From Manis javanica (lineage: Eukaryota; Chordata; Mammalia; Pholidota; Manidae), in assembly GCF_040802235.1 (NCBI RefSeq), contig NC_133169.1, positions 48,429,034-48,493,033 of the forward strand: a DNA stretch of 64,000 nt. Direction: 5' to 3'. Shown here piece after piece: positions 1-64,000 of the stretch. A program made the position numbers and the translations under genes. Positions within the stretch are counted from its first letter, which is position 1. Each line of letters begins with the position of its first letter. The notes under the pieces are model-generated. The model did no database searches. It was given only the letters and a program-made list of their open reading frames with translations, and was not told the origin of the DNA.

Positions 1-1985
1 TTGGTATTTTGATAGGAATTGAATTGAATCTGTAGATTGCTTTAGGCAGGATGGCCATTTGGACAATATTAATTCTTCCTATCCATGAGCATGGGATGAG
101 TTTCCATTTATTGGTATCTTCTTTAATTTCTCTCATGAGTGCCTTATAGTTTTCAGAGTATATGTCTTTCACTTCCTTGGTTAGGTTTATTCCTAGGTAT
201 TTTATTCTTTTTGATGCAACTGTGAATGGAATTGTTTTCCTGATTTCTCTCTCTGCTAGTTCATTGTTAGTGTATAGGAATGCCACAGATTTCTAATTAT
301 TAATTTTGTTTCCAGCAACATTGCTGAATTCAGATATTAGATCTAGTAGTTTTGGAGTGGATTCTTTAGGGTTTTTTATGTACAACAGCATGTTACCCAC
401 AAACAGGGACAGTTTAACTTCTTCCTTGCCAATCTAGATGCCTTTTATTCCTTTGTGTTGTCTTATTGCCATGGCTAGGACTTTCAGTACTATTTTGAAT
501 AGAAGTGGGGAGAGTGGGCAACCTTGTCATGTACCGGATCTTAAAGGAAAAGCTTTCAGCTTCTCGCTATTAAGTATGATGTTGGCTGTGGGTTTGTCAT
601 ATATTGCCTTTATTATGTTGAGGAACTTGCCCTCTATACCCATTTTCTTGAGAGTTTTTATCATGAATGGATGTTGAATTTTGTCAAGTGCTTTTTCAGC
701 GTCTATGGAGATGATCATGGGGTTTTTGTCCTTCTTTTTGTTGATGTGGTGGATGATGTTGATGGATTTTTTAATGTTGTACCATCCTTGCATCCCTGGG
801 ATAAATCCTACTTGATCATGATGGATGATCTTTTCTATATATTTTTAATTCAGTTTGCTAATATTTTGTTGAGTATTTTTGCATCTATGTTCATCAGGGA
901 TATTGGTCTGTAACTTTCTTTTTTTGTGGTGTCTTTGCCTGGTTTTGGTATTAGCGTGATGCTGGCCTCATAGAATGAGTTTGGAAGTATTCCCTCTTCT
1001 TCTACTCTTTGGAGAACTTAAAGGAGGATGGGTATTAAGTCTTTACTAAATGTTTCATAAAATTCAGCAGTGAAGGCATCTGGTCCAGGGGCTTTGTTCT
1101 TAGGTAGAAATTGAATTACTAGTTCAATTTCATTGCTAGTAATTGGTCTGTTCAGATTTTCTGTTTCTTCCTTGGTCAGCCTTGGAAGGTTGTTTTTTTC
1201 TAGAAAGTTGTCCATTTCTTCTAGGTTATCCAGTTTGTTAGCATATAATTTTTCATAGTATTCTTTGATAATTCTTTGTATTTCTGTGGTGTACATAGTG
1301 ATTTTTCCTTTCTCATTTCTGATTCTGTTTATGTGTGTAGACCCTCTTTTTTTCTTCATAAGTCTGGCTAGGGTTTATCTTTTTGTTTATTTTCTCAAAG
1401 AACCAGCTCTTGCTTTCATTGATTCTCTCTATTGTTTTGTTCTTCTCAATTCTATTTATTTATGCTCTAATCTTTATTATGTCCCTCCTTCTACTGACTT
1501 TCAGCCTCATTTGTACTTCTTTTTCTAGTTTCATTAATTGTGAGTTTAGACTGCTCATATGGGATTGTTCTTCTTTCCTGAGGTAGGCTTGTATTGCAAT
1601 ATTCTTTCATCTTAGCACAGCCTTTTTTGCATCCCACAGATTCTGTGGTGTTGACTTATTGTTGTCATTTGTCCCCATATATTACTTGATCTCTGTTTTT
1701 ATTTGGTCATTGATCCATTGGTTATTTAGGAGCATGTTGTGAAGCCTTCATGTGTTTGTGGGATTTTTCATTTTCTTTGTGTAATTTATTTCTAGTTTCA
1801 TACCTTTGTAGTCTGAGAAACTGGTTGGTACAATTTCAATCTTTTTGAATTTACTGAGGCTCTTTTTGTGGCCTAGTATATGATCTATTCTTGAAAATGT
1901 TCCATATGCACTTGAGAAGAATGTGTAGTTTTTTGCTTTTGGGTGTAGAGTTCTGTAGTGCTGTTAGGTCCATCTGTTCTAATGT
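1..1985 (-). repeat. L1 LINE fragment, ORF2 endonuclease end and reverse transcriptase
   Basis: Read on the minus strand this is L1 ORF2 from the end of the endonuclease into the reverse transcriptase. Open pieces at 1018-1359 and 527-793 carry typical L1 RT N-terminal text such as [18 protein letters not shown] and [12 protein letters not shown]. The fragment runs off the left edge and is interrupted by stops, so it is a dead copy. Its sequence closely resembles the L1 at 54.4-57.9 kb, suggesting the same or a sister subfamily. Confidence 0.93.
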
Positions 1986-1999
1986 GTTGTTCAGTGCCT

Positions 2000-2960
2000 C
2001 TGTGTGATAAGACCTTTAGATCTACTCTCTTATCAACTTTCAAACAGACAATATGGCATTATCAACTATAGCAGCAATGCTATACATTCCATTCCCATGA
2101 ATTATTCATTTTATACTTGGACATTTTTACCTTTGTGTTCCCTTTATCAACTTCAATGGTGCCTATCCCCCATCTTGGGTAAGCCCAAATTTGATCTCAA
2201 CATCCTAGACTTTGGTTTATTTGTATAGGGTTCCACAGATAAATGAAAGCATGGTATTTGTCTTTGTTTGACTTATTTCATTTAGCGTAATGCCATCAAA
2301 GTGCTCCTCCATGTCATCACAAATGCCAAGATTTTGTCCTTTTTCAACTGAATAATATATGATAATATTTCATTGTGCATATATACCATATTTTCCTTAT
2401 CTATTCTTCCATCAGTGGCACTTAGATTGTGTTAAACAATCCTGCACTGAACACAGGTAGGCATACATGTTTTGAAGGGGCTGTTTCCCTTTTCTTTAGG
2501 TAAATATCAGAAGTGGAATTGCTAGTAAGTTCTAGTTTAAAATTTTTAGGAACCTCCACACCATTTTCCATAGTGTCTGCACCACTTCACATTCCCACCA
2601 AGAGTGCCAAATGGTTCCCTGTTCTCCACATCTTTGTCAACGGATGCAATTCCTGGTCTTTTCCACAAGAGCCATTCTGACATGTGTGAGGTGGTATCTC
2701 ATTGTAGTTTGGATTTGCATTTCCCTGATTAGTGATGTTGGGCAGCATTTCATGTACCTGTTGGGCAACTGTAAATATTTTCTATTTACAACCAGATTGT
2801 TTATAAGGGATTTAGTTGTTTGAGCTCACTATGTGTTTTGGACAGTAACCCTTTACCAGATTTATGTTTTGCATAGAATTTCTCCCCTTAAGTAGACTGT
2901 ACTTTCATTTACTGATTACGCATTTACTGGTGTGCAGAAGCTCTTTAGTTTGATGGAGTC
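2000..2960 (-). repeat. Older L1 fragment, ORF2 C-terminus
   Basis: On the minus strand this shows the familiar late-ORF2 stretch of mammalian L1: the upstream-oligonucleotide-like text around 2640-2770, and around 2330-2420 the sequence coding for the tract just before the ORF2 stop. It is more diverged than the neighbouring L1 at 1-1985 and has no long frame. It is a separate, older insertion abutting the first. Confidence 0.75.
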
Positions 2961-3340
2961 ACAATTAATTTGGCAACACTTTTGCTGCCTCTCCTTTTCA
3001 TGTCAAGACACATGACATTGTAGAAGACTAGAAACCAATACTAGCCAAATGAGATTCAGTTGGCACTTAACTCCTTACTAAGGCACTGCCAAGCAATACC
3101 CAGTGGACATGTGTCTTGTCACTGCTCCATCTGAGGCATGTGTCTTCAGTGTGGAGAGGCCCAGGAACCAGATCCAGCTCAGTTCTTCTTGGACTGATGG
3201 AGGTGACAGGAGATCCTGCTATGTGCAGAAAATTCTCTGGGCCCTTGTCACTCTGGAATCGGAATTAAGAGTTACAAGTTCTATTCCATCATTATGGGCA
3301 GGGTTTTCTCTTCTCTCAGATGGAAACACAAAAAAACAAG
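2961..3340. other. No recognised feature
   Basis: Short unique-looking spacer between the L1 relics and the ERV-A LTR. I see no coding or RNA gene signal here. Confidence 0.5.
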
Positions 3341-3344
3341 CTGT

Positions 3345-3860
3345 AACTCCAGGGTGAATATCCAGGGGTAAAATACCTTTGAAACCAAAGTAAGTCAGAG
3401 GCAGACATAAAGCGGGAGAAACCCATTTATTTCTTACAGGCAGTCCACTTCTGCTGCCCCATGTCTCTCACAACCCAGCTGCAGAAGAAGAGCCCCACCC
3501 CTACCCCTGCCAATGTCTTCAGTCCAGATAGCCCCTCAGCTCGCCTGTGTAATTGCCTATTCATATGGACATGGACTACTCCTCTCCACACAGTGGAAAT
3601 GCCTTTTGTATGGAGATGTACTAAAGCCAGGCAAGAGATTCTGGAAATATTGCAATTTTACCCAGCACCCACACCTCCAGAAATCTCACCTCACAATCTA
3701 TTGGTTCCCCATCTTCCACAATGGCTCCTGTGTGAGAAAACTGGAGCATTGTAACCAGACTAATAACATAAAGTTATAATAATCTATCTACAAGATGAAG
3801 AATTCAGCTAGGTTCAAAGTCCTCTGCAGATTAAGTCCGTAGTTTACCCATTCCACAGGC
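3345..3860 (-). repeat. 3' LTR of ERV-A
   Basis: About 500 bp. It shares the core text around 3415-3480 (the antisense of an AATAAA-bearing R region) with the 5' LTR at 8440-8775 and with the solo copy at 52.4 kb. Exact ends are approximate. Confidence 0.75.
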
Positions 3861-4899
3861 AGTCAGTATTTGAGGAGGTAGGGAGGTCAGAGTAATAATC
3901 TAATAGCAGCTGCAATAGGAACACACCCAGGCCACAAGAATCGTAGAAGAAAATAACTTTAAGGGCAATAAGATACATGTTTTAATGACACCACCATAGG
4001 CAAATCTACCATTGGGTAGGATGCATGCAAGGAAGCGGTCCTGTGATAGGACACTGGCAGGAATGGGATCTCGCCCTGATCTAGTATACCAGATTTTCAA
4101 CCCCCTCCCTGTGGGAGTTGTGGATGGGTCAATATATAAGGCTGCAGGAGATGCATGCACAGGCCATAAAGGCAAAACAAAACTTCCCCGAAAGATGAGC
4201 TTACCTCCCGGTCATTTTGAGTACACTACCATGATCTTTGGGGCCACTCTGCTGTTACTCCAGGAATACACATGAGGCCAGCTTCCAGGCCTTTTCTACA
4301 AGGTGCCAGAAGGGCCGGCTATCACTGGTCCACGTGTGAAAATGTCCAGGGCCATGTCCATTCAACAGTGTCTCCAGTGTTTAATGCATTTGGGGCTGAC
4401 AGCAGGATGTTGTGCTGCTGGACATATCCTGGCTTTAATAACTCTTCTTTGGTTTGCACATACAGTTGTATAGGAGAGGCAGCAATGGGTGTTAACAAAC
4501 ACTGATGTAATCATTGGGCTACATCAGAGGCAGGCTCTCATGCTAGTGAATGCACCTGAGCCAATGTGTCTGCTTCATCATTCCCTGGGGATGCCAAAGG
4601 CAAATGGCCAGTCACATGATATACGGTAACAATCTTAGTCTGACCAGAGGCCCATAGGTCTTTCCACAACTCTTGACCCCAAAGCAGCAAGTGACCAACC
4701 ATTCAGTTGGCATGGTACCATATCGGTAGCCACAAGGTCAAGCCCCAATACACAGCCAAGCCATCAGTGCAGACAACTATAGGGGAGGGCTCCTGGGTGA
4801 TCACAAGCTGTACTGCCTGCAACTAGGCCCATTGGCTGCTCTTCCCCTCTCCATCCTCCATCCACATTGTCTCAGTCTTATGTTGGAAAACCACAGCCC

Positions 4900-6318
4900 T
4901 TCACTTCAGGGACTGTCCATGACTGGAGCCATCTGTATTATACCAAGCATCTTCGGGTATAGGGGCTTTTCTTTCTTGATAAGGACTCTCGGCTACCAAT
5001 GGCTCAAAAGCAAGTTCTTTCTGCTTTCCACTATAATAGGTCACTGGCCCTAATAAGTGTTGGAGTTCTCCACATAAGGAGCTAGCTAGTAGAGAGGGTA
5101 CTATGCTGCTGTAAATATGCACCCCATTGGGCCAATGTAGGCATCTATGCCACACCACTCCATTGCATTTTAGTCTCGCACCCACCCAGCAATGGGATAG
5201 GTAGTTATTGCCTTGGTCAGAGCTGTTCCGGCAATGGGCTCCATAGCCAGCAAGGTGTGGTACACAGCAGTCACTTGATTCTCTATCAAGGTGCACTGGA
5301 CCTCTGCTCCTTTCCACAGTTGTGACCAGAATCTGATAGGTTGGTGTGTCCATTCAAGCTGCTGCCAAAAACCCCAACCATAACCATCTTGGGTTACATG
5401 AACATCTAGCTCACAGGGCCTTGGTGAATCCATTATACTCAAGGCCTGGATGGTCTTGAATGCCCGCTTGGCAGCAGTAAAAGCAGCTACACATGTCTCA
5501 TCCCAGTCCCACCTGCTGCACTTTCCTGCCAACCAGTAAAAGGGCTTCAGAATTTGTGCCAAGTGCGGGATAAACACTCTCCAGTAGCCCAAAAGACCCA
5601 AAAAGTCTTGTAAGACTGCCACAGTGGTAGGGGTGGGGAAAGTTTGGCCCTCATCTATGATTGCTTCAGGAATAACTTTAGTTTTAGCCAACCAGACAAC
5701 CCTCAAGAATTTTACAGACAAACCAGATCCCTGAGCTGTGGTGCTGTTCACAGCCCATCCTTTCTCTTGTAGATGTTGCAGCAGTCTAGGAACTGCCCCT
5801 TCTAAATCTGAAAAAGAATCAAACGTGAGCATAATAACATCAATGTAGTGATACAACCACACCATTTGCAGTTTCTTCCATGTGGCCAAGTCCTCGGCCA
5901 CAAGTATGTGACAGATGTTGGAACTGTGGAGGTATCCCCGTGGAAGGACAGTGAATGTCCCCTGCCAGCCTTCCCATATGAAGGCAAACTGTTCCTGGCT
6001 TTCCTGTGCTATGTCAATAGAAAAGAAAGCATTATTAGCAAGGTCTACAACATAATGATATGTTCCCAGCTCCTGGCTGAGGGTGTCCACAATGGCTAAT
6101 ATAGAGGGGACAGCAGCATGCAAAGGGGGTGTGACTTTATTCAGTTTTCTGTAGTCCACAGTCATACTCCAGGAGCCATCTGGCTTTTTCACTGGCCACA
6201 CTGGGGAATTAAAAGGACTATGAGTGGGCTTTATGATGCCCACCTTCTCCAACTCCTGTAGAGTTTCTCCAATTTCCTTATGCCCCCCAAGCAATTTATA
6301 CTGCTTAGTATTTGTCAC
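4900..6318 (-). pseudogene. ERV-A pol fossil (RT/RNase H region)
   Basis: The longest open stretch (5170-6318) reads as retroviral reverse transcriptase followed by the connection/RNase H start. Family knowledge: class I endogenous retroviruses encode pol downstream of gag. It is similar to the pol of ERV-B at 33.8-35.9 kb. It is a decayed copy with several breaks. Confidence 0.88.
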
Positions 6319-8439
6319 TCATCTGGGTACAGGCAGAGCTACAGGTGAGTGCTTAACATGTCCCCTCAGTGCCGCCTTTAACACATGTACCCTTAGTCTG
6401 AACTCACCTGCAGTGGTCTGTAACCACAGGCCCTGCAGGATATCTACCCCCAAAATATATTCAGGGATGGGAGGAATTACATTGTATACTCCTTTGGGGG
6501 TAAACGCCCTATCCCAAATGGGAATAGGGCTTTCTTCACTCTAATTGCCTCACCCCTATAGCCATCTATCACAGCAGGGGTCCCAGAAAAACTAACAGGG
6601 TTGCCATAAATCAGAGAACATTCAGCTCCTATGTCCACCAGTGCCAGGGCACACTATATTCACAGGGGACCAATGAATTGCTAACTCTACATGTGGCCTC
6701 TCATCCCTACCATGTCCCCCAAGGTGGGGACCTTGACCCACCCCATCAAACCACAATGCCCGATTGTCCTCCTGTGGGGGTGAGGGCCCAGGCAGAGTCT
6801 GTGTATTGTCTCCCAGGAAGTCTTGCAGGGACACAGGCTGGACATGGGGCTTTGACTCTGGCCTCCATGTCCTGGACCTCAATGGCTGGAACTGCTGCTC
6901 TGGCTTTAATGGGTGCCACACTTCTAACAAGATCCCATTGGGCTTCCCATCAAGTTTTTCTTTCACTACCCCGGCCTTTATCAAATCAACCCACATCTGG
7001 GTCCTCAAGACCTTCACAGGGCCTTTTGCACCTCTCCATTCAGTGGTAGCCCATACTTCCTTCTGGGCTCTTATTGTTTCAACCTCCCCCAGATCTGCTA
7101 AGTATGAGTAGCCTCACTTATGGGATGCCCTATGTCGGGGGCAAGAATAGTCACTAGGGACCCAAAGAGAGAAGGGGGAGCTGTATGGAGCTCCAGATTT
7201 CTCATTCCTATAGAGAACACCTTCTCATCAGGGCCTTAGGGGTACATTTTATAGATGATATTTTTCATGCCCAATTCCCATACCTGCTGGAGCTCTGCAT
7301 ACATTTTCCAGCTAGTGGGTAAGGATGGTAAATCACCTTGATTATGCCAAACTGCCCTGATAGCAGCTGTCAGCCAATCCAGAAGCACCTGATTCCCTGA
7401 GGTGTGATGGGCACATTGCAGCCGCTGCCAGAGGGAAGGGTGAGTCACCAGGGAAGCCAGTCTACTCATTTCAGAGCCCAACATAACAATGTTTCCCAAC
7501 CCCATATCCCAGAGACATAAAAGCCATGTAGGCAGAGGTTCTGATGGCTTCTGCCTATACCAGATGCTCGTGTCCACCAGCTCATCCTGCACATAGGGGC
7601 AGGGCATGGAGTGCTCCACAGCCTGGGGAGGGGTGGCTCCTCCCCCTGAGGAGCCTGTGGTTGTCCCATTTTTATTTTTTTATTTACAACGAGGCAGGCC
7701 TTTAATATGGGAGAGGCTGGTGCCTTCCACAGTGGCCTCGGCAACCGATTGGCCCTCAGCCCCACCCCCACCCTCTCCCGACACCTCTCTACCACCTACG
7801 GGTCTGCAGGCACCGCTCTTTCCTCCCCCTCCCCTATGGCCTCCTGCAATGCAGACTCTCTGGCTGCCTCTCCCATCACTGCTGCTAAGGAATCTTCCAG
7901 GAGCGTGACCCATCTTCTCAGTAACTGTCTCTCTTCCTTAAGGGCATCCCATAGGTCATCACCCAGCTCCTCCAAGCAATGCTGACGTGTGTCTCTCTAC
8001 GGCCAAAGTCTCTCTCTCTCTCTCCTTGATAACTCTCTCTCTCTTCTCAATAACATTTTCCACTATCTCGAGGAAAAGGGACCCTACAATACCAGCTGCT
8101 GCACAGCCACGCAGGCCCTCTGAGCAGCCTTCTATCTCACGGAGGGCTAATTCAGCAGCTTCTGGTGTCGCCACCTTCCCCAGTTATGGGGAAGGCTCCA
8201 CCCTTCTAGGAGGTGCTCTAACCAGACCAATTCCCCACTAGGGGCTCCCCAGGTGGAAGCCCCACAGGTAGCTCTACTATCCTCTACTGCTGCAGCCACT
8301 GGGGCTTCCCCACCATCCACAGTGGGGGTTCTGGGCATCTCCCCACCATCCCTAGGGGCAGCCCTCCCAGGTCACACCTTGTGTAGACATATTTTGGGTT
8401 CAGAGGTCCTGCCAACTACCAACAGCTTTAATTCCAGGG

Positions 8440-8775
8440 GAAAATTCCCAGACAAAATAGCTTTGAAACTGAAATCAGTCCAAGGGAGAAATAAAGTGGG
8501 AGAAACCCATTTATTTCTTACAGGCAGTCCACTTCTGCTCCCCCATGTCTCTTTTGACCCAGCTGCAGAAGAAAAGGCCCCCACCCAACATCTCCACTCC
8601 AGATAAGCCCTCAGCACGCCCTTGTAATTACCTATTCATATGGAGATGGCTTACTCCTCTGAACCCCCTGGAAACTCCTATTGTATAGAAATGTACTAAA
8701 GCAAGAGGAGAAATTCTGAAAATATTGCAGTTTCACTCACAAAATGAAAGTAGTTTACAAACAGATTGAACTCTG
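8440..8775 (-). repeat. 5' LTR of ERV-A
   Basis: Matches the LTR at 3345-3860 over roughly 300 bp in the same orientation. The far (right) end fades into unique sequence near 8775 and is not sharply defined. Confidence 0.7.
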
Positions 8776-9201
8776 AATCAAGGGGCTTTTCAATCCTGAG
8801 TGCTATAACTGTTTTTCCACATTCCCAGTTGGTGTCATGGCCAAAGCATATATGCTCCTTGCTTACTTTTGAATGTTAGAAGACTCTTATGTTCATGTAT
8901 GAAAATACATCAAGGAAATCCCCTTCACTTCCCACCTAAACTCTTGTATCCCTTATATAATATCAGGCGGTCTGGATAGACAAGGGGCCCCAAGAAAGTC
9001 CGGCCAAAGCAGTCTGACACAGATGAACCTAGGAGGTCCCTTAACTATGCAAAGTATGTGTGTGGAGGTTACCTCCAGAATCCAGAAAGAAGCCCACCAA
9101 AACATCCTGTTACACCTAAATCTGCGTAGATAAAAAAACATTTTGTAGAAAATTTGCAGTCACGTTAGATTTCAACCATTGACAAAGACACATAATACAT
9201 C
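8776..9201. other. IRG upstream region, no gene seen
   Basis: Sequence between the ERV-A LTR and the candidate IRG control sites. No coding exon or repeat is recognised. An untranslated first exon of the IRG gene could lie here or in the next 500 bp, but I cannot place it. Confidence 0.4.
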
Positions 9202-9210
9202 TTCTTGGAA
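9202..9210 (+). promoter_or_regulatory. Candidate GAS element (STAT1 site)
   Basis: TTCTTGGAA fits the TTCNNNGAA gamma-activated site and lies about 530 bp upstream of the IRG start codon. Mouse IRG genes are known to be driven by GAS and ISRE elements. The motif is short and could occur by chance. Confidence 0.35.
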
Positions 9211-9275
9211 GGAGATGAGTCACATGCAAAGTGAAGCCTGTCAAACGGAGATGTCGGATGTCTTCAGGCCCTTCG

Positions 9276-9285
9276 GGGATTTTCC
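9276..9285 (+). promoter_or_regulatory. Candidate NF-kappaB site
   Basis: GGGATTTTCC matches the GGGRNWYYCC consensus exactly. It lies between the candidate GAS (9202) and the ISRE-like motif (9395), a combination common in inflammatory promoters. Function is inferred. Confidence 0.35.
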
Positions 9286-9394
9286 TGAGGGTCTCACACA
9301 TTGATTGGGGAGAGGTACGGTGGGGTGAGCATACTTTTCATCAGGAGCTAAACTGTCCCGTTGAATGGTCACTGTGTGTGCCCATTACTTTCTT

Positions 9395-9406
9395 AAAAAT
9401 GAAACT
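9395..9406 (+). promoter_or_regulatory. ISRE-like motif
   Basis: AAAAATGAAACT differs from the GAAANNGAAACT interferon-stimulated response element at its first base only. It lies about 330 bp upstream of the IRG start codon, within 200 bp of the GAS-like and kappaB-like sites. Confidence 0.3.
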
Positions 9407-9682
9407 ATTAAAGAATCCTTAAATGAGGTAAGGAACACCAGTGGGTAAAAAGGCTGAGCGGAGTGATCAAGCTTTGAATTTGGTCCTGAAGCACTGAGAA
9501 TCTCTTAAAGGAGGAAGGCATTCCACAAGATGGTCAGACCATGAATAAGGGTGTATGTACAAGGGGGGAAAATGTCTAGAAGACCATGCTCAAAAACAAA
9601 AAGGGCAGGTGCCCCCTGGTACTGTGTGGGGTGAGTGCTCTCCCACAACCATGCAGCCCAGGCTGGCCCTGAATGTCCTAAG

Positions 9683-9715
9683 TTGCTGACCTTCCTTCTT
9701 TTCCCTTTCCTCCAG
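9683..9715 (+). other. Splice acceptor before the IRG coding exon
   Basis: A strong 3' splice site: branch-like TGCTGAC at about 9684-9690, a pyrimidine tract from 9691, and AG at 9714-9715. The coding exon would begin at 9716, 20 bp before the ATG. This matches the usual IRG layout of untranslated first exon(s) plus one long exon holding the entire coding sequence. Confidence 0.7.
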
Positions 9716-9735
9716 CACCTCTCCTGAAACCAACC

Positions 9736-10992
9736 ATGAGCCAGTCCTCCTCCTCCAGATCGCCTGCCCCAAATGATCATGATTTGGCCTTCAACTTTGA
9801 CATGTTTTTTAAGGCATTCAAGTTAGAAAGGAAAATCCTCTCTCAGGAAACAATCAATTTGATTCATTCATGCCTGATGATTGGGAACCTTCAGACAGCA
9901 GTTGATATCATCACTGAGGCACTGAGAGAGATCGAGAATGCTCCACTGAGCATTGCTGTGACTGGGGAGACTGGGTCAGGGAAGTCCAGTTTCATCAATG
10001 CCCTGAGGGGTATTGGGCATGAGGGAGAAGGTGCAGCCCCCACTGGGGTGGTGGAGACCACCATGGAGAGACTTCCATACAAACACCCAAAGTTTCCAAA
10101 TGTGACATTCTGGGACCTGCCTGGCATTGGTTCCACTACCTTTACACCAGAGACATATCTGAAGAAACTGAACTTTGGTGAGTATGACTTCTTTATTATT
10201 ACCTCTGATACACGCTTCAGGGAAAATGATGCACAGCTGGCCAAAGCAATTGGAAAAACAGGGAAGAATTTCTACTTTGTTCGAACAAAAGTGGACAACG
10301 ATATACATAATGAACGAAGAAGTAAACCTCAGACCTTCGACCAGGAGAGAATCCTACAAATGATTCGCAAGAAATGTCAGGGAAAACTACAGGAGGACAA
10401 TGTGAGTCACCCTCGGGTCTTCTTGGTCTCCAACATTGATGTGTCTGACTATGATTTCCCAAACCTGGAGATGACACTTCTGAGGGAACTCCCAGCCCAG
10501 AAGCGCCACATCTTCATGCTCTCCCTGCCCAGTGTCACTGAGGCCGCCATTGACCTGAAGAGGGACTCCCTGAGGCAGAAGGTGTGGCTGGAGGCACTGA
10601 AGGCTGGATTCCTGGCCACCATCCCTTTTGTGGGTGTGATCAGTGATCTGGAGAAGCTGGAGGAGACCTTAACCCTGTACCGGTCTTACTTTGGCTTGGA
10701 TGATGCATCCCTGGAAATCATGGCCAAGGATTTGCATGTGTCAGTGGAGAAACTCAAGTCACACATTAAGTCTCCACATTTGCTGTCTGTTGAGAAGGAT
10801 AAAGATTCCCTAACGAAAAAACTGTTGAAATGTATTGAAATGGTTTTGTCAGCCATGGGGGGGCCCCTTGCCACTGGACTGTACTTTTCAAAGACCTTCT
10901 ATTTGCAAAATTGCTTTCTTGATACTGTGGCTAGTGATGCTAAAGCTCTCCTTAAAAAAGAGCTTTTCACAGAAAAGACCAGTCTTTCCTAG
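9736..10992 (+). CDS. Interferon-inducible GTPase, TGTP/IIGP1-like (GKS-class IRG), intact
   Basis: A 418-residue single-exon open frame of usual IRG length. G1 P-loop GETGSGKS lies at residues 77-84, the G2-region threonine in APTG at 101-104, G3 DLPG at 127-130 and G4 TKVD at 184-187. N- and C-terminal helical regions flank the G domain, as in mouse IRGA6. The text closest to my memory is mouse TGTP (IRGB6) and IIGP1, for example FGEYDFFII and RSYFGLDDASLE. Family role: interferon-induced GTPases that coat and disrupt vacuoles of intracellular pathogens such as Toxoplasma. The protein starts MSQSSSS, so it lacks the myristoylated Gly2 of IRGA6. The GKS P-loop marks an effector rather than a regulatory GMS protein. 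The start is the first Met, just after the acceptor. One-to-one orthology with TGTP or IIGP1 cannot be settled by eye. Confidence 0.95.
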   Translation: MSQSSSSRSPAPNDHDLAFNFDMFFKAFKLERKILSQETINLIHSCLMIGNLQTAVDIITEALREIENAPLSIAVTGETGSGKSSFINALRGIGHEGEGAAPTGVVETTMERLPYKHPKFPNVTFWDLPGIGSTTFTPETYLKKLNFGEYDFFIITSDTRFRENDAQLAKAIGKTGKNFYFVRTKVDNDIHNERRSKPQTFDQERILQMIRKKCQGKLQEDNVSHPRVFLVSNIDVSDYDFPNLEMTLLRELPAQKRHIFMLSLPSVTEAAIDLKRDSLRQKVWLEALKAGFLATIPFVGVISDLEKLEETLTLYRSYFGLDDASLEIMAKDLHVSVEKLKSHIKSPHLLSVEKDKDSLTKKLLKCIEMVLSAMGGPLATGLYFSKTFYLQNCFLDTVASDAKALLKKELFTEKTSLS

Positions 10993-11233
10993 TTTTACAC
11001 CTATGTATGTTGGGAGAGAAATTGGGACGATGAGGCCCAGACCCCCTGCATCCTTGGTCCCAGCAGCTGGCTTCATGGTAGAGAGTTCCTCCAGGCAAGC
11101 CTGGTGCTTCTGTGCCATTTCAGGCCTCCTGAGCTTTCCATGCTCCCAGCCCTGGATTAACCTCTTCCTTTAGTACCTTTCATGACAAAATGTTGGATTA
11201 ACTGTAAAGGCTTGCTCAAAATCTCCCTATGGA

Positions 11234-11239
11234 AATAAA
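11234..11239 (+). terminator. Polyadenylation signal (proximal) of the IRG gene
   Basis: AATAAA about 240 bp after the stop codon. It is a plausible 3' end for the IRG transcript; a second signal lies at 11500. Confidence 0.5.
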
Positions 11240-11319
11240 GGAAGGGAGTCTGGCATTCTAGACTGAGAAATGAGACCATCTCAGTGGCCCAGCTACTTTG
11301 TGTCCAGGGCTAGACTTAT

Positions 11320-11396
11320 TAACATTATACTAATGTCAAATTGCTTATCTCAATGCCTGGCACCCAGTAGGTGCTCTATAAATGTTTGATGAATGG
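11320..11396 (+). repeat. L2/MIR-type 3' end fragment
   Basis: The text around 11356-11396 (cctggcacccagtaggtgct, then ctataaatgtttgatgaatg) is the well-known 3' end shared by L2 and MIR repeats. It lies in the likely 3' UTR of the IRG gene if the distal poly(A) signal is used. Confidence 0.7.
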
Positions 11397-11499
11397 TCCT
11401 ATCCCATGCTTAGTAGTCATTCCCGACCTGCCCCTCTGATGGATCCTCTGTCTCCTTCCAGAGCCAATTGTCTTGTCTGACAAGCCTCTGCAATGTAAC

Positions 11500-11505
11500 A
11501 ATAAA
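11500..11505 (+). terminator. Polyadenylation signal (distal) of the IRG gene
   Basis: A second AATAAA about 510 bp after the IRG stop codon. Its use would include the L2/MIR fragment in the 3' UTR. Confidence 0.4.
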
Positions 11506-13720
11506 GAACACAGTAGTATAAGCCCTGACAGTTGTTTTCCTTTTTTTAATTAAAGTGTCTGACTTAAGCTTTGGTTGTCATATCATCCATTTCAAAGATG
11601 GGTAGCTCACATTGACACATGGCCAACATGTGCCTTGAGGCTCCTTTGTTTTAAAGATCTTGGTTGATTTCAGTAACTGACTGTTTGGGCCATTTGTTCA
11701 TTGTGTTCCCACACTTTTAAATTCACCAGCAGAGAGTGAGCTGTGAAAGCCTAGGCCCAACACCTGGACCTCAAGAAAAGCAGAACCCAAACTCCCTGCT
11801 CTCTCTGTCCCTCTCTCTCTACCTGAGACCTTACTGTGTGGCCACAGGTGTGCTATGCAATTTGCAAGTTTGAAGTAAAGTCTTTTAATTTTTTCAAGTT
11901 TCCTTGCTCACCTGACATTGCAAAATAAGAAGTCTCCCTGGCTGGTTGGGAGAACCCACAGTGGTGTCTATCCTCACAGCAAAATGGGCATAGATTATAG
12001 GATGTTAGAAAAGGTAAGAAAGAACCTGTTCCAGATAATAGTACTAGTTATGCAAATTTTAAATAAAAACACAAACTAAAGCACAGACTTTTCAAGGATA
12101 AAAATGAATTCAACAATATGTATCCAAGAAGAAAAATGCCAGTACATGGAATAGAGCCAGAAGAGGGGACAGAACAGGAATGAGATTCACTAATGAGCTA
12201 AGACTAAAATCAAGTGATCTGTACACAAAACAAAGACAGTGCTGAGCCATGATCTAGAGAGCAGGGCCTGTTCAACCTTCTGCATGGCAAGACCCAGAAA
12301 AGGAAATCATTTTCTCAAGTTAGAAAAAGATAAGTTTTAAACGAAAAAGGGAAAGGGTTCTCAGGGGCTGTGATCTGTGGTGGCTGCACCTACACCCCAG
12401 GACCTGGGAGGACTCCACTGCAACGTGGCCAGTTGGACTGTCAACTGCTGAGCTGGCTAGACCTGAGCCCAGAAGCCAGAGCACGTGGGGTTTCCTCCAG
12501 CATTCTCACAAAGGGTATTCCCACTGACCACCCCCTTGCTACCCCAGGCCCTGTCCAAAGTAAGGGCTGCTTTGGGCATAAAATGCTCCTTTGGTGTCAT
12601 ATCTGGTGACCCACATTCACAGCTCTCCTTTGCCCTGACTCCTCGCTTGTCTTGTTCTCAAACTTCCTCCCTAGAAATTCCTCATGATTTTCTGCATGTT
12701 AGTTCTACCCTCGTGGGGCTAGTGGGTGTTGAGGGAGGGACCGTGGTGCAGCAAACAGAATACAAACATCAGGAACATACAACAAGACAGGAACCCCATT
12801 CTAGTTCCCAGCCTAGCACTGGCTAGATGTGACCTCTGCAGCCCTGGGAGAGGGGGACATGGAGAGCATGGAGCCCACGGGACAAAGGGGAAGAGGGAGG
12901 AAAGATCACACAGGAGACCAGTAGGGGCTGCCGTGGTGCCAGACGCCCAGCACCCAGCAGAAGGGCCTGGGCAGAGTCAGACATCCTTCCCCACAATCAC
13001 CAAGCCATTACAGGGCCCCCAAGTGCTGAGCAGGACAGGAGGGCACAGGGGCCCTGAGAAGTGGGATTATGTCCTGCCGCACCACCAGTCTCCTGCTCCC
13101 CTCACTCCTCCAGGACTGCAGGTGAGAACAGAGGGTGCTCCCTGCTCTCCACGGAGGTCCAGGTCCAGGAGGCAGAAACAACCACCTATAAGTCACTGTT
13201 GTCAGTGGTTAAGAAGCTTATGCCTTTATTCTCATTGTGCTGCCCTCACAGCTCACATTTCTAATCAAAAGCATACATGTGAACTTTTCTGCCCTTCTGT
13301 TGTTTAAAGCCTGACTGGGCATTATAAATAAGGAAATAGCTCATTATTCCAGTGAACAGGGCCTGGACATGTTCCTGCCAAAGACATCAGATCCACCTCC
13401 ACCTCATCTGGCAGCTTCTGAAGGACGCACAATCGTGAACCCTTGACATCCTCCGGATCAACTCTGTACAGAGACGGCAGCTGCCCAAGGCCCCATCAGT
13501 GAGCAGCATTCCAGCTGGGACTCTCTACTCCTCGTTTTCTAAAGTAAAACCACCAGTGATAATGGAGATGCTGCATTTCTCTTGATCTGGAAAGAGGGGG
13601 CCACACGCAGGACCTTGTGGCTGTGGGGTCCTTAGGGAAGACACGTGCCTGGATCAGCCTTGGGATCCGCAGGAGGGCACATCGGTGCTGCTCGGAGCAT
13701 GGTACCCAACCAGCAGCATG
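11506..13720. other. Gene-poor stretch, nothing recognised
   Basis: Both strands were read for IRG, class I and TRIM text, and for tRNA-like B boxes. Short open frames here show no family signature and no consistent splice sites. Confidence 0.5.
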
Positions 13721-13724
13721 GACT

Positions 13725-13830
13725 GGTTAGAAATCAGACTCTGGGCCCACCTCAGAGCTCCTGAGATGCACATGGCTCCAGCAACCTGTGTTTTGGAGCC
13801 CCCACACAGCCCTAATTTTAAAACCACTGT
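13725..13830 (+). repeat. MER5-like hAT DNA transposon relic
   Basis: Contains the pieces gttagaaatcagactctggg, tgtgttttggagcccc and ttttaaaaccactg, which resemble MER5A/B non-autonomous hAT elements. It is old and internally deleted. Confidence 0.5.
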
Positions 13831-14855
13831 TGCAGAGGTGGTACAGTCAAGGGTGAATGGAGTTTTCTCATCATCTATGGATAGACGATTAAAAGATAGA
13901 AACACTCCCTGAAGGGAAACATCAGAGTCAGCTCATGGCTGTTGCCTCAGGGCCCCAGGATGGCACTGGGCACAATGAAAAATAGCAAACTGGCTGTGCC
14001 CCCTCCATTCCAAGGCTCTGCCAGCTACTCATACCCACACCCCTGTAGCTCTGCTCAGGATCTCAGTCCCCACCCTGTCCTCCAGGCCTGCATCCCCCTC
14101 AGGAAGGGCCCTCTTCCTCATCTACATGGAGATGCAGAAGGGTGAGGGTTCTTGGCTCCTGGGAGGTGGACAGGGAACCCAGGTCAGGAACCCTGGAATC
14201 ATCCTGCCGACTCTGGGTCCTTTATGCAGCCATGTGACTTTTAGAATCAGTGTGGCAATGTGCACTGAGAAACCAGATCGCCTACCCAGAGCAGGTAAGT
14301 CCACAGAGACAGAATGCAGCTCAAACTGCATCCTAGGGAGGATATGCTGCAGCCCAGCCCCAGTGCCTGTGAACACAGCTCGTGAGAGGGTCTCTGAAGA
14401 TGTACTGAATCAGGGTGACCCCTAAGCCGTGGCTGGTGTCCCTGTGAAAGGAGAAAAAGAGTCACGGAGGGAAGGCGGCCACGTGAAGACAGCAGGGGGC
14501 AGACACGAGGGTGAAGCCACTGCATACCGAGGAGTGCCTCTGCTGGGGAGCAGGAAGCTGGGAGGAGGGTGTCCCAGGGCCTTTGGAGGGATCGAGGGCC
14601 TGCCAACGCTTTAATTTCAGGCCCCTGGTTCTTAGGGCTGTAGGGGTAGAGCTCCTGTTGCTTTAGGCCACCAGGTCATGGTTTTCTGTTACAGCCCACG
14701 TAGGAAACATCCAGGTGTCACCAGACTCAGGGCCCAAAACCCGGGGAGGGGGAAATATGATCAGCAGCTTACTGCAGATGATGAATGTGTTTTGGAATGT
14801 TTCTCAAATTTCCATTCCAGTGCAATATTTGGAAGTAGAGGCTGACAACACTGAC
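13831..14855. other. No recognised feature
   Basis: Moderately GC-rich unique sequence. Open frames on both strands look like chance frames. Confidence 0.45.
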
Positions 14856-14859
14856 TGCA

Positions 14860-15175
14860 CTAAGTACCCATCCACTGGTCATTTTAAAATGGTCAATTCT
14901 GAATATATGCTAAGGACAAGCTGGTGGTTGCTGGAGGGGAAGGGGTGTGGAGATGGGTGAAATAGGTGAAAGGATGAAGAGGGATAAACTTCCAATTATA
15001 AAATAAAAAAGAGATGAAAAGTGCAGCATAGGCAACAGAGTCCATAACACTGCAATAACCCTGTACAGTGACAGATGGTCGGCATTTCATAAAGTACGTA
15101 ATTGTCCAGTCACTATGCTGTACGTGAGGAACTAATGTATATGTCAACTATTGCTCAAGTGAAAAAAAAACAAGG
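14860..15175 (+). repeat. L1 3' end fragment (L1MA/MB-like)
   Basis: Plus-strand copy of an L1 3' UTR: the gtgacagatggt and taatgtatatgtcaactat region followed by an A-rich tail near 15163. The same type of 3' UTR occurs antisense at 32875-33160. Confidence 0.7.
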
Positions 15176-15429
15176 AAAAGCAAAACAGAAAATGGTACAT
15201 TACGTTATGTGGTTATCACCTCAATTTTTCCATTTTAAATAAGTAGATTAGATGGATAAATAAATGAGTACATACATACTCCAGGGGTTCTGACTGAAGT
15301 TCAGTTGAATCCATAGAATAATTGAGACCTGACAGCTACAACAGGGAAGCTTCTGATCTGTGAATATTGCATAAGTCTTTTTTACATAACAGCTTTAATA
15401 TCTAATAAAAATATTTTCTGTAAAAAGTG

Positions 15430-15735
15430 TTTTAGAGATGTTTTCTATAGTTTCCATATACATAATCAAGGAAACACATAAATTATTTTTTCCTCTGAAA
15501 GAAGTACCATAATAGACATCCATTTTCACTAAACCATCTATTGAGATCTTTCCATATCAGTACCTAAGAGCGTTCTCACATTTCATGCTAAATGGTTGTC
15601 TTTGTACACAGATACACCATCACATGGGCAGCCAGCTCCCAGAGATGGACTGTGGGTTGGTTTCCATCCACAGTGAAGCTGCAATAAACAATGCTGCACA
15701 TAACCCACCCTGCAAATGCGCAAGTCCTTGTGAGC
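15430..15735 (-). repeat. Possible antisense L1 ORF2 fragment
   Basis: The text at 15650-15710 (ggtttccatccacagtgaag, then ctgcaataaacaatgctgcac) resembles the antisense of late L1 ORF2. Boundaries are vague. Confidence 0.45.
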
Positions 15736-15954
15736 AGCCAGCTCCGACTCCCCACTCCTCCTTTACCCTGGAGTGTGGGCCACAAACCTTACGAGGGGCA
15801 GGGGCTCAGGAAACAGGGTTTGGCTCTGGAAGAGGTTTCCCCTGATCAAGCCCCTCATTGTCCAGCTTGTGGGAGTGGGGACTCCAGCGTCCAGCCCTCC
15901 AGTCTGTCCCTCACCCTACCCTTTTTCCACAGTCCACTTCCAGTTCCTCATCAG

Positions 15955-16085
15955 CGCAGGTGCACCCACACACATGCTTGCACTCACACATATGCACACT
16001 CACAGTCATGCACACACACGCACACACTCGCAGTCATGCACACGCACACTTGCAGTTGTGCAGTCACACATGCACATTCACCAAG
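15955..16085 (+). repeat. CA-rich low-complexity/microsatellite tract
   Basis: An imperfect run of cacaca and tgcacac units. It creates spurious His/Thr-rich open frames in all three plus frames. Confidence 0.85.
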
Positions 16086-16089
16086 ATGA

Positions 16090-18090
16090 AGAAGAAACCA
16101 TTTTCACGTGCTGAGCTCTTGGCTCCTTAGCTCAGGACATCATGCTTTGATGGCTACTAGACAGGGAAGAGCTAGCCCAGGACCTAGAGCATGTGGATCC
16201 TGGTCTGGGAAATTCTCCAGACCCCAACTCACCTGCCAGGATGAATGGCAGGGGGGCCGTGTCCCAGGGGAAGAGCTGATTCCACCTGCCTGGGGACACT
16301 TCCAGGCCTGTGGGATGCTCTGGGCAGCCTGGGGATGGAGGGTGAGAGGTAGGGGTCTGGGAGCGCAGTGAGGCCTGGGCCAGCCCCTGGGGCCCGGCTC
16401 ACTGTCCCACCCTCCCCAGAGCCACCCTGTGCCCTTCTCCAGCTAGAGGTGCCTAGAGCTGATGGTGGAGGAAGCAACTGCAGAAGCAGTGAGGAGGTGA
16501 GGTGGACCAGGAGGAAGTGCTGGACCTTCCCTGAAGGTCTGGACACCTGGCGCCCTGCTGGGGTTCTGCACTCCACTACCATAGCTCATGGAGTAGCCAT
16601 AGGGGCAGAAGTCCCCTGGCCTTTGACCACCCTTTGAGCCACATGAACCCCACTGATCTGAGCCTGACTTTCCCAGTGCTGAGGTCAAAATACATTTAAC
16701 CCCAGAGTGGGACCAAGCCTCCAATTCAGGGGAGTTGACCCATCTATAAATTTCCTGCATATTCAGGCACAGTGCATGCTCTCACACCTGCCACTCTGAA
16801 AGCGCCCCCCTGGGTACATCTGTGCTCCCTCTCACAGGCCAGGAGAGGATCCAGCCATGGAGGGAGGGTATGAGATGCCCATGAGTGCCACAGTGGAGCC
16901 CCTAAAACCCCTTCTCCATCCAATTCCTTTTCCAGCTTCTATAGATATTTTTTCTCCCAGAGAGGAGGAAAACAAATACCCAAGAACCGACGGAATGTTG
17001 GGGAGAAGTTCAGTTCTGTGAGAACAAAGGGGTAGGTGTTTGACAGAGCCGAAGCGTGTGATGGCCCAAAGGAGGGAGGAATCATTTTTGCTCCCTTGCT
17101 TGGCAGACTCTGTGGTTGGCTGGCTGCATGTGTGCTCACGTAAATGAGTTAACACGCGTGACTTAACACTGTTCTCTAGATTGTTGGGACGAACCCAGCC
17201 TGAGCCTGTGACGTGCTTATGTGTCACTAACGCGGTGACTAGGACTAATCTGGCTGGTCCAGCCTGGCTTCAGCCTCACTGGACAAGGAGATTCCTGCTG
17301 GGCCTGCAGGATCCTATCCAGGCCTTGGCGCTGGGACTGGATTTATCCTCTTCTGTCTCCAGTTGGGCACGGCCCTGAAACCCAGGCCGGATCCCAGGAG
17401 CCTGAGTTTGACAGGGGATTTGACCTCTGCCAGTGCTGTGAGGAGCTGAGGCACGGTGCCTCTCTGCCTAGTAACTCTCGCCCCTCAGTCTTTGTCTCTG
17501 TCCCTACCCACCTCCTTCTACTGCGTCTGCAGTCTCCTTCCTCTCCTTCCTCTATCACTGGGATCCCTGACTGGTCCACCGGAAGGATCTGGGCAGCACC
17601 CTCTAAGCCTTTTTGTGGCCAAAGGCACTTTGAGAATTGTATTAAACCTTTAAGCAACATTCCCCCCCACCACCCAAGAAAAAAGCACAACTCAACATGT
17701 GACACACAATTACAGGGTTGCTAGTCCTCCAGAGGCAGAGAGCCCAGGAGACCTGGTCTGACTCCAGTCTCTCTTTTTCTCACATGAGGGAAACATCTCC
17801 AGTTACAGCCTCAGCACTTCCAGGGACAAGAACATTGCCACCATGCAATGACAAACAGCAGCTGGGTAAGTCACAAGAAATGCAGATCTCCTTCAATATC
17901 AATGAGTGTTAGAAAACAGAAAGCAAAGTGGACTCCAGAGCTAATTTCCATGCAGAAGAAACACCACAGATGGAGAAGCCAGTTCAATGATGCTTCAGAA
18001 AAGCAGAGGCGTATTTGAGAAGAGCTCAACCCCAGGACCACTGAGCCATGTCTGATGCAAACTCCCAGCATGTGGATTATGGACAGAAGG
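16090..18090. other. Gene-poor stretch, nothing recognised
   Basis: No protein family, RNA gene or clear repeat was recognised on either strand. Confidence 0.45.
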
Positions 18091-18094
18091 GGGA

Positions 18095-18265
18095 CTGAGT
18101 GGGCTTTATTTGGATACTGATTTCAAAGTCTAGCTCCACAAGGACACACGGAAATCCTTCGTGGAAATCTAATCTTACACTGGGTGTTAAGCAATACCAA
18201 GGATTACAGTTAACTTTGTCAGATGTCATAAGGTTCTGAAGTTCTGTAAGAAAATGAGACATTTT
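18095..18265 (+). repeat. Possible ancient LINE 3' end
   Basis: Text such as ggatactgatttcaaagtct and gttaactttgtcagatgtca, then ataaggttctgaagttctg, resembles the 3' ends of old L1M-type repeats that carry a GTTAATTTTGTTAGGTGTGATAA-like core (recalled, not checked). Confidence 0.4.
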
Positions 18266-18269
18266 TTAG

Positions 18270-19825
18270 AGTCTTCCTCTCGAGAGATATCGGGGTGGAA
18301 TGCCCTGGGATTTTCTTTGGGATTAAATTTAGCAACACTAAAAGTGTTTAGACAAGAGGAACCCAGAGGACAGGGGCCTGTGCAGGTTCCTTCCCCAAGA
18401 GATGGCCCCTCTCTGAGGCCACATCTGGTCTTGTCCTGAGCGTGTGGGGAACTTGAAGTGTGGCTTCTGTTCCCCTCCCTGTTTCCTTTCCTTTTCACCT
18501 GGTTTCAGGTGCAGGAACATATAGAGGGATATGAAGCCCTGTGTTATTGCCCTAGGACCCCCAGTTCCAGGGGAAGCCCCAGAGCCCAGCTAGGCTGCTA
18601 GAAGCACATCTCCATTTGTGCAGCCTTGTGCACACCACCTCTTCCAGCCCCAACCAACCTTTTACCCACATCACTGCCCACCCACTAGCTTTCCAGAGTG
18701 AAGAGATGCAGAATCTCTAGTGCAGAAATGGTTGTCCAGCTACCATAATTAGCAAGGCAGGCCCGGGGCTGGATCCCAGAGCATCTTTGCCCTCCAGCGG
18801 CAGGTGCACAGTGGCAGGATGAGTGTGGTTTCCCTTCGGGCTTGCAGGAGCCCTCTGTGTGCTCTGAAGCCTCATGGCCTGGCCTTCAACCCAGCTCCAT
18901 GGCTTCTGTGTGGCCAAGGGTGGATACAGCCTCCCTGTGCCTCTGTGTCCTCCTCTCTGCAGTGGGCATCAGGGAAAGGTCTTGAGGCCAATGAGCTCAG
19001 GACACTTCAGGTAATTCATAACCTAGATACAGGACCCTCTGCCCTTCCCAGGGTCCCACACTCTGCTGTTCTTGCACATGTGTGTGTGATAGGCTCAGTC
19101 AGGCATCCCTGGGTAAATTACCCTTATGTGTCTAGAGGACCAGATGGTCACTAGTCTGACAGGGGGTGGTGGAAAGTGAGTCCCTGATGCAGTAGATCTG
19201 AGATGGGGGAACCCCCTGGGAGGGGTACTGGACCCAGGTGCTGGGCTGGCAGGGCTGGTTTCAAGGCTACCTGTGCACCACGACGTGCTAGTTCAGCGGG
19301 AGCCAGGGTGAGCAGCAGGCAGCGCTGTGTCCCCTGCAGAGAGCCCAGGCCTGAGGCCCAGAACAACCCCCTCACCCAGCAGTTCGGGAAGCATGGCAGT
19401 CTCTGCCTTCTGGCCTGGGCCAGGGCCCTGAGGAGGGATAGGCTGCCTGGGCTAGGGTCAGGAAACCAGCCCTGAAAAGAGACAATTCACATAAAGGCAA
19501 TTGTAGAGGGGAGAATCATAAAACAGACACACTCAGAGATGTCCAGATCACCCAGTTCAATGTCACTGAAAAGCACATACACAAACTGCACATTTTGAAA
19601 AGTTCTCAGGATTGGGACAGAAACCTATTGTGTGATGTGGTTTGTGCAGTCCCTGGTTCTGCACTCAACCCTCAGCCCACACCCTGTCTCCCGCCCCTGA
19701 TGAGGATGGATGCATTCCAGGGCCCTGCATGTTCCTACTGATGGGTGGGTAATAGATTCCAATGATGGCGTCATTGGAGGCTTTCATCAGTTTGCTGTGG
19801 TGGGCAGGAGACTCAAAGTCTTAAT
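18270..19825. other. Gene-poor stretch, nothing recognised
   Basis: Unique-looking sequence. No exon of a recognised family and no tRNA, snoRNA or CRISPR structure seen. Confidence 0.45.
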
Positions 19826-19829
19826 AAAC

Positions 19830-21480
19830 TTAAGAAGACTTAAGTAATTTTGGTCACCTTATTCAGCCACAATGATATGAAACTAGAAATAATTAAAAGA
19901 AGAAAACTAAAGTACGCAAATGTGTGGAGATTAAGCAACATGCTCCTGAACAACAAGTGAGACAACAAGAAATGAAAAGTGAAATTAAAAATATTTTGAG
20001 GTAAACAAAAATGGAAACATAACATGCCACAATCTAAAGGATGCAGAATAAGCAGTTCTAAGAGAAAACTTTGGATCTGTAAAAGTCTACATTAAGAAAA
20101 CAAAAAGATCTTAAATAAACTACTTCGTGCCTTGTGGAAGCAGAGCAAGAAGATCAAACTGAGTCTAAAGTGAGAAAAAGGTAGGAATTAGTGAAGATTA
20201 CAACATACATTATTAGAGCCTGGAAATCCAATAGGAAATATCAATTAAACTGATTTTTTTCATGAGGTAATCAAAATTGGCAACCCTCTAGCTAAGAGAA
20301 GCAAGGAGAGAGACGTATGGAAGAAATACAATCAGATATATAAATACAGAGTATCATAAAAGACTACTCTGAGCAATTACATTGGATAACCCAGAAGCAA
20401 AAAAATTTGGATAACCTGGAAGAAGTGAATACATTCCCAAAAACATACAGCTCACCAAGAAAGAGTCATGAAAAATGGGAAATCTGAACAGAATATTTAC
20501 TAGTAAGGAGACTGATATGGTGATCACATACCTCTCAACCAAGAAAAACCTAGATGCAGAAGGCTTCATTGGAAAATTCTTTGAAACATTTAAAGAAGAA
20601 TTCACACCAATGTATCTCAAAATTCTCCAACAAACTGAAGAGAAGGAAACAATCTCAAACTCATTTTAAGAGGGCAGCATTACTCTTTACCAAAGCCAGA
20701 CAAGAACCCTACACAATGAAACAAATTGTAGGTCAGTATCTCTAATGAGCATTGGTGCAAAATTATCCACAAAATGTTAGTAAACTGAACTTAACAGCAC
20801 ATTAAAAGGACATGTCCAGCTAAATTGGAATCTATCCTGGGATCCAAGGATGGTTCAACATGTGCAAATAAATGAGATATACACAATTATCAAAATGAAG
20901 GATATAAATCATACATTATCTCAATAGGTGCAAAAGATGTATTTGACAAAATTCAACATCCACTTCCTATGAAAACTCTCAACAAGTTGGTATAAAAGGA
21001 AAGTACCTTGACACAATAAAGGCCCTGTATGGCAAGCAAGCCCATATATGACTCTCGTAATTTGACATGGTAAGAAGCTGAAAACTTTTCCTCCAAGATC
21101 AAAATCAAAACAAGGGTGCCAGGGCTCTTCACTTTTATTCAAGATGGTATTGGAAGTCCAGAGCTAGAGGAAGGAGAAATACATAAACAAAAAGAAGAGG
21201 AAAACTGTCCTCTAAAGACATGATCTTATATATAGGAAACCCTAACGACTCCACCAAAAAAACCCAAATAATTAGAACAAATAAATGAATTCAGTAAACA
21301 TTGTAGAAGACAAAATTAACATGCAAAGATCAGCTGCATTTCTATACATTAACCCAAACTGTATGAAAAAGAAATAGAGAATAAAATCCCATTTCCAAAT
21401 GCATCAAAATAAGAAGGTACTTAGGAACAAATTTAATCTAGCAGGTGAAAGGCATGTAAACTGAAAATTTTAAACTTTGG
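19830..21480 (+). repeat. L1 LINE fragment, ORF2 RT region, plus strand
   Basis: Degenerate L1 ORF2 in the sense direction, from the linker before the RT into the RT. Recognisable pieces include the region coding ITYLSTKKNLDAEGFIGKF (20536-20592) and the [11 protein letters not shown]-like segment around 20830-20865. It is far more diverged than the L1s at 1-2 kb and 54-58 kb. Confidence 0.85.
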
Positions 21481-21485
21481 TAGAA

Positions 21486-22340
21486 GAGGACAGTGAGAAG
21501 ATGGGGGAGTAGGACAGCAGGCAGAAACCTACCACATACACATTGAGGAAGAAACTACAGCAAATACAACTAACCCCGAAAAAGACCAAGACTGCAGAAC
21601 AGACAGCCTACACCCAGGAGAGAGACAAAAGACGGAGAGTCATGATGATCAGGACCCAAGTCCTTCCCCTGTCCCAGCCCACAAGCAGGACGGAGGGGAA
21701 TGGGGTGGAAAGGGAGAATAAACTCAGGGGTCCCGCACACCTGGCCCGGGAGATCTGCTCTGGGAACACGAGTCCACGTGGCATGCGGTTCTGGTGATTG
21801 ACTGGCTGGACACCAGGGCCCGGTGGAGGCCTCTCTGGGAGACGCCTGTGCTTGTGGGGGACAGGCACTCTCCGCTGGCCCTGCTGGGACCCAACACAGA
21901 GGCGGCAGTTTGAAAGATTCACCAGCAGCAGGAAGGGTGCCAGAGGGTGGGGGTTAGACGGGCTCTCACTGGAGAAAGTGAGGGCGGGGTTCTCCACCCG
22001 GGGTTCCCGGCCCCGCTCAGCCCAGGTGGCCAGGCACCCGCACAGCCAGCCCCAAACAGTCCACCTCCCTCCTGGGCAGCTCAGCACAGGTTGGCGCTCC
22101 GGTGCACACCCTGCACGCCCCGCTCTGCAGTGGCCCAATTCTGCTGACTGGCAGGCAGGTAGAGGCCAGATGGCACTTCCCTGGATCTCAAGTCCTTCCC
22201 TCAGCTCAGCTGGCCTGATGCTTGGGGGAGCCAGCTCCAAGCTCTCCACCTGCCACCTTGGCTCCACACCAGGGCCCCGGGGGGCACGCACCCCACCCCA
22301 TACTCTGTCCCAGCCATGGTCCACCGGCCAGGACAGTGTT
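21486..22340 (+). repeat. L1 5' UTR-like segment
   Basis: Begins with agaagatgggggagtagga and continues with cagcaggcagaaacctac and gaggaagaaactacagcaaa, phrases typical of mammalian L1 5' UTRs, then a GC-rich CpG-containing body. It follows ORF2 text directly, the reverse of the normal L1 order, so it must be a separate insertion or a rearranged copy. The 238-aa minus-strand frame over it is taken as a by-product of GC content. Confidence 0.5.
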
Positions 22341-22957
22341 GGTACTTAGTAGTCAGGCTTCCTTTTCATTCATCAACTTGCCAGTCCCAGTAGCAGTGGC
22401 CCTTGAGTCCTTCTCCCGTGTCCTGTTGGGATATAGATGGTTTGGGGCATCTGATGAGGGGAGAGTCAGGCAGAGCTTTCCAGGCAGCTGACCAGCCCTG
22501 CCATCCTGGCTCCACCACACAACACTTCTCAGAGAAGAGCTAAAAACACACTCTCCCCCAGGGATGCTCTCCCCTCTGCACCAGACGTGCCTCGGTGAGT
22601 TGAGGGAGTGAGAGGTGAGGGGTGAAGGAGCAGGGCACGACCAAGAGGCCTCAGGAAAATGACATTAACGTTGTGATAAGGGGGTGTCGGGAGCAGATTA
22701 TGTTGCCCTGTGCAGATCCTCTCTCCCATATTGGATCCCAGCTACTGCAGTTATAATGCAACAATTGACAATGAGTAGAAACAGTGTCTGCTGATGTGGG
22801 TACAAAATGAGCACGCCAGCTCATTAGCCTCAAGGATCTGAGAAGCAGTAGAGGTGGAGATGCTGAGGCCTGTGGAGAGTTCAGAGGGCCCAGTGCTCAG
22901 GAGGGGACCCAGACGCCCTGATTCACCCAAGAAGCCGCCTGCAGAACCGCCAGCTCT
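22341..22957. other. No recognised feature
   Basis: Spacer between the L1 5' UTR-like block and the 3' end of the IRGM-type pseudogene. A downstream untranslated part of the old IRGM gene may be included. Confidence 0.4.
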
Positions 22958-24044
22958 TCAGACAGTGGAGTCTGTCAGGACATCCCTCAGGATGTTCTTG
23001 GTGTCCTTGGCAACTCCTTCAAGGAGGTATCGGTGTCTCCCCTCTCTGAGGTGCTGGGCAACAGGGTCACCCAAGAGCCAGAAGTAATTAAGGACTGAAT
23101 GTAAAGAAGAGGCTGCCTTATAATACATCGAAGGAGGTGTCCACTTTTCTGAGAGGACAGTGAGCAGATCTTGGGACTTCATGGCAGCCCTGTACTCCTC
23201 CAAGGAAGTCCCCAGGGTCTGGGCCACCTGCTGGAGAGACTCATCATTCACCCCAAAGAACAGGCGGTAGGCTTCAGACACTTCCCCAAGTCATCTGAGT
23301 CCTGGATGCCTGGTCTTCTGGGAAAGGCTTTGAGGCCATTTTCTCCTGCAGAGAGGCCACTTTGTTGTTAATGATGTTCTCGCAGGTGTGGGACAGTTTT
23401 TTAAGGCCTGGTGGTGCCTGATGTCAGAGAGGTCACTGCACAACCACAATGTGTCTCTCAGCTCTGGGAAGTCATGCAATGAAGGTTCGAGGTTGGACAC
23501 CAGGAATGTGGGGGGTTCACATATCCCCCTCTTCTGGAGATTTTCCCTGATATACCCCCGGATGTTCTGCAGAAGCTGGTCCTCTGAGAGGATACTCGTG
23601 CTCAGGTCCCTATCCAGCTTGGCCCACACGATGGAGAACCTCTTTCCCAGGCCTTGGATGGTTTTGGCGAGTCTCACGTGATTCATGCTTAACTTGCTCG
23701 GATGCCGTGATGATAAAGAGGTTTGGCTGAACAGCATCTCCCCCAGATGGTTCTCCAGGCTTTGCACAGCAGCCCCCATGCTGGGAAGGTCCCACGGCAT
23801 CACATTGGGAAGGCAGGAGGATGAGTAGCTGGTGGGACTCTGGGTGGTCCTCACCACCCCAGTGGGAGCTGAGGTCTCCTCCTCGTGCCCGAGGCCCCTC
23901 AGCACATTGACGAAGGGGGACATGCCATTGCCGGAGTCCCCTGTCACCGCAACGCTCACCTTAGCACTGCACGCTACCTCCAGGGTCTCCCTGACCACAG
24001 AGACCTCCCCAGCAACTTCCCTTCCTCCAAGGCCTTCTCCATGC
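22958..24044 (-). pseudogene. IRGM: IRGM-type (GMS-class) immunity-related GTPase pseudogene
   Basis: On the minus strand, ATG at 24044-24042 opens MEKALEEGKLLG. In another frame this continues as VVRETLEV and the P-loop GDSGNGMS. The methionine of GX4GMS is the hallmark of the regulatory IRGM class. Downstream text (LSMNHVRLAKT, VWAKLDRDLS, ENLQKRGICEPPTFLVSN, HDFPEL) matches human IRGM and mouse Irgm1 as I recall them. The C-terminal part 22958-23281 retains YRLFFGVNDESL. Frame changes are seen near 24010, 23735, 23698, 23397 and 23285, the second and third roughly compensating. G3 is DLPS rather than DLPG. The hydrophobic region that targets IRGM proteins to membranes is not evident. Family role: IRGM proteins restrain GKS IRGs on self membranes and promote autophagy. 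The breaks make a full-length product unlikely, though a short human-style form cannot be excluded. Confidence 0.85.
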
Positions 24045-24340
24045 TCCTGTCTCCCAACTCAGGTGACACGCTGCAGCCCGTGCTGTGCTGCCCAGCAGAG
24101 TCATAGGCTGCAGGTAAGGGCGTGGAAGGGGACAGGGCAGGCGGTGTCATGTCTCTCCACAGTGGAGTAGCCTGCACAAGGAGGAAGAGCACAGGAGTGA
24201 GGGCCAGGTGTGCAGGAGGCAAAGGCACCATCAGAAGGCCAGGCTCAGATCCACGCCCACAACCCACAGCATGGACGTTTAGATTAGAAAAGGCCAGCCT
24301 TTGGGAAACTGTTTGAAAGTTTCCCTTAAACATACATTCA

Positions 24341-24888
24341 ACACCCCCTGTTTTGAGAGAAATCTTCTGCATCCGTGGATGTTTTATTGCCCTTGTCTAG
24401 CTTGGATTAACACTTAGTCTACAGGCACACCTGATCACCTAAATTTGCCCTCTTACAGCACTAAACTATGTTTTCTACCTTTATCTTGCATCTACCTACC
24501 ACTTCAGCATTTTATTAAAAATAATAATAATAGTAATAATAATAAGAGAGAAATGTGGGATTCACATATAAATCAAGTATAAAAATCAAACGAATATTCA
24601 TATTTGACCTGATTGTTTATAGTTCATAATATGTGATCAAAACTGAAAGTTTCTGTGATGACTCCCCTTGTACTGTTCACCATGTAAGAACTTATTCACT
24701 ATGTAAGAACTTGTTCACCATGTAAGAACTTGTTCGTTATGCTTCAGAAGATTGGAGACTGACGAGAATTAGGCTTGGGGTGGATTAATGATTGTACATT
24801 GAGCATTGAGTCCCCTATACAGAATTTTATTGTTGTTAACAACCATTTGATCAATAAATATGAGATGCCCTCTCAAAAAAAAAAAAAC
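24341..24888 (+). mobile_element. A-tailed retroposon, copy 1 (family not identified)
   Basis: About 550 bp ending in a 12-13 nt A run. It is collinear with the reverse complement of 40897-41521. It contains an internal array of about 18-20 bp units (variants of gttcaccatgtaagaactt) at about 24677-24736. Near-identical 11-bp flanks acatacattca (24330-24340) and acatatattca after the A tail suggest a target-site duplication with one mismatch. The copy is 5' truncated relative to copy 2, as expected for L1-mobilised sequence. Confidence 0.7.
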
Positions 24889-25435
24889 ATATATTCACCC
24901 ATAAGTAATGAGGAAATCCTACCATTTGCAACAAGATGGATGGACCTTAAGGGCATCATGCTAAGTGAATACATCAGTCAGAGAAAGACAAATACTGTAT
25001 GATCTCACTCATAAGTGGCAAAAAAAAAATTCCAGAAAACCCAAATGTATAGAAAAGGAGATCAGACTTGTGGTTACCAGAGGCAGAGGGTGGGGGAAGG
25101 GGGAGTTGGAGGAAGGTGGGCAAACGGTACAACTTTCAGTTGTAACAAAAATAAATTCAAGGGCTGTAATGTGGAGCCTGATGACCACAGTCAAAGCTGC
25201 TCTGTGGTGATAGGAAAGCTGCTAAGAGTGTGAATCCTGGGAGTTCTCATCAAAGGAGAAATGTTTTCTCTTTCTGCCTTTCTTCTTCCTTTTATTGTAT
25301 CTGTATGATATACTGGATAAACAAACCTATTGTGGCAATTGTTTCACAGTATATGTCAATTAAACCATCATGCTGTGTGCCTTAAGCTTAGACAGTGATG
25401 CATGTCAATTGTTTTTCAATAAAACTGGGAAAAAT
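24889..25435 (+). repeat. L1 3' end (late ORF2 and 3' UTR)
   Basis: Contains the conserved late-ORF2 text coding for the FATRWMDL-like tract (24928-24951), the tactgtatgatctcactcat motif and an L1 3' UTR. Plus-strand orientation. The retroposon copy 1 lies immediately upstream. Confidence 0.8.
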
Positions 25436-25995
25436 TAAGCAGAGTTACCATATGATCCAGCAACTCCACTGCTAGGTATGTATGTACCCAAGAGCAGTGA
25501 AGACGTAACTACGTAAAATCTGCACACAACTGTTCCTAGCAGCATTATTCATAATAGTCCCAAGATCAGCCTCATTGTCCATCATCTGGTCAATGGATAA
25601 AGAATGCATCCTATCCATACAGTGGAACAGTACTAATGCAGTGCTGATTCCTGCCATAACGTGGGAACCCAGCAACATAATGTTCTGTGAAAGGAGCCAG
25701 TCCACACAGCCATGTACTGTGGGATTCTACTCTTATGAAATGTCCAGAATAGTCAAGTCCACAGATAGAGAAATATATCACAGATTTCTTAGAGGTGAGG
25801 GGCTGTGACACAGAGAAAAAGACCAGTGACAGTCAAGAAGACCAGAGCTTCCTTTGGGAAAAGGAGATGTTCTAAATGTGCTTATAGTGACGGTTGCATG
25901 ACCTTGTGAATATGCTAAAAGCCACTGAAAATTTTAAAGGGGTGAACTGTGGGATGTGTAAATTTTATCCCAATAAAGTTGTTTCACAAAAAGGA
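25436..25995 (+). repeat. Second, older L1 3' end
   Basis: Begins with agagttaccatatgatccag (late ORF2) and ends with cccaataaagttgtttcaca and an A-rich tail, so it is an independent L1M-type 3' fragment in the same orientation as its left neighbour. Confidence 0.75.
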
Positions 25996-27910
25996 GCAGA
26001 GATGCTCCATCAGGAGATGTGTACCTTTTGGGGCTCAGAGGAGACACTAGAGGAACGCCCTGCAGCTGTGGAGCCTGCGGTCGGCACCGAAGCAGGACTG
26101 CGGACGTGAGCAGACTTGAGCCACAGAGCATCATGAGCGTCACTCAGTCAGGAGCCAAGAAGGTGCACGTCCCTCGTCCTCGTCCGCCCTGACTGGGTGA
26201 GCAGGACAGCCCACAGGAGGTGCCAGCTGGGCAGGCTGAGCTCGTGCACCTCTCCACACCCTCCCTTCCTGAGGACCTGAGTGTCCTCACTGCATTCCTC
26301 TTCTGAGTCAAGAATCATTTATTCACATTAACAATGAAAAGTGAATTTTTTTTCCTCTCGAGGTTCTTCGTGAAACATTCCTGCATGTACCACCACTAAC
26401 TGCACACCGAAGGTCCGCCTGTCCCTCGTCACCTTCAGCCAAGTCACAACAAGCTGTCCAAACAATCTTCTGATTTTACAGTCAGCACACGTCTGCACAT
26501 GGTTGTCATTGCCACCGTTGCTATCAAGATAAGCATTTAAACTCTTGTGTAAATGGAGGTTTCCTTTGTAGGCTGGACCCTGCAGTGAGACTTTAAAAGA
26601 CTGCAGGGCAGGAAGGGGAAAGGGAATTGCTTGGGATTACCTGGAGGATGCTACACACACATTGCCCCTGGCTGGTGGGCTTTCACAGTCCCCAAAGCTG
26701 TGAACGCCTGCTGTGATTTCCCTTGAAAGTCCACTCTCATCTGTATGCATGGATGCAAGTTTTTTTTTTAAGTTTAAATTCAAGGCTTCCTCTTTGGTTG
26801 AGGAGTTGCAGGTCCTTCTGTTCTGTGATGGGCACCTACCAGACCCACCCCTGGGGTTCCCTGATGCTGCTGGGTGCAGTCCTCACACCCAGATGCCACA
26901 CTTCTGCCCCAGAAGTCCTACTGCCCCCACTGTGGGACAAGTTTCACACCACTTTAGGTCCCGTGGTGCAGATCTTACTCTCCTCCTCCTCCTCCTCTGG
27001 AAACCAGCCCCACCCCACTACCTCTCTGGTGGTGGGCCATTCTTGCCTCGCTGCTGCCCAGGCTTCTCCGGCTGCTTTCATCTGTCACAAGGCCCCTGGC
27101 CTCAACCACCACAGGAGGGAACACAGAGAACTCCACCTGAATTTACAGACAAACTCCACCCCAAACAATACGGACATGTTCACATTGAAAACCGAGCCCT
27201 AGTGTCCTGTCTGTGCGGTGGGGGATGGAGTCCTGCTCCCCACCTCCTGGGCCCTGGGTGAGGATTTCCTTGTGTGATCCAGGTGAAGCCCTCCGCAGAG
27301 CTCCCAGCTGCCTCTCTGTGAATGCCCTATGGTCTTTTAGGAGCTCTGAGGAAGTCTTTTCTCTGGTTCTTTCTCCAGTTCTTTCTCCACCCTCCAAGTC
27401 TTAGCACAGTGTACAAAGGTCCTGTGTCTGTCTGTCTGTGCTGATCCTTTGGAAGCCTTATACATCAGTGTGGGCCAAGCCCCAAGTTTGTCCTGCATTT
27501 CATCATCATAGGAAAAAGCTGGAGAAAATCAAAGTGCTGATGTATTCCAGAAATGTATAATAAACCTGGGCATGAGCCCTAAAGGACAGGCTCTGGGAAG
27601 ATGGTGAAAGCTGCACCTCGCTGACATCACCCGCAAAGGGCAGAGCTGGTACCCTACAATACAGACAGTTTCTCCAGTGGAGACCCACGTTTGCATTGAA
27701 GCAGACTGCATGGTCCCCTTGGCACCCCATCCCTGAAACCCCACTCCAGGTCCTTATTCGAGGGCGTTCCCTCTCGGGTCATTGATAGACACAATTCCAG
27801 GCTGTTCCAGAAATTGTCTGTGGCTTATTCTCCAGCTTAGACTGTAAGAAACCGTGGGCAGCAGAATTTGCAATCACAATAGAGGAAGGTCACAGGGAAG
27901 GCAGTTCAGC
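25996..27910. other. Gene-poor stretch with a short (TCC)n tract
   Basis: No gene was recognised. A (TCC)6-like microsatellite at about 26978-26998 and a T9 run near 26760 are the only clear low-complexity features. Confidence 0.45.
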
Positions 27911-27914
27911 ATGC

Positions 27915-28015
27915 TGCTCATGTGAAACCTTCGTAAGATTGTCTATCAATGATACCTTAATTTAGAAAAAAGAAATTAAGAGACCCATGGGAAAAAAAAA
28001 GAAAAAGAAAACACA
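27915..28015 (+). repeat. Short L1 3' tail
   Basis: Text tgctcatgtgaaaccttcgt followed by a gtctatcaatgataccttaa-like stretch and an A-rich tail. It matches the reverse complement of the 3' terminus of the L1 at 54.38 kb, so it is a very short 5'-truncated copy. Confidence 0.6.
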
Positions 28016-28019
28016 AGCG

Positions 28020-30865
28020 GCACATCCTGCCCTCCTTCCCTACACGTGGTCTCCATCAGAAGACCCACAGGTGCCAGGAGCATGGAAGTGAGGGGCACAC
28101 GTCTCCACACGGAAGGCTGGATGGGTTTGGGGCAGCAAAGCATGTGGGTGCTGAGTTTGGTCCCTGAAATGGACTAGCAAGTCCCCAAGCGCTCCTGGCC
28201 TGTTGTCAGGCTCCACCTTGGACGTCTATACCATAACACAGTTACTATTCAGTTCAAGTTTTAAGAATCCACTCCCATAGGCACTCCAGGAAGCAGATAG
28301 TGATGGTGGTCAGATAGTCATTGGTCCTTCCAGCAAGTCACCACGCCCTGGGGTAGAGTCCTCTCCTAAAGCAGAGGCATTGCCCTCTGGACTGTCCAAA
28401 ACTGGACGGCATGCCCGTTGCTCCAGAAGGAAGAACAGGGGTCAGGTTGGTTTGTCCTGGCAGGGCTGAGAGAGAAGGAAGGAAGGGGAGCCGGGAGGCC
28501 AGTGTGGTCGCCCCTGGTTCCTCCCCCAGAGTCTGCTGCTCCCTCCACTCTGTTAGTTTAGATCTAAGTTGCGGTGCAGCTCACGAGGGAGGGGACACAG
28601 GGTGAGCCAGTTGGTTTCAGTTTCTATTCCTGGAAATTACTAGTTCTCAAGAAAATGGCCTTCCTGGCTCACGTTTTCCATTCCTGATGGTGAGGGCACT
28701 GAAGCACCTGCCTGAACCCAGCCCAGGACGTCTGCGCTTCTGTCACCGAGAAGGCCCAGAACAGGGTCAGGGTGTCCTACGACCAGCCCTGCCACCCCGT
28801 CCAAGCTGCATCCTTGGAAATCAGGTTTCAGCCTGGTACAATGTCCACATTCAGCCCCCATGGTGCCAGCTGCTCACATCATTCACAGGCTGCCTGCCAG
28901 CTGCTCCCTGTTGTTGCCCAGCCAGCCAGGACTCATGGGCTCTCACCCACTCAGCTGGGAGGGCAAGTGCTCCACCACAGAGTCCCCTGCAGCCCCCAGC
29001 TGTGACCTCTCCCCAGCGTCAGGGGCCCTGCTGGCAGCAGAAGGAGGCCTGAGTCCCCAGGCTGCTCAACACCAGCCGGCTAACCCTGGGCAGCTGCTCA
29101 CCTCTGAGTGACTGGCCTGTCTGCGTTCTCATGTGGGGCAGAAGGAAGCCCTCCCCAGGGCGTGTGTGATCAGATAGCAAGACCCAGGCATGGGCTGTGT
29201 GACTGTAACAGGGTGACAGAGAGGGACTGTTTGCCACAGTTCAGGCTGGGATGTCAAGCATCAGTAACAGCTTATGAGGCCCTCATGCAGCTGAGACTGT
29301 GAACCTGGAGATGCCGCCCTTGATTCCTCCCCCGGCCAGGAAAGGGCAGCTGACAGGCTGAGGACCAGGGAAGGCAAGGACCACATCGGTGTTTCCGCCT
29401 TCGCCCACAGAGAGGGCTGCACATGGTCCTCCTGGGGACGATGGCCTCAGGGAGAGAGGCTGCGCTGCCCTTCTGTGCCTGACACCAAGGAGGAGGTAGG
29501 AGGCCCAGGTCTGGGCGGTGCCCATTCCCGACATCCCTCGGAGGGCACAGTGTGAGCCCGAGGTCCCTCCTGCGTGAGGGACACTCACTGCCCAGGGCCA
29601 CCAGCAGGATCTCTGCTCCCCCACCCGGGGGTGTCCTTTCCTCCCCTTGCAGTTCCCCTCAGCCCCTCAACCCCCCGGGGAATGTGCAGGGAGGGAGGAA
29701 GGCAGAGGGCAGGGGCGGCCTTCCTGTCCCTGCTGCAGGTGCCTCGGGCGGAGGAGGGACTGAGCCAGGCCAGGCGAGTCTCCTGTCCCATGAGTGCGTG
29801 AAGGCTGTGTACTAGCCCAAGTGGACCGCTGCTTATCTGAGTGCGGCCAGGAGGAGGTTGTTTCCTGAACCATTGTTTCCCTCACCCAACAGGAAGTGTC
29901 TGCTTTGTCTCTGTGCATTTCAGGGACCACATTGGTCTCCATTAATTCTTGCCCCTCCCTGCACGAGTCAGGCCCTAAGAAGAGCAAATATCAGGGGCTT
30001 CATCTATCAACCACCACAGAACAGTGAGCAATATAAGCGAAGAGCTCAGGAAACATTTGTTATATAAGAAAAGGACCACAGCCATTTCCATTTCAGCAAC
30101 AGCTTGTGTAGTTAACCCATTCCTAAAGGTCTTCCTAGGACCTAAAAACTGCTGGTTCAAACACAAGCCTGTGGAATCTGGACAACCCAGTTTATGCCTG
30201 TCGCCTTTTCCCTTCTTCCTGTCCCTGCTTTGCTTCCCAGATTCCCCACCCCTAGTCCAGTGCTCAGACTGAAGCCTGGCCTTGGGCCTCCTGGTCTGGC
30301 CTGCAAGGACTTCCCAGCACAGGTGGTGAAGAGATGGCTGTGCATACACCACATGGGCTTGGACTCCTCCAAAAGGTGGGCATAGATGAGAGGTGGTACA
30401 CCAAAGATACTGAGTTTGGCTGCCTGCCTGGTCCTTGTGAATTCCTCTGGACCCAGTTTCAAACCTTTCAGGTGTCTGAAAGACAGATCAGCCTCAAGAA
30501 AAAAACGCAAACCTAGGAAAGTTTTCAAAGCATGGCACAAAACACAATCAGCGCCCTAGTAAGCCTCTGGACCAATTCTGACCAGATTCCACCATGGATT
30601 CCAACACTGTGTGGGGCAAAGGCACCTCTACAAGGGCCTGAAGGCCCGTGATGGGGCCAGGCAGGAGTTTCAACCTGCAGAGGCAGCTGCTCTGCAGGCG
30701 TCCAGGGAAAAATTCTGCTTGGTAGGTGCCCCACAGTGGCCATCCTAGGTCTGTCCTCATGAAGGTTCACGTGACCCCAGGGGACTTAGGGCCAGACGGT
30801 CTGCCTGCGGACTGTGGAGTGCATGCAGGGCACCAGACCCCAGCTGTAGCTCCAGGAATAAGGGG
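28020..30865. other. Gene-poor stretch, nothing recognised
   Basis: GC-rich unique sequence with many short open frames on both strands but no family signature, no paired splice sites and no CpG island. Confidence 0.45.
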
Positions 30866-30869
30866 TTCC

Positions 30870-31180
30870 CTCCCAGGGTAAGTTCCCTATGAATCCAGTG
30901 AAACTGAAGCAAGACAAGGGGAAGGACAGGTTGGGTGAAGGGGTTTTATTTCTCACAGTTTGCTTGGGCTTGCTAGCCAGGCTCCACACTGTCTGTCAAT
31001 GGGTGAGTCCCTGGTTACTGGCAGGTGCCAGAAGAATTGTACCAGAACTGAGGGGAGGAGAGAATGTCCGTTTTCTCTCCACCCCTTGCTAGTATGTAAA
31101 TGGACTAAGGCCAGGCAGGAAATTCTGGAAACTCTGGGTGAAAACTTCCATTTACCCCACATCAGCCCTCTCTGCACTGC
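30870..31180 (-). repeat. LTR fragment related to the ERV-A LTR
   Basis: The stretches gggttttatttctcacag (30939-30956) and actaaggccaggcaggaaat, then tctggaaactctgggtgaaa, parallel the corresponding parts of the ERV-A LTRs, but the sequence is considerably more diverged. Orientation follows that similarity. Confidence 0.5.
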
Positions 31181-31189
31181 AGCCACTCC

Positions 31190-32145
31190 AGGCCAAAGGA
31201 GAAGGAGCCAAGGACTTGGTCTCAGCTGCAAAGCTCTGTGCAAACCGGCAGTGGGGCACCTGCCAGGAACCTATGTCCCTCTCCTTGTCACTTACAGGAC
31301 TTCCACAGTGTTTGCACTCATGGGTGTGAGTCTGAGGTGTGAGTCTCATAAGTACATGGTCGGCGTACTGGGTGGCAAGTATGTTTGAACTTCAAAGTGT
31401 TCTTTGTAATCTTTCTATACCTGCTCTCCTGGGCCCCTCCTGGTTCTACTTGAGCTCATTATTCTCATCTCCCTCCTCAGTCCCTTGCAAACTCCCCCTA
31501 AGATGTTGATCCTTCAAAATATAACTGACACTTAAATTCCAAACTGAAGTTGTAAAGCTTTAAAAACAAACAAATGAAATGTCAACAAATATCTCTGGGT
31601 AACAGTAAATTTAATCAAGGAAGGCTTTGTCTCAGAAAAGCTTTGCAAATCATGGAAACACAGCTCAGTACAAATGGAAAGTGGTCTCTAAGGGAGATGG
31701 AAGGGGGCTGTCCTTTTAAAGTCAGAAACCACAAGCTTAGACAATTGTATCCGATTGGCCTCATTGCTGCACTCATCCAGGTAGTCTGTTAGGGACTGTT
31801 CACATTTCTGGTCAATTTAACAGGAACTGAAGGCATAATAGTGGTCATGTGGTTTTTCTTAGAATGCAGAGTACATGTGTGAACCACATCAGCAAATGGT
31901 AACCTTGCTGTATTTTGTTTCAGTGCTCAGTTAGACCAACCAGGTCCGTCTTGTTTTCTGCTGGACTTTGGGGGTCTGAATTCAGAGCAAGTTTCACAGA
32001 ACAAATAAGGGATTCAGGCGGCATGAGGCTCCGTTTAATGTGTTTATGGGTTAGTGTGTGTACATGTGCACTCAAATATGAGTGAATCCCATGATCAAGT
32101 CATTTTTGTGTCTACATAGATTGGAGGCCCACTCTGGGTATAAAA
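31190..32145. other. No recognised feature
   Basis: Moderately AT-rich sequence; probably contains old repeats I cannot name. Confidence 0.4.
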
Positions 32146-32149
32146 AAAT

Positions 32150-32695
32150 ACTTGACCTCTTAAATAGTGATGAGAAAACTGGACAGCTACATGCAAGAGA
32201 ATGAAACTGGATTACTAACTTCAAACACAGAAGTAAACTCAAAGTGGATTAAATACATATATAAGATATGAAACCATAAAACTTTCAGAAAAAAACATAG
32301 GCAAAAATCTCTTGAACATAAGCATGAGAAAGTTTTTTCTAGATTCATTTCCCTGGGCAAGGGAAACAAAAGCAAATATAAACAAATGGGACTACATAAA
32401 ACTAAAAAGTTTCTGTACAGCAAAGGACACCAACAAAAAATGAAAAGGCAACCTACGTATGGGAGAATATATTCATAAAGGATTTATCCAAGAAGGGGTT
32501 AAAATCCAAAATATATAAAGAATTCATATGACTCAACACCAAAAAAACAAATAATCCAATTAAAAAATGGGCATAAGTCCTGAATAAACATTTTTCCTAA
32601 GAAGACATAGAGATGGCCAATAGGAACATGAAAAGATTCTCCACATTGGTAATCATCAGGGAAATGCAAATCAAAACCACAGTGAGACCAACTTT
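32150..32695 (+). repeat. L1 ORF2 C-terminal fragment, plus strand
   Basis: Carries typical late ORF2 text: the aaatgggactacataaaact stretch near 32383, ctgtacagcaaaggacacca near 32413, and gggaaatgcaaatcaaaacc near 32659. Truncated at both ends. Confidence 0.85.
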
Positions 32696-32874
32696 GGCCA
32701 GAGAATCTAACCATCTCTTGGGGGTAGCTGTTATCCTAAAAATGATTCTTCAATATCTCCTAGAGTTAAGGGGAGGTTTCTGAACATATTCTCATTTACC
32801 TTTATTCCTAACCAGGGAAGTGTATCCCTGCCAAAGGAAATGAATCCTGAGCTAAGAGTGCCCCCTGGTAGGTC

Positions 32875-33160
32875 CTTTTTTTTCCAAAAAAAATTTTTAT
32901 TGGAAAAAAGTTCATATACATTACTATGTTGGTTTCAGATGTACAGCATAGTGATTAGATAATTGTATACATTACTAGATTCTTGCCACAATAGGTGTAG
33001 TTACCCCATTATCATACCAAGATACTACAATTTTATTGCTTAAATTTTCTGTTGTATTTCCATTCCTGTGTTTAACTTATTTTAAATTTGCAGTTTGTAC
33101 CTCTTTATTCCCTTTGTCTACTTCATCCATCTTCTCACCACCTTCCCTATGGTAACACTC
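32875..33160 (-). repeat. Antisense L1 3' UTR fragment
   Basis: Matches the reverse complement of an L1MA/MB-type 3' UTR (text near 32930 ttggtttcagatgtacagca and near 33090 tttgtacctctttattccct). It abuts the truncated 3' end of ERV-B. Confidence 0.7.
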
Positions 33161-33777
33161 CTACCTTCTGGCCGTTCGGGATATACTACTGTAACCTTTA
33201 GCAGCCACTCTGCTGTTATTCCAGGAATACACAGGAGGACAGCTTCCAGGCCTTGTTTTCAAGGCGCCAGGAGAGCCAGCCATCGTTGGTCCATGTGTCG
33301 AAAGGTCCAAGGCCATGTCCACTCAATGGAGTCTCCAGGGTTCAGTGCAGTTGGTGCTGGAAGCAAGTTATGATTCTGGTGGCTGAACCTCAGCTTCAGT
33401 GATTCTTCCTTGGTCTGTACTTACAGTTGTATAGGGGAGGCAGCCATATGTGTTAACATGTCTACGGGGCTCAGAGCTCCCTTTCAAGGTCTCTCATTCA
33501 AACGCTATAGCACGGTCCATAAGCAGACTGACCATCCCCTCAGACTACTGGTATCTGACATTAGTCCAGATTTTAACAAGCCATTGTACTTCTCTGTCAT
33601 GCCTGCTGCAGTACGACTGTAAGGCACATGAAACTTCCATTTGATTCCCAACTGTCACACCTATTCTTGCAGTGTATGTCCAGTAAAATGGATGCCCTGA
33701 TCATTTTCAATTACCTGTGGTCGACCATAGGTGGCAAAGAGATGCTCCAGGCCTCTTTTGGTCATCTGCTGGTCTGC

Positions 33778-34914
33778 TCAACAGGTAGGAAAAGCAACCA
33801 GAAGTCCAGTAGCTGTGTCCACACAACTCATAGCATACCGATATCCTTCTGACACAGGTAGAGGCCCAGTGTAGTCTATCTGCCTCCTGACGAGGGGTAT
33901 AGGCCCCTTAACTATTGTTCCATGTTGCTGTGGAACTAAGTGTAAATCCCTTTTGGAGCACATGACACACTCCTGCTGGGCTCTACCAACTTCCTCGAAG
34001 GTCAAAGACAAGCCCCACCGATGGGACGCAGCCCACATTGCCTTTTGCCTTGCATGCAACAAACGCTGATATAACCATTGGGCTACATCAGAGGCAGGCT
34101 TTCCTTCTAACCAACGTATCTGGGCCAATTTATCTGGTTCATCGTTTCCTCGGGATGCCAGGGGCAAATGACTTGTCACATGGTATACTGTAATTATTTT
34201 AGTCTGACCACAGGCCCATAAGTCTTGCCACAATTCTTGCTCCCAATGGAGTTGGTGACCAACCAGCCAGTTGGCATGGTACCAGGTTGGTAGCCACAGG
34301 GTCAAGCCCCAATACACAGCCCAGCTGTTAGTGCAGACAACTATAGGGGAGGGCTCCTGGCTGATCACAAGCCACACAGCCTGCAACTCTGCCCATTGGC
34401 TGCTCTTCCCCTCACCATCTTCCATCCATATTGTCTCAGTCTTAGGATGGAAAGCTATGGCCCTCCATTTGGGTGGTTGCCCATGGCTGGAGCCATCTGT
34501 GTACCATGCATCTTCGGGTATAGGGGCTCTTCCCTCCCAATAGGGACTCTCTGCTACTAATGGTTCAACAGCAAGTTCTTCCTGCTTTTTACTAGTACAT
34601 GTCACCAGGCCAAATAAGCATTGGAGTTCTTCACTCAAGGGGCTACCAGAGAGGGCACTATGCTGCTTTAGGTAAGCACCCCACTTGGCCAGTGTGGGTG
34701 TTTGTGCCACACCACTCCTTGACTTTTGGGTACAGTCTCGTACCCACCCCAAGATGGGATAGGGGTTATTACTTTTATTGGGGCCATTCCAGTGATGGGT
34801 TCTGTAGCGAGCTAGGTGTAATACACGGCAGCCAGTTTTTTTCCTATCAAAGTGTATCATACCTCTGCCCCTTTCCAGAGTTGTGATCAGAATCCAATAG
34901 GTTGACAAATTCAT
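33778..34914 (-). pseudogene. ERV-B RNase H/integrase fossil
   Basis: An open stretch of 378 codons with RNase H text (TDGSSHG, EDGEGKSSQWAELQA) followed by an integrase-like zinc region and core (DYTGPLPVS, CVDTATG). It is the best preserved protein stretch of either retrovirus, yet it is isolated from the rest of pol and is treated as a fossil. Confidence 0.9.
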
Positions 34915-35079
34915 TCAAGCTGCTGCCAGAGACCCCAACCATAACCGTTTTCAGTCACATGAACATCCAGCTTACAGGGTCTTGATGGGTCTATCACGCT
35001 CAACGACTGCACGGCCTTGACTGCCCGTTTTGCTGTAGTAAAGGCAGATGCACATGTCTCATCCCAGCCCCACCTGATG

Positions 35080-35896
35080 CCCTTTCATACCAACCAGTAT
35101 AAGGGCTTCGGACTTTGTGCCAAGTACAGGATAAACACTCTCCAGTAGCCTAGAAGACCCAGAAACTCCTGTAGCAATGCTACAGTTGTGGGGATAGGAA
35201 AGGCCTGGATTTTACCTATAACTGCTTCTGGTATAACTTTGATCTTACCTGACCAGACAACCCCCCCAAGAATTTGACAGACAAACCAGGTCCCTGAACC
35301 TTGATGCTGTTCACAGCCCATCCTTTCTCCTGTAGATGTTGCACCAGTCTAGGTGCTGCACCTTCTAGATCTGAAAGAGAATCGGATGTGAGCATGACAT
35401 CATCAGTATAATGGTACAGCTGCACTGTTGGTGGTTTCTCCCATGTAGCCAAGTCCTGGGCTACAAGTCCATGACAGATGTTGGGGTTGTTGAGGTATCC
35501 CTGTGGAAGGATGGTGAACGTCCATCACCATCCTTCCCACATGAAGGCAAACTGTTCCTGACTTTCCTGCTCTATGTCAATGGAAAAGAAGGCATTAGCA
35601 AGATCTACCACATAATGGTATGTTCCTAGTTCATGGCTGAGGGTGTTCATCAAGCCTGCAATAGAGAGGACAGCAGCATGCATAGGGGGTATGACTTTAT
35701 TCAGTTCTCTGTAATCCACAGTCATACGCCAGGAGCCATCTGGCTTTTTTACAGGCCACACTGGGGAATTGAAAGGACTATGGGTGGGCTTTATAATATC
35801 CACCTTTTCCAGCTCCTGGAGAGTTTCTCCAATCTCTTTATGCCCTCCAGGCAGTTTGTATTGTTTGGTATTAGTCACCCGCCGAGGCACAGGCAA
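35080..35896 (-). pseudogene. ERV-B reverse transcriptase fossil
   Basis: Contains [33 protein letters not shown] and [11 protein letters not shown] in order. The homologous region of ERV-A lies at 5300-6318. Broken copy. Confidence 0.9.
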
Positions 35897-36270
35897 CTAT
35901 GGGCGGGTGCCTAGCATGTCCCCTCAGAACTGCCTTCACCACATGTACTCTAAGTCTGAACTCGGCTGCAGTGGTCTGCAACCATAGACCCTGCAGGATA
36001 TCAACCCCCAAAATATACTCAGGAATAGGAGATATATACACAATATACTCTTTTGGGGATAGACGCCCTATTCCCAAAGGGATTTGGGCTTTTTTCACTC
36101 TGATAGCCTTACCCCCGTATCCATCTATGATAGTGGGGGTCCCGGGGAACTGCTCAGGGTTACCATGAATCAGTGAACATTCAGCCCCAGTGTCCACCAG
36201 AGCCAGGACACGTTGTATGTTCACTGGGGACCAGTGGGTAGCTACTTCAACATGTGGCCTCCGGTCCCAC

Positions 36271-36286
36271 CCCCCCCCCCCCCGGT
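36271..36286 (+). repeat. Homopolymer C run in ERV-B
   Basis: About 16 consecutive C, a likely sequencing and assembly soft spot, within the gag/protease region of the fossil. Confidence 0.8.
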
Positions 36287-38053
36287 CCCTCAGGCAGATA
36301 CCTTGACCTTTCCCTCAGTCAAACCATGTTCCCCAATCACCTTCCTGTGTGGGCTTGAGTGAGGTTGGCTCGCTGTCCAGCAGGAAGTCTTGCAAACACA
36401 CAGACTGGACTTGTGGCTCTGTCTCTGACCTCTGCCTCTTTGGCCTTAATGGCTGGAACTGATGCACTGGTTTCAGTTGTTGCCATAGTTCTAGTAAGAT
36501 CCTATTTGACTTCCCAACTAATTTCCTTCCACCTGCTCCTGCCCGTATTAAGTCAACCCACATCTGGGTCCTCGTAACCTTCATGGGGCCCTTTAAATTC
36601 TTCTTGTGAGTAACAGATTTTATTTCTTTCTGGGTTCTCCTTGGTTAAGCCTCTCCTAAGTCTGCTACTGTATGTGTCACCTCGCTTATGGGCTGCTCTA
36701 AGCGAGGAGAAAGAATGGCCACTAGAGACCCAAAGAGGGATGTGGGAGCCATTTGAAGCACAGTATTTATCATCCCAATAGTGAAAATCTCTTCATCTGG
36801 ACCATAATTCTCCGGACTATAGATGGCATTTCTTATGCCTAGCTCTCGTAACACCTGTTGGAGCTCAGCATACGTCTGCCATCTAACAGGAGAGGATGGT
36901 AGATCACCCTGATTGGGCCACACAGCACTAAGTGTATCCATAAGCCAATCGAGGTGGGAGTGACTCCCTGAGGTCTGATGTGCATTCTGTAATCACTGCC
37001 TCAAGGCAGGCTGCACTGTCAGGGAAGACAGCTTTCCCATCTCTGATCCCAGCAGAACAATTCTATCCACCCCTAAGTCCCACAGACGCAGGAGCCAAAC
37101 TGATATTGACTCTGAGGGCTTCTGCCTAAACCGGGAGCCCAAATCCACCAGCTCAGCCTGAGTATAGGGGTCAGACCATAGAGTGCTCCACGACCTGGAG
37201 AGGGGGCTGCTCCTCCCCTTGGGGAACTTTCAGCTGCTGGGTCTTTATTTTCTTTACAACCACTGGGCGTGCTTTCAATACAGGAGGTGCCAGTGCCTCC
37301 AGCACCACCCCTTCATCCTTCCCCAACTCCTCCATTTCCGGGGCTCATGGCACCTTTCTCTCCCCTCCCCCGAGTGCCTCCTCTGCTACAACCTTTACCT
37401 TTTCTACCGTGCTTCGCAGCAATGCTACCTCAGTCTTCAGAAATTCTCTTACCTCCACCTCAATGCTTCACAGCTGATGTTCTCATGCTACCTCCGCCTG
37501 TGCTTCCCTCAGGAGTTCATCTCTTTCCTTGACGGCTTTTTCCTCCTTCAGAGAACCCGGCAGTGCCGCCATCTCATTCTGTAAGGAATTGTTTACCTAT
37601 CCAATGGCAACTTGCTGTCAGCATTCTCATGCTGCCTCCTCTCACATCAGTACCATTTCCTTCTTCAGGGAATGTTTGCAGCTCACCCTCTCGTGCCGCT
37701 GTTTCTTGGGTCTTTTTCAGGAGCATATCCTTCTCTTCTGTAGACTTTTTTAATACTGTGAGAAGCAGCCAACCCACAGTCCCCGCTGCCTCATGGGCAC
37801 TCTGTCTCTCAAAAGACCTACTTACTATACCAAGAGCACCTCTACTGCCTCAGGTATCACCTCCACTTGCCTCCAGTCCTGGTGTGGGTCCCAGTCCTCT
37901 AGGAGGCAGGCCACCTTGGACCACATACCCATTGGTGGAAATCCACTGTCTCCTCATTCACAGGGGCAGCCCGCTGAAGCACCCCTCCCATGAGGGCAGC
38001 TTGTCTTTGTCCTTGGAATGAACCCTGCCAACTTTTGCCAATTGTCTTGCCAA

Positions 38054-38343
38054 TGGGTTTCAGCCCCGGGCAAGTTTGCTATGGATTCAATGTGACCAAA
38101 GAAATTGACAGCAAAACTTTCTTTCAGGTGAAAGGGTTTATTACCCGGCTTGTTCTCCTGGCAGTAGGCTGAGCACTAGTGCCTCTGCCTCCTCCCAGAG
38201 CACTGGGCCGAGCTCTCTATACAGTGGAAAAATAGCTTATTGCCTAAAGGTGTGGAAGTGGTAGCCTAGCAACAGGCTAGTAACATCATCAGGTGGTTTA
38301 AGTTCAGTGAGGATCCTGGCCATAGGAACCCCAACTTCCCCAC
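38054..38343 (-). repeat. 5' LTR of ERV-B
   Basis: On the minus strand it begins TGTGGGGAAG and ends near CTGAAACCCA, about 290 bp. It contains a TATA-like stretch and an AATAAA signal. It is homologous to the plus-oriented lone LTR at 38916-39263 and unrelated to the ERV-A LTR. Confidence 0.75.
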
Positions 38344-38915
38344 ACTGGTGTAGAGCATGTACTGCCACTGGCTGAATGGATGGGTGCATCTGGCTACTTG
38401 TACAATTCAGTGACCCTCTAAAGCCTTGGGGTTGGCATCCAGATTCCTTAGCTCTGCACTCAAGGCCCTCTGTAGTTATACTTCAACAGTCTGCCCAGCT
38501 GTGTGGCTCCTTTTCCCCCACCAGCACCCTTTGCTCCCCACACACCTCTCTGCCTACCTTGAGCTACACCTACACTTACCTGCCCAAAATGGCTTTTCAT
38601 CCTGCACCTTCATCTTACTTACTCTCTTTGTCAACACAGGTCAGCTGTCACCACCTCTGACAGGCTCTCACCTGCCTGGCCCTCTTCCTGCCAAACGTCA
38701 CCTGTGCTGGGTGTGGGTGTGTGTCAGAGCCCTGTAAGAAAAATGCTCCCTATTCAAAGGTTGTAACATCCTTTCCCATCCTTAAGGGAAAACCAAAAAT
38801 AATTTCATCTACATACCAATTAAAATTTTAAATTAATACAAATGCCTTAACTGTAACAAAAAGTATTAAAAATTAAATAATAATGTATACTTCAATATGC
38901 AAATATTAGAGTGGT
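38344..38915. other. Spacer between inverted ERV-B type LTRs
   Basis: AT-rich toward its right end. No gene recognised. It forms the loop between two LTRs in opposite orientation. Confidence 0.5.
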
Positions 38916-39263
38916 GTGGGGAAAATGGAAGTTCCTGTGGCCAGGATCCTCACCTGACCCTAAACTACTTAATGATGTAACTGGCCTGCTACTAGGGTAC
39001 CGCTTCCACACCCACAGGCAATGGGCTGTTATTGACTGAATCACTGTATAAAGAGCTCTGCCCAGTGCTCTGGGCAGAGGCAGAGGTAGAGACAGAGGAG
39101 GATTAGGGGCCTGCAGACTGCCAGTTGCAGACATTCTAGTGCTGGACCTACTGCCTGGAGAATAAGGCGGGGGTATAAACCCTTTCACCTCAAGAATTTT
39201 CATTGTCATTCCTCTATCTCACCAAATCCATAGTGAACTTGCCCGGAGCTGAAACCCTCAGGC
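38916..39263 (+). repeat. Lone LTR of ERV-B type, plus orientation
   Basis: Runs from TGTGGGGAAAATGG to GAAACCCTCA, about 350 bp, with a TATA-like ctgtataaagagctctgc at 39045-39062 and ataaaccctttcacc in the R region. No internal retroviral sequence follows, so it is a solo LTR. It points toward the class I-like gene and ends about 680 bp before the presumed start codon. Confidence 0.75.
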
Positions 39264-39439
39264 AAGACAGTCCCCCAAGGAAACCACAAGTGTTTTAGAA
39301 TCACAGGACAGTTGTCAAAGACCTTTGCCTGACTCTTCAAAGGACAGTAATGCTAGCTCCACTGCCGTGTCTCGCTTCGAGAGCCAGTGACGCAATTTAG
39401 CGATATTTCACAATTACCAACATTCTTGGTTTTCTTTTT

Positions 39440-40530
39440 TGTCTTGGTTTTCTAGTGCGGAGGCCCAGCATGGGGGACCATCGAGGAGCTGCGAGAGGGA
39501 GCCAGGGGCGCTGCGGAACCCGGGCGGGGCGCCGCTGGAAAGCCTAGACGGGGCAGAGGGCCACCTGGCGAGACCCTAGCGACGGCCGGGGTGGGACTCG
39601 GGGTGGGACGGGGGAGGGGCGGGGCCGGAGAGAGGGGTTGGGCGGAGCTGGAGCTCCTAGGGGCGGGGCCTAATGTGGGCCTGAGGCGGGGCCTGAGCCG
39701 GGGTGGGCGGGGCGAAGAGCCAGGGTGGGACGGAGTTGGAGCGGGAGTCAGCCGGGGCCGGAGTCTCAGTCGGAGCTAAAGTCCTAGTAAAAACGGGGCG
39801 GGCTGGGGCCGCTGCCGGCGGACTTTCCGAAAGCTTCTCCCTCGCGCCCCGGGGCCCGTGAAGGCGTCGGCTCCAGGCGGCGGGCCCCACCTCTGCAGAC
39901 AGGCTCCGCGGAGGTCGGCGCCCGGGGCAGAGCGCAAGGCTGGCGGCCAGGAGTTGGAGGAGCCCCAGGAGCGCGCGCGCCGGGCCGCTGCCGGCCCTGG
40001 TGCTGCTCCTGTTCGTGCTGGGGCTGGTGCCGGAACGTGCGGCAGGTGATGAGGCGGAGGGGCGCCGGGGACCAGGGCAGGACAGTCGTCCCCCGACCGG
40101 AGCGGAGCGCGGCTGAGGGAGCCTGGGGACAGAGCGGGCCTGGGGACGGGGATGGGGACGGGGAGTCGGGGGCTGACTCGGGACTGCTGGGGCGCCGAGC
40201 CGCGGGTGCGGCAGGCCCTTGTCTGTCGCCTACCGCTGCGGATCGGGGCGGCGGGGTCCGGCGGCGCCCCCTGCGCGGCCTAGCCGACGCCGCAGCTTCC
40301 GGGAGTTCCCCGTGCGCGCCTTCGGAGCACGCCGCTCGCGCTCGGCTCCCGGGCCTGGGTTCTCCGGAAGGCCCCGGGGGTGGGGGTGGGGGTCTTTTGC
40401 GGGCAGTAACCAGGTGGCCGACACGCCCCCTGCCAGCTATCGCTCCCCGCGGGGCGTCTCACTGGGTCCGTGAGAGCCGCTCTCCGGTTGACAGTGCGGC
40501 CCCTGGAGGAGCTAGAGGATGAAGAGGGGA
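39440..40530. promoter_or_regulatory. CpG island promoter of the class I-like gene
   Basis: Very GC- and CpG-rich, with many GC-box runs (ggggcggggcc-type, about 39600-39720) and no TATA. It covers the putative first exon and the start of intron 1. A motif GGTTTCAGTTTTG at 40574-40586, just past the island, is one base from an IRF/ISRE core on the minus strand. CpG-island promoters usually indicate broad expression. Confidence 0.8.
39940..40045 (+). CDS. Class I-like exon 1: signal peptide, CTG start proposed
   Basis: Frame AARSWRSPRSARAGPLP then ALVLLLFVLGLVPERAA: a basic n-region, a Leu/Val h-region and a small-residue cleavage site, ending G|GTGATG in phase 1 as in class I genes. In this frame a stop lies at 39859-39861 and no ATG occurs before the splice site. 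CTG at 39940 has A at -3 and G at +4 and is followed by GCGGCC, exactly what a class I start ATGGCGGCC would leave after A-to-C. So either CTG initiation or a lost start. Confidence 0.65.
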
Positions 40531-43500
40531 AAGGGGATTTCTCTGACCCGGCTCGGAATTTCCATTCCGTCCCGGTTTCAGTTTTGCGAGCAGAGCTGGC
40601 CGGGCCATATCCTGGGTTCCCACGGCTCGCTTAGGTCACCGCCCAGTCCGGCCAGGTGCACCCAAGCGGGGACTTTTATTAGCACAGGCGAGGAGGTGTC
40701 CGCCATCGCTCTGGTAGTAAGAGCTGGTGTGCTTTCTGCCAAGCTCTATTCTAAGCGCTTCACAAGCAAAGACGCCATTTCGTCTCTCGGGACACAGCCT
40801 CAGTTTACAATTAACGGATTTACAGAGTAGGCGCTAGGTGGCAGGATAGAATAGTTCTTCACCTTTTTTGTGCCTTGGACCCCCTCTAAGAGTGTTGTGT
40901 GTTTTTTTTTGAGAGGGCATCTCTCATATTTATTGATCAAATGGTTGTTAACAACAATAAAATTCTGTATAGGGGACTCAATGCACAATCATTAATCAAC
41001 CCCAAGCCTAATTCTCAACAGTCTCCAATCTTCTGAAGCATAATGAACAAGTTCTTACATGGTAAACAAATTCTTACATAGTGAGTAAGTTCTTACATGG
41101 TGAACAGTGCAAGGGCAGTCATCACAGAAACTTTCGGTTTTGATCACGCATTATGAACTATAAACAATCAGGTCAAATATTATTCGTTTGATTTTTATAC
41201 TTGATTTATATGTGAATCCCACATTTCTCCCTTATTATTAATAAAATGCTGAAGTGGTAGGTAGATGCAAGATAAACATAGAAAACATAGTTTAGTGCTG
41301 TAAGAGGGCAAATGTAGATGATCAGGTGTGTGCCTATAGACTAAGTATTAATCCAAGCTAGAAAAGGGCAACAAAACATCCATGGATGCAGAAGATTGCT
41401 CTCAAAACAGGGGGGGTGAGGTTCTAAGCCTCACCTCTGTTGATGCCCAATTTCTCACCTGATGGCTCCCCTGCAACTGTGCCTGTCTTAGGTTGTTCCT
41501 CCCTTGAGGAATCTTACCCGTCTCTAAGAGTGTTTTTAATGCGTAAAATGAAATAAATGCATAGGATTACAGAGAAACCCAATTGTGTTTCTACAAAGCC
41601 ATTAAAGTTTTGAACTAGAATTATGTATATGTGATCTGTAATGTATGTGCTCCTAAGCTAACACATTAAATAATGCATTAAATAGCAACAGTTCCCTGAA
41701 TTTGGAAGGAGGGTGAAGCACATTTCCAGGTGTCTGCAGCAATTGTCATGTGATTCGAATAGAACTGTGGCCTTCTATGGGGTATCAAGGTACAGGTCCT
41801 GCTAAACCTGATGAGCCTTGTTACAAACTCCATTCATAATGGGAGAAAGGCTTAATTTCCCCTGGAGGTAAGTGAAAATAAATGTTATTTTTCCCTCCAA
41901 GTTGAGGCTCCTGAGCTCAACAAGCTGCCCGTGCAGGAGGATTCAGCCATCAGCTGCCCAAGGGAAACACTTGATAGAGAATTATCCTGGATGTCTGCAC
42001 AGATCAGGGTAGAGTTTGGCCAACATCCCTAGACCTGGAACCTGGGGGGACTGGGCCAGTGTCTCTGGGCCAGAGCTGTGTAACCAGTCTTGGTTTTCAG
42101 GTTCACACAGCTGCTGGGGATCCTTCTCATAGCCCCTCTCTGGTGCAGTAGGAGCACACAGATGATCCCAGTTCTGCATGGCAGGGATGCTCATGGGTGT
42201 GTGCACACAGGCTCTGTAGCCTTTTGGGTGTGAGGGGTGTCAGGGCTGGCCCAGGGTGATGGGACCCTGAGCCAAGGAAGAGGGTAGGAGTGGTAGGATA
42301 ACCCCAGGTGTGTGCCAGATTGTAGGGAGATGGCCTGTGATGGGGAAGTAGCCAGGGGCTCCTGGCAGGACCCTCACAGTGCTCCTGGGTGCCAGTTTCC
42401 CTTCAGGAGGTAGGGAGGGAGGAAGTGGCCTCCATGGGGCAGATTTGAGTGCTGCAGGAGGGCGTGCTGAGCCTCAGGGTGCCCTGTGATGGACGATTCA
42501 TTTATTATCCCCACAGTAAAGAGCTGGGGCTTTAAGAAGCTAACCAGCTACCCAGGATTGCACAGTTCCATGGCTGGTTAGGATTTGGACCCAGCTGGCA
42601 GCATGTGAGCATCACTGGGGAGGTTTCGATGCTGCCAGGGTGCAGGCTAAACCCACGAAATGCCTGTCAACAGCAGGGTTGTCAAAGCCCCAGGCAGTGC
42701 TGGGGCAGCCAGGTGGAGACCTTCAGGCAGAGGGGGAGGCAGCCCAGCCCAGCTTCCCTCCTCTCTAGGTGGTTAGTCAGGGCCTACCTCACAGGAATGC
42801 GGCGAAACACCATGGAAAGCCCAGAACCATGCCTAGCACCGAGGCCCAGAACTCAGGCCAACTGGATTTTTGCCTGTGTGCCAGAGAAGGTTCCAGTCTC
42901 CTGAAAAAGTCCCCCGTGTCTCTCTCCCCATTGTGCCTCTCATCACTCTATACTGTTATCATTCATGCCATCCCTCCCAGCAGACACAAGGATGTGTAGG
43001 GTACTCATGCCTTGAGATTCATACTTCCTTTCTCCATTTCCCCCTTGCAGAGAGTCCCTGGGCACTGCCTTTAGTGGCCGATGGCCCCGTTCCGTTAGCA
43101 AAGGTGTTGATGGCAGAACTAGCCAAAGTGCAACTGGAAGACAAGCCATGGCCAAGAGGTAAGGCCTTGCCCACCTGTGGAAGGAGGGACAGGTTGGAGG
43201 GGGCCAGGAGCCCCCAGCCTGCAGGAGGGCATGTCACAGTCTGGGAACCTGGTGGACTGTCCTGGGGTTGGGGAACTGCCAGGGTAGGAGACACAGAGGC
43301 CAGAGCCTCTGGAGGTGCCCCAGGGCCTGAGGCCTGGCTAGGACTCTCCCAACTCCAGTTCTTTCTTTCCCATGCCTGCCTCTCCTTCAGGATAGGAAAG
43401 GTATGAGGCTAAGATGATGTCTGCAGAGACCTTCCTGCAAGCCTGCACTTCTCCGTTATGTTCATTAGTTCCGTGAATGCTCCAGCGCCATGGAGCAAGT

Positions 43501-46500
43501 CAATTAATTGCCCCCACTTACAGATAGGAAAACCGAGGCTGCGAGCTGTGCAGGAACTTCCTCAAAGCAACACAGAGTGGCAGTGCCAACTTGGGCTCTG
43601 CGGAGGTGGGGACGATGCAAGCCAAGTCTCCAGGGCAGGCCCTGCACCTCCCTCCCCCATCACAGTCAGAGGAAGAGGGAGGATCTGCTTAAGGGGGTCA
43701 GAACTGTCCCCTACTGGGGACTGGCCACATGGCCCAGTGACCAGGAAGCGGCAGTGGAGGGGCGATGATACAGACTGACCCTGAGGCAGCCATGGGCATG
43801 TGCTACCTTCTTAGGCCATGTCACAGCAGAGATTAACCTGGAAACCCCCGTGTGGCCCCCACGTCCTCTGCTGTGGTTCCACAGTAGCTGGCATTTACCC
43901 AGCCAGCCAGGGGTGTCACCTCCAAAGACAGAGGTTGCCTGATGATTGCCCTCTCAGCTTCTTTTGCCCCCTCTGGGCAGGAGCCCAAGGCACTAATGAT
44001 CCCTCCTGGGTCCAGTGAGTAACTGGATGTCCAGGCCAAGCTCAGACTGTCTTCCTCCGGCAGAAGAGGCGTATGGGCAGCTTGTGAGCCCACAGAGAGC
44101 AGACAGCAGAGGATTTTTAGGGAAGAAGGGATGGTAGGCCCCTCACTGGGTACGTGGAAGGCAGTGCCTGGAAGTGAGCTGAATGAGGGGCCCACAGTCA
44201 TGTACTTGTCTCCCAAATAGGTGCCTGACCCCCAAGATGGGCACGGGGTGCCATAGCGTGGGCTGTGGGAGAGGCAGCCCAGAGTGTAGCAGGAAGGACT
44301 GGGCCAGAGGCTGCATCCAGGCCATTCCGGACACTGTCTGGAAGAAGATTTGGGATCAACCCCTTCTTTCACTGCTACTGCCTCCTGCTGCCAAATCCCA
44401 GCACTGTTTTATTTTTTCCCTTGCATAATTGCGGCGGCCTACAAACACCCAGAGCACGCTCCTGCCTCAGGACCTTTGCACTGGCTCTCCCCGCTGCAGA
44501 CCTAGAATGTGCTCTCCCAGATCTCTACATGGCTGGCTCCTTCAGGGTTTTACTCCTTTTGGGAGAGGCCTTCCCTGCCTGTTGTAACCATAATTTTAAA
44601 CCTCTCCCCTAACATTTTGCATATTTCTGCTTTATTTTTCACCCTCAGCACTCATCACTGTCCATCCTGTCGTCCTGTGTTGTTTATCTTGCTTATCCTA
44701 CATTCCTTTAAGCTTTCTGAGAGCAGGCAAGAGGTGGGGGTATATTATTCTGCCTATCCCAGCATCCCCAGGGCCTCAGAGAGGGTCAGACAGTTGGTGC
44801 TCAGAAAGTACTGGCCGAGTAGAGCAGCAGGGAGGGCCCCAGGGGCCATGTCATCTAGGCTGCTGGGTAGGTAGGGCTGAGCTAGCTTAACCGGTAACCA
44901 GGATGGTGTCTAGGGAGGGCAGAGAGTGGGGAGCTACCAATGCAGAGGGGCCTGCTCGCCTGTGCCCAGCCGCACAGTGTCCACAGGAGCTTGTTCACTG
45001 AAGGGCGGGTGTGGCCAGGGCCTCCTGGAGAGCCTGGGTATGCTGTCTGGCCCTGTTTTTCGCTGCTGGTATGAGGTTGGCAGGTGACTTTGCCTCTCCA
45101 TGGCTCATTTTTCCATCCATCTGAGGTACCACAGGACCTGCCTGATGAAGTTGCTATGAGGGTCAGCCTAGCCAGAATTTTGTAAAGTGCTCCACATATG
45201 GCCCAGCACCTAAGTGCTTTGGAATTCTTTTGTAAATTTTAAAAGGAGCATATTGATAGACTTCCCCTCACTTTTAACCCAAGATAACTGGCCATTAAAG
45301 CAGCTGACATTAACAAACACTAACATTACACACTAAGCAGTTAGCATGCCAGCCCTAACCCAACAACCGGTGGTGTGTTGCTTGGCTTCCCACCATGCCC
45401 GGCCTTGGGATCGCTTGGTCTTCAGCACCTTCTCACACCTGGGGACGAGCATGTCAGTACCTTTGGGGGCTCTCTGGTGGTGGGAGCACCGGGGTCCCTG
45501 GGACCCTGCTCTGCATCTCAGGCCTCGGTCCCAGCAGTGGCTCAGAGACTCTGGCTGCAGTTTTCAGGGGACGTCCTTCTTCCCAGACTGTGCAGCCACC
45601 TCCCTCCCAGTTTCAGGGCAGCAAGAGCCATGACCTTCAGCGCTTACGGGTTTGAACTGGCCACCAATCTCACAGGACACAACAGGCTTTAGTCTAATAC
45701 CACATGTATTCGTTTCCGATAGCTGCTGTAACAGATGACCACAACTGGGTGGCTTAAGACAACACACATTTATTTTCTTACTTCTGGAGGTCAGAAGTCC
45801 CACATGGGATTCACTGGGCTGAAACCAGGGTGTCAGGCAGAGCTACCGCAGATCACAGCCAAGGAGCAATAGGTCACCATGATGCAGAGAAGCCTCAGCC
45901 TCTGTTCCCCCAAGGCTCTGTGCCTGTTCACAGCACCCAGCCCAGGCATGCCCCCACTGACTTTCAGTGGGTGGTTTGCAAGGAAACGGCACCCTGAGAG
46001 AGGTTCCAGTCATTCCCAGAGGCTCACCACAGCCCAGCCCTGGTGGCAACCCTGTGCACAAACACTTTCAGTGCTGACCCTTCTCACCTCCTAGAAGGAG
46101 ATTCCTCCAACCTTGTGCCAAGAGTTCATCTTTCCTGAGCTTAGATAAAGGCAGCAGGCTCTGGGGAGAGAATGCAGCCTCCCCACCTTCTAGTGCAGGA
46201 CTCAGCCTCATCTGTAAAGCAGGGCCAGTCACACTGACTCCTGGGGTTTATCCTCAGGATCAACTAAGATGGTAAATGAAAAGAAGCCAGACCAGGGCAG
46301 GCTGTGATCATCACTGCTATTCATGCTCTCGTTTTTTGTCCAATTCAACAAACACAGGAAGTGAGTGCCCACTGTGCACCAGGTGTGGTGTTCCCCCAAA
46401 GGCCTGTAGAAACGTCGGTGACACAGATGTGTGGCCTGCCCTCATGGAGCCCACAGCTCCACAGGGAGCACAGAGGCCCCTCTGACAGATGTCAGGGTGG

Positions 46501-49500
46501 AATGAGGAGGGCTTCCTGGAGGAAGGGACACCTGAGTTACAACCGGAGGGATGAGGAGACATTGGCCAACACAAGAGAGGAGAGGGGAGTGCTGGGGCAG
46601 AGGGCCTGGGCAGAGTTTGGTGTGGCTGCAGTGTAGGTAAACAGTTGTGAAGGTGTTTGAGCCCCTCCTTTCACATTTCAGTGTTCAGACATCGAGCACC
46701 TACTGTGTGCTAGATGCTGTTCTTGGCCCTGGGGAAACAAGAACAATCCATACAGGAATCCCAATCCCTGTGAGCTGAGATTGCAGGGGAGAGACACACT
46801 GAACAAGATAGACAAGTGAAGTGCATATTCTTTATGAACTGGTTGTGCTCTGGAGAAAACACAATGACAGGAGTACTAGGAAGGTAAATATTTCATGGGA
46901 CAGGCAAGAAAGGCATCACTGATAAAGTGGCATTTGAGCAAAACCTTTTTAAAAAATTAAGGGAGTGATCCATGGAGATTCCTGAAGTGGGCTGAGTTTT
47001 TAAAGATACGTTTGTTTTAATAACTTGAGTCAGAACTGGCTGCAGAGTAGATTTCACTTCCAGCACCATGTTGAATGGGTGAGCTGGTGCTTCTGGAGAC
47101 AGTAGAGAACAACTATGAGGCTGCTTTTGCACTTAAAGAGAAGAGATCAACTAGCAACATCTGCTGTGGGAGCGGGAGGAGCAGGTAATGGAGTTGGGAT
47201 GCCACCCGCTTGTCAGCAATGACTCAGGCTGAAAGTGATGGACCACCTTTATCCAGCATCTCTGGGGAATGAATGATTCCATGTAAGTTAAGCTTCCAAA
47301 CCTACTTTTTAAAAATTACACTTTTTAATTGTAAGATGGGACACCAGAGAATCACATTGAACTCCAGACATGAGTGCAAAGCCTGAGTAAGTGGGCCCTG
47401 AGAGAGGAACTAGGAAACCTCTGGGCATAAAGTCCACAAACCTTCACGCATGAATTTGGCCTCAGTGTCTGATTATCTTTCTAACCTGTTGGGATGCCCT
47501 TGCTTTTATGACTGTAATTCCCAGCTCCTGCACTCCCTGAGAGCCGGCACTCCTGACAGGTTTCTCCTGCCCCACCCACCATGTCACACCATCCCTGGCG
47601 CAGACCCTGGCAGTGCCAGTAAGCCCAGGGCCACTTTGTGTTTCCACAGGGACTCACTCCCTCCGCTACCACTACCTGGCCCTGTCAGCGCCAGGCCCGG
47701 ACCTACCCCAGTTTCTGGCTGTAGGCTATGTGGACGACCATCCCTTCATCCAGTATGACAGTCATGCGGACAGGGCTGAGCCCCAGGTCCCATGGATGGC
47801 GCCCCTGGATGCCCAGTACTGGGAGACAGAGACCCAGAAGCAGAGGGTCTGGGCGAAGGTGCAGCAGGTGGAGACATGGATGGTGATGGGCTACCACAAC
47901 CACAGCAGCGGTGCGTTGGGCGGGCCCCCGGGCCCCGCTCCCTGCCCACCTGCATGTTCATGCTCCAGGCAGCTGTGCCTGCCAGGGGACAGGCTGCCTC
48001 CTGAAGCCTCTCAGAGGGTGCAGGGTGTGCTCCTGACGCGTGGCTCTAACCCCACAGCCAGGCAGAGCGCACTTCTCCTAATCCTGGCCTCTCCCTCTGC
48101 CACCAGGTGCAAACTGGCAAAGCTTGTCCTTCCTCACCTCCCACCCTCCCCAAACGCCTCATATCACACCAACCCCCAGGCTCCGACACCATCCTGCCTC
48201 ATAGGGGAGGGAGGCCAGATGAACTTGAACTAGGTGGATAGCTAAGGGTGGAAGAGAGCCCAGGCGAGGACCCTGCTCTGCCCAGCATCAGCAAGGACTG
48301 GGGGCATTTCTCAGCCTTAATATCCTGGTCTCAGCAGTGGTGAGCTCACACCCACTGTCAGGGTGGCTGCCAGCCTGGATGAGGCACCTGTGGGGCACAG
48401 CTTGCCCACACAGCACCCATCCCCCACGTGTCTGGACACCCAAGTGACTGGAAGTCTCAGGTCCCAGAGGCCTTGGAAGGAGTAGGTGCAAAGGCCCAAG
48501 ACTGGGAAGAGCTGTGCAGCAGCCCAGGGCCCCTGGGATGACCACCACCAGCCCCCAGTGGCCCCTGTAACCATCAGGCTCACCAGAGTTCACATTTTAA
48601 CATCACTGAAATTGGGGCATGACTTAGTTCTACCTCTGAGGACATGTTACACCTGTAAGTAGCCATTTTCCCTTCAAGTAATGATGTGCCTAATGAATTC
48701 AGGCCCTCTTCCCACATAAGAGACTCAGCAGGCTTCTCATGAAAATTACCTGGGGATCATTTCTTTAAATGCTAGCACCCTGCCCCCCCACCCCAGTTGG
48801 CAGGCTGGAGTTCCAAGACAGCCAGTGTTTCAGTTTGAGTCCAAAGCCCCTGTGGTTGGTGGGCTACCCGTCACGACCCCAGGCATCTCAGGCAGCCTTC
48901 TTGCCCACCTGCAGGCATGCACAGCACACAGCGCATGTTCGGCTGTGAGGTCCAGGAGGACGGCCACTCCAGTGCCTTCTGGCAGTTTGGCTTTGATGGG
49001 CAGGACCACCTGTCTCTGGACCTGGAGACACTGAGCTGGGTGTCAGCCAAGCATGTGGCCATAGGGACCAAGCGCTGGTGGGAGGCCGAGCGCTGCTATG
49101 CAGAATACGACAAGGCTTACCTGGAAAGCATCTGCCTCAGCTCCCTGCACAGGTACCTGGAGCTGGGAGGCCAGAGCTTCACTCGGAGAGGTAAGGCCCC
49201 TTGGCAAGTGGTTCCAGGCTCCCGTTCACAAGAGCCATCCCGCTTCACAGAGAGGCCCTGGGGAGTGAGGGGATGGCTCTGCTCTCCTGGCCCAGAAAGC
49301 CAGCCAGCCAGTAACAGGTTCCTCATGCAGAGCAGGACAGAGCCCAGACCACGGGCCCTTGCTTCAGGGGGGTTGGGGAGTCTCCCTACACAGTGGTCTT
49401 GGGGAGTAAACCCCTTAACTATGGGCCTTCCTTATCTACAGGTGGTCATAAAGTACTTTTAAAAACTCCTTGGGAAACAGACCCCAGGCTGGTCCCTGGG

Positions 49501-51865
49501 CCACTGAGGACTGTCAGGGAGGTTGATGCCCTTCTCCCCACTCCTCCCACACACGCCCTCCATCCTGACACTGGCCAGCAGGGCTGGAACAAACATTAGG
49601 GAAGGTGGGTGCTGGGCGGCTGAGACAGGGCCTCGCCATGTGTGTCTGGTGTGAGTGGTGCATGGTGCCTTGGCTGAGGTGATGGGGAGGTCACCCCCCA
49701 GAGGAGGCCAGGACAAATACCATGAAGGGGAGCAGCACGCACGCAGTCAGAGCCCAGGCTGGAACCCACCCTCCGGATCCGTGTCCCAGCCCCAGGACTT
49801 CCGGGGGCGGTGATCCTCAGTTTCTTCCTCAGTATAGTAACCGCCCCTCCCTCCTCAAAGCACCTAAGCCTGTCCTAGATTATTGGGTGTTGAGCTCTCA
49901 CCCGGCACTAGGGGGCCTTCTGCACCCTTCACCTGCTGACTAGGCATGGTTCTCCACAGAAACCAACCAACAGCATGTAGAGGAAGAGAAGTAGAGAGGA
50001 ACTGGCTCACAGACAGGAGGCTGGGATCTCCCCAGATCTGCAGTTGGCAGGCTGGAGTTCCAAGACAGCCAGTGTTTCAGTTTGAGTCCAAAGGCAGGAA
50101 AAGATGCCCCAGCTCCAAGCAGGCAGGCAGGAGTCCCCTTTCACTCAGCCGTTTTGTCCTGTTCAGACGTGCAATGGTTCAGATGTGACTCTCACCCAGA
50201 AACACAATTGCACAAACACCCAGAACACGGTTTGACCAATGCCTGGACACTGCGTGGCCCAGTGAGGCTGACACTTAAAACGAACCCTCAAATCCAAATC
50301 ATTATGCCATTTGGAACAACACTTGAAAGAAAGTAATGATAGACCCCCATTAGGCACTAAGAGATGGGGGCTGTGCACAGGTGGCAGGCTGGGTGTCCAA
50401 CCCAGGCTGTCCAGCTCTAGAGCCAGGCTTGCAACCACCCTCATTCCATGGTGAGGGAAGGGCCATGGGTCTTGCTTTCATTTAACAACCTCTTGTTAGG
50501 TACCTACTGTGTGCAAGAAGTCACAGTGAAATATGGAACATCTCAGTGGTGAGAAGCAGGTTGTCAGTACAGGACCCTCCTTGGAGTTTGGGGGCAGGAA
50601 ATCACATCTCTGCCATGGGAACCCCCAGGAGCAGCCCCTTTGGGACAGTTGCCAGTGGATCATCCCTGCCTCCAACACTGGTCAAGTGCCTCCCCTGGAG
50701 AGACCCTGTCTCACACCCTGAAGATATCGGAGGAGCCCAGGGTCAAGCGTGAGGGATGGCGGAGAGCAGCTGCTCACCAGCTTCGCTCCCCCATGTCTCC
50801 CTGCAGAGCCACCCAGAGTGCACGTGACAGGCCGCACAGCCCAGGCTGGGGGCACCATGCTGAAGTGCTGGGCCCTGGGCTTCTACCCACAGGACATCTC
50901 ATTGAGCTGGTGGCTGGGTGAGGAGGAGCTAGCTCTCGAAACCGAGTACGTGGAGACACGGCCCAGCGGGGATGGCACCTACCAGACGTGGGCAGCCGTA
51001 TGGGTGCCAGCTGGGAAGGAGGCCTTGTATGCCTGCCATGTGCAGCACTCCAGCCTGGACCATGTGCTCACTGTGGCCTTGGGTGAGGAGCTGGGCTTGG
51101 CTGGAAGGAGGGGAGGTAGGGCAAGCCAGGTCCCAAGGCATCCAGAGATAGTCCCCTGGCTGGGGGTGGTACCCCCTTTTCTCTGCCTTCCTTAGAACTA
51201 CCCTCTCACCAGTGGATGACCTCCATCACCATTGTTATCACCATTCTCTTGCTGGTGGCTGGAATTGTGTTCCTGGTCAGGAGGTGCCGTCAAGGTAGGT
51301 AGGGAAAAAGAAAAGTGATTGGGAGGCCGTGTGGCTGGCCTGTCCCTATGGGGGAGAGGGTTGTGCTCCCACCCCTTCAGCAAAACTGTTTCCTCTGGGG
51401 GAGAGGCAGCCACAGCCGAAGCTATGCCCCCTGTCACCAACCTGTGGGAAAGCCCAAGCACCCTCACCCCATAGCACACACTGCCTGAGGACCCTGCAGA
51501 CCCCACAGTGAGGGCAGACCACTGGGCCTGACCGTGGAAAGGCCCCAGAGGAGGAGAGCAGAGGGCGGGGAAGGTGGGGACCCCACTGCCAGGAAGAAGG
51601 AATCTCAAGAGCAAACGCCAGGTGACTGTGGGATAGGTGGGGTGGAGAAAGGAAGCCCCAGGCGCTCCCCAGCATGGCTGAGATGCCTGAGAACCAAAGA
51701 CAGAAGCCAGGGGACCCTGCCCCCTTCCACGCCTGGAACCAGGCCCCAGGAAGCCGCCACCCGGAAGCAATTGGATCACCTCTGTCTCTCCTCCCTGCAG
51801 GTGGAACAGGCCCTCGCTGTTACCAAAGCCCAGATGGAGCAAGGGCTGCTCAACAACTCTGCTGA
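39940..51865 (+). CDS. MHC class I-like heavy chain gene, seven coding exons, outside the MHC
   Basis: Exons 39940-40045, 43051-43158, 47650-47910, 48915-49190, 50807-51082, 51196-51294 and 51801-51865 join in phase 1 throughout and stay open to TGA at 51863. The product would be a signal peptide, a 36-aa extra segment, alpha1 (87 aa), alpha2 (92), alpha3 (92), a single membrane span and a short tail. Cys pairs for the alpha2 and alpha3 disulfides are present (FGCEV/LESICLSSL and LKCWALGFYP/YACHVQH), as is the N86 glycan site (NHS). By family it should pair with beta-2-microglobulin at the cell surface. Peptide-terminus residues Y7, Y59, Y84, T143, W147, Y159 and Y171 (HLA numbering) are conserved; K146 is Trp. 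The extra exon recalls rodent MILL genes. No ATG precedes the signal peptide in frame. Alternatives are a MILL relative, another non-MHC class I lineage, or a recently inactivated gene. The exon model is strong; the family name and start are not. Confidence 0.85.
40897..41521 (-). mobile_element. A-tailed retroposon, copy 2, with 13-bp target-site duplication
   Basis: Minus-strand copy of the same element as 24341-24888, about 625 bp, with its A tail seen as T10 at about 40901-40910. It is flanked by perfect direct repeats CTCTAAGAGTGTT at 40884-40896 and 41522-41534, a hallmark of L1-machinery insertion. It contains the same internal tandem units (about 41039-41106). It lies in intron 1 of the class I-like gene, antisense to it. 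Confidence 0.85.
41535..43050. other. Intron 1 of the class I-like gene, remainder
   Basis: Unique-looking intron sequence. A fragment at about 42490-42600 resembles MIR/L2 text (ggatttggacccagctgg). No other exon is recognised. Confidence 0.5.
43051..43158 (+). CDS. Class I-like exon 2: extra 36-residue exon between signal peptide and alpha1
   Basis: Strong acceptor (cttcctttctccatttcccc followed by cttgcag) and donor GAG|GTAAGG. It starts with 2 bases and ends with 1, so it is symmetric phase 1 and can be included or skipped without shifting frame. It encodes ESPWALPLVADGP, VPLAKVLMAELAK and VQLEDKPWPR, an amphipathic-looking segment with no cysteine. Classical class I genes lack such an exon; mouse Mill1/Mill2 are reported to have one at this position. 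Confidence 0.7.
43450..43610 (-). repeat. MIR/L2-like fragment
   Basis: The stretch cttacagataggaaaaccga, then ggctgcgagctgtgcaggaa, resembles the cagatgaggaaactgaggct region of MIR/L2-type repeats. Old and partial. Confidence 0.4.
44435..44825 (+). repeat. L2 LINE 3' region
   Basis: Contains the L2 phrases caggacctttgcactggctc, gagaggccttccctgcctg and a final gttggtgctcagaaagtact. Lies in intron 2 of the class I-like gene. Confidence 0.75.
45060..45215 (+). repeat. MIR SINE
   Basis: Shows the MIR core order: gtgactttgcctctccatgg, catttttccatccatctgag, ttgctatgagggtcagc, tttgtaaagtgctccacata. Ancient and without lineage information. Confidence 0.65.
45700..46130 (+). repeat. Ancient MER-type interspersed repeat
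   Basis: The phrase gctgctgtaacagatgacca, then caactgggtggcttaagaca and acacacatttattttcttac followed by ttctggaggtcagaagtccc, is a common mammalian interspersed repeat whose family name I do not recall with certainty. Confidence 0.55.
46325..46950 (+). repeat. Two adjacent copies of one ancient repeat
   Basis: Both 46340-46600 and 46675-46950 follow the same text: gagcaccyactgtgtgcyag, then a gttcttggccctgggg-like line, tcatggagc, and later a gctt/catttgagcaaa stretch. The family (an old LINE or DNA element) is not named with confidence. Intron 2 of the class I-like gene. Confidence 0.5.
47650..47910 (+). CDS. Class I-like exon 3: alpha1 domain
   Basis: 261 bp, acceptor CCACAG, donor G|GTGCGT. 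Begins GTHSLRYHYLALS and contains VGYVDD, VPWM and the helix ending GYHNHSS. Three residues shorter than HLA alpha1, mainly by a gap after the DSHA strand. Y7, Y59 and Y84 equivalents and the NHS glycosylation site are kept. Confidence 0.93.
48794..48846 (+). repeat. 53-bp direct repeat, copy 1
   Basis: From cagttggcaggctggagttc to tttgagtccaaag. Identical base for base to 50041-50093. It ends 68 bp upstream of the alpha2 exon. Confidence 0.95.
48915..49190 (+). CDS. Class I-like exon 4: alpha2 domain
   Basis: 276 bp, the exact size of classical exon 3. Acceptor CTGCAG, donor G|GTAAGG. Begins GMHSTQRMFGCEV. The helix reads TKRWWEAERCYAEYDKAYLE then SICLSSLHRYLE. T143, W147, Y159 and Y171 are kept, K146 is Trp, and Y99 is Phe. 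An extra Cys (ERCYAE) is unpaired in the canonical fold. Confidence 0.94.
50041..50093 (+). repeat. 53-bp direct repeat, copy 2
   Basis: Identical to 48794-48846 and in the same orientation. The pair brackets the alpha2 exon, and the flanking bases differ at once on both sides. Confidence 0.95.
50807..51082 (+). CDS. Class I-like exon 5: alpha3 immunoglobulin domain
   Basis: 276 bp. Acceptor CTGCAG, donor G|GTGAGG. Contains LKCWALGFYP, VETRPSGDGTYQTW and YACHVQHSSL. The CD8-contact loop (HLA 223-229, DQTQDTE) reads ELALETE, losing Q226 and D227, so CD8 binding is probably weak or absent. Confidence 0.95.
51196..51294 (+). CDS. Class I-like exon 6: connecting peptide and transmembrane segment
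   Basis: 99 bp, acceptor CCTTAG, donor G|GTAGGT. Encodes LPSHQW, a span MTSITIVITILLLVAGIVFL of about 20 residues, then the stop-transfer cluster VRRCRQ. The Cys next to the basic cluster is a possible palmitoylation site. Confidence 0.9.
51801..51865 (+). CDS. Class I-like exon 7: cytoplasmic tail and stop
   Basis: Acceptor CCTGCAG|GT. Reads GGTGPRCYQSPDGARAAQQLC then TGA at 51863-51865. A single Tyr (CYQSP) is present but not in an obvious YXXphi sorting motif. A good poly(A) signal is not obvious downstream; AGTAAA near 52091 is a weak candidate. Confidence 0.7.
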
Positions 51866-52436
51866 CAAGTCCACCAGCTCAGCTCAGCAAGGTGTTCTGG
51901 AGCCTGGAGGTCCCCTGCACTGGCTGGCTGACAGGTGTGATCTGACTGTGAAGGGCCCACCCTGCCCCCAAAACAGCCCTTAGCCCCACCAACCTCATTG
52001 CAGCCAGTCTGTGCTGCCAAGATGGCTTTGCATTTTCCTGAAATCCTCTGAAAATGCTTAATTGCTTCCAGTCTGGAGTGCAGGATGGAGGGCAGTAAAA
52101 ACACCTCATGTCGGTTCACAAATGACAATTTGCAGAATGACTTCCCATTAAGCATTAAGTCCTGCTTAAGAGCATTAAGCCTGTCGCACTGTACTTTGTA
52201 GGCAGTGTTCCTCTCCTCTCTACTTCCTCAGCACAGAAGCCAAGGCTCTGGGCAGCTAAGGAAGAGCCAGAAAATCAGCTTAGGGACCTATGAGGGTGGC
52301 ATCCTGCATCCTTCTGCAGCACAGGGAAGAAATGGCCAGAAGTCTGTCTGCCTCTCCATATGTGTGTACATATGCTCCCGTTTGTAAAATAGATCAGACT
52401 CAGGGGGAAGGGAAATGTGTGGGTGTCTGTACGTCC
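51866..52436. other. 3' flank/3' UTR of the class I-like gene
   Basis: No other gene seen. Probable 3' UTR begins after 51865, but no canonical AATAAA was found before the LTR at 52437. Confidence 0.45.
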
Positions 52437-53135
52437 GGGGAGAGAAAATCCCGGAGCAAAATACCTCTAAAACCAAAATTAGTCAAAGGAGAGAAAGTTT
52501 AAAATCCGTTTTTTGCATACAAACTGCAGTCCAGGGCCATTTCTCTCTCCTACTCCAGGAAAAGCAAAACCAGAACTCCCCCTAACCTCTCAGGTTCAGA
52601 CATGCCCTCTGTTGCCCAGGTAATTACCCATTGACTTGGAGATGAACTCTCCACCCCTGAGGATATGCAAATGCACTAAAGCCAGGTGAGATATTCTAGA
52701 AATGTTACAATTTTACCCACAGGCCACCCCTCCAGAAATCTCGCCTTACAATCTACTGGTCCCCTTCTTCCGCAGTGGTCACTGAGCAAGAAAGCTGGAG
52801 CATTGTGACCAGACTAATGACATACAATAGCAACAGCAATAAAATTATGACAATCCTCAAGCCAGAGGATTCAGCCTATGCAGATTAAGTGGATGTGCTT
52901 TATAGCACAATCTCTCGCTAAGCACAAAGTATGTTTAATACACTATTATTATCACTCGCTACACTTGTTTACTCATTCCTAACAACCATGCTAGATTACT
53001 CACAAAACTTTTACTGAATATTAGACAAAGTTGAGCCTCTTTAAGCATTTTTTCTTGACAACAGCAATTAAAATCATGATAATCCTCAAGACAGAGGATT
53101 CAGCTGGGTTCAAAGTCCCATGCAGATAAGTATTT
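52437..53135 (-). repeat. Solo LTR of ERV-A type
   Basis: Follows the ERV-A LTR in order and orientation (the region near 52497-52560, then ctaaagccaggtgagatatt at 52677-52696). A segment of about 60 bp around 52832-52890 recurs at about 53060-53125, so the copy carries an internal duplication or a second partial LTR. No retroviral interior is present. Confidence 0.7.
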
Positions 53136-54375
53136 ATTGACTGATAAAATGGGATTACAGAAGCAGAGAGATGGGGACCCTAGCCCTCTATAGAAGGTCT
53201 AAAAGGGCTTCCTGCAGTGATGGAACTGTCCTAAATTTGTGCTAACACAGTAGGTACCACTACATGATTTTTGCTCTCTTGAAGTGTGGCTAGGGCAACT
53301 CAGGAACTGAATTTTAAATTGTATTTTAATTAATTTTAGTCATACCCAACTAGTGGCTACCAAATCATACTGAACCTTTCAGTTCCATACAAAGAAGGCA
53401 CGTTGAATTCTGGTTCTTCCTAGGACCCTCAGGAGTAGCATAGCAAGTCCAAATGAAAGATGAAGAAATAAGACAAGTTTCTTTACCCAATCAGGAGAGG
53501 TGAGCTCACAGTTAATATTTTTAGGCATAAAAGGAGGAAATATTTAAAAGAAGGATTTCTTGTATTTTTTTCCATCTGACCAAAATGGCCTTGTGAAGGG
53601 AGAACACTAATGGAAAGTAGCTAAAAAAAAACTTTATTACTCCTTCCCAAAAACAGCTGGGGCTGGGGCCTCAAAAGAGTCTATAAGTACAAACAAGGCT
53701 TTATTTGGTGACTGACTTTGGAAATGGGGTGTAAGGCAAAATCTAGTATTAAGGCAAATCAAGTGGGTTTTTCCCTTTCTCCTTTCACACTAAATCCTGT
53801 CAGTGGTGAAAATGTCTGGGAATTCTGAAAGGGAAAACAGTTTGTGCTGGCAGTGTTAATAAGAGAAGAGGAAATGAGAGGTTCTAGGAATAAAAGGGCT
53901 GAGAAGGAGAGAGAGAACAATGATGGTAAATTTAACTTTAATGATAGTCTCTGTCCATAAACCAGAGTCTTCAGAGGTACGGTATGAGGATCGCAGGCTT
54001 GGGGGCCAGCACATCTCTGTGTGAGATGTGAAGATGGGACACGCCTCCTGTTATCAGGAGACCTGCAGAGACAGAAGGAAAGGGCCTTCAAGTTGCTACT
54101 TTCTCACCCTCTCCCACTCCCAAAGAACGGGAAAAACGGGTGCATCAGGGATCTGAATTAAAAGTAGCCTCGAGGACACTTCTGTGTAGCTATCCCAGCT
54201 ACTGAGCGTCATGCCCAGGCCTTCCTAACTCCCCCACCCCCCCACCAGCCCCAATCCTAAAGGACTCAGATCTCTGGGTAACAATTCCACTTGGCACTAA
54301 GCAGGGTCCCACAAAAATAAGAGGGATCCGGTTGTCCTGGATAAGGATCTCTAGAAGTCACATACCCCTTTCGTC
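53136..54375. other. No gene recognised
   Basis: AT-rich with probable old DNA-transposon text near 53300-53400 (ttaattaattttagtcatac, ctagtggctaccaaatcata). Short open frames show no family signature. Confidence 0.45.
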
Positions 54376-54377
54376 TG

Positions 54378-57300
54378 CCATTTTTTTTATTAAGGTATCG
54401 ATAAACAATCCTATGAAGGTTTCACATGAGCAACATTGTGGTTACAACATTCACCCATATTATTGAGTCCCCCCCACACCCCATTGCAGTCACTGTCCAT
54501 CAGCAGAGTAAGATGCCAGAGTCACTATTTGTCTTCTCTGTGCTACACTGCCTTCCCCAGTGACCCACCTGTATTATGCGTGCTAATCATAATGCCCCTT
54601 AATCCCCTTCTCCCTTCCTCCCCAACCCCTTCCCTTTGGTAACCACTAGTCCCTTCTTGAAATCTGTGAGTCTGCTGCTGTTTTGTTCCTTCAGTTTTGT
54701 TCCTTCATATTCCACAAATGAGGGAAATAATTTGGCACTTGTCTTTCTCCACCTGGCTTATTTCACTGAGCATAATACCCTGTAGCTCCATCCATGTTGT
54801 TGCAAATGGTAGGATTTGTTTTCTTCTTATGACTGAATAATATTCCACTGTGTATATGTACCTCTTCTCTTTATCCATTCATCTACTGATGGACACTTAG
54901 GTTGCTTCCATATCTTGGCTTATAAATAGTGCTGCGATAAACAGAGTACATATGTCATTTCAAATCAGGGATCTTGTTTTCTTCAAGTAAATTCTTAGGA
55001 GTGGGATTACTGGGTGAAATGATATTTCTATTTTTAGTTTTTTGAGGAACCTCCATACTGCTTTCCACAGTGATTGAACTGATTTACATTCCCACCAACA
55101 GTGTACGAGGGTTCCACTTTCTCCTCATCCTTGTCAGCATTTGTTGCTCTTTGTCATTTAGATGTTGGCCATCCTAAATGGTGTGAGGTGGTATCTCAGT
55201 GTGGTTTTAATTTGCATTTCCCTGATAATTAGCAATGTGGAGCATCTTTTTCATGTGCCTGTTGGCCACCTGAATTTCTTCTTTGGAGAAGTGTCTGTTC
55301 AGACCTCTGCCCATTTCTTAATTGGGTTATTTGCTTTTGAGGGGTTGAGGCGTGTGAGCTCTTTATATATTTTAGATGTTAACCACTTATTGGATATGTC
55401 ATTTACAAATATATTCTCCCATACTGTAGGATGCCTTTTTGTTCTGCTGATGGTGTCCTTTGCTGTACAGAAGCTTTTTAATTTGATGTAGTCCCATTTG
55501 TTCATTTTTGCTTTTGTTTCCCTTGTCCAGGGAGAAGCATTCATGAAAAAGTTGCTCATGTTTATATTCAAGAGATTTTTGCCTATATTTTATTCTGAGT
55601 TTTGTGGTTTCATAACTTACGTTCAGGTCTTTGATCCATTTCAAGTTTACATTTGTGTATGGAGTTAGACAATAATCCAGTTTCATTCTCTTACATGTAG
55701 GTGTCCAGTTTTGCCAATGCCAGTTGTTGAAGAGACTGTCATTTCCCCATTGTATATCCATAGCTCCTTTATCATATATTAATTGACTGTATATGTTTGG
55801 GTTAATATCTGGACTCTCTATCCTGTTCCACTGGTCTGTGGGTCTGTTCTTGTGCCAGTACCAAATTGTCTTGATTACTGTGGCTTTGTAGTACAGTTTA
55901 AAGTTGGGAATCAAGATTACCCCTGCTTTATTCTTCCTTCTCAGGATTGCTTTGGCTATTCGGGGTCTTTTGTGGTTCCATATGAATTTTAGAACTATTT
56001 GTTCCAGTTCATTGAAAAATAGTGTTGGTATTTTGATAGGAATTGCACTGAATCTGTAAATTGCTTTGGGCAGGATGGCCATTTTGACAATATTAGTTAT
56101 TCCTATCCATGAGCACAGGATGTATTTCACTTATTGGTGTCTTCTTTAATTTCTCTCACATCTTGTAGTTTTCAGGGTATAGTTCTTTCACCTCCTTGGT
56201 TAGGTATATTCCTATGTATTTTACTCTTTTCGAATACATATGATTTCTTTTTCTGCTAGTTCATCATGTTGTATCCTGCAAACTTGCTGAATTCAGTTAT
56301 TCTAGTAGTTTTGGGGTGGATTTTTTAGGATTTTTTATATAATATCATGTCACCTGCAGACAGTGACAGTTTAACTTCTTCCTTACCAATCTGGGTGCCT
56401 TTTATTTCTTTGTTTTCTGATTGCCGTGGCTAGGACCTCCAGTACTATGGTTGAATAAAAGTGGGGAGAATGGGCATCCTTGTCTTGTTCCTGATCTTAA
56501 GAGGAAAAGCTTTCAGCGTTTTGCTGTTAAGTATGATGTTGGTTGTGGGTTTGTCATATATGGCCTTTATTATGCTAAAGTACTTGACTTCTATACCCAC
56601 TTTGTTGAGAGTTTTATCATGAATGGATGTTGAATTTTGTTGAATGCTTTTTCAGTAACTATGGAGATGATCATGTGGTTTTTGTCCTCCTTTTTGTTGA
56701 TGTGGTGGATGATGTTGATGAATTTTTGAATATTGTACCATCCTTGCATCCCTGGAATAGTCCCAGTTGATCATGATGGGTGATCTTTTTGATGTATTTT
56801 TTAGTTCAGTTTGCTAATATTTTCTTGAGTATTTTTGCATCTAATATTTTCTTGAGTATTTTTGCATCTGTGTTCATCAGGGATATCAGTCTATAATTTT
56901 CTCTTTTTGTGGTGTCTTTGCCTGGTTTTGGTATTAGAGTAATGCTGGCCTCATAGAATGAGTTTGAAAGTATTTCCATCTCTTCTACTTTTTGGAAAAC
57001 TTTAAGGAGGATGGTATTAGGTCTTCTCTAAATGTTAGATAAAATTCAGCACTGAAGCCATCTGGTAAAGGACTTTTGTTCTTAGGTAATTTTTTGGTTA
57101 CCAATTTAATTTCGTTGCTAGTAATTGGTCTGTTCAGATCTGCTATTTCTTCCTGGGTCAGTCTTGGGAGGTTGTATTTTTCTGTTTCTAGAAAGTTGTC
57201 CATTTCTTCTAGGTTATCCAACTTGTTAGCATAGAATTTTTCATAGTATTCTCTAATAATTCTTTGTATTTCTATTGTGTCCGAAGTGATTTTTCCTTTC

Positions 57301-57850
57301 TCATTTCTGATTCTGTTTATGTGTGTACTCTTTTTATTGATAAGTCTGGCTAGGGGTTTATCTATTTTATTTTCTCGAATAACCAGCTACTGCTTTTACT
57401 GATGCTTTCTATTGTTTTATTCTTCTCAATTTTATTTATTTATGATTTGACCTTTATTATGTCCTTCCTCCTACTGATTTTGGGCCTCTTTTATTCTTTT
57501 TCTAGTTTCATTGATTGTGAGTTTAGACTGTTCATATGGGATTGTTCTTCTTTCTTGAGGTAGGCCTGTATTACAGTATACTTCCCTTTTAGCACAGCTT
57601 TTGCTGCATCCCACAGATTTTGTGGTATTGAGTTATTGTTGTCATTTGTCTCCATATATTGCTTGGTCTCTGTTTTTATTTGGTCACTGATCCATTGGTT
57701 ATTTAGGAGCGTGTTTTTAAGCCTCTATGTGTTTATGGGTTTTTTGTTTTCTTTGAGTAATTTATTTCCAGTATTCATACCTTTGTGGTCTGAGAATCTG
57801 ATTGGCACAATTTCAATCCTTTTGAATTTACTGAGGCTCTTTTTGCCTGC
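54378..57850 (-). mobile_element. 5'-truncated L1, ORF2 and 3' UTR, minus strand
   Basis: About 3.5 kb of L1 read on the minus strand. It starts inside ORF2 near 57850, passes the RT (57221-56985) and the C-terminal region (56130-55399, 243 open codons), and ends in a 3' UTR with an A run at 54380-54388. It is the youngest-looking L1 in the window but is 5' truncated and has stops, so it is not active. A roughly 30-bp unit is tandemly doubled at about 56812-56870. Confidence 0.92.
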
Positions 57851-60139
57851 CATACTGTAGGTATACAGAACTCTCCTCCCACTAGCCTCACCCTGCAAAG
57901 GATGGCATTTCTCAGCAGGCTCTGGCCATTTAACCCAAGTATGAGCAGGGAGGACTGTCTCCTCTTCCGCCTTTCTATTTTGTGGTGAGCCAGCCAGCCT
58001 CAAGTTTCCATTTTGACGTGTTCTCCCAACCCTGGTTGCTGTGAAACTCTCTTCCTGGTAAGAAGCAGAGAATAAGCTCCTTGGGTCACCTTTTGTTTTT
58101 CCCTACCACCTAATGCTACTTTAAATCCTTTAACAAGAAGACCAGAAGCTTGCCTTCTCCCAGCATGTCTTACAGTCATGCCTGGAACATGCCCACTTCC
58201 ACAGCCTGACTGCACATCTGAAACACCCAGGGCCTTGGAAATCCCACAGTCCAGTTCCCAGAGAAGACCCAACAGAATGCCTTAGCAGCTTTCCAGCAAC
58301 TGTCAGAACTCAGATTTCTGCCTGAGATGTACATTGAATATTATCAAGAGAAAAAAAAATGGCACATGCTTTCTAAGAACCTGTTCCCAGCTTTGCTTTC
58401 ATGCTGCATCTCCCCCTCTCTCTAGGAAGAATGGAACAGAACCTATCACAATATCCCATGTTTCCTTGTATCCAACCTTTTTGAGCTTAATTCTTTAGAC
58501 CTCAGTCAATAATTAGCTTAATTCTAAATTATAGAGCCTGATTCTGGCTACTGGAGTGGAGGAGGTGGAGTAGGGAGGAGAGAGATGGATTAGAAGATGT
58601 TCAACCCTTTACTCTCGAGGCCTTTGGCAAGTTCTCAGTCCCTCCATTCATAGGGCTCTCATAACCTTCTTAGATACCTTCTTGTCCAGCTTCTGAACTC
58701 GTTCCTGTTTCTAATTTTATTTCTGCAACCTCACCCTCCATTATGGCAACAAATGCCTTTCAGCAAAATCCAGTCTAGGCAGGAGAGAGATGAGAGAATC
58801 CTTAAGAGGCTCCCTAGGCTTCATCATAGTCTAGATCCCTGACAGGAGGGCACACTACCCACCTCAGCTCACTCTGTCCTACCTTCCCAGTGGAAACAAT
58901 CCCTCCTGACTTGGGCTGCAAACCACTTGTACACCCCCCAAGCTGACCTCTCTGCCTGGAACAGCCTCCCTTTAACTGCTTGCCCTTTACTACTCAGCCT
59001 GTGCAGCTGCCACCAAGATTAGACTCTTCCACATGCCAAATCCTCTACCAAGGACTGGGAACGCAAAACGTCAGCAGAATCAGACCAGCCCATCCTTAGG
59101 GCATCCAAGTCCCAAAGGGTTCAAATGGCAACGTGAGCTAAGTGTTGTGAAGGTCCTGCACAGAGAACCTAGACCTGCGGGTCACAGAGGGCTTCCCCGA
59201 CAGGACAGCCTGAGCTGAAACCCAAAGGAAGCCTTTGGTGGGGGTGGGGTGGGATATGTGGTCTTCCAGGCAGAATAGAGGGTGTGTGCTGTGTAGGGGA
59301 GAACATATGCACTGAGGAGGAGGTAAGGGCCAGTGTAGCCACAAGATGAGTATGGGGCACGCCACCCAGCCACACAGAAGCTGCAGAGGGACAGGGAAAT
59401 GAAGGGAAGCCACCTGCTGAGTTTCAGCTGGTAGGCAGCAGGCCCTCTGGTCCTGGCCACACACCTTTCCCTCAGCCCCCTCACCTACCCATACAGGGGC
59501 CCTCACCTCAGCATCAAGTGAGAAGACCTGTCACTTCCTGAGAGCTGGCAGGAGGGGACAGAGGTCTCTGTTCCTGAGGAAGACTTCATGTGCCTGTCCT
59601 GGGGGCTACCCCCAAAAAAAAGGTATAATGAGACAGACTTCCCTAGAGCCTCTCCAACTTTTCTGGGTTCTTGTGTGGAATGGAGGTGGTGCCCATGGAG
59701 AAGCAGGTGAGACCCTCTTAAACTCAGGCCAGGAGCAGTGGGCCCAGCCAGGATGGATTCTGCCTGCAGCATGTGGGCAGCTGGGAGGAGAGGGAAGACT
59801 GCAGAGGCTTCCCCAAAGGCCACAGAAAAGATGCCCTGAGGGAGAAAGAAAGCTTGCGGGCAGGCCTGTGCCTGGTTGTCAGGCGCATCCTGCAGCTCGG
59901 GGACTCACCCTGCTGAGGCCACGCTCCCACTGCTGATGAGCGAATCCACTGATTCCTCCTCCAGAGGAGTGAGGAACCCAGGTGGGCCCCTGTGCCCAGC
60001 AGGGAGCTGCGGGGGCCTGGTGGGAAGCAGGCAGGGACGGGCTCAGCTCCAGCTGGGGCTACATGGGAAAGGCAGCCGCTGCACCGTGTCCCTGCCCCTA
60101 ACTGCACCCTCAGTGGGCCCAAGTGTCATGGACTCTGCA
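57851..60139. other. No recognised gene
   Basis: Unique-looking sequence with possible L2 text near 58860-58990. No exon of TRIM, IRG or class I families seen, although TRIM genes flank RACK1 in human and mouse. Confidence 0.45.
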
Positions 60140-60353
60140 CAGAACTGTCCCTCTGGCATTTGGCCTGCCTGCATTCCCAACCCTCCGAGAGAGGAAGGCT
60201 GGGCAGTGGTTAGAGGAAATCTTGGAAGTGGAAAGCCCGAATCCCACAGGGTCTGGTCAGCCTGGTCATCCGGGAAGTCCACTGTATTGCATTTCTCCCG
60301 CTCCTCCGCTGGCACTGCCAGCTCGGTTCTGGTGGACAAAACCCTAATTCTCC
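60140..60353 (-). repeat. Segment Y, copy 1 (inverted)
   Basis: About 214 bp, reverse complement of 61391-61605 with roughly 10% difference by eye. On the minus strand both copies read VPAEER.K.NTVDFPDDQA then DQTLW.SGFPLP; the plus strand is also open. Product unknown. Confidence 0.85.
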
Positions 60354-61129
60354 CTCGGCCCCATAGAAGGGGGCACTGTCAGAATGGTCTCAGAGGGTAA
60401 GAGCCGCCGGAGATAAAAGGCACCTCTGAGGCCTCTGGCCAGCTGAGAGGCGAGGACCGGGCAGGAGTGGGGTGAGCTGGGGGAACCTGAAGGGCAGGGC
60501 TAGCCTGGGAACCAACTACTTCTGGAAAGGGGTCTGGCCATACAGGAGGATCCCACCCTTTGAGTATCCATGAGGAACCTGGGATGTTTGTCTTAAACCT
60601 GGGCTTCTGGCCCTACCTCAGGCATGCTGATTGCACAGGGACTCCCTGGGCAAAGTTCACGACAGACCAGTGAGGTTTCTCCAGGGGGAAAAGATGTAAT
60701 AATGTGGCTGAGTGAGGATGTCTCTGGGGAGTAAAGGTAGGAGGAGGTGGAAGAACAGGTGGCCTTGAGGGCAGCAAGGAAATCCTCTGCATGTACAGGC
60801 CAACAGCAAGGAAAGCACCTGCGCAGCATATCTACACGTGGAGAGGGGGTGGAGTCGCTGGCTCACCCCTCCATTTGTGCCAAGTGCCCAGGGAGGCACT
60901 GGCATGACCAAGTGGTGGGCAGCAAGCAGGATATTGAGGTGAACGAAAGAAGGGGTCTCCTATGACCACAGGAGAAACAAAATACATAGGTCAGGGTGGA
61001 GTTCTGTGTTGGAAAACCCTGTTAGGGGTGCCAAGGAGGCAGGTGATGTACATGCCTGTGACCCTTGGAGGTAAGTCATCAGGCTGCGGAGAAGCACAGC
61101 CAGGACAGCGCCCTAAGGAACCACAGTCC

Positions 61130-61262
61130 TTCCGCAAGCCTGAGAGGCAGGCACCCCGTCAACTGCCCTCCAATCCCACTGTGCGGTCTTCAGTGCCAAT
61201 TCTCCAGCTCAGGACTTTTGCACAGACTCTTCCCTCCAAATGAAACATTTCCCTCCATATAC
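61130..61262 (+). repeat. L2 fragment, left part of an interrupted copy
   Basis: Text such as aggacttttgcacagactct and tccctccaaatgaaacattt corresponds to the L2 ggacctttgcacttgctgtt line. The L2 resumes at 61606 after a 343-bp insertion. Confidence 0.6.
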
Positions 61263-61605
61263 CTTCCTTCCTTCCTGTGCCCTTCCCCCTTTAAAAACTA
61301 TTTCTGGACGGCGCGTGCAGCACGGTCCCATCCCGCCGGGGACGTGCGGGACCGCGAGGCGCCACCTGCCGCGCACCCTACGAATGAGAGGGAGAATTAG
61401 GGTTTTGTCCACAAGAACCGAGCTGGCGGTGCCAGCGGAGGAGCGGGATAAACGCAATACAGTGGACTTCCCGGATGACCAGGCCGACCAGACCCTGTGG
61501 AATTCGGGCTTTCCACTTCCAAGTTTTCCTCCAACCACTGCCCAGCCTTCCTCTCTTGGAGGGTTGGGAATGCTGGCAGGCCACAATGCCAGAGGGACAG
61601 TTCTG
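61263..61605 (+). other. Inserted X-Y mosaic inside an L2
   Basis: The segment from about 61272 to 61390 (X) repeats at 61979-62096. The segment 61391-61605 (Y) repeats inverted at 60140-60353. The block is flanked by imperfect direct repeats (61244-61262 and 61606-61629, both beginning aacatt and ending near tatac/tatctac), consistent with a target-site duplication. No A tail is visible. Confidence 0.7.
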
Positions 61606-61780
61606 AACATTATTCCCCCATGTATCTACAGGGCTCTCTCCCACCTTTCCTTTGTGTCTTTGTCCCAGTATCTCCCTGAACCTCTGTTCCTCACTCCATC
61701 GAATGTTAAAACTTCCAACAGAACAAGCCGTCTCTTTCTCGTTTATAACTCAATCCCCAGGCGGGTGCTCAGTAAATTGC
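61606..61780 (+). repeat. L2 fragment, right part of the interrupted copy
   Basis: Resumes with cccatgtatctacagggctc and ends with the ggcgggtgctcagtaaattg L2 terminus near 61778. Confidence 0.6.
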
Positions 61781-61978
61781 TTGTTTTTACGCTGCTATTG
61801 TTCTGAGCGCTTCAACTCTTTCTTTACTCGTCTACTCTCCGCAAACACCATGTGAAGCTAGCTCGTACTTCTAATCTCTTTACGCAGATGAAAAACTAAA
61901 TACGTTACAAAAAGAAAAGTAAATACTTCTGTATGATCCCTCATTTATTTTGCATATCTGACAGGGCTATCATCCTGA

Positions 61979-62096
61979 TCTGTGCCCCACCCCATTTAAA
62001 AACTATTTCCGGACGGCGCGAACAGCACAGTCCCATCCCACCGGGGACGTGCGGGACCGCGAGGCGTCACCTACCCGCGCACCCTGCGAATGAGAG
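61979..62096 (+). repeat. Segment X, RACK1-proximal copy
   Basis: About 118 bp, very similar to 61272-61390 (shared gacgtgcgggaccgcgaggc). A GT at 62099-62100 lies two bases past the end of similarity and could be a splice donor, so X may be a first exon from the RACK1 CpG island. Confidence 0.7.
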
Positions 62097-62755
62097 AGGT
62101 CGGCGGTCGGCCAGGCAGCCGCGCTTCCGGCTGCCCTGTGTGGGGGCACGTCCTTCAGGCGCCCCTGGGGTGGCCAGGCCCGAAGTCCCTAGATTTCAAA
62201 CACGGAGGTCCTCCCTCTCGGGGCCTGTAGGCCTTCGCCGAGCTCCGAGCGCTTCTGTTCTGGCGGGCGCGGGGCGGCTCGTTCCTCTCCGCTTCTCCGC
62301 TCCTGCCTTCGTCCCTCCGGACACAGAGTGCCTTATCTGCAAAAACCAAGGTTTCCGTGCTCTCTGCGCGTGGAAATGTTTGCTTAAAAATTCACCTGAG
62401 CACAGTTTATTTCAAAGTTTTAATAGCGTGCTTTTCATATTGTCCATCGCTGTTCACAGACGCTCCCGGAAACCGGGCGCCTCTGCATCGCGCGCCGAGC
62501 CGCCAAGAGAATGGGCGGAGCGGCGCTGACCCACGGCGGTCAGGGAAGCACGGACGGCCCTCCGGAAATGTGCCGGGCACGTCCTCTTCCCCTTCTCGGA
62601 CACAGGCCGCGTCTACGTTTGAGGGCCTTTTTAAACACTCGATCGTGTTACTTTCAGGATGTGTGTGTACGGCGCTGCCAGATTACGTGACGTGGCGGAG
62701 ACCAGGTCTTGTTACTTCACTTCCTCCTACGCCCTACATGGCGACACCATCTTGA

Positions 62756-63070
<315 letters not shown>

Positions 63071-63131
63071 TGAGCGTGCGCTGGCACCCGGCCGGCTCCG
63101 TCGGGGGTGAGGTGGGCACGGGCCGTGCGGC

Positions 63132-63194
63132 GCGGTGATGACCCCAACATGCCATCTGATGACCCGTGCTGAGACCCAGAGGCTGTTTCTGAGC
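63132..63194 (+). ncRNA. SNORD95: C/D box snoRNA SNORD95 in RACK1 intron 1
   Basis: C box GTGATGA at 63135-63141 and D box CTGA at 63189-63192. A terminal stem forms between GCGGC (63127-63131) and GCCGC (63196-63200). Text GGTGATGACCCCAACATGCC and AGAGGCTGTTTCTGAGC matches human SNORD95 as I recall it. SNORD95 is an intronic guide for 2'-O-methylation of 28S rRNA. The central part differs from my memory of the human sequence: here a CTGATGA block merges D'- and C'-like motifs. Confidence 0.85.
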
Positions 63195-63747
63195 TGCCGC
63201 TCGGCGGGGAGTGAGTGGGCTCGAGGCACCTCGGGAGTCCGGGTCCCGGCCTGCCCCTCTGCCGCCGGACCGTCCCCTGGGGGCCGCCTGTCGTTCGCTC
63301 CGCGCGGTTACAGGCCGTCCGCGGCCGGAGCGCGCCCGCTGCCGACTCGAAGAGCCTACTGAGTGGGGCGCGTCTCAGTAGAAAAGCGCTTTACGCGCCA
63401 CATGCTCTTTTTCTAAGCCCACTTGTGGCGCTCCAGCTTGTTTCCCACCCGGATCTGCCCCTGCGCGTTAGGCTTCGGGTAAGACTCGGAATGGGCGTCG
63501 AGCGGAGTGGCGGAAGGGGACTCCGCGGGCGCGGGTGGCGTTGTGCACACCCGAGCTGGTGCTCGCGGCGCTGCTTGGCTGTACCCGCCTCCTGAGCAGT
63601 GAGTCACCGGGCGCGCAGTCCTCCCCTCCCGAGTGTCTGATGGCTTGTCCCATGAGACCGCCAATGACCCTGAGGCGCCCTCCGCTACCCAGTGTCTGCA
63701 GGTGGGCCGTGGTGTCCTCACCCGGTTCCTTTCCGTTTCCCTCTTAG

Positions 63748-63919
63748 ACAAAACCATCATCATGTGGAAGCTGACCAGAGACGAGACTAACTACGGCATC
63801 CCACAGCGAGCTCTGCGGGGCCACTCCCACTTTGTCAGTGATGTGGTCATCTCCTCGGATGGCCAGTTTGCCCTTTCGGGCTCCTGGGATGGAACCCTTC
63901 GCCTCTGGGATCTCACAAC
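63748..63919 (+). CDS. RACK1: RACK1 exon 2, GC-type donor
   Basis: Acceptor CTCTTAG, then [34 protein letters not shown] and the [16 protein letters not shown] repeat end. The exon ends ...CTCACAAC in phase 2, followed by GCAAGT, a GC-AG donor. The alternative of reading on hits non-RACK1 sequence. The rest of RACK1 lies beyond the window. Confidence 0.97.
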
Positions 63920-64000
63920 GCAAGTAGCTGCTCACTTGACTCTGGGGCATCAGGGAAAGCAGGGCAGAGGGGAGGGAGAGGCACTGTCGGGAGGCTTCCC

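What the first reader, a model, noticed from the sequence alone, without database searches (positions are those of the whole stretch)
39940..51865. A complete MHC class I-like gene outside the MHC, between IRG GTPases and RACK1
Seen: seven exons with good splice sites, all in phase 1, all open, exon sizes of alpha2 and alpha3 exactly 276 bp as in classical class I. Known: RACK1 is not in the MHC, and I know of no class I gene beside it in human or mouse. Inference: this is a non-MHC class I lineage retained in this species and lost or undescribed in others. It is the best candidate here for an undescribed immune component.
Basis: partly seen in the sequence, partly recalled or inferred. Interest (0 to 1): 0.9.

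Follow-up and report, generated by a model that had tools for sequence, protein, structure and literature searches.

The report
RACK1-linked, conserved class I-like gene
This pangolin stretch holds an old immune-display gene of the MHC class I kind that lies beside RACK1 rather than in the MHC, occurs in many placental mammals but apparently not in primates or mice, and matches a lineage already noted in the literature whose job is still unknown.

Summary
The seven exons are real: canonical splice sites, all internal boundaries phase 1, alpha2 and alpha3 exons both 276 bp, encoding a class I heavy chain with a transmembrane exon and short tail. The sequence is pangolin. A 108-bp exon adds a conserved 36-aa N-terminal extension absent from classical class I. 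IRG (9.7 and 23 kb) and RACK1 exons 1-2 (62.9-63.9 kb) do flank it. It is not a pangolin oddity: 96 of the 120 listed hits (of 453) are the same family, from ten placental orders or larger groups, none labelled primate or murid. Twenty-four members form one 100%-supported clade apart from classical class I, MIC, MR1, HFE, ZAG, FcRn and CD1d. The distribution fits the class I-like gene of Boudinot et al. 2016 ("MHX", recalled; paper not held), so "undescribed" is not supported. The binding domains are more conserved than alpha3, the reverse of classical class I, suggesting a fixed ligand shown to a restricted T cell, as with MR1. Still open: how translation starts, the ligand, and whether RACK1 linkage is a relic of the ancestral MHC.

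The parts
39500..40499 (+). CpG island over the promoter and exon 1
   Evidence: GC 0.75-0.76 and CpG obs/exp 0.76-0.92 in the four 250-bp bins 39500-40499; one kB-like GGACTTTCC at 39820
39940..40045 (+). Exon 1, leader peptide; begins with CTG, no in-frame ATG after the stop at 39859
43051..43158 (+). Exon 2, 108 bp, conserved 36-aa N-terminal extension (ESPW..ADGP..MAEL..KPWP) before alpha1
   Evidence: aligned in orthologs; the 32 hits (E up to 1, 36 candidates) of an exon-2-limited search are all proteins of this family by name and identity
47650..47910 (+). Exon 3, alpha1 domain; keeps Tyr7, Tyr59, Tyr84 and the Asn86 glycosylation site
48915..49190 (+). Exon 4, alpha2 domain, 276 bp; Thr143, Trp147, Tyr159, Tyr171 kept, Lys146 to Trp, Trp167 to Ser
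50807..51082 (+). Exon 5, alpha3 (C1-set Ig) domain, 276 bp
51196..51294 (+). Exon 6, connecting peptide and transmembrane helix
   Evidence: hydrophobic stretch read from the sequence, helix 328-355 in the model of P0001
51589..51621 (+). Relic of a cytoplasmic exon (ARKKESQEQTPG; orthologs like ARNKESYEQAPG); acceptor reads TG, donor intact
   Evidence: with alignment; skipped in P0001
51801..51865 (+). Exon 7, short cytoplasmic tail and stop; last residues AAQQLC
52838..52843 (+). AATAAA, candidate polyadenylation signal
   Evidence: the implied message length is close to the 2172-nt contig of P0001 (inference)
9682..10989 (+). Flank: IRG GTPase ORF, 436 codons stop to stop, first Met at codon 19
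62933..63950 (+). Flank: RACK1 exons 1 and 2, same strand; rest lies beyond the window
   Evidence: 95% over residues 1-38, 88% over 37-104 (the second alignment runs past the exon end)

Best explanation
This is the pangolin copy of an old, single-lineage, non-MHC class I heavy chain that sits upstream of RACK1 in placental mammals; most likely the gene reported by Boudinot et al. 2016 (name MHX recalled). Shown: gene structure, family membership, separate clade, conservation pattern. Inferred: the protein pairs with beta2-microglobulin, goes to the surface with its Asn86 glycan, and displays one kind of ligand, in a groove with altered ends (Lys146 to Trp, Trp167 to Ser), to a T cell with a restricted receptor, by analogy with MR1. 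In pangolin, translation would have to begin at a non-AUG codon (CTG 39940 is the best candidate) or from an unseen upstream exon; otherwise no signal peptide is made. Identity as this family about 0.95; identity with the published gene about 0.85; ligand-display function about 0.45. The figure below is for the whole chain of statements.
Against: No ATG in the leader exon, so the pangolin gene could be a recent loss. Ligand, beta2m pairing, T-cell partner and tissue are untested. Both halves of the groove argument are by analogy. The 2016 paper was not readable, so identity with its gene rests on recall and a review passage. I recall its abstract as saying 'appeared with mammals', but no marsupial or monotreme family member was among the 120 rows.
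Confidence: 0.5

Rival explanations
1. The family does not present antigen but acts as a ligand for an innate receptor or a non-immune partner, as MIC, ZAG, HFE and FcRn do; the conserved N-terminal extension may cover or block the groove.
For: Two canonical groove-end residues are changed family-wide: W167S in 24 of 24 and K146 replaced in 24 of 24, by W in 21. The 36-aa extension is conserved. HFE, ZAG and FcRn show that a class I fold can lose presentation (established knowledge). In the reduced alpha1-alpha2 ML tree the family even groups with HFE, weakly.
Against: Seven canonical groove residues (Y7, Y59, Y84, T143, W147, Y159, Y171) are kept in at least 23 of 24. AlphaFold2 leaves the extension at pLDDT about 34-50, so it neither supports nor excludes a groove role.
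Confidence: 0.35
2. In pangolin the gene is a recent pseudogene: the start codon is gone, one cytoplasmic exon has lost its acceptor, and the transcript is residual.
For: No in-frame ATG after the stop at 39859, and the first ATG in the spliced sequence is out of frame. The relic exon 51589-51621 has a TG acceptor. The M. javanica model P0029 begins at an internal Met without a signal peptide.
Against: 396 codons open with all splice sites intact. A simple neutral simulation gives no stop in 0.45% of runs at 0.10 substitutions per site and 0.05% at 0.18, but in 59% at 0.01, so only old decay is excluded. P0001 differs from the window at one residue apart from its first, which is a GTG read as start. 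At the CTG column most other models also have Leu, so a near-cognate start is possible, but codons were not available.
Confidence: 0.3
3. It is an ordinary classical class I copy recently moved next to RACK1.
For: Its best non-family matches listed are classical class I (60 of 879 shown), and alpha3 is 49-55% identical to classical alpha3.
Against: Only 39-44% identity to eutherian classical alpha1-alpha2; grouping with eutherian class I alone rejected by AU for alpha1-alpha3 (p 0.0005), though not by alpha1-alpha2 alone (0.07) or alpha3 alone (0.10); extra exon 2; orthologs in Afrotheria and Xenarthra.
Confidence: 0.03

Closest known systems
Rabbit class I-like gene of Boudinot et al. 2016 (PNAS 113:E2983; name MHX recalled)
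   Same: Distribution: present in rabbit and hare and many placental groups, no primate or murid family row listed; conserved binding domains; a review passage says it shares evolutionary features with MR1.
   Different: Not comparable sequence by sequence here because the paper is not held. The RACK1 linkage and pangolin CTG start are not something I recall from it.
MR1
   Same: Non-MHC class I with strongly conserved alpha1-alpha2 (recalled for MR1); same short alpha1 loop (two residues fewer than classical; alignment); 44% identity over alpha1-alpha2.
   Different: The MR1 ligand-binding Lys (Lys43 in MR1 numbering) is Ala in 24 of 24 at that column. Separate clade, although a sister relation is not rejected (AU 0.19 on alpha1-alpha3).
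Classical class I (HLA-A/B/C, H-2 K/D)
   Same: Exon layout, 276-bp alpha2 and alpha3, seven of nine canonical groove residues examined, Asn86 glycosylation site.
   Different: Extra exon 2, K146W and W167S, reversed conservation pattern, locus.
MILL (rodents)
   Same: Non-MHC class I with, as I recall, an extra exon between leader and alpha1.
   Different: No MILL sequence was in my tree. Exon 2 found no PDB chain at E up to 10, although mouse MILL2 (6a97) is in that library. This gene encodes a transmembrane helix, whereas MILL is GPI-anchored (recalled).
Chicken MHC (B locus)
   Same: TRIM7, TRIM41 and a GNB2L1 (RACK1) homologue lie in the chicken MHC, and these three genes are on human chromosome 5 (PMC8813856, passage read).
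   Different: Whether this gene descends from a class I of that ancestral region is not resolved by the trees.

Membership tests
MHC class I superfamily | alpha1-alpha2 platform plus C1-set alpha3 | tested here: met
MHC class I superfamily | Membrane anchor and leader peptide | tested here: inconclusive
   Transmembrane exon present; leader coding present but without an in-frame ATG
Classical class Ia | Groups with eutherian class Ia | tested here: not met
   Separate 100% clade; AU p 0.0005 against (alpha1-alpha3), 0.07 and 0.10 for the parts alone
Classical class Ia | All peptide-terminus residues Y7, Y59, Y84, T143, K146, W147, Y159, W167, Y171 | tested here: not met
   K146 replaced (W in 21 of 24) and W167S in 24 of 24
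RACK1-linked family (MHX of Boudinot 2016) | Belongs to the clade that includes the lagomorph gene | tested here: met
   Lepus P0036 and the unnamed P0018 inside the clade, 100%; rabbit rows P0088 and P0092 among the hits
RACK1-linked family (MHX of Boudinot 2016) | Sequence identity with the published gene | not testable with these tools
   Paper not held
RACK1-linked family (MHX of Boudinot 2016) | Absent from primates and Muridae (recalled) | tested here: inconclusive
   No primate or murid family row among the 120 listed of 453; those groups appear only as classical rows. Some rows are unnamed and genomes were not checked
MR1 | Schiff-base lysine in the A' pocket | tested here: not met
   Human MR1 K, family A in 24 of 24 at the same column
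MILL | Tree position with MILL | not tested
   No MILL sequence obtained; MIC is a separate clade, but family+MIC is not rejected (AU 0.42 on alpha1-alpha3)
UT (marsupial/monotreme) | Tree position with UT | not tested
   No certain UT sequence obtained; the UT paper found none outside marsupials and monotremes and places the opossum cluster on chromosome 1 (PMC4509613, passages seen)

The most novel reading that the evidence does not exclude
The class I gene beside RACK1 is a surviving class I locus of the ancestral amniote MHC, in which class I, TRIM7, TRIM41 and RACK1 were neighbours as they still are in chicken. It has been kept for one fixed ligand and one invariant T-cell type that humans and mice lost, and in pangolin, and perhaps other placental orders, its message is read from a non-AUG start.
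Probability: 0.15. Interest if true: 0.85.

Novelty: new member of a known kind. Interest (0 to 1): 0.45.

Why it matters
A conserved class I-like molecule with a near-fixed groove implies a conserved ligand and receptor. Humans and mice appear to lack it, so model-animal immunology cannot see it, while livestock, bats and cats carry it under misleading names. Its place beside RACK1 also ties it to the old question of how the mammalian MHC was broken up, because chicken keeps RACK1 inside the MHC.

Tried and rejected
Exact tree position: not settled. With alpha1-alpha3 the ML trees put the family next to mammalian classical class I (support 77 and 76). With alpha1-alpha2 it falls outside classical plus chicken; in the 44-taxon tree also outside classical plus chicken plus MR1 (92), and in the 22-taxon tree it groups with HFE with weak support. 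AU tests leave the deep placements open; the one rejected is family plus eutherian Ia alone on alpha1-alpha3. Only one marsupial sequence was available. A first AU run used fast constrained searches that were too poor to use, since the tree constrained to a grouping already in the ML tree scored 42 log units worse. A full rerun timed out, and I repeated it with 22 of 44 taxa.

Groove-filling by the exon-2 peptide: I hoped the model would show it; it is unplaced at low confidence.

MILL relationship: the exon-2 query found no PDB chain and no row named MILL was listed in the MICA search (120 of 122 listed), so it was not tested directly.

Conserved CTG start: suggestive only. In an alignment of 23 leader regions, the column of CTG 39940 has Leu in 18 rows, Pro in 3 and a gap in 2. 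I do not count one Leu (stoat P0011, where another stretch is aligned) and two Pro (jaguarundi, whose models read another frame there), which leaves 17 Leu, pangolin included and one of doubtful alignment (P0050), against 1 Pro (hippopotamus). Manatee's model starts with Met one column further on, not at this column as I first read it. The codons were not available, and several species have in-frame upstream ATGs.

Whole-genome search for other copies or for MR1 in this animal got no answer. No nucleotide orthologs were reachable, so no dN/dS.

A claim of absence from print is not made. The listings of searches showed me no paper that names the RACK1-linked gene; most listed papers were not opened.

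Full report
What is there. The window carries a seven-exon class I heavy-chain gene on the + strand at 39940-51865. I spliced it from the sequence: 396 codons plus stop, all internal boundaries in phase 1, all introns GT-AG. Pfam gives MHC_I at 6e-51 and C1-set at 3e-10. Exon 1 lies in a CpG island. Exon 6 encodes the transmembrane helix and exon 7 a short tail.

Two corrections. First, the leader exon has no in-frame ATG: the last upstream in-frame stop is at 39859 and no ATG follows in that frame within exon 1. Second, many orthologs carry a small cytoplasmic segment like ARNKESYEQAPG, whose pangolin relic at 51589-51621 has lost its AG acceptor, so the seven-exon model is right for this animal but reduced.

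Whose gene it is. P0029, named Manis javanica, is listed as 100% identical over 61% of the query. P0001, from contigs of a source labelled 'lgn' (which I take to be assemblies of public reads), is 99% identical over 95% of it. P0001 holds the same exons 1 (part) to 7 joined together in contigs of at most 2172 nt, although the genomic span is 12 kb. It differs from the window at one residue, besides a first Met where the window has a GTG codon. That indicates a spliced transcript; a retrocopy is the less likely alternative. The AATAAA at 52838 would give a message of about that length (inference).

Surroundings. An IRG GTPase ORF of 436 codons lies at 9682-10989 and a diverged, perhaps partial IRG at about 22964-24058. 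RACK1 exon 1 is at 62933-63046 and exon 2 at about 63747-63950, same strand; the rest lies outside the window. Gene models in other species fuse this gene with RACK1 or name it after neighbours: tree shrew P0108, spotted hyena P0008 'RACK1 kinase, partial', pig P0027 'Tripartite motif containing 52'. So the linkage is not peculiar to pangolin.

The family. Of 453 hits at E up to 0.001 the best 120 are listed. By my count 96 of these 120 belong to the same family at 51-100% identity; the other 24 (21 rows from P0098 on, and three sheep models at 42-45%) are classical or mixed. Named family rows come from pangolin, carnivores, bats, even-toed ungulates and whales, moles and hedgehog, squirrels and marmots, hare and rabbit, tree shrew, Afrotheria and Xenarthra. 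None of the 120 is labelled as a primate or murid family member; I saw no canid, horse or marsupial family row either. Only 7993 candidates were scored, some rows are unnamed, and unlisted rows cannot be seen, so these absences are provisional.

Tree. I aligned 24 family members (two of them pangolin; chosen from the 96 for completeness and spread) with eight eutherian classical sequences, one opossum-group class I (Gracilinanus), five MIC, human MR1, HFE, ZAG, FcRn and CD1d, and chicken BF2, 44 in all. The family is one clade with 100% support, and Afrotheria, Xenarthra, Carnivora and the even-toed/whale group come out as clades inside it in the alpha1-alpha3 tree. Pangolin alpha1-alpha2 is 65-84% identical to the 22 members from other species, 39-44% to eutherian classical class I, 42% to Gracilinanus, 44% to MR1, 38% to HFE and to chicken BF2, 33% to ZAG, 27% to FcRn, 24-34% to MIC and 20% to CD1d. 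Grouping with eutherian classical class I to the exclusion of the marsupial is rejected for alpha1-alpha3 (AU 0.0005), though not by either part alone (0.07 and 0.10). Deeper positions are unresolved, and alpha3 and alpha1-alpha2 pull in different directions. The lineage therefore most likely predates the marsupial-eutherian split of classical class I, with the reserve that one marsupial sequence carries that test.

How it probably works. Three observations bear on function. (1) Between nine orders the ligand platform is more conserved (mean 79.8%, range 65-88, 36 pairs) than alpha3 (73.6%, range 64-82); in five classical sequences from four orders it is the reverse (73.3% against 81.1%, 10 pairs), and in five MIC too (52.1% against 57.2%). 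(2) Groove positions are nearly fixed: Y7, Y59, T143, Y159 and Y171 in 24 of 24, Y84 and W147 in 23 of 24. Two canonical end-of-groove residues are changed across the family, Lys146 (W in 21 of 24, R in 2, L in 1) and Trp167 (S in 24 of 24). Not every groove column is fixed: positions 62 and 69, for example, vary. (3) MR1's ligand lysine is Ala in all 24. This fits display of one conserved ligand, not the MR1 one, to a receptor of little diversity. That last step is inference, and a receptor-ligand role without antigen remains possible. The exon-2 extension is conserved, and an exon-2-limited search returned this family only (32 hits at E up to 1 among 36 candidates); it does not reach relatives that share no short exact words. 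The AlphaFold2 model (mean pLDDT 70, pTM 0.52) does not place the extension.

Is the pangolin copy alive? For: open frame, intact splice sites, a spliced contig. Simulated neutral substitution leaves no stop in 0.45% of runs at 0.10 per site but in 59% at 0.01, so only old decay is excluded. Against: no ATG in the leader. At the column of CTG 39940, 17 of 18 comparable models, pangolin included, have Leu and hippopotamus has Pro (rows left out are named under Tried and rejected). Several named models of other species also begin at an internal Met in exon 2 (P0036 hare, P0046 elephant, P0048 star-nosed mole, P0049 tenrec). A near-cognate start in several lineages is therefore possible but unproven; other species have in-frame upstream ATGs.

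What is known. Boudinot et al. 2016 (PNAS 113:E2983) reported, as I recall from its abstract, a rabbit class I-like gene that appeared with mammals, is highly conserved, and was lost in primates and Muridae; the name MHX is recalled. The paper is not held. [quoted passage not shown] The distribution found here matches, so I regard the lineage as described; I saw nothing on its function, but most papers were seen as listings only. In chicken, TRIM7 and TRIM41 in the MHC lie next to a GNB2L1 homologue, and these three genes are on human chromosome 5 (PMC8813856, passage). A class I gene beside RACK1 in mammals may thus be a relic of the ancestral MHC; the trees do not settle it.

Verdict. Observation confirmed with a 5'-end correction; interpretation partly supported; a new species member of a known, little-studied class I-like family.

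Noticed in passing
window 9682-10989 (+) and about 22964-24058 (-): Two IRG GTPases on opposite strands: one 436-codon ORF with a full-length IIGP match and a diverged second one (32% identical over 368 aa, IIGP profile matched in part); whether the second is intact was not followed.
   Followed up: partly
window 5173-6318 (-) and 33781-34914 (-): Retroelement pol pieces: one reverse transcriptase with RNase-H-like domain and one RNase H ORF. Described only.
   Followed up: no
window from 61290 and from 61995, about 100 bases each: Two stretches upstream of RACK1 look alike by eye; both begin TTTAAAAACTATTTC (positions checked) and run into a GC-rich segment, a possible local duplication.
   Followed up: partly
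window 48796-48846 and 50043-50093: A 51-base stretch occurs letter for letter in the intron before alpha2 and again in the intron before alpha3.
   Followed up: partly
P0001 versus window, alpha2 domain: The one residue difference besides the first Met is His (window) against Arg (P0001) in alpha2; the M. javanica model P0029 also has Arg, so this may be an allele or a species difference.
   Followed up: partly
P0038, P0044, P0068 (Meles, Ailuropoda, Orycteropus): Some predicted isoforms of other species skip exon 2, which is symmetric in phase, so two mature N-termini may exist.
   Followed up: no
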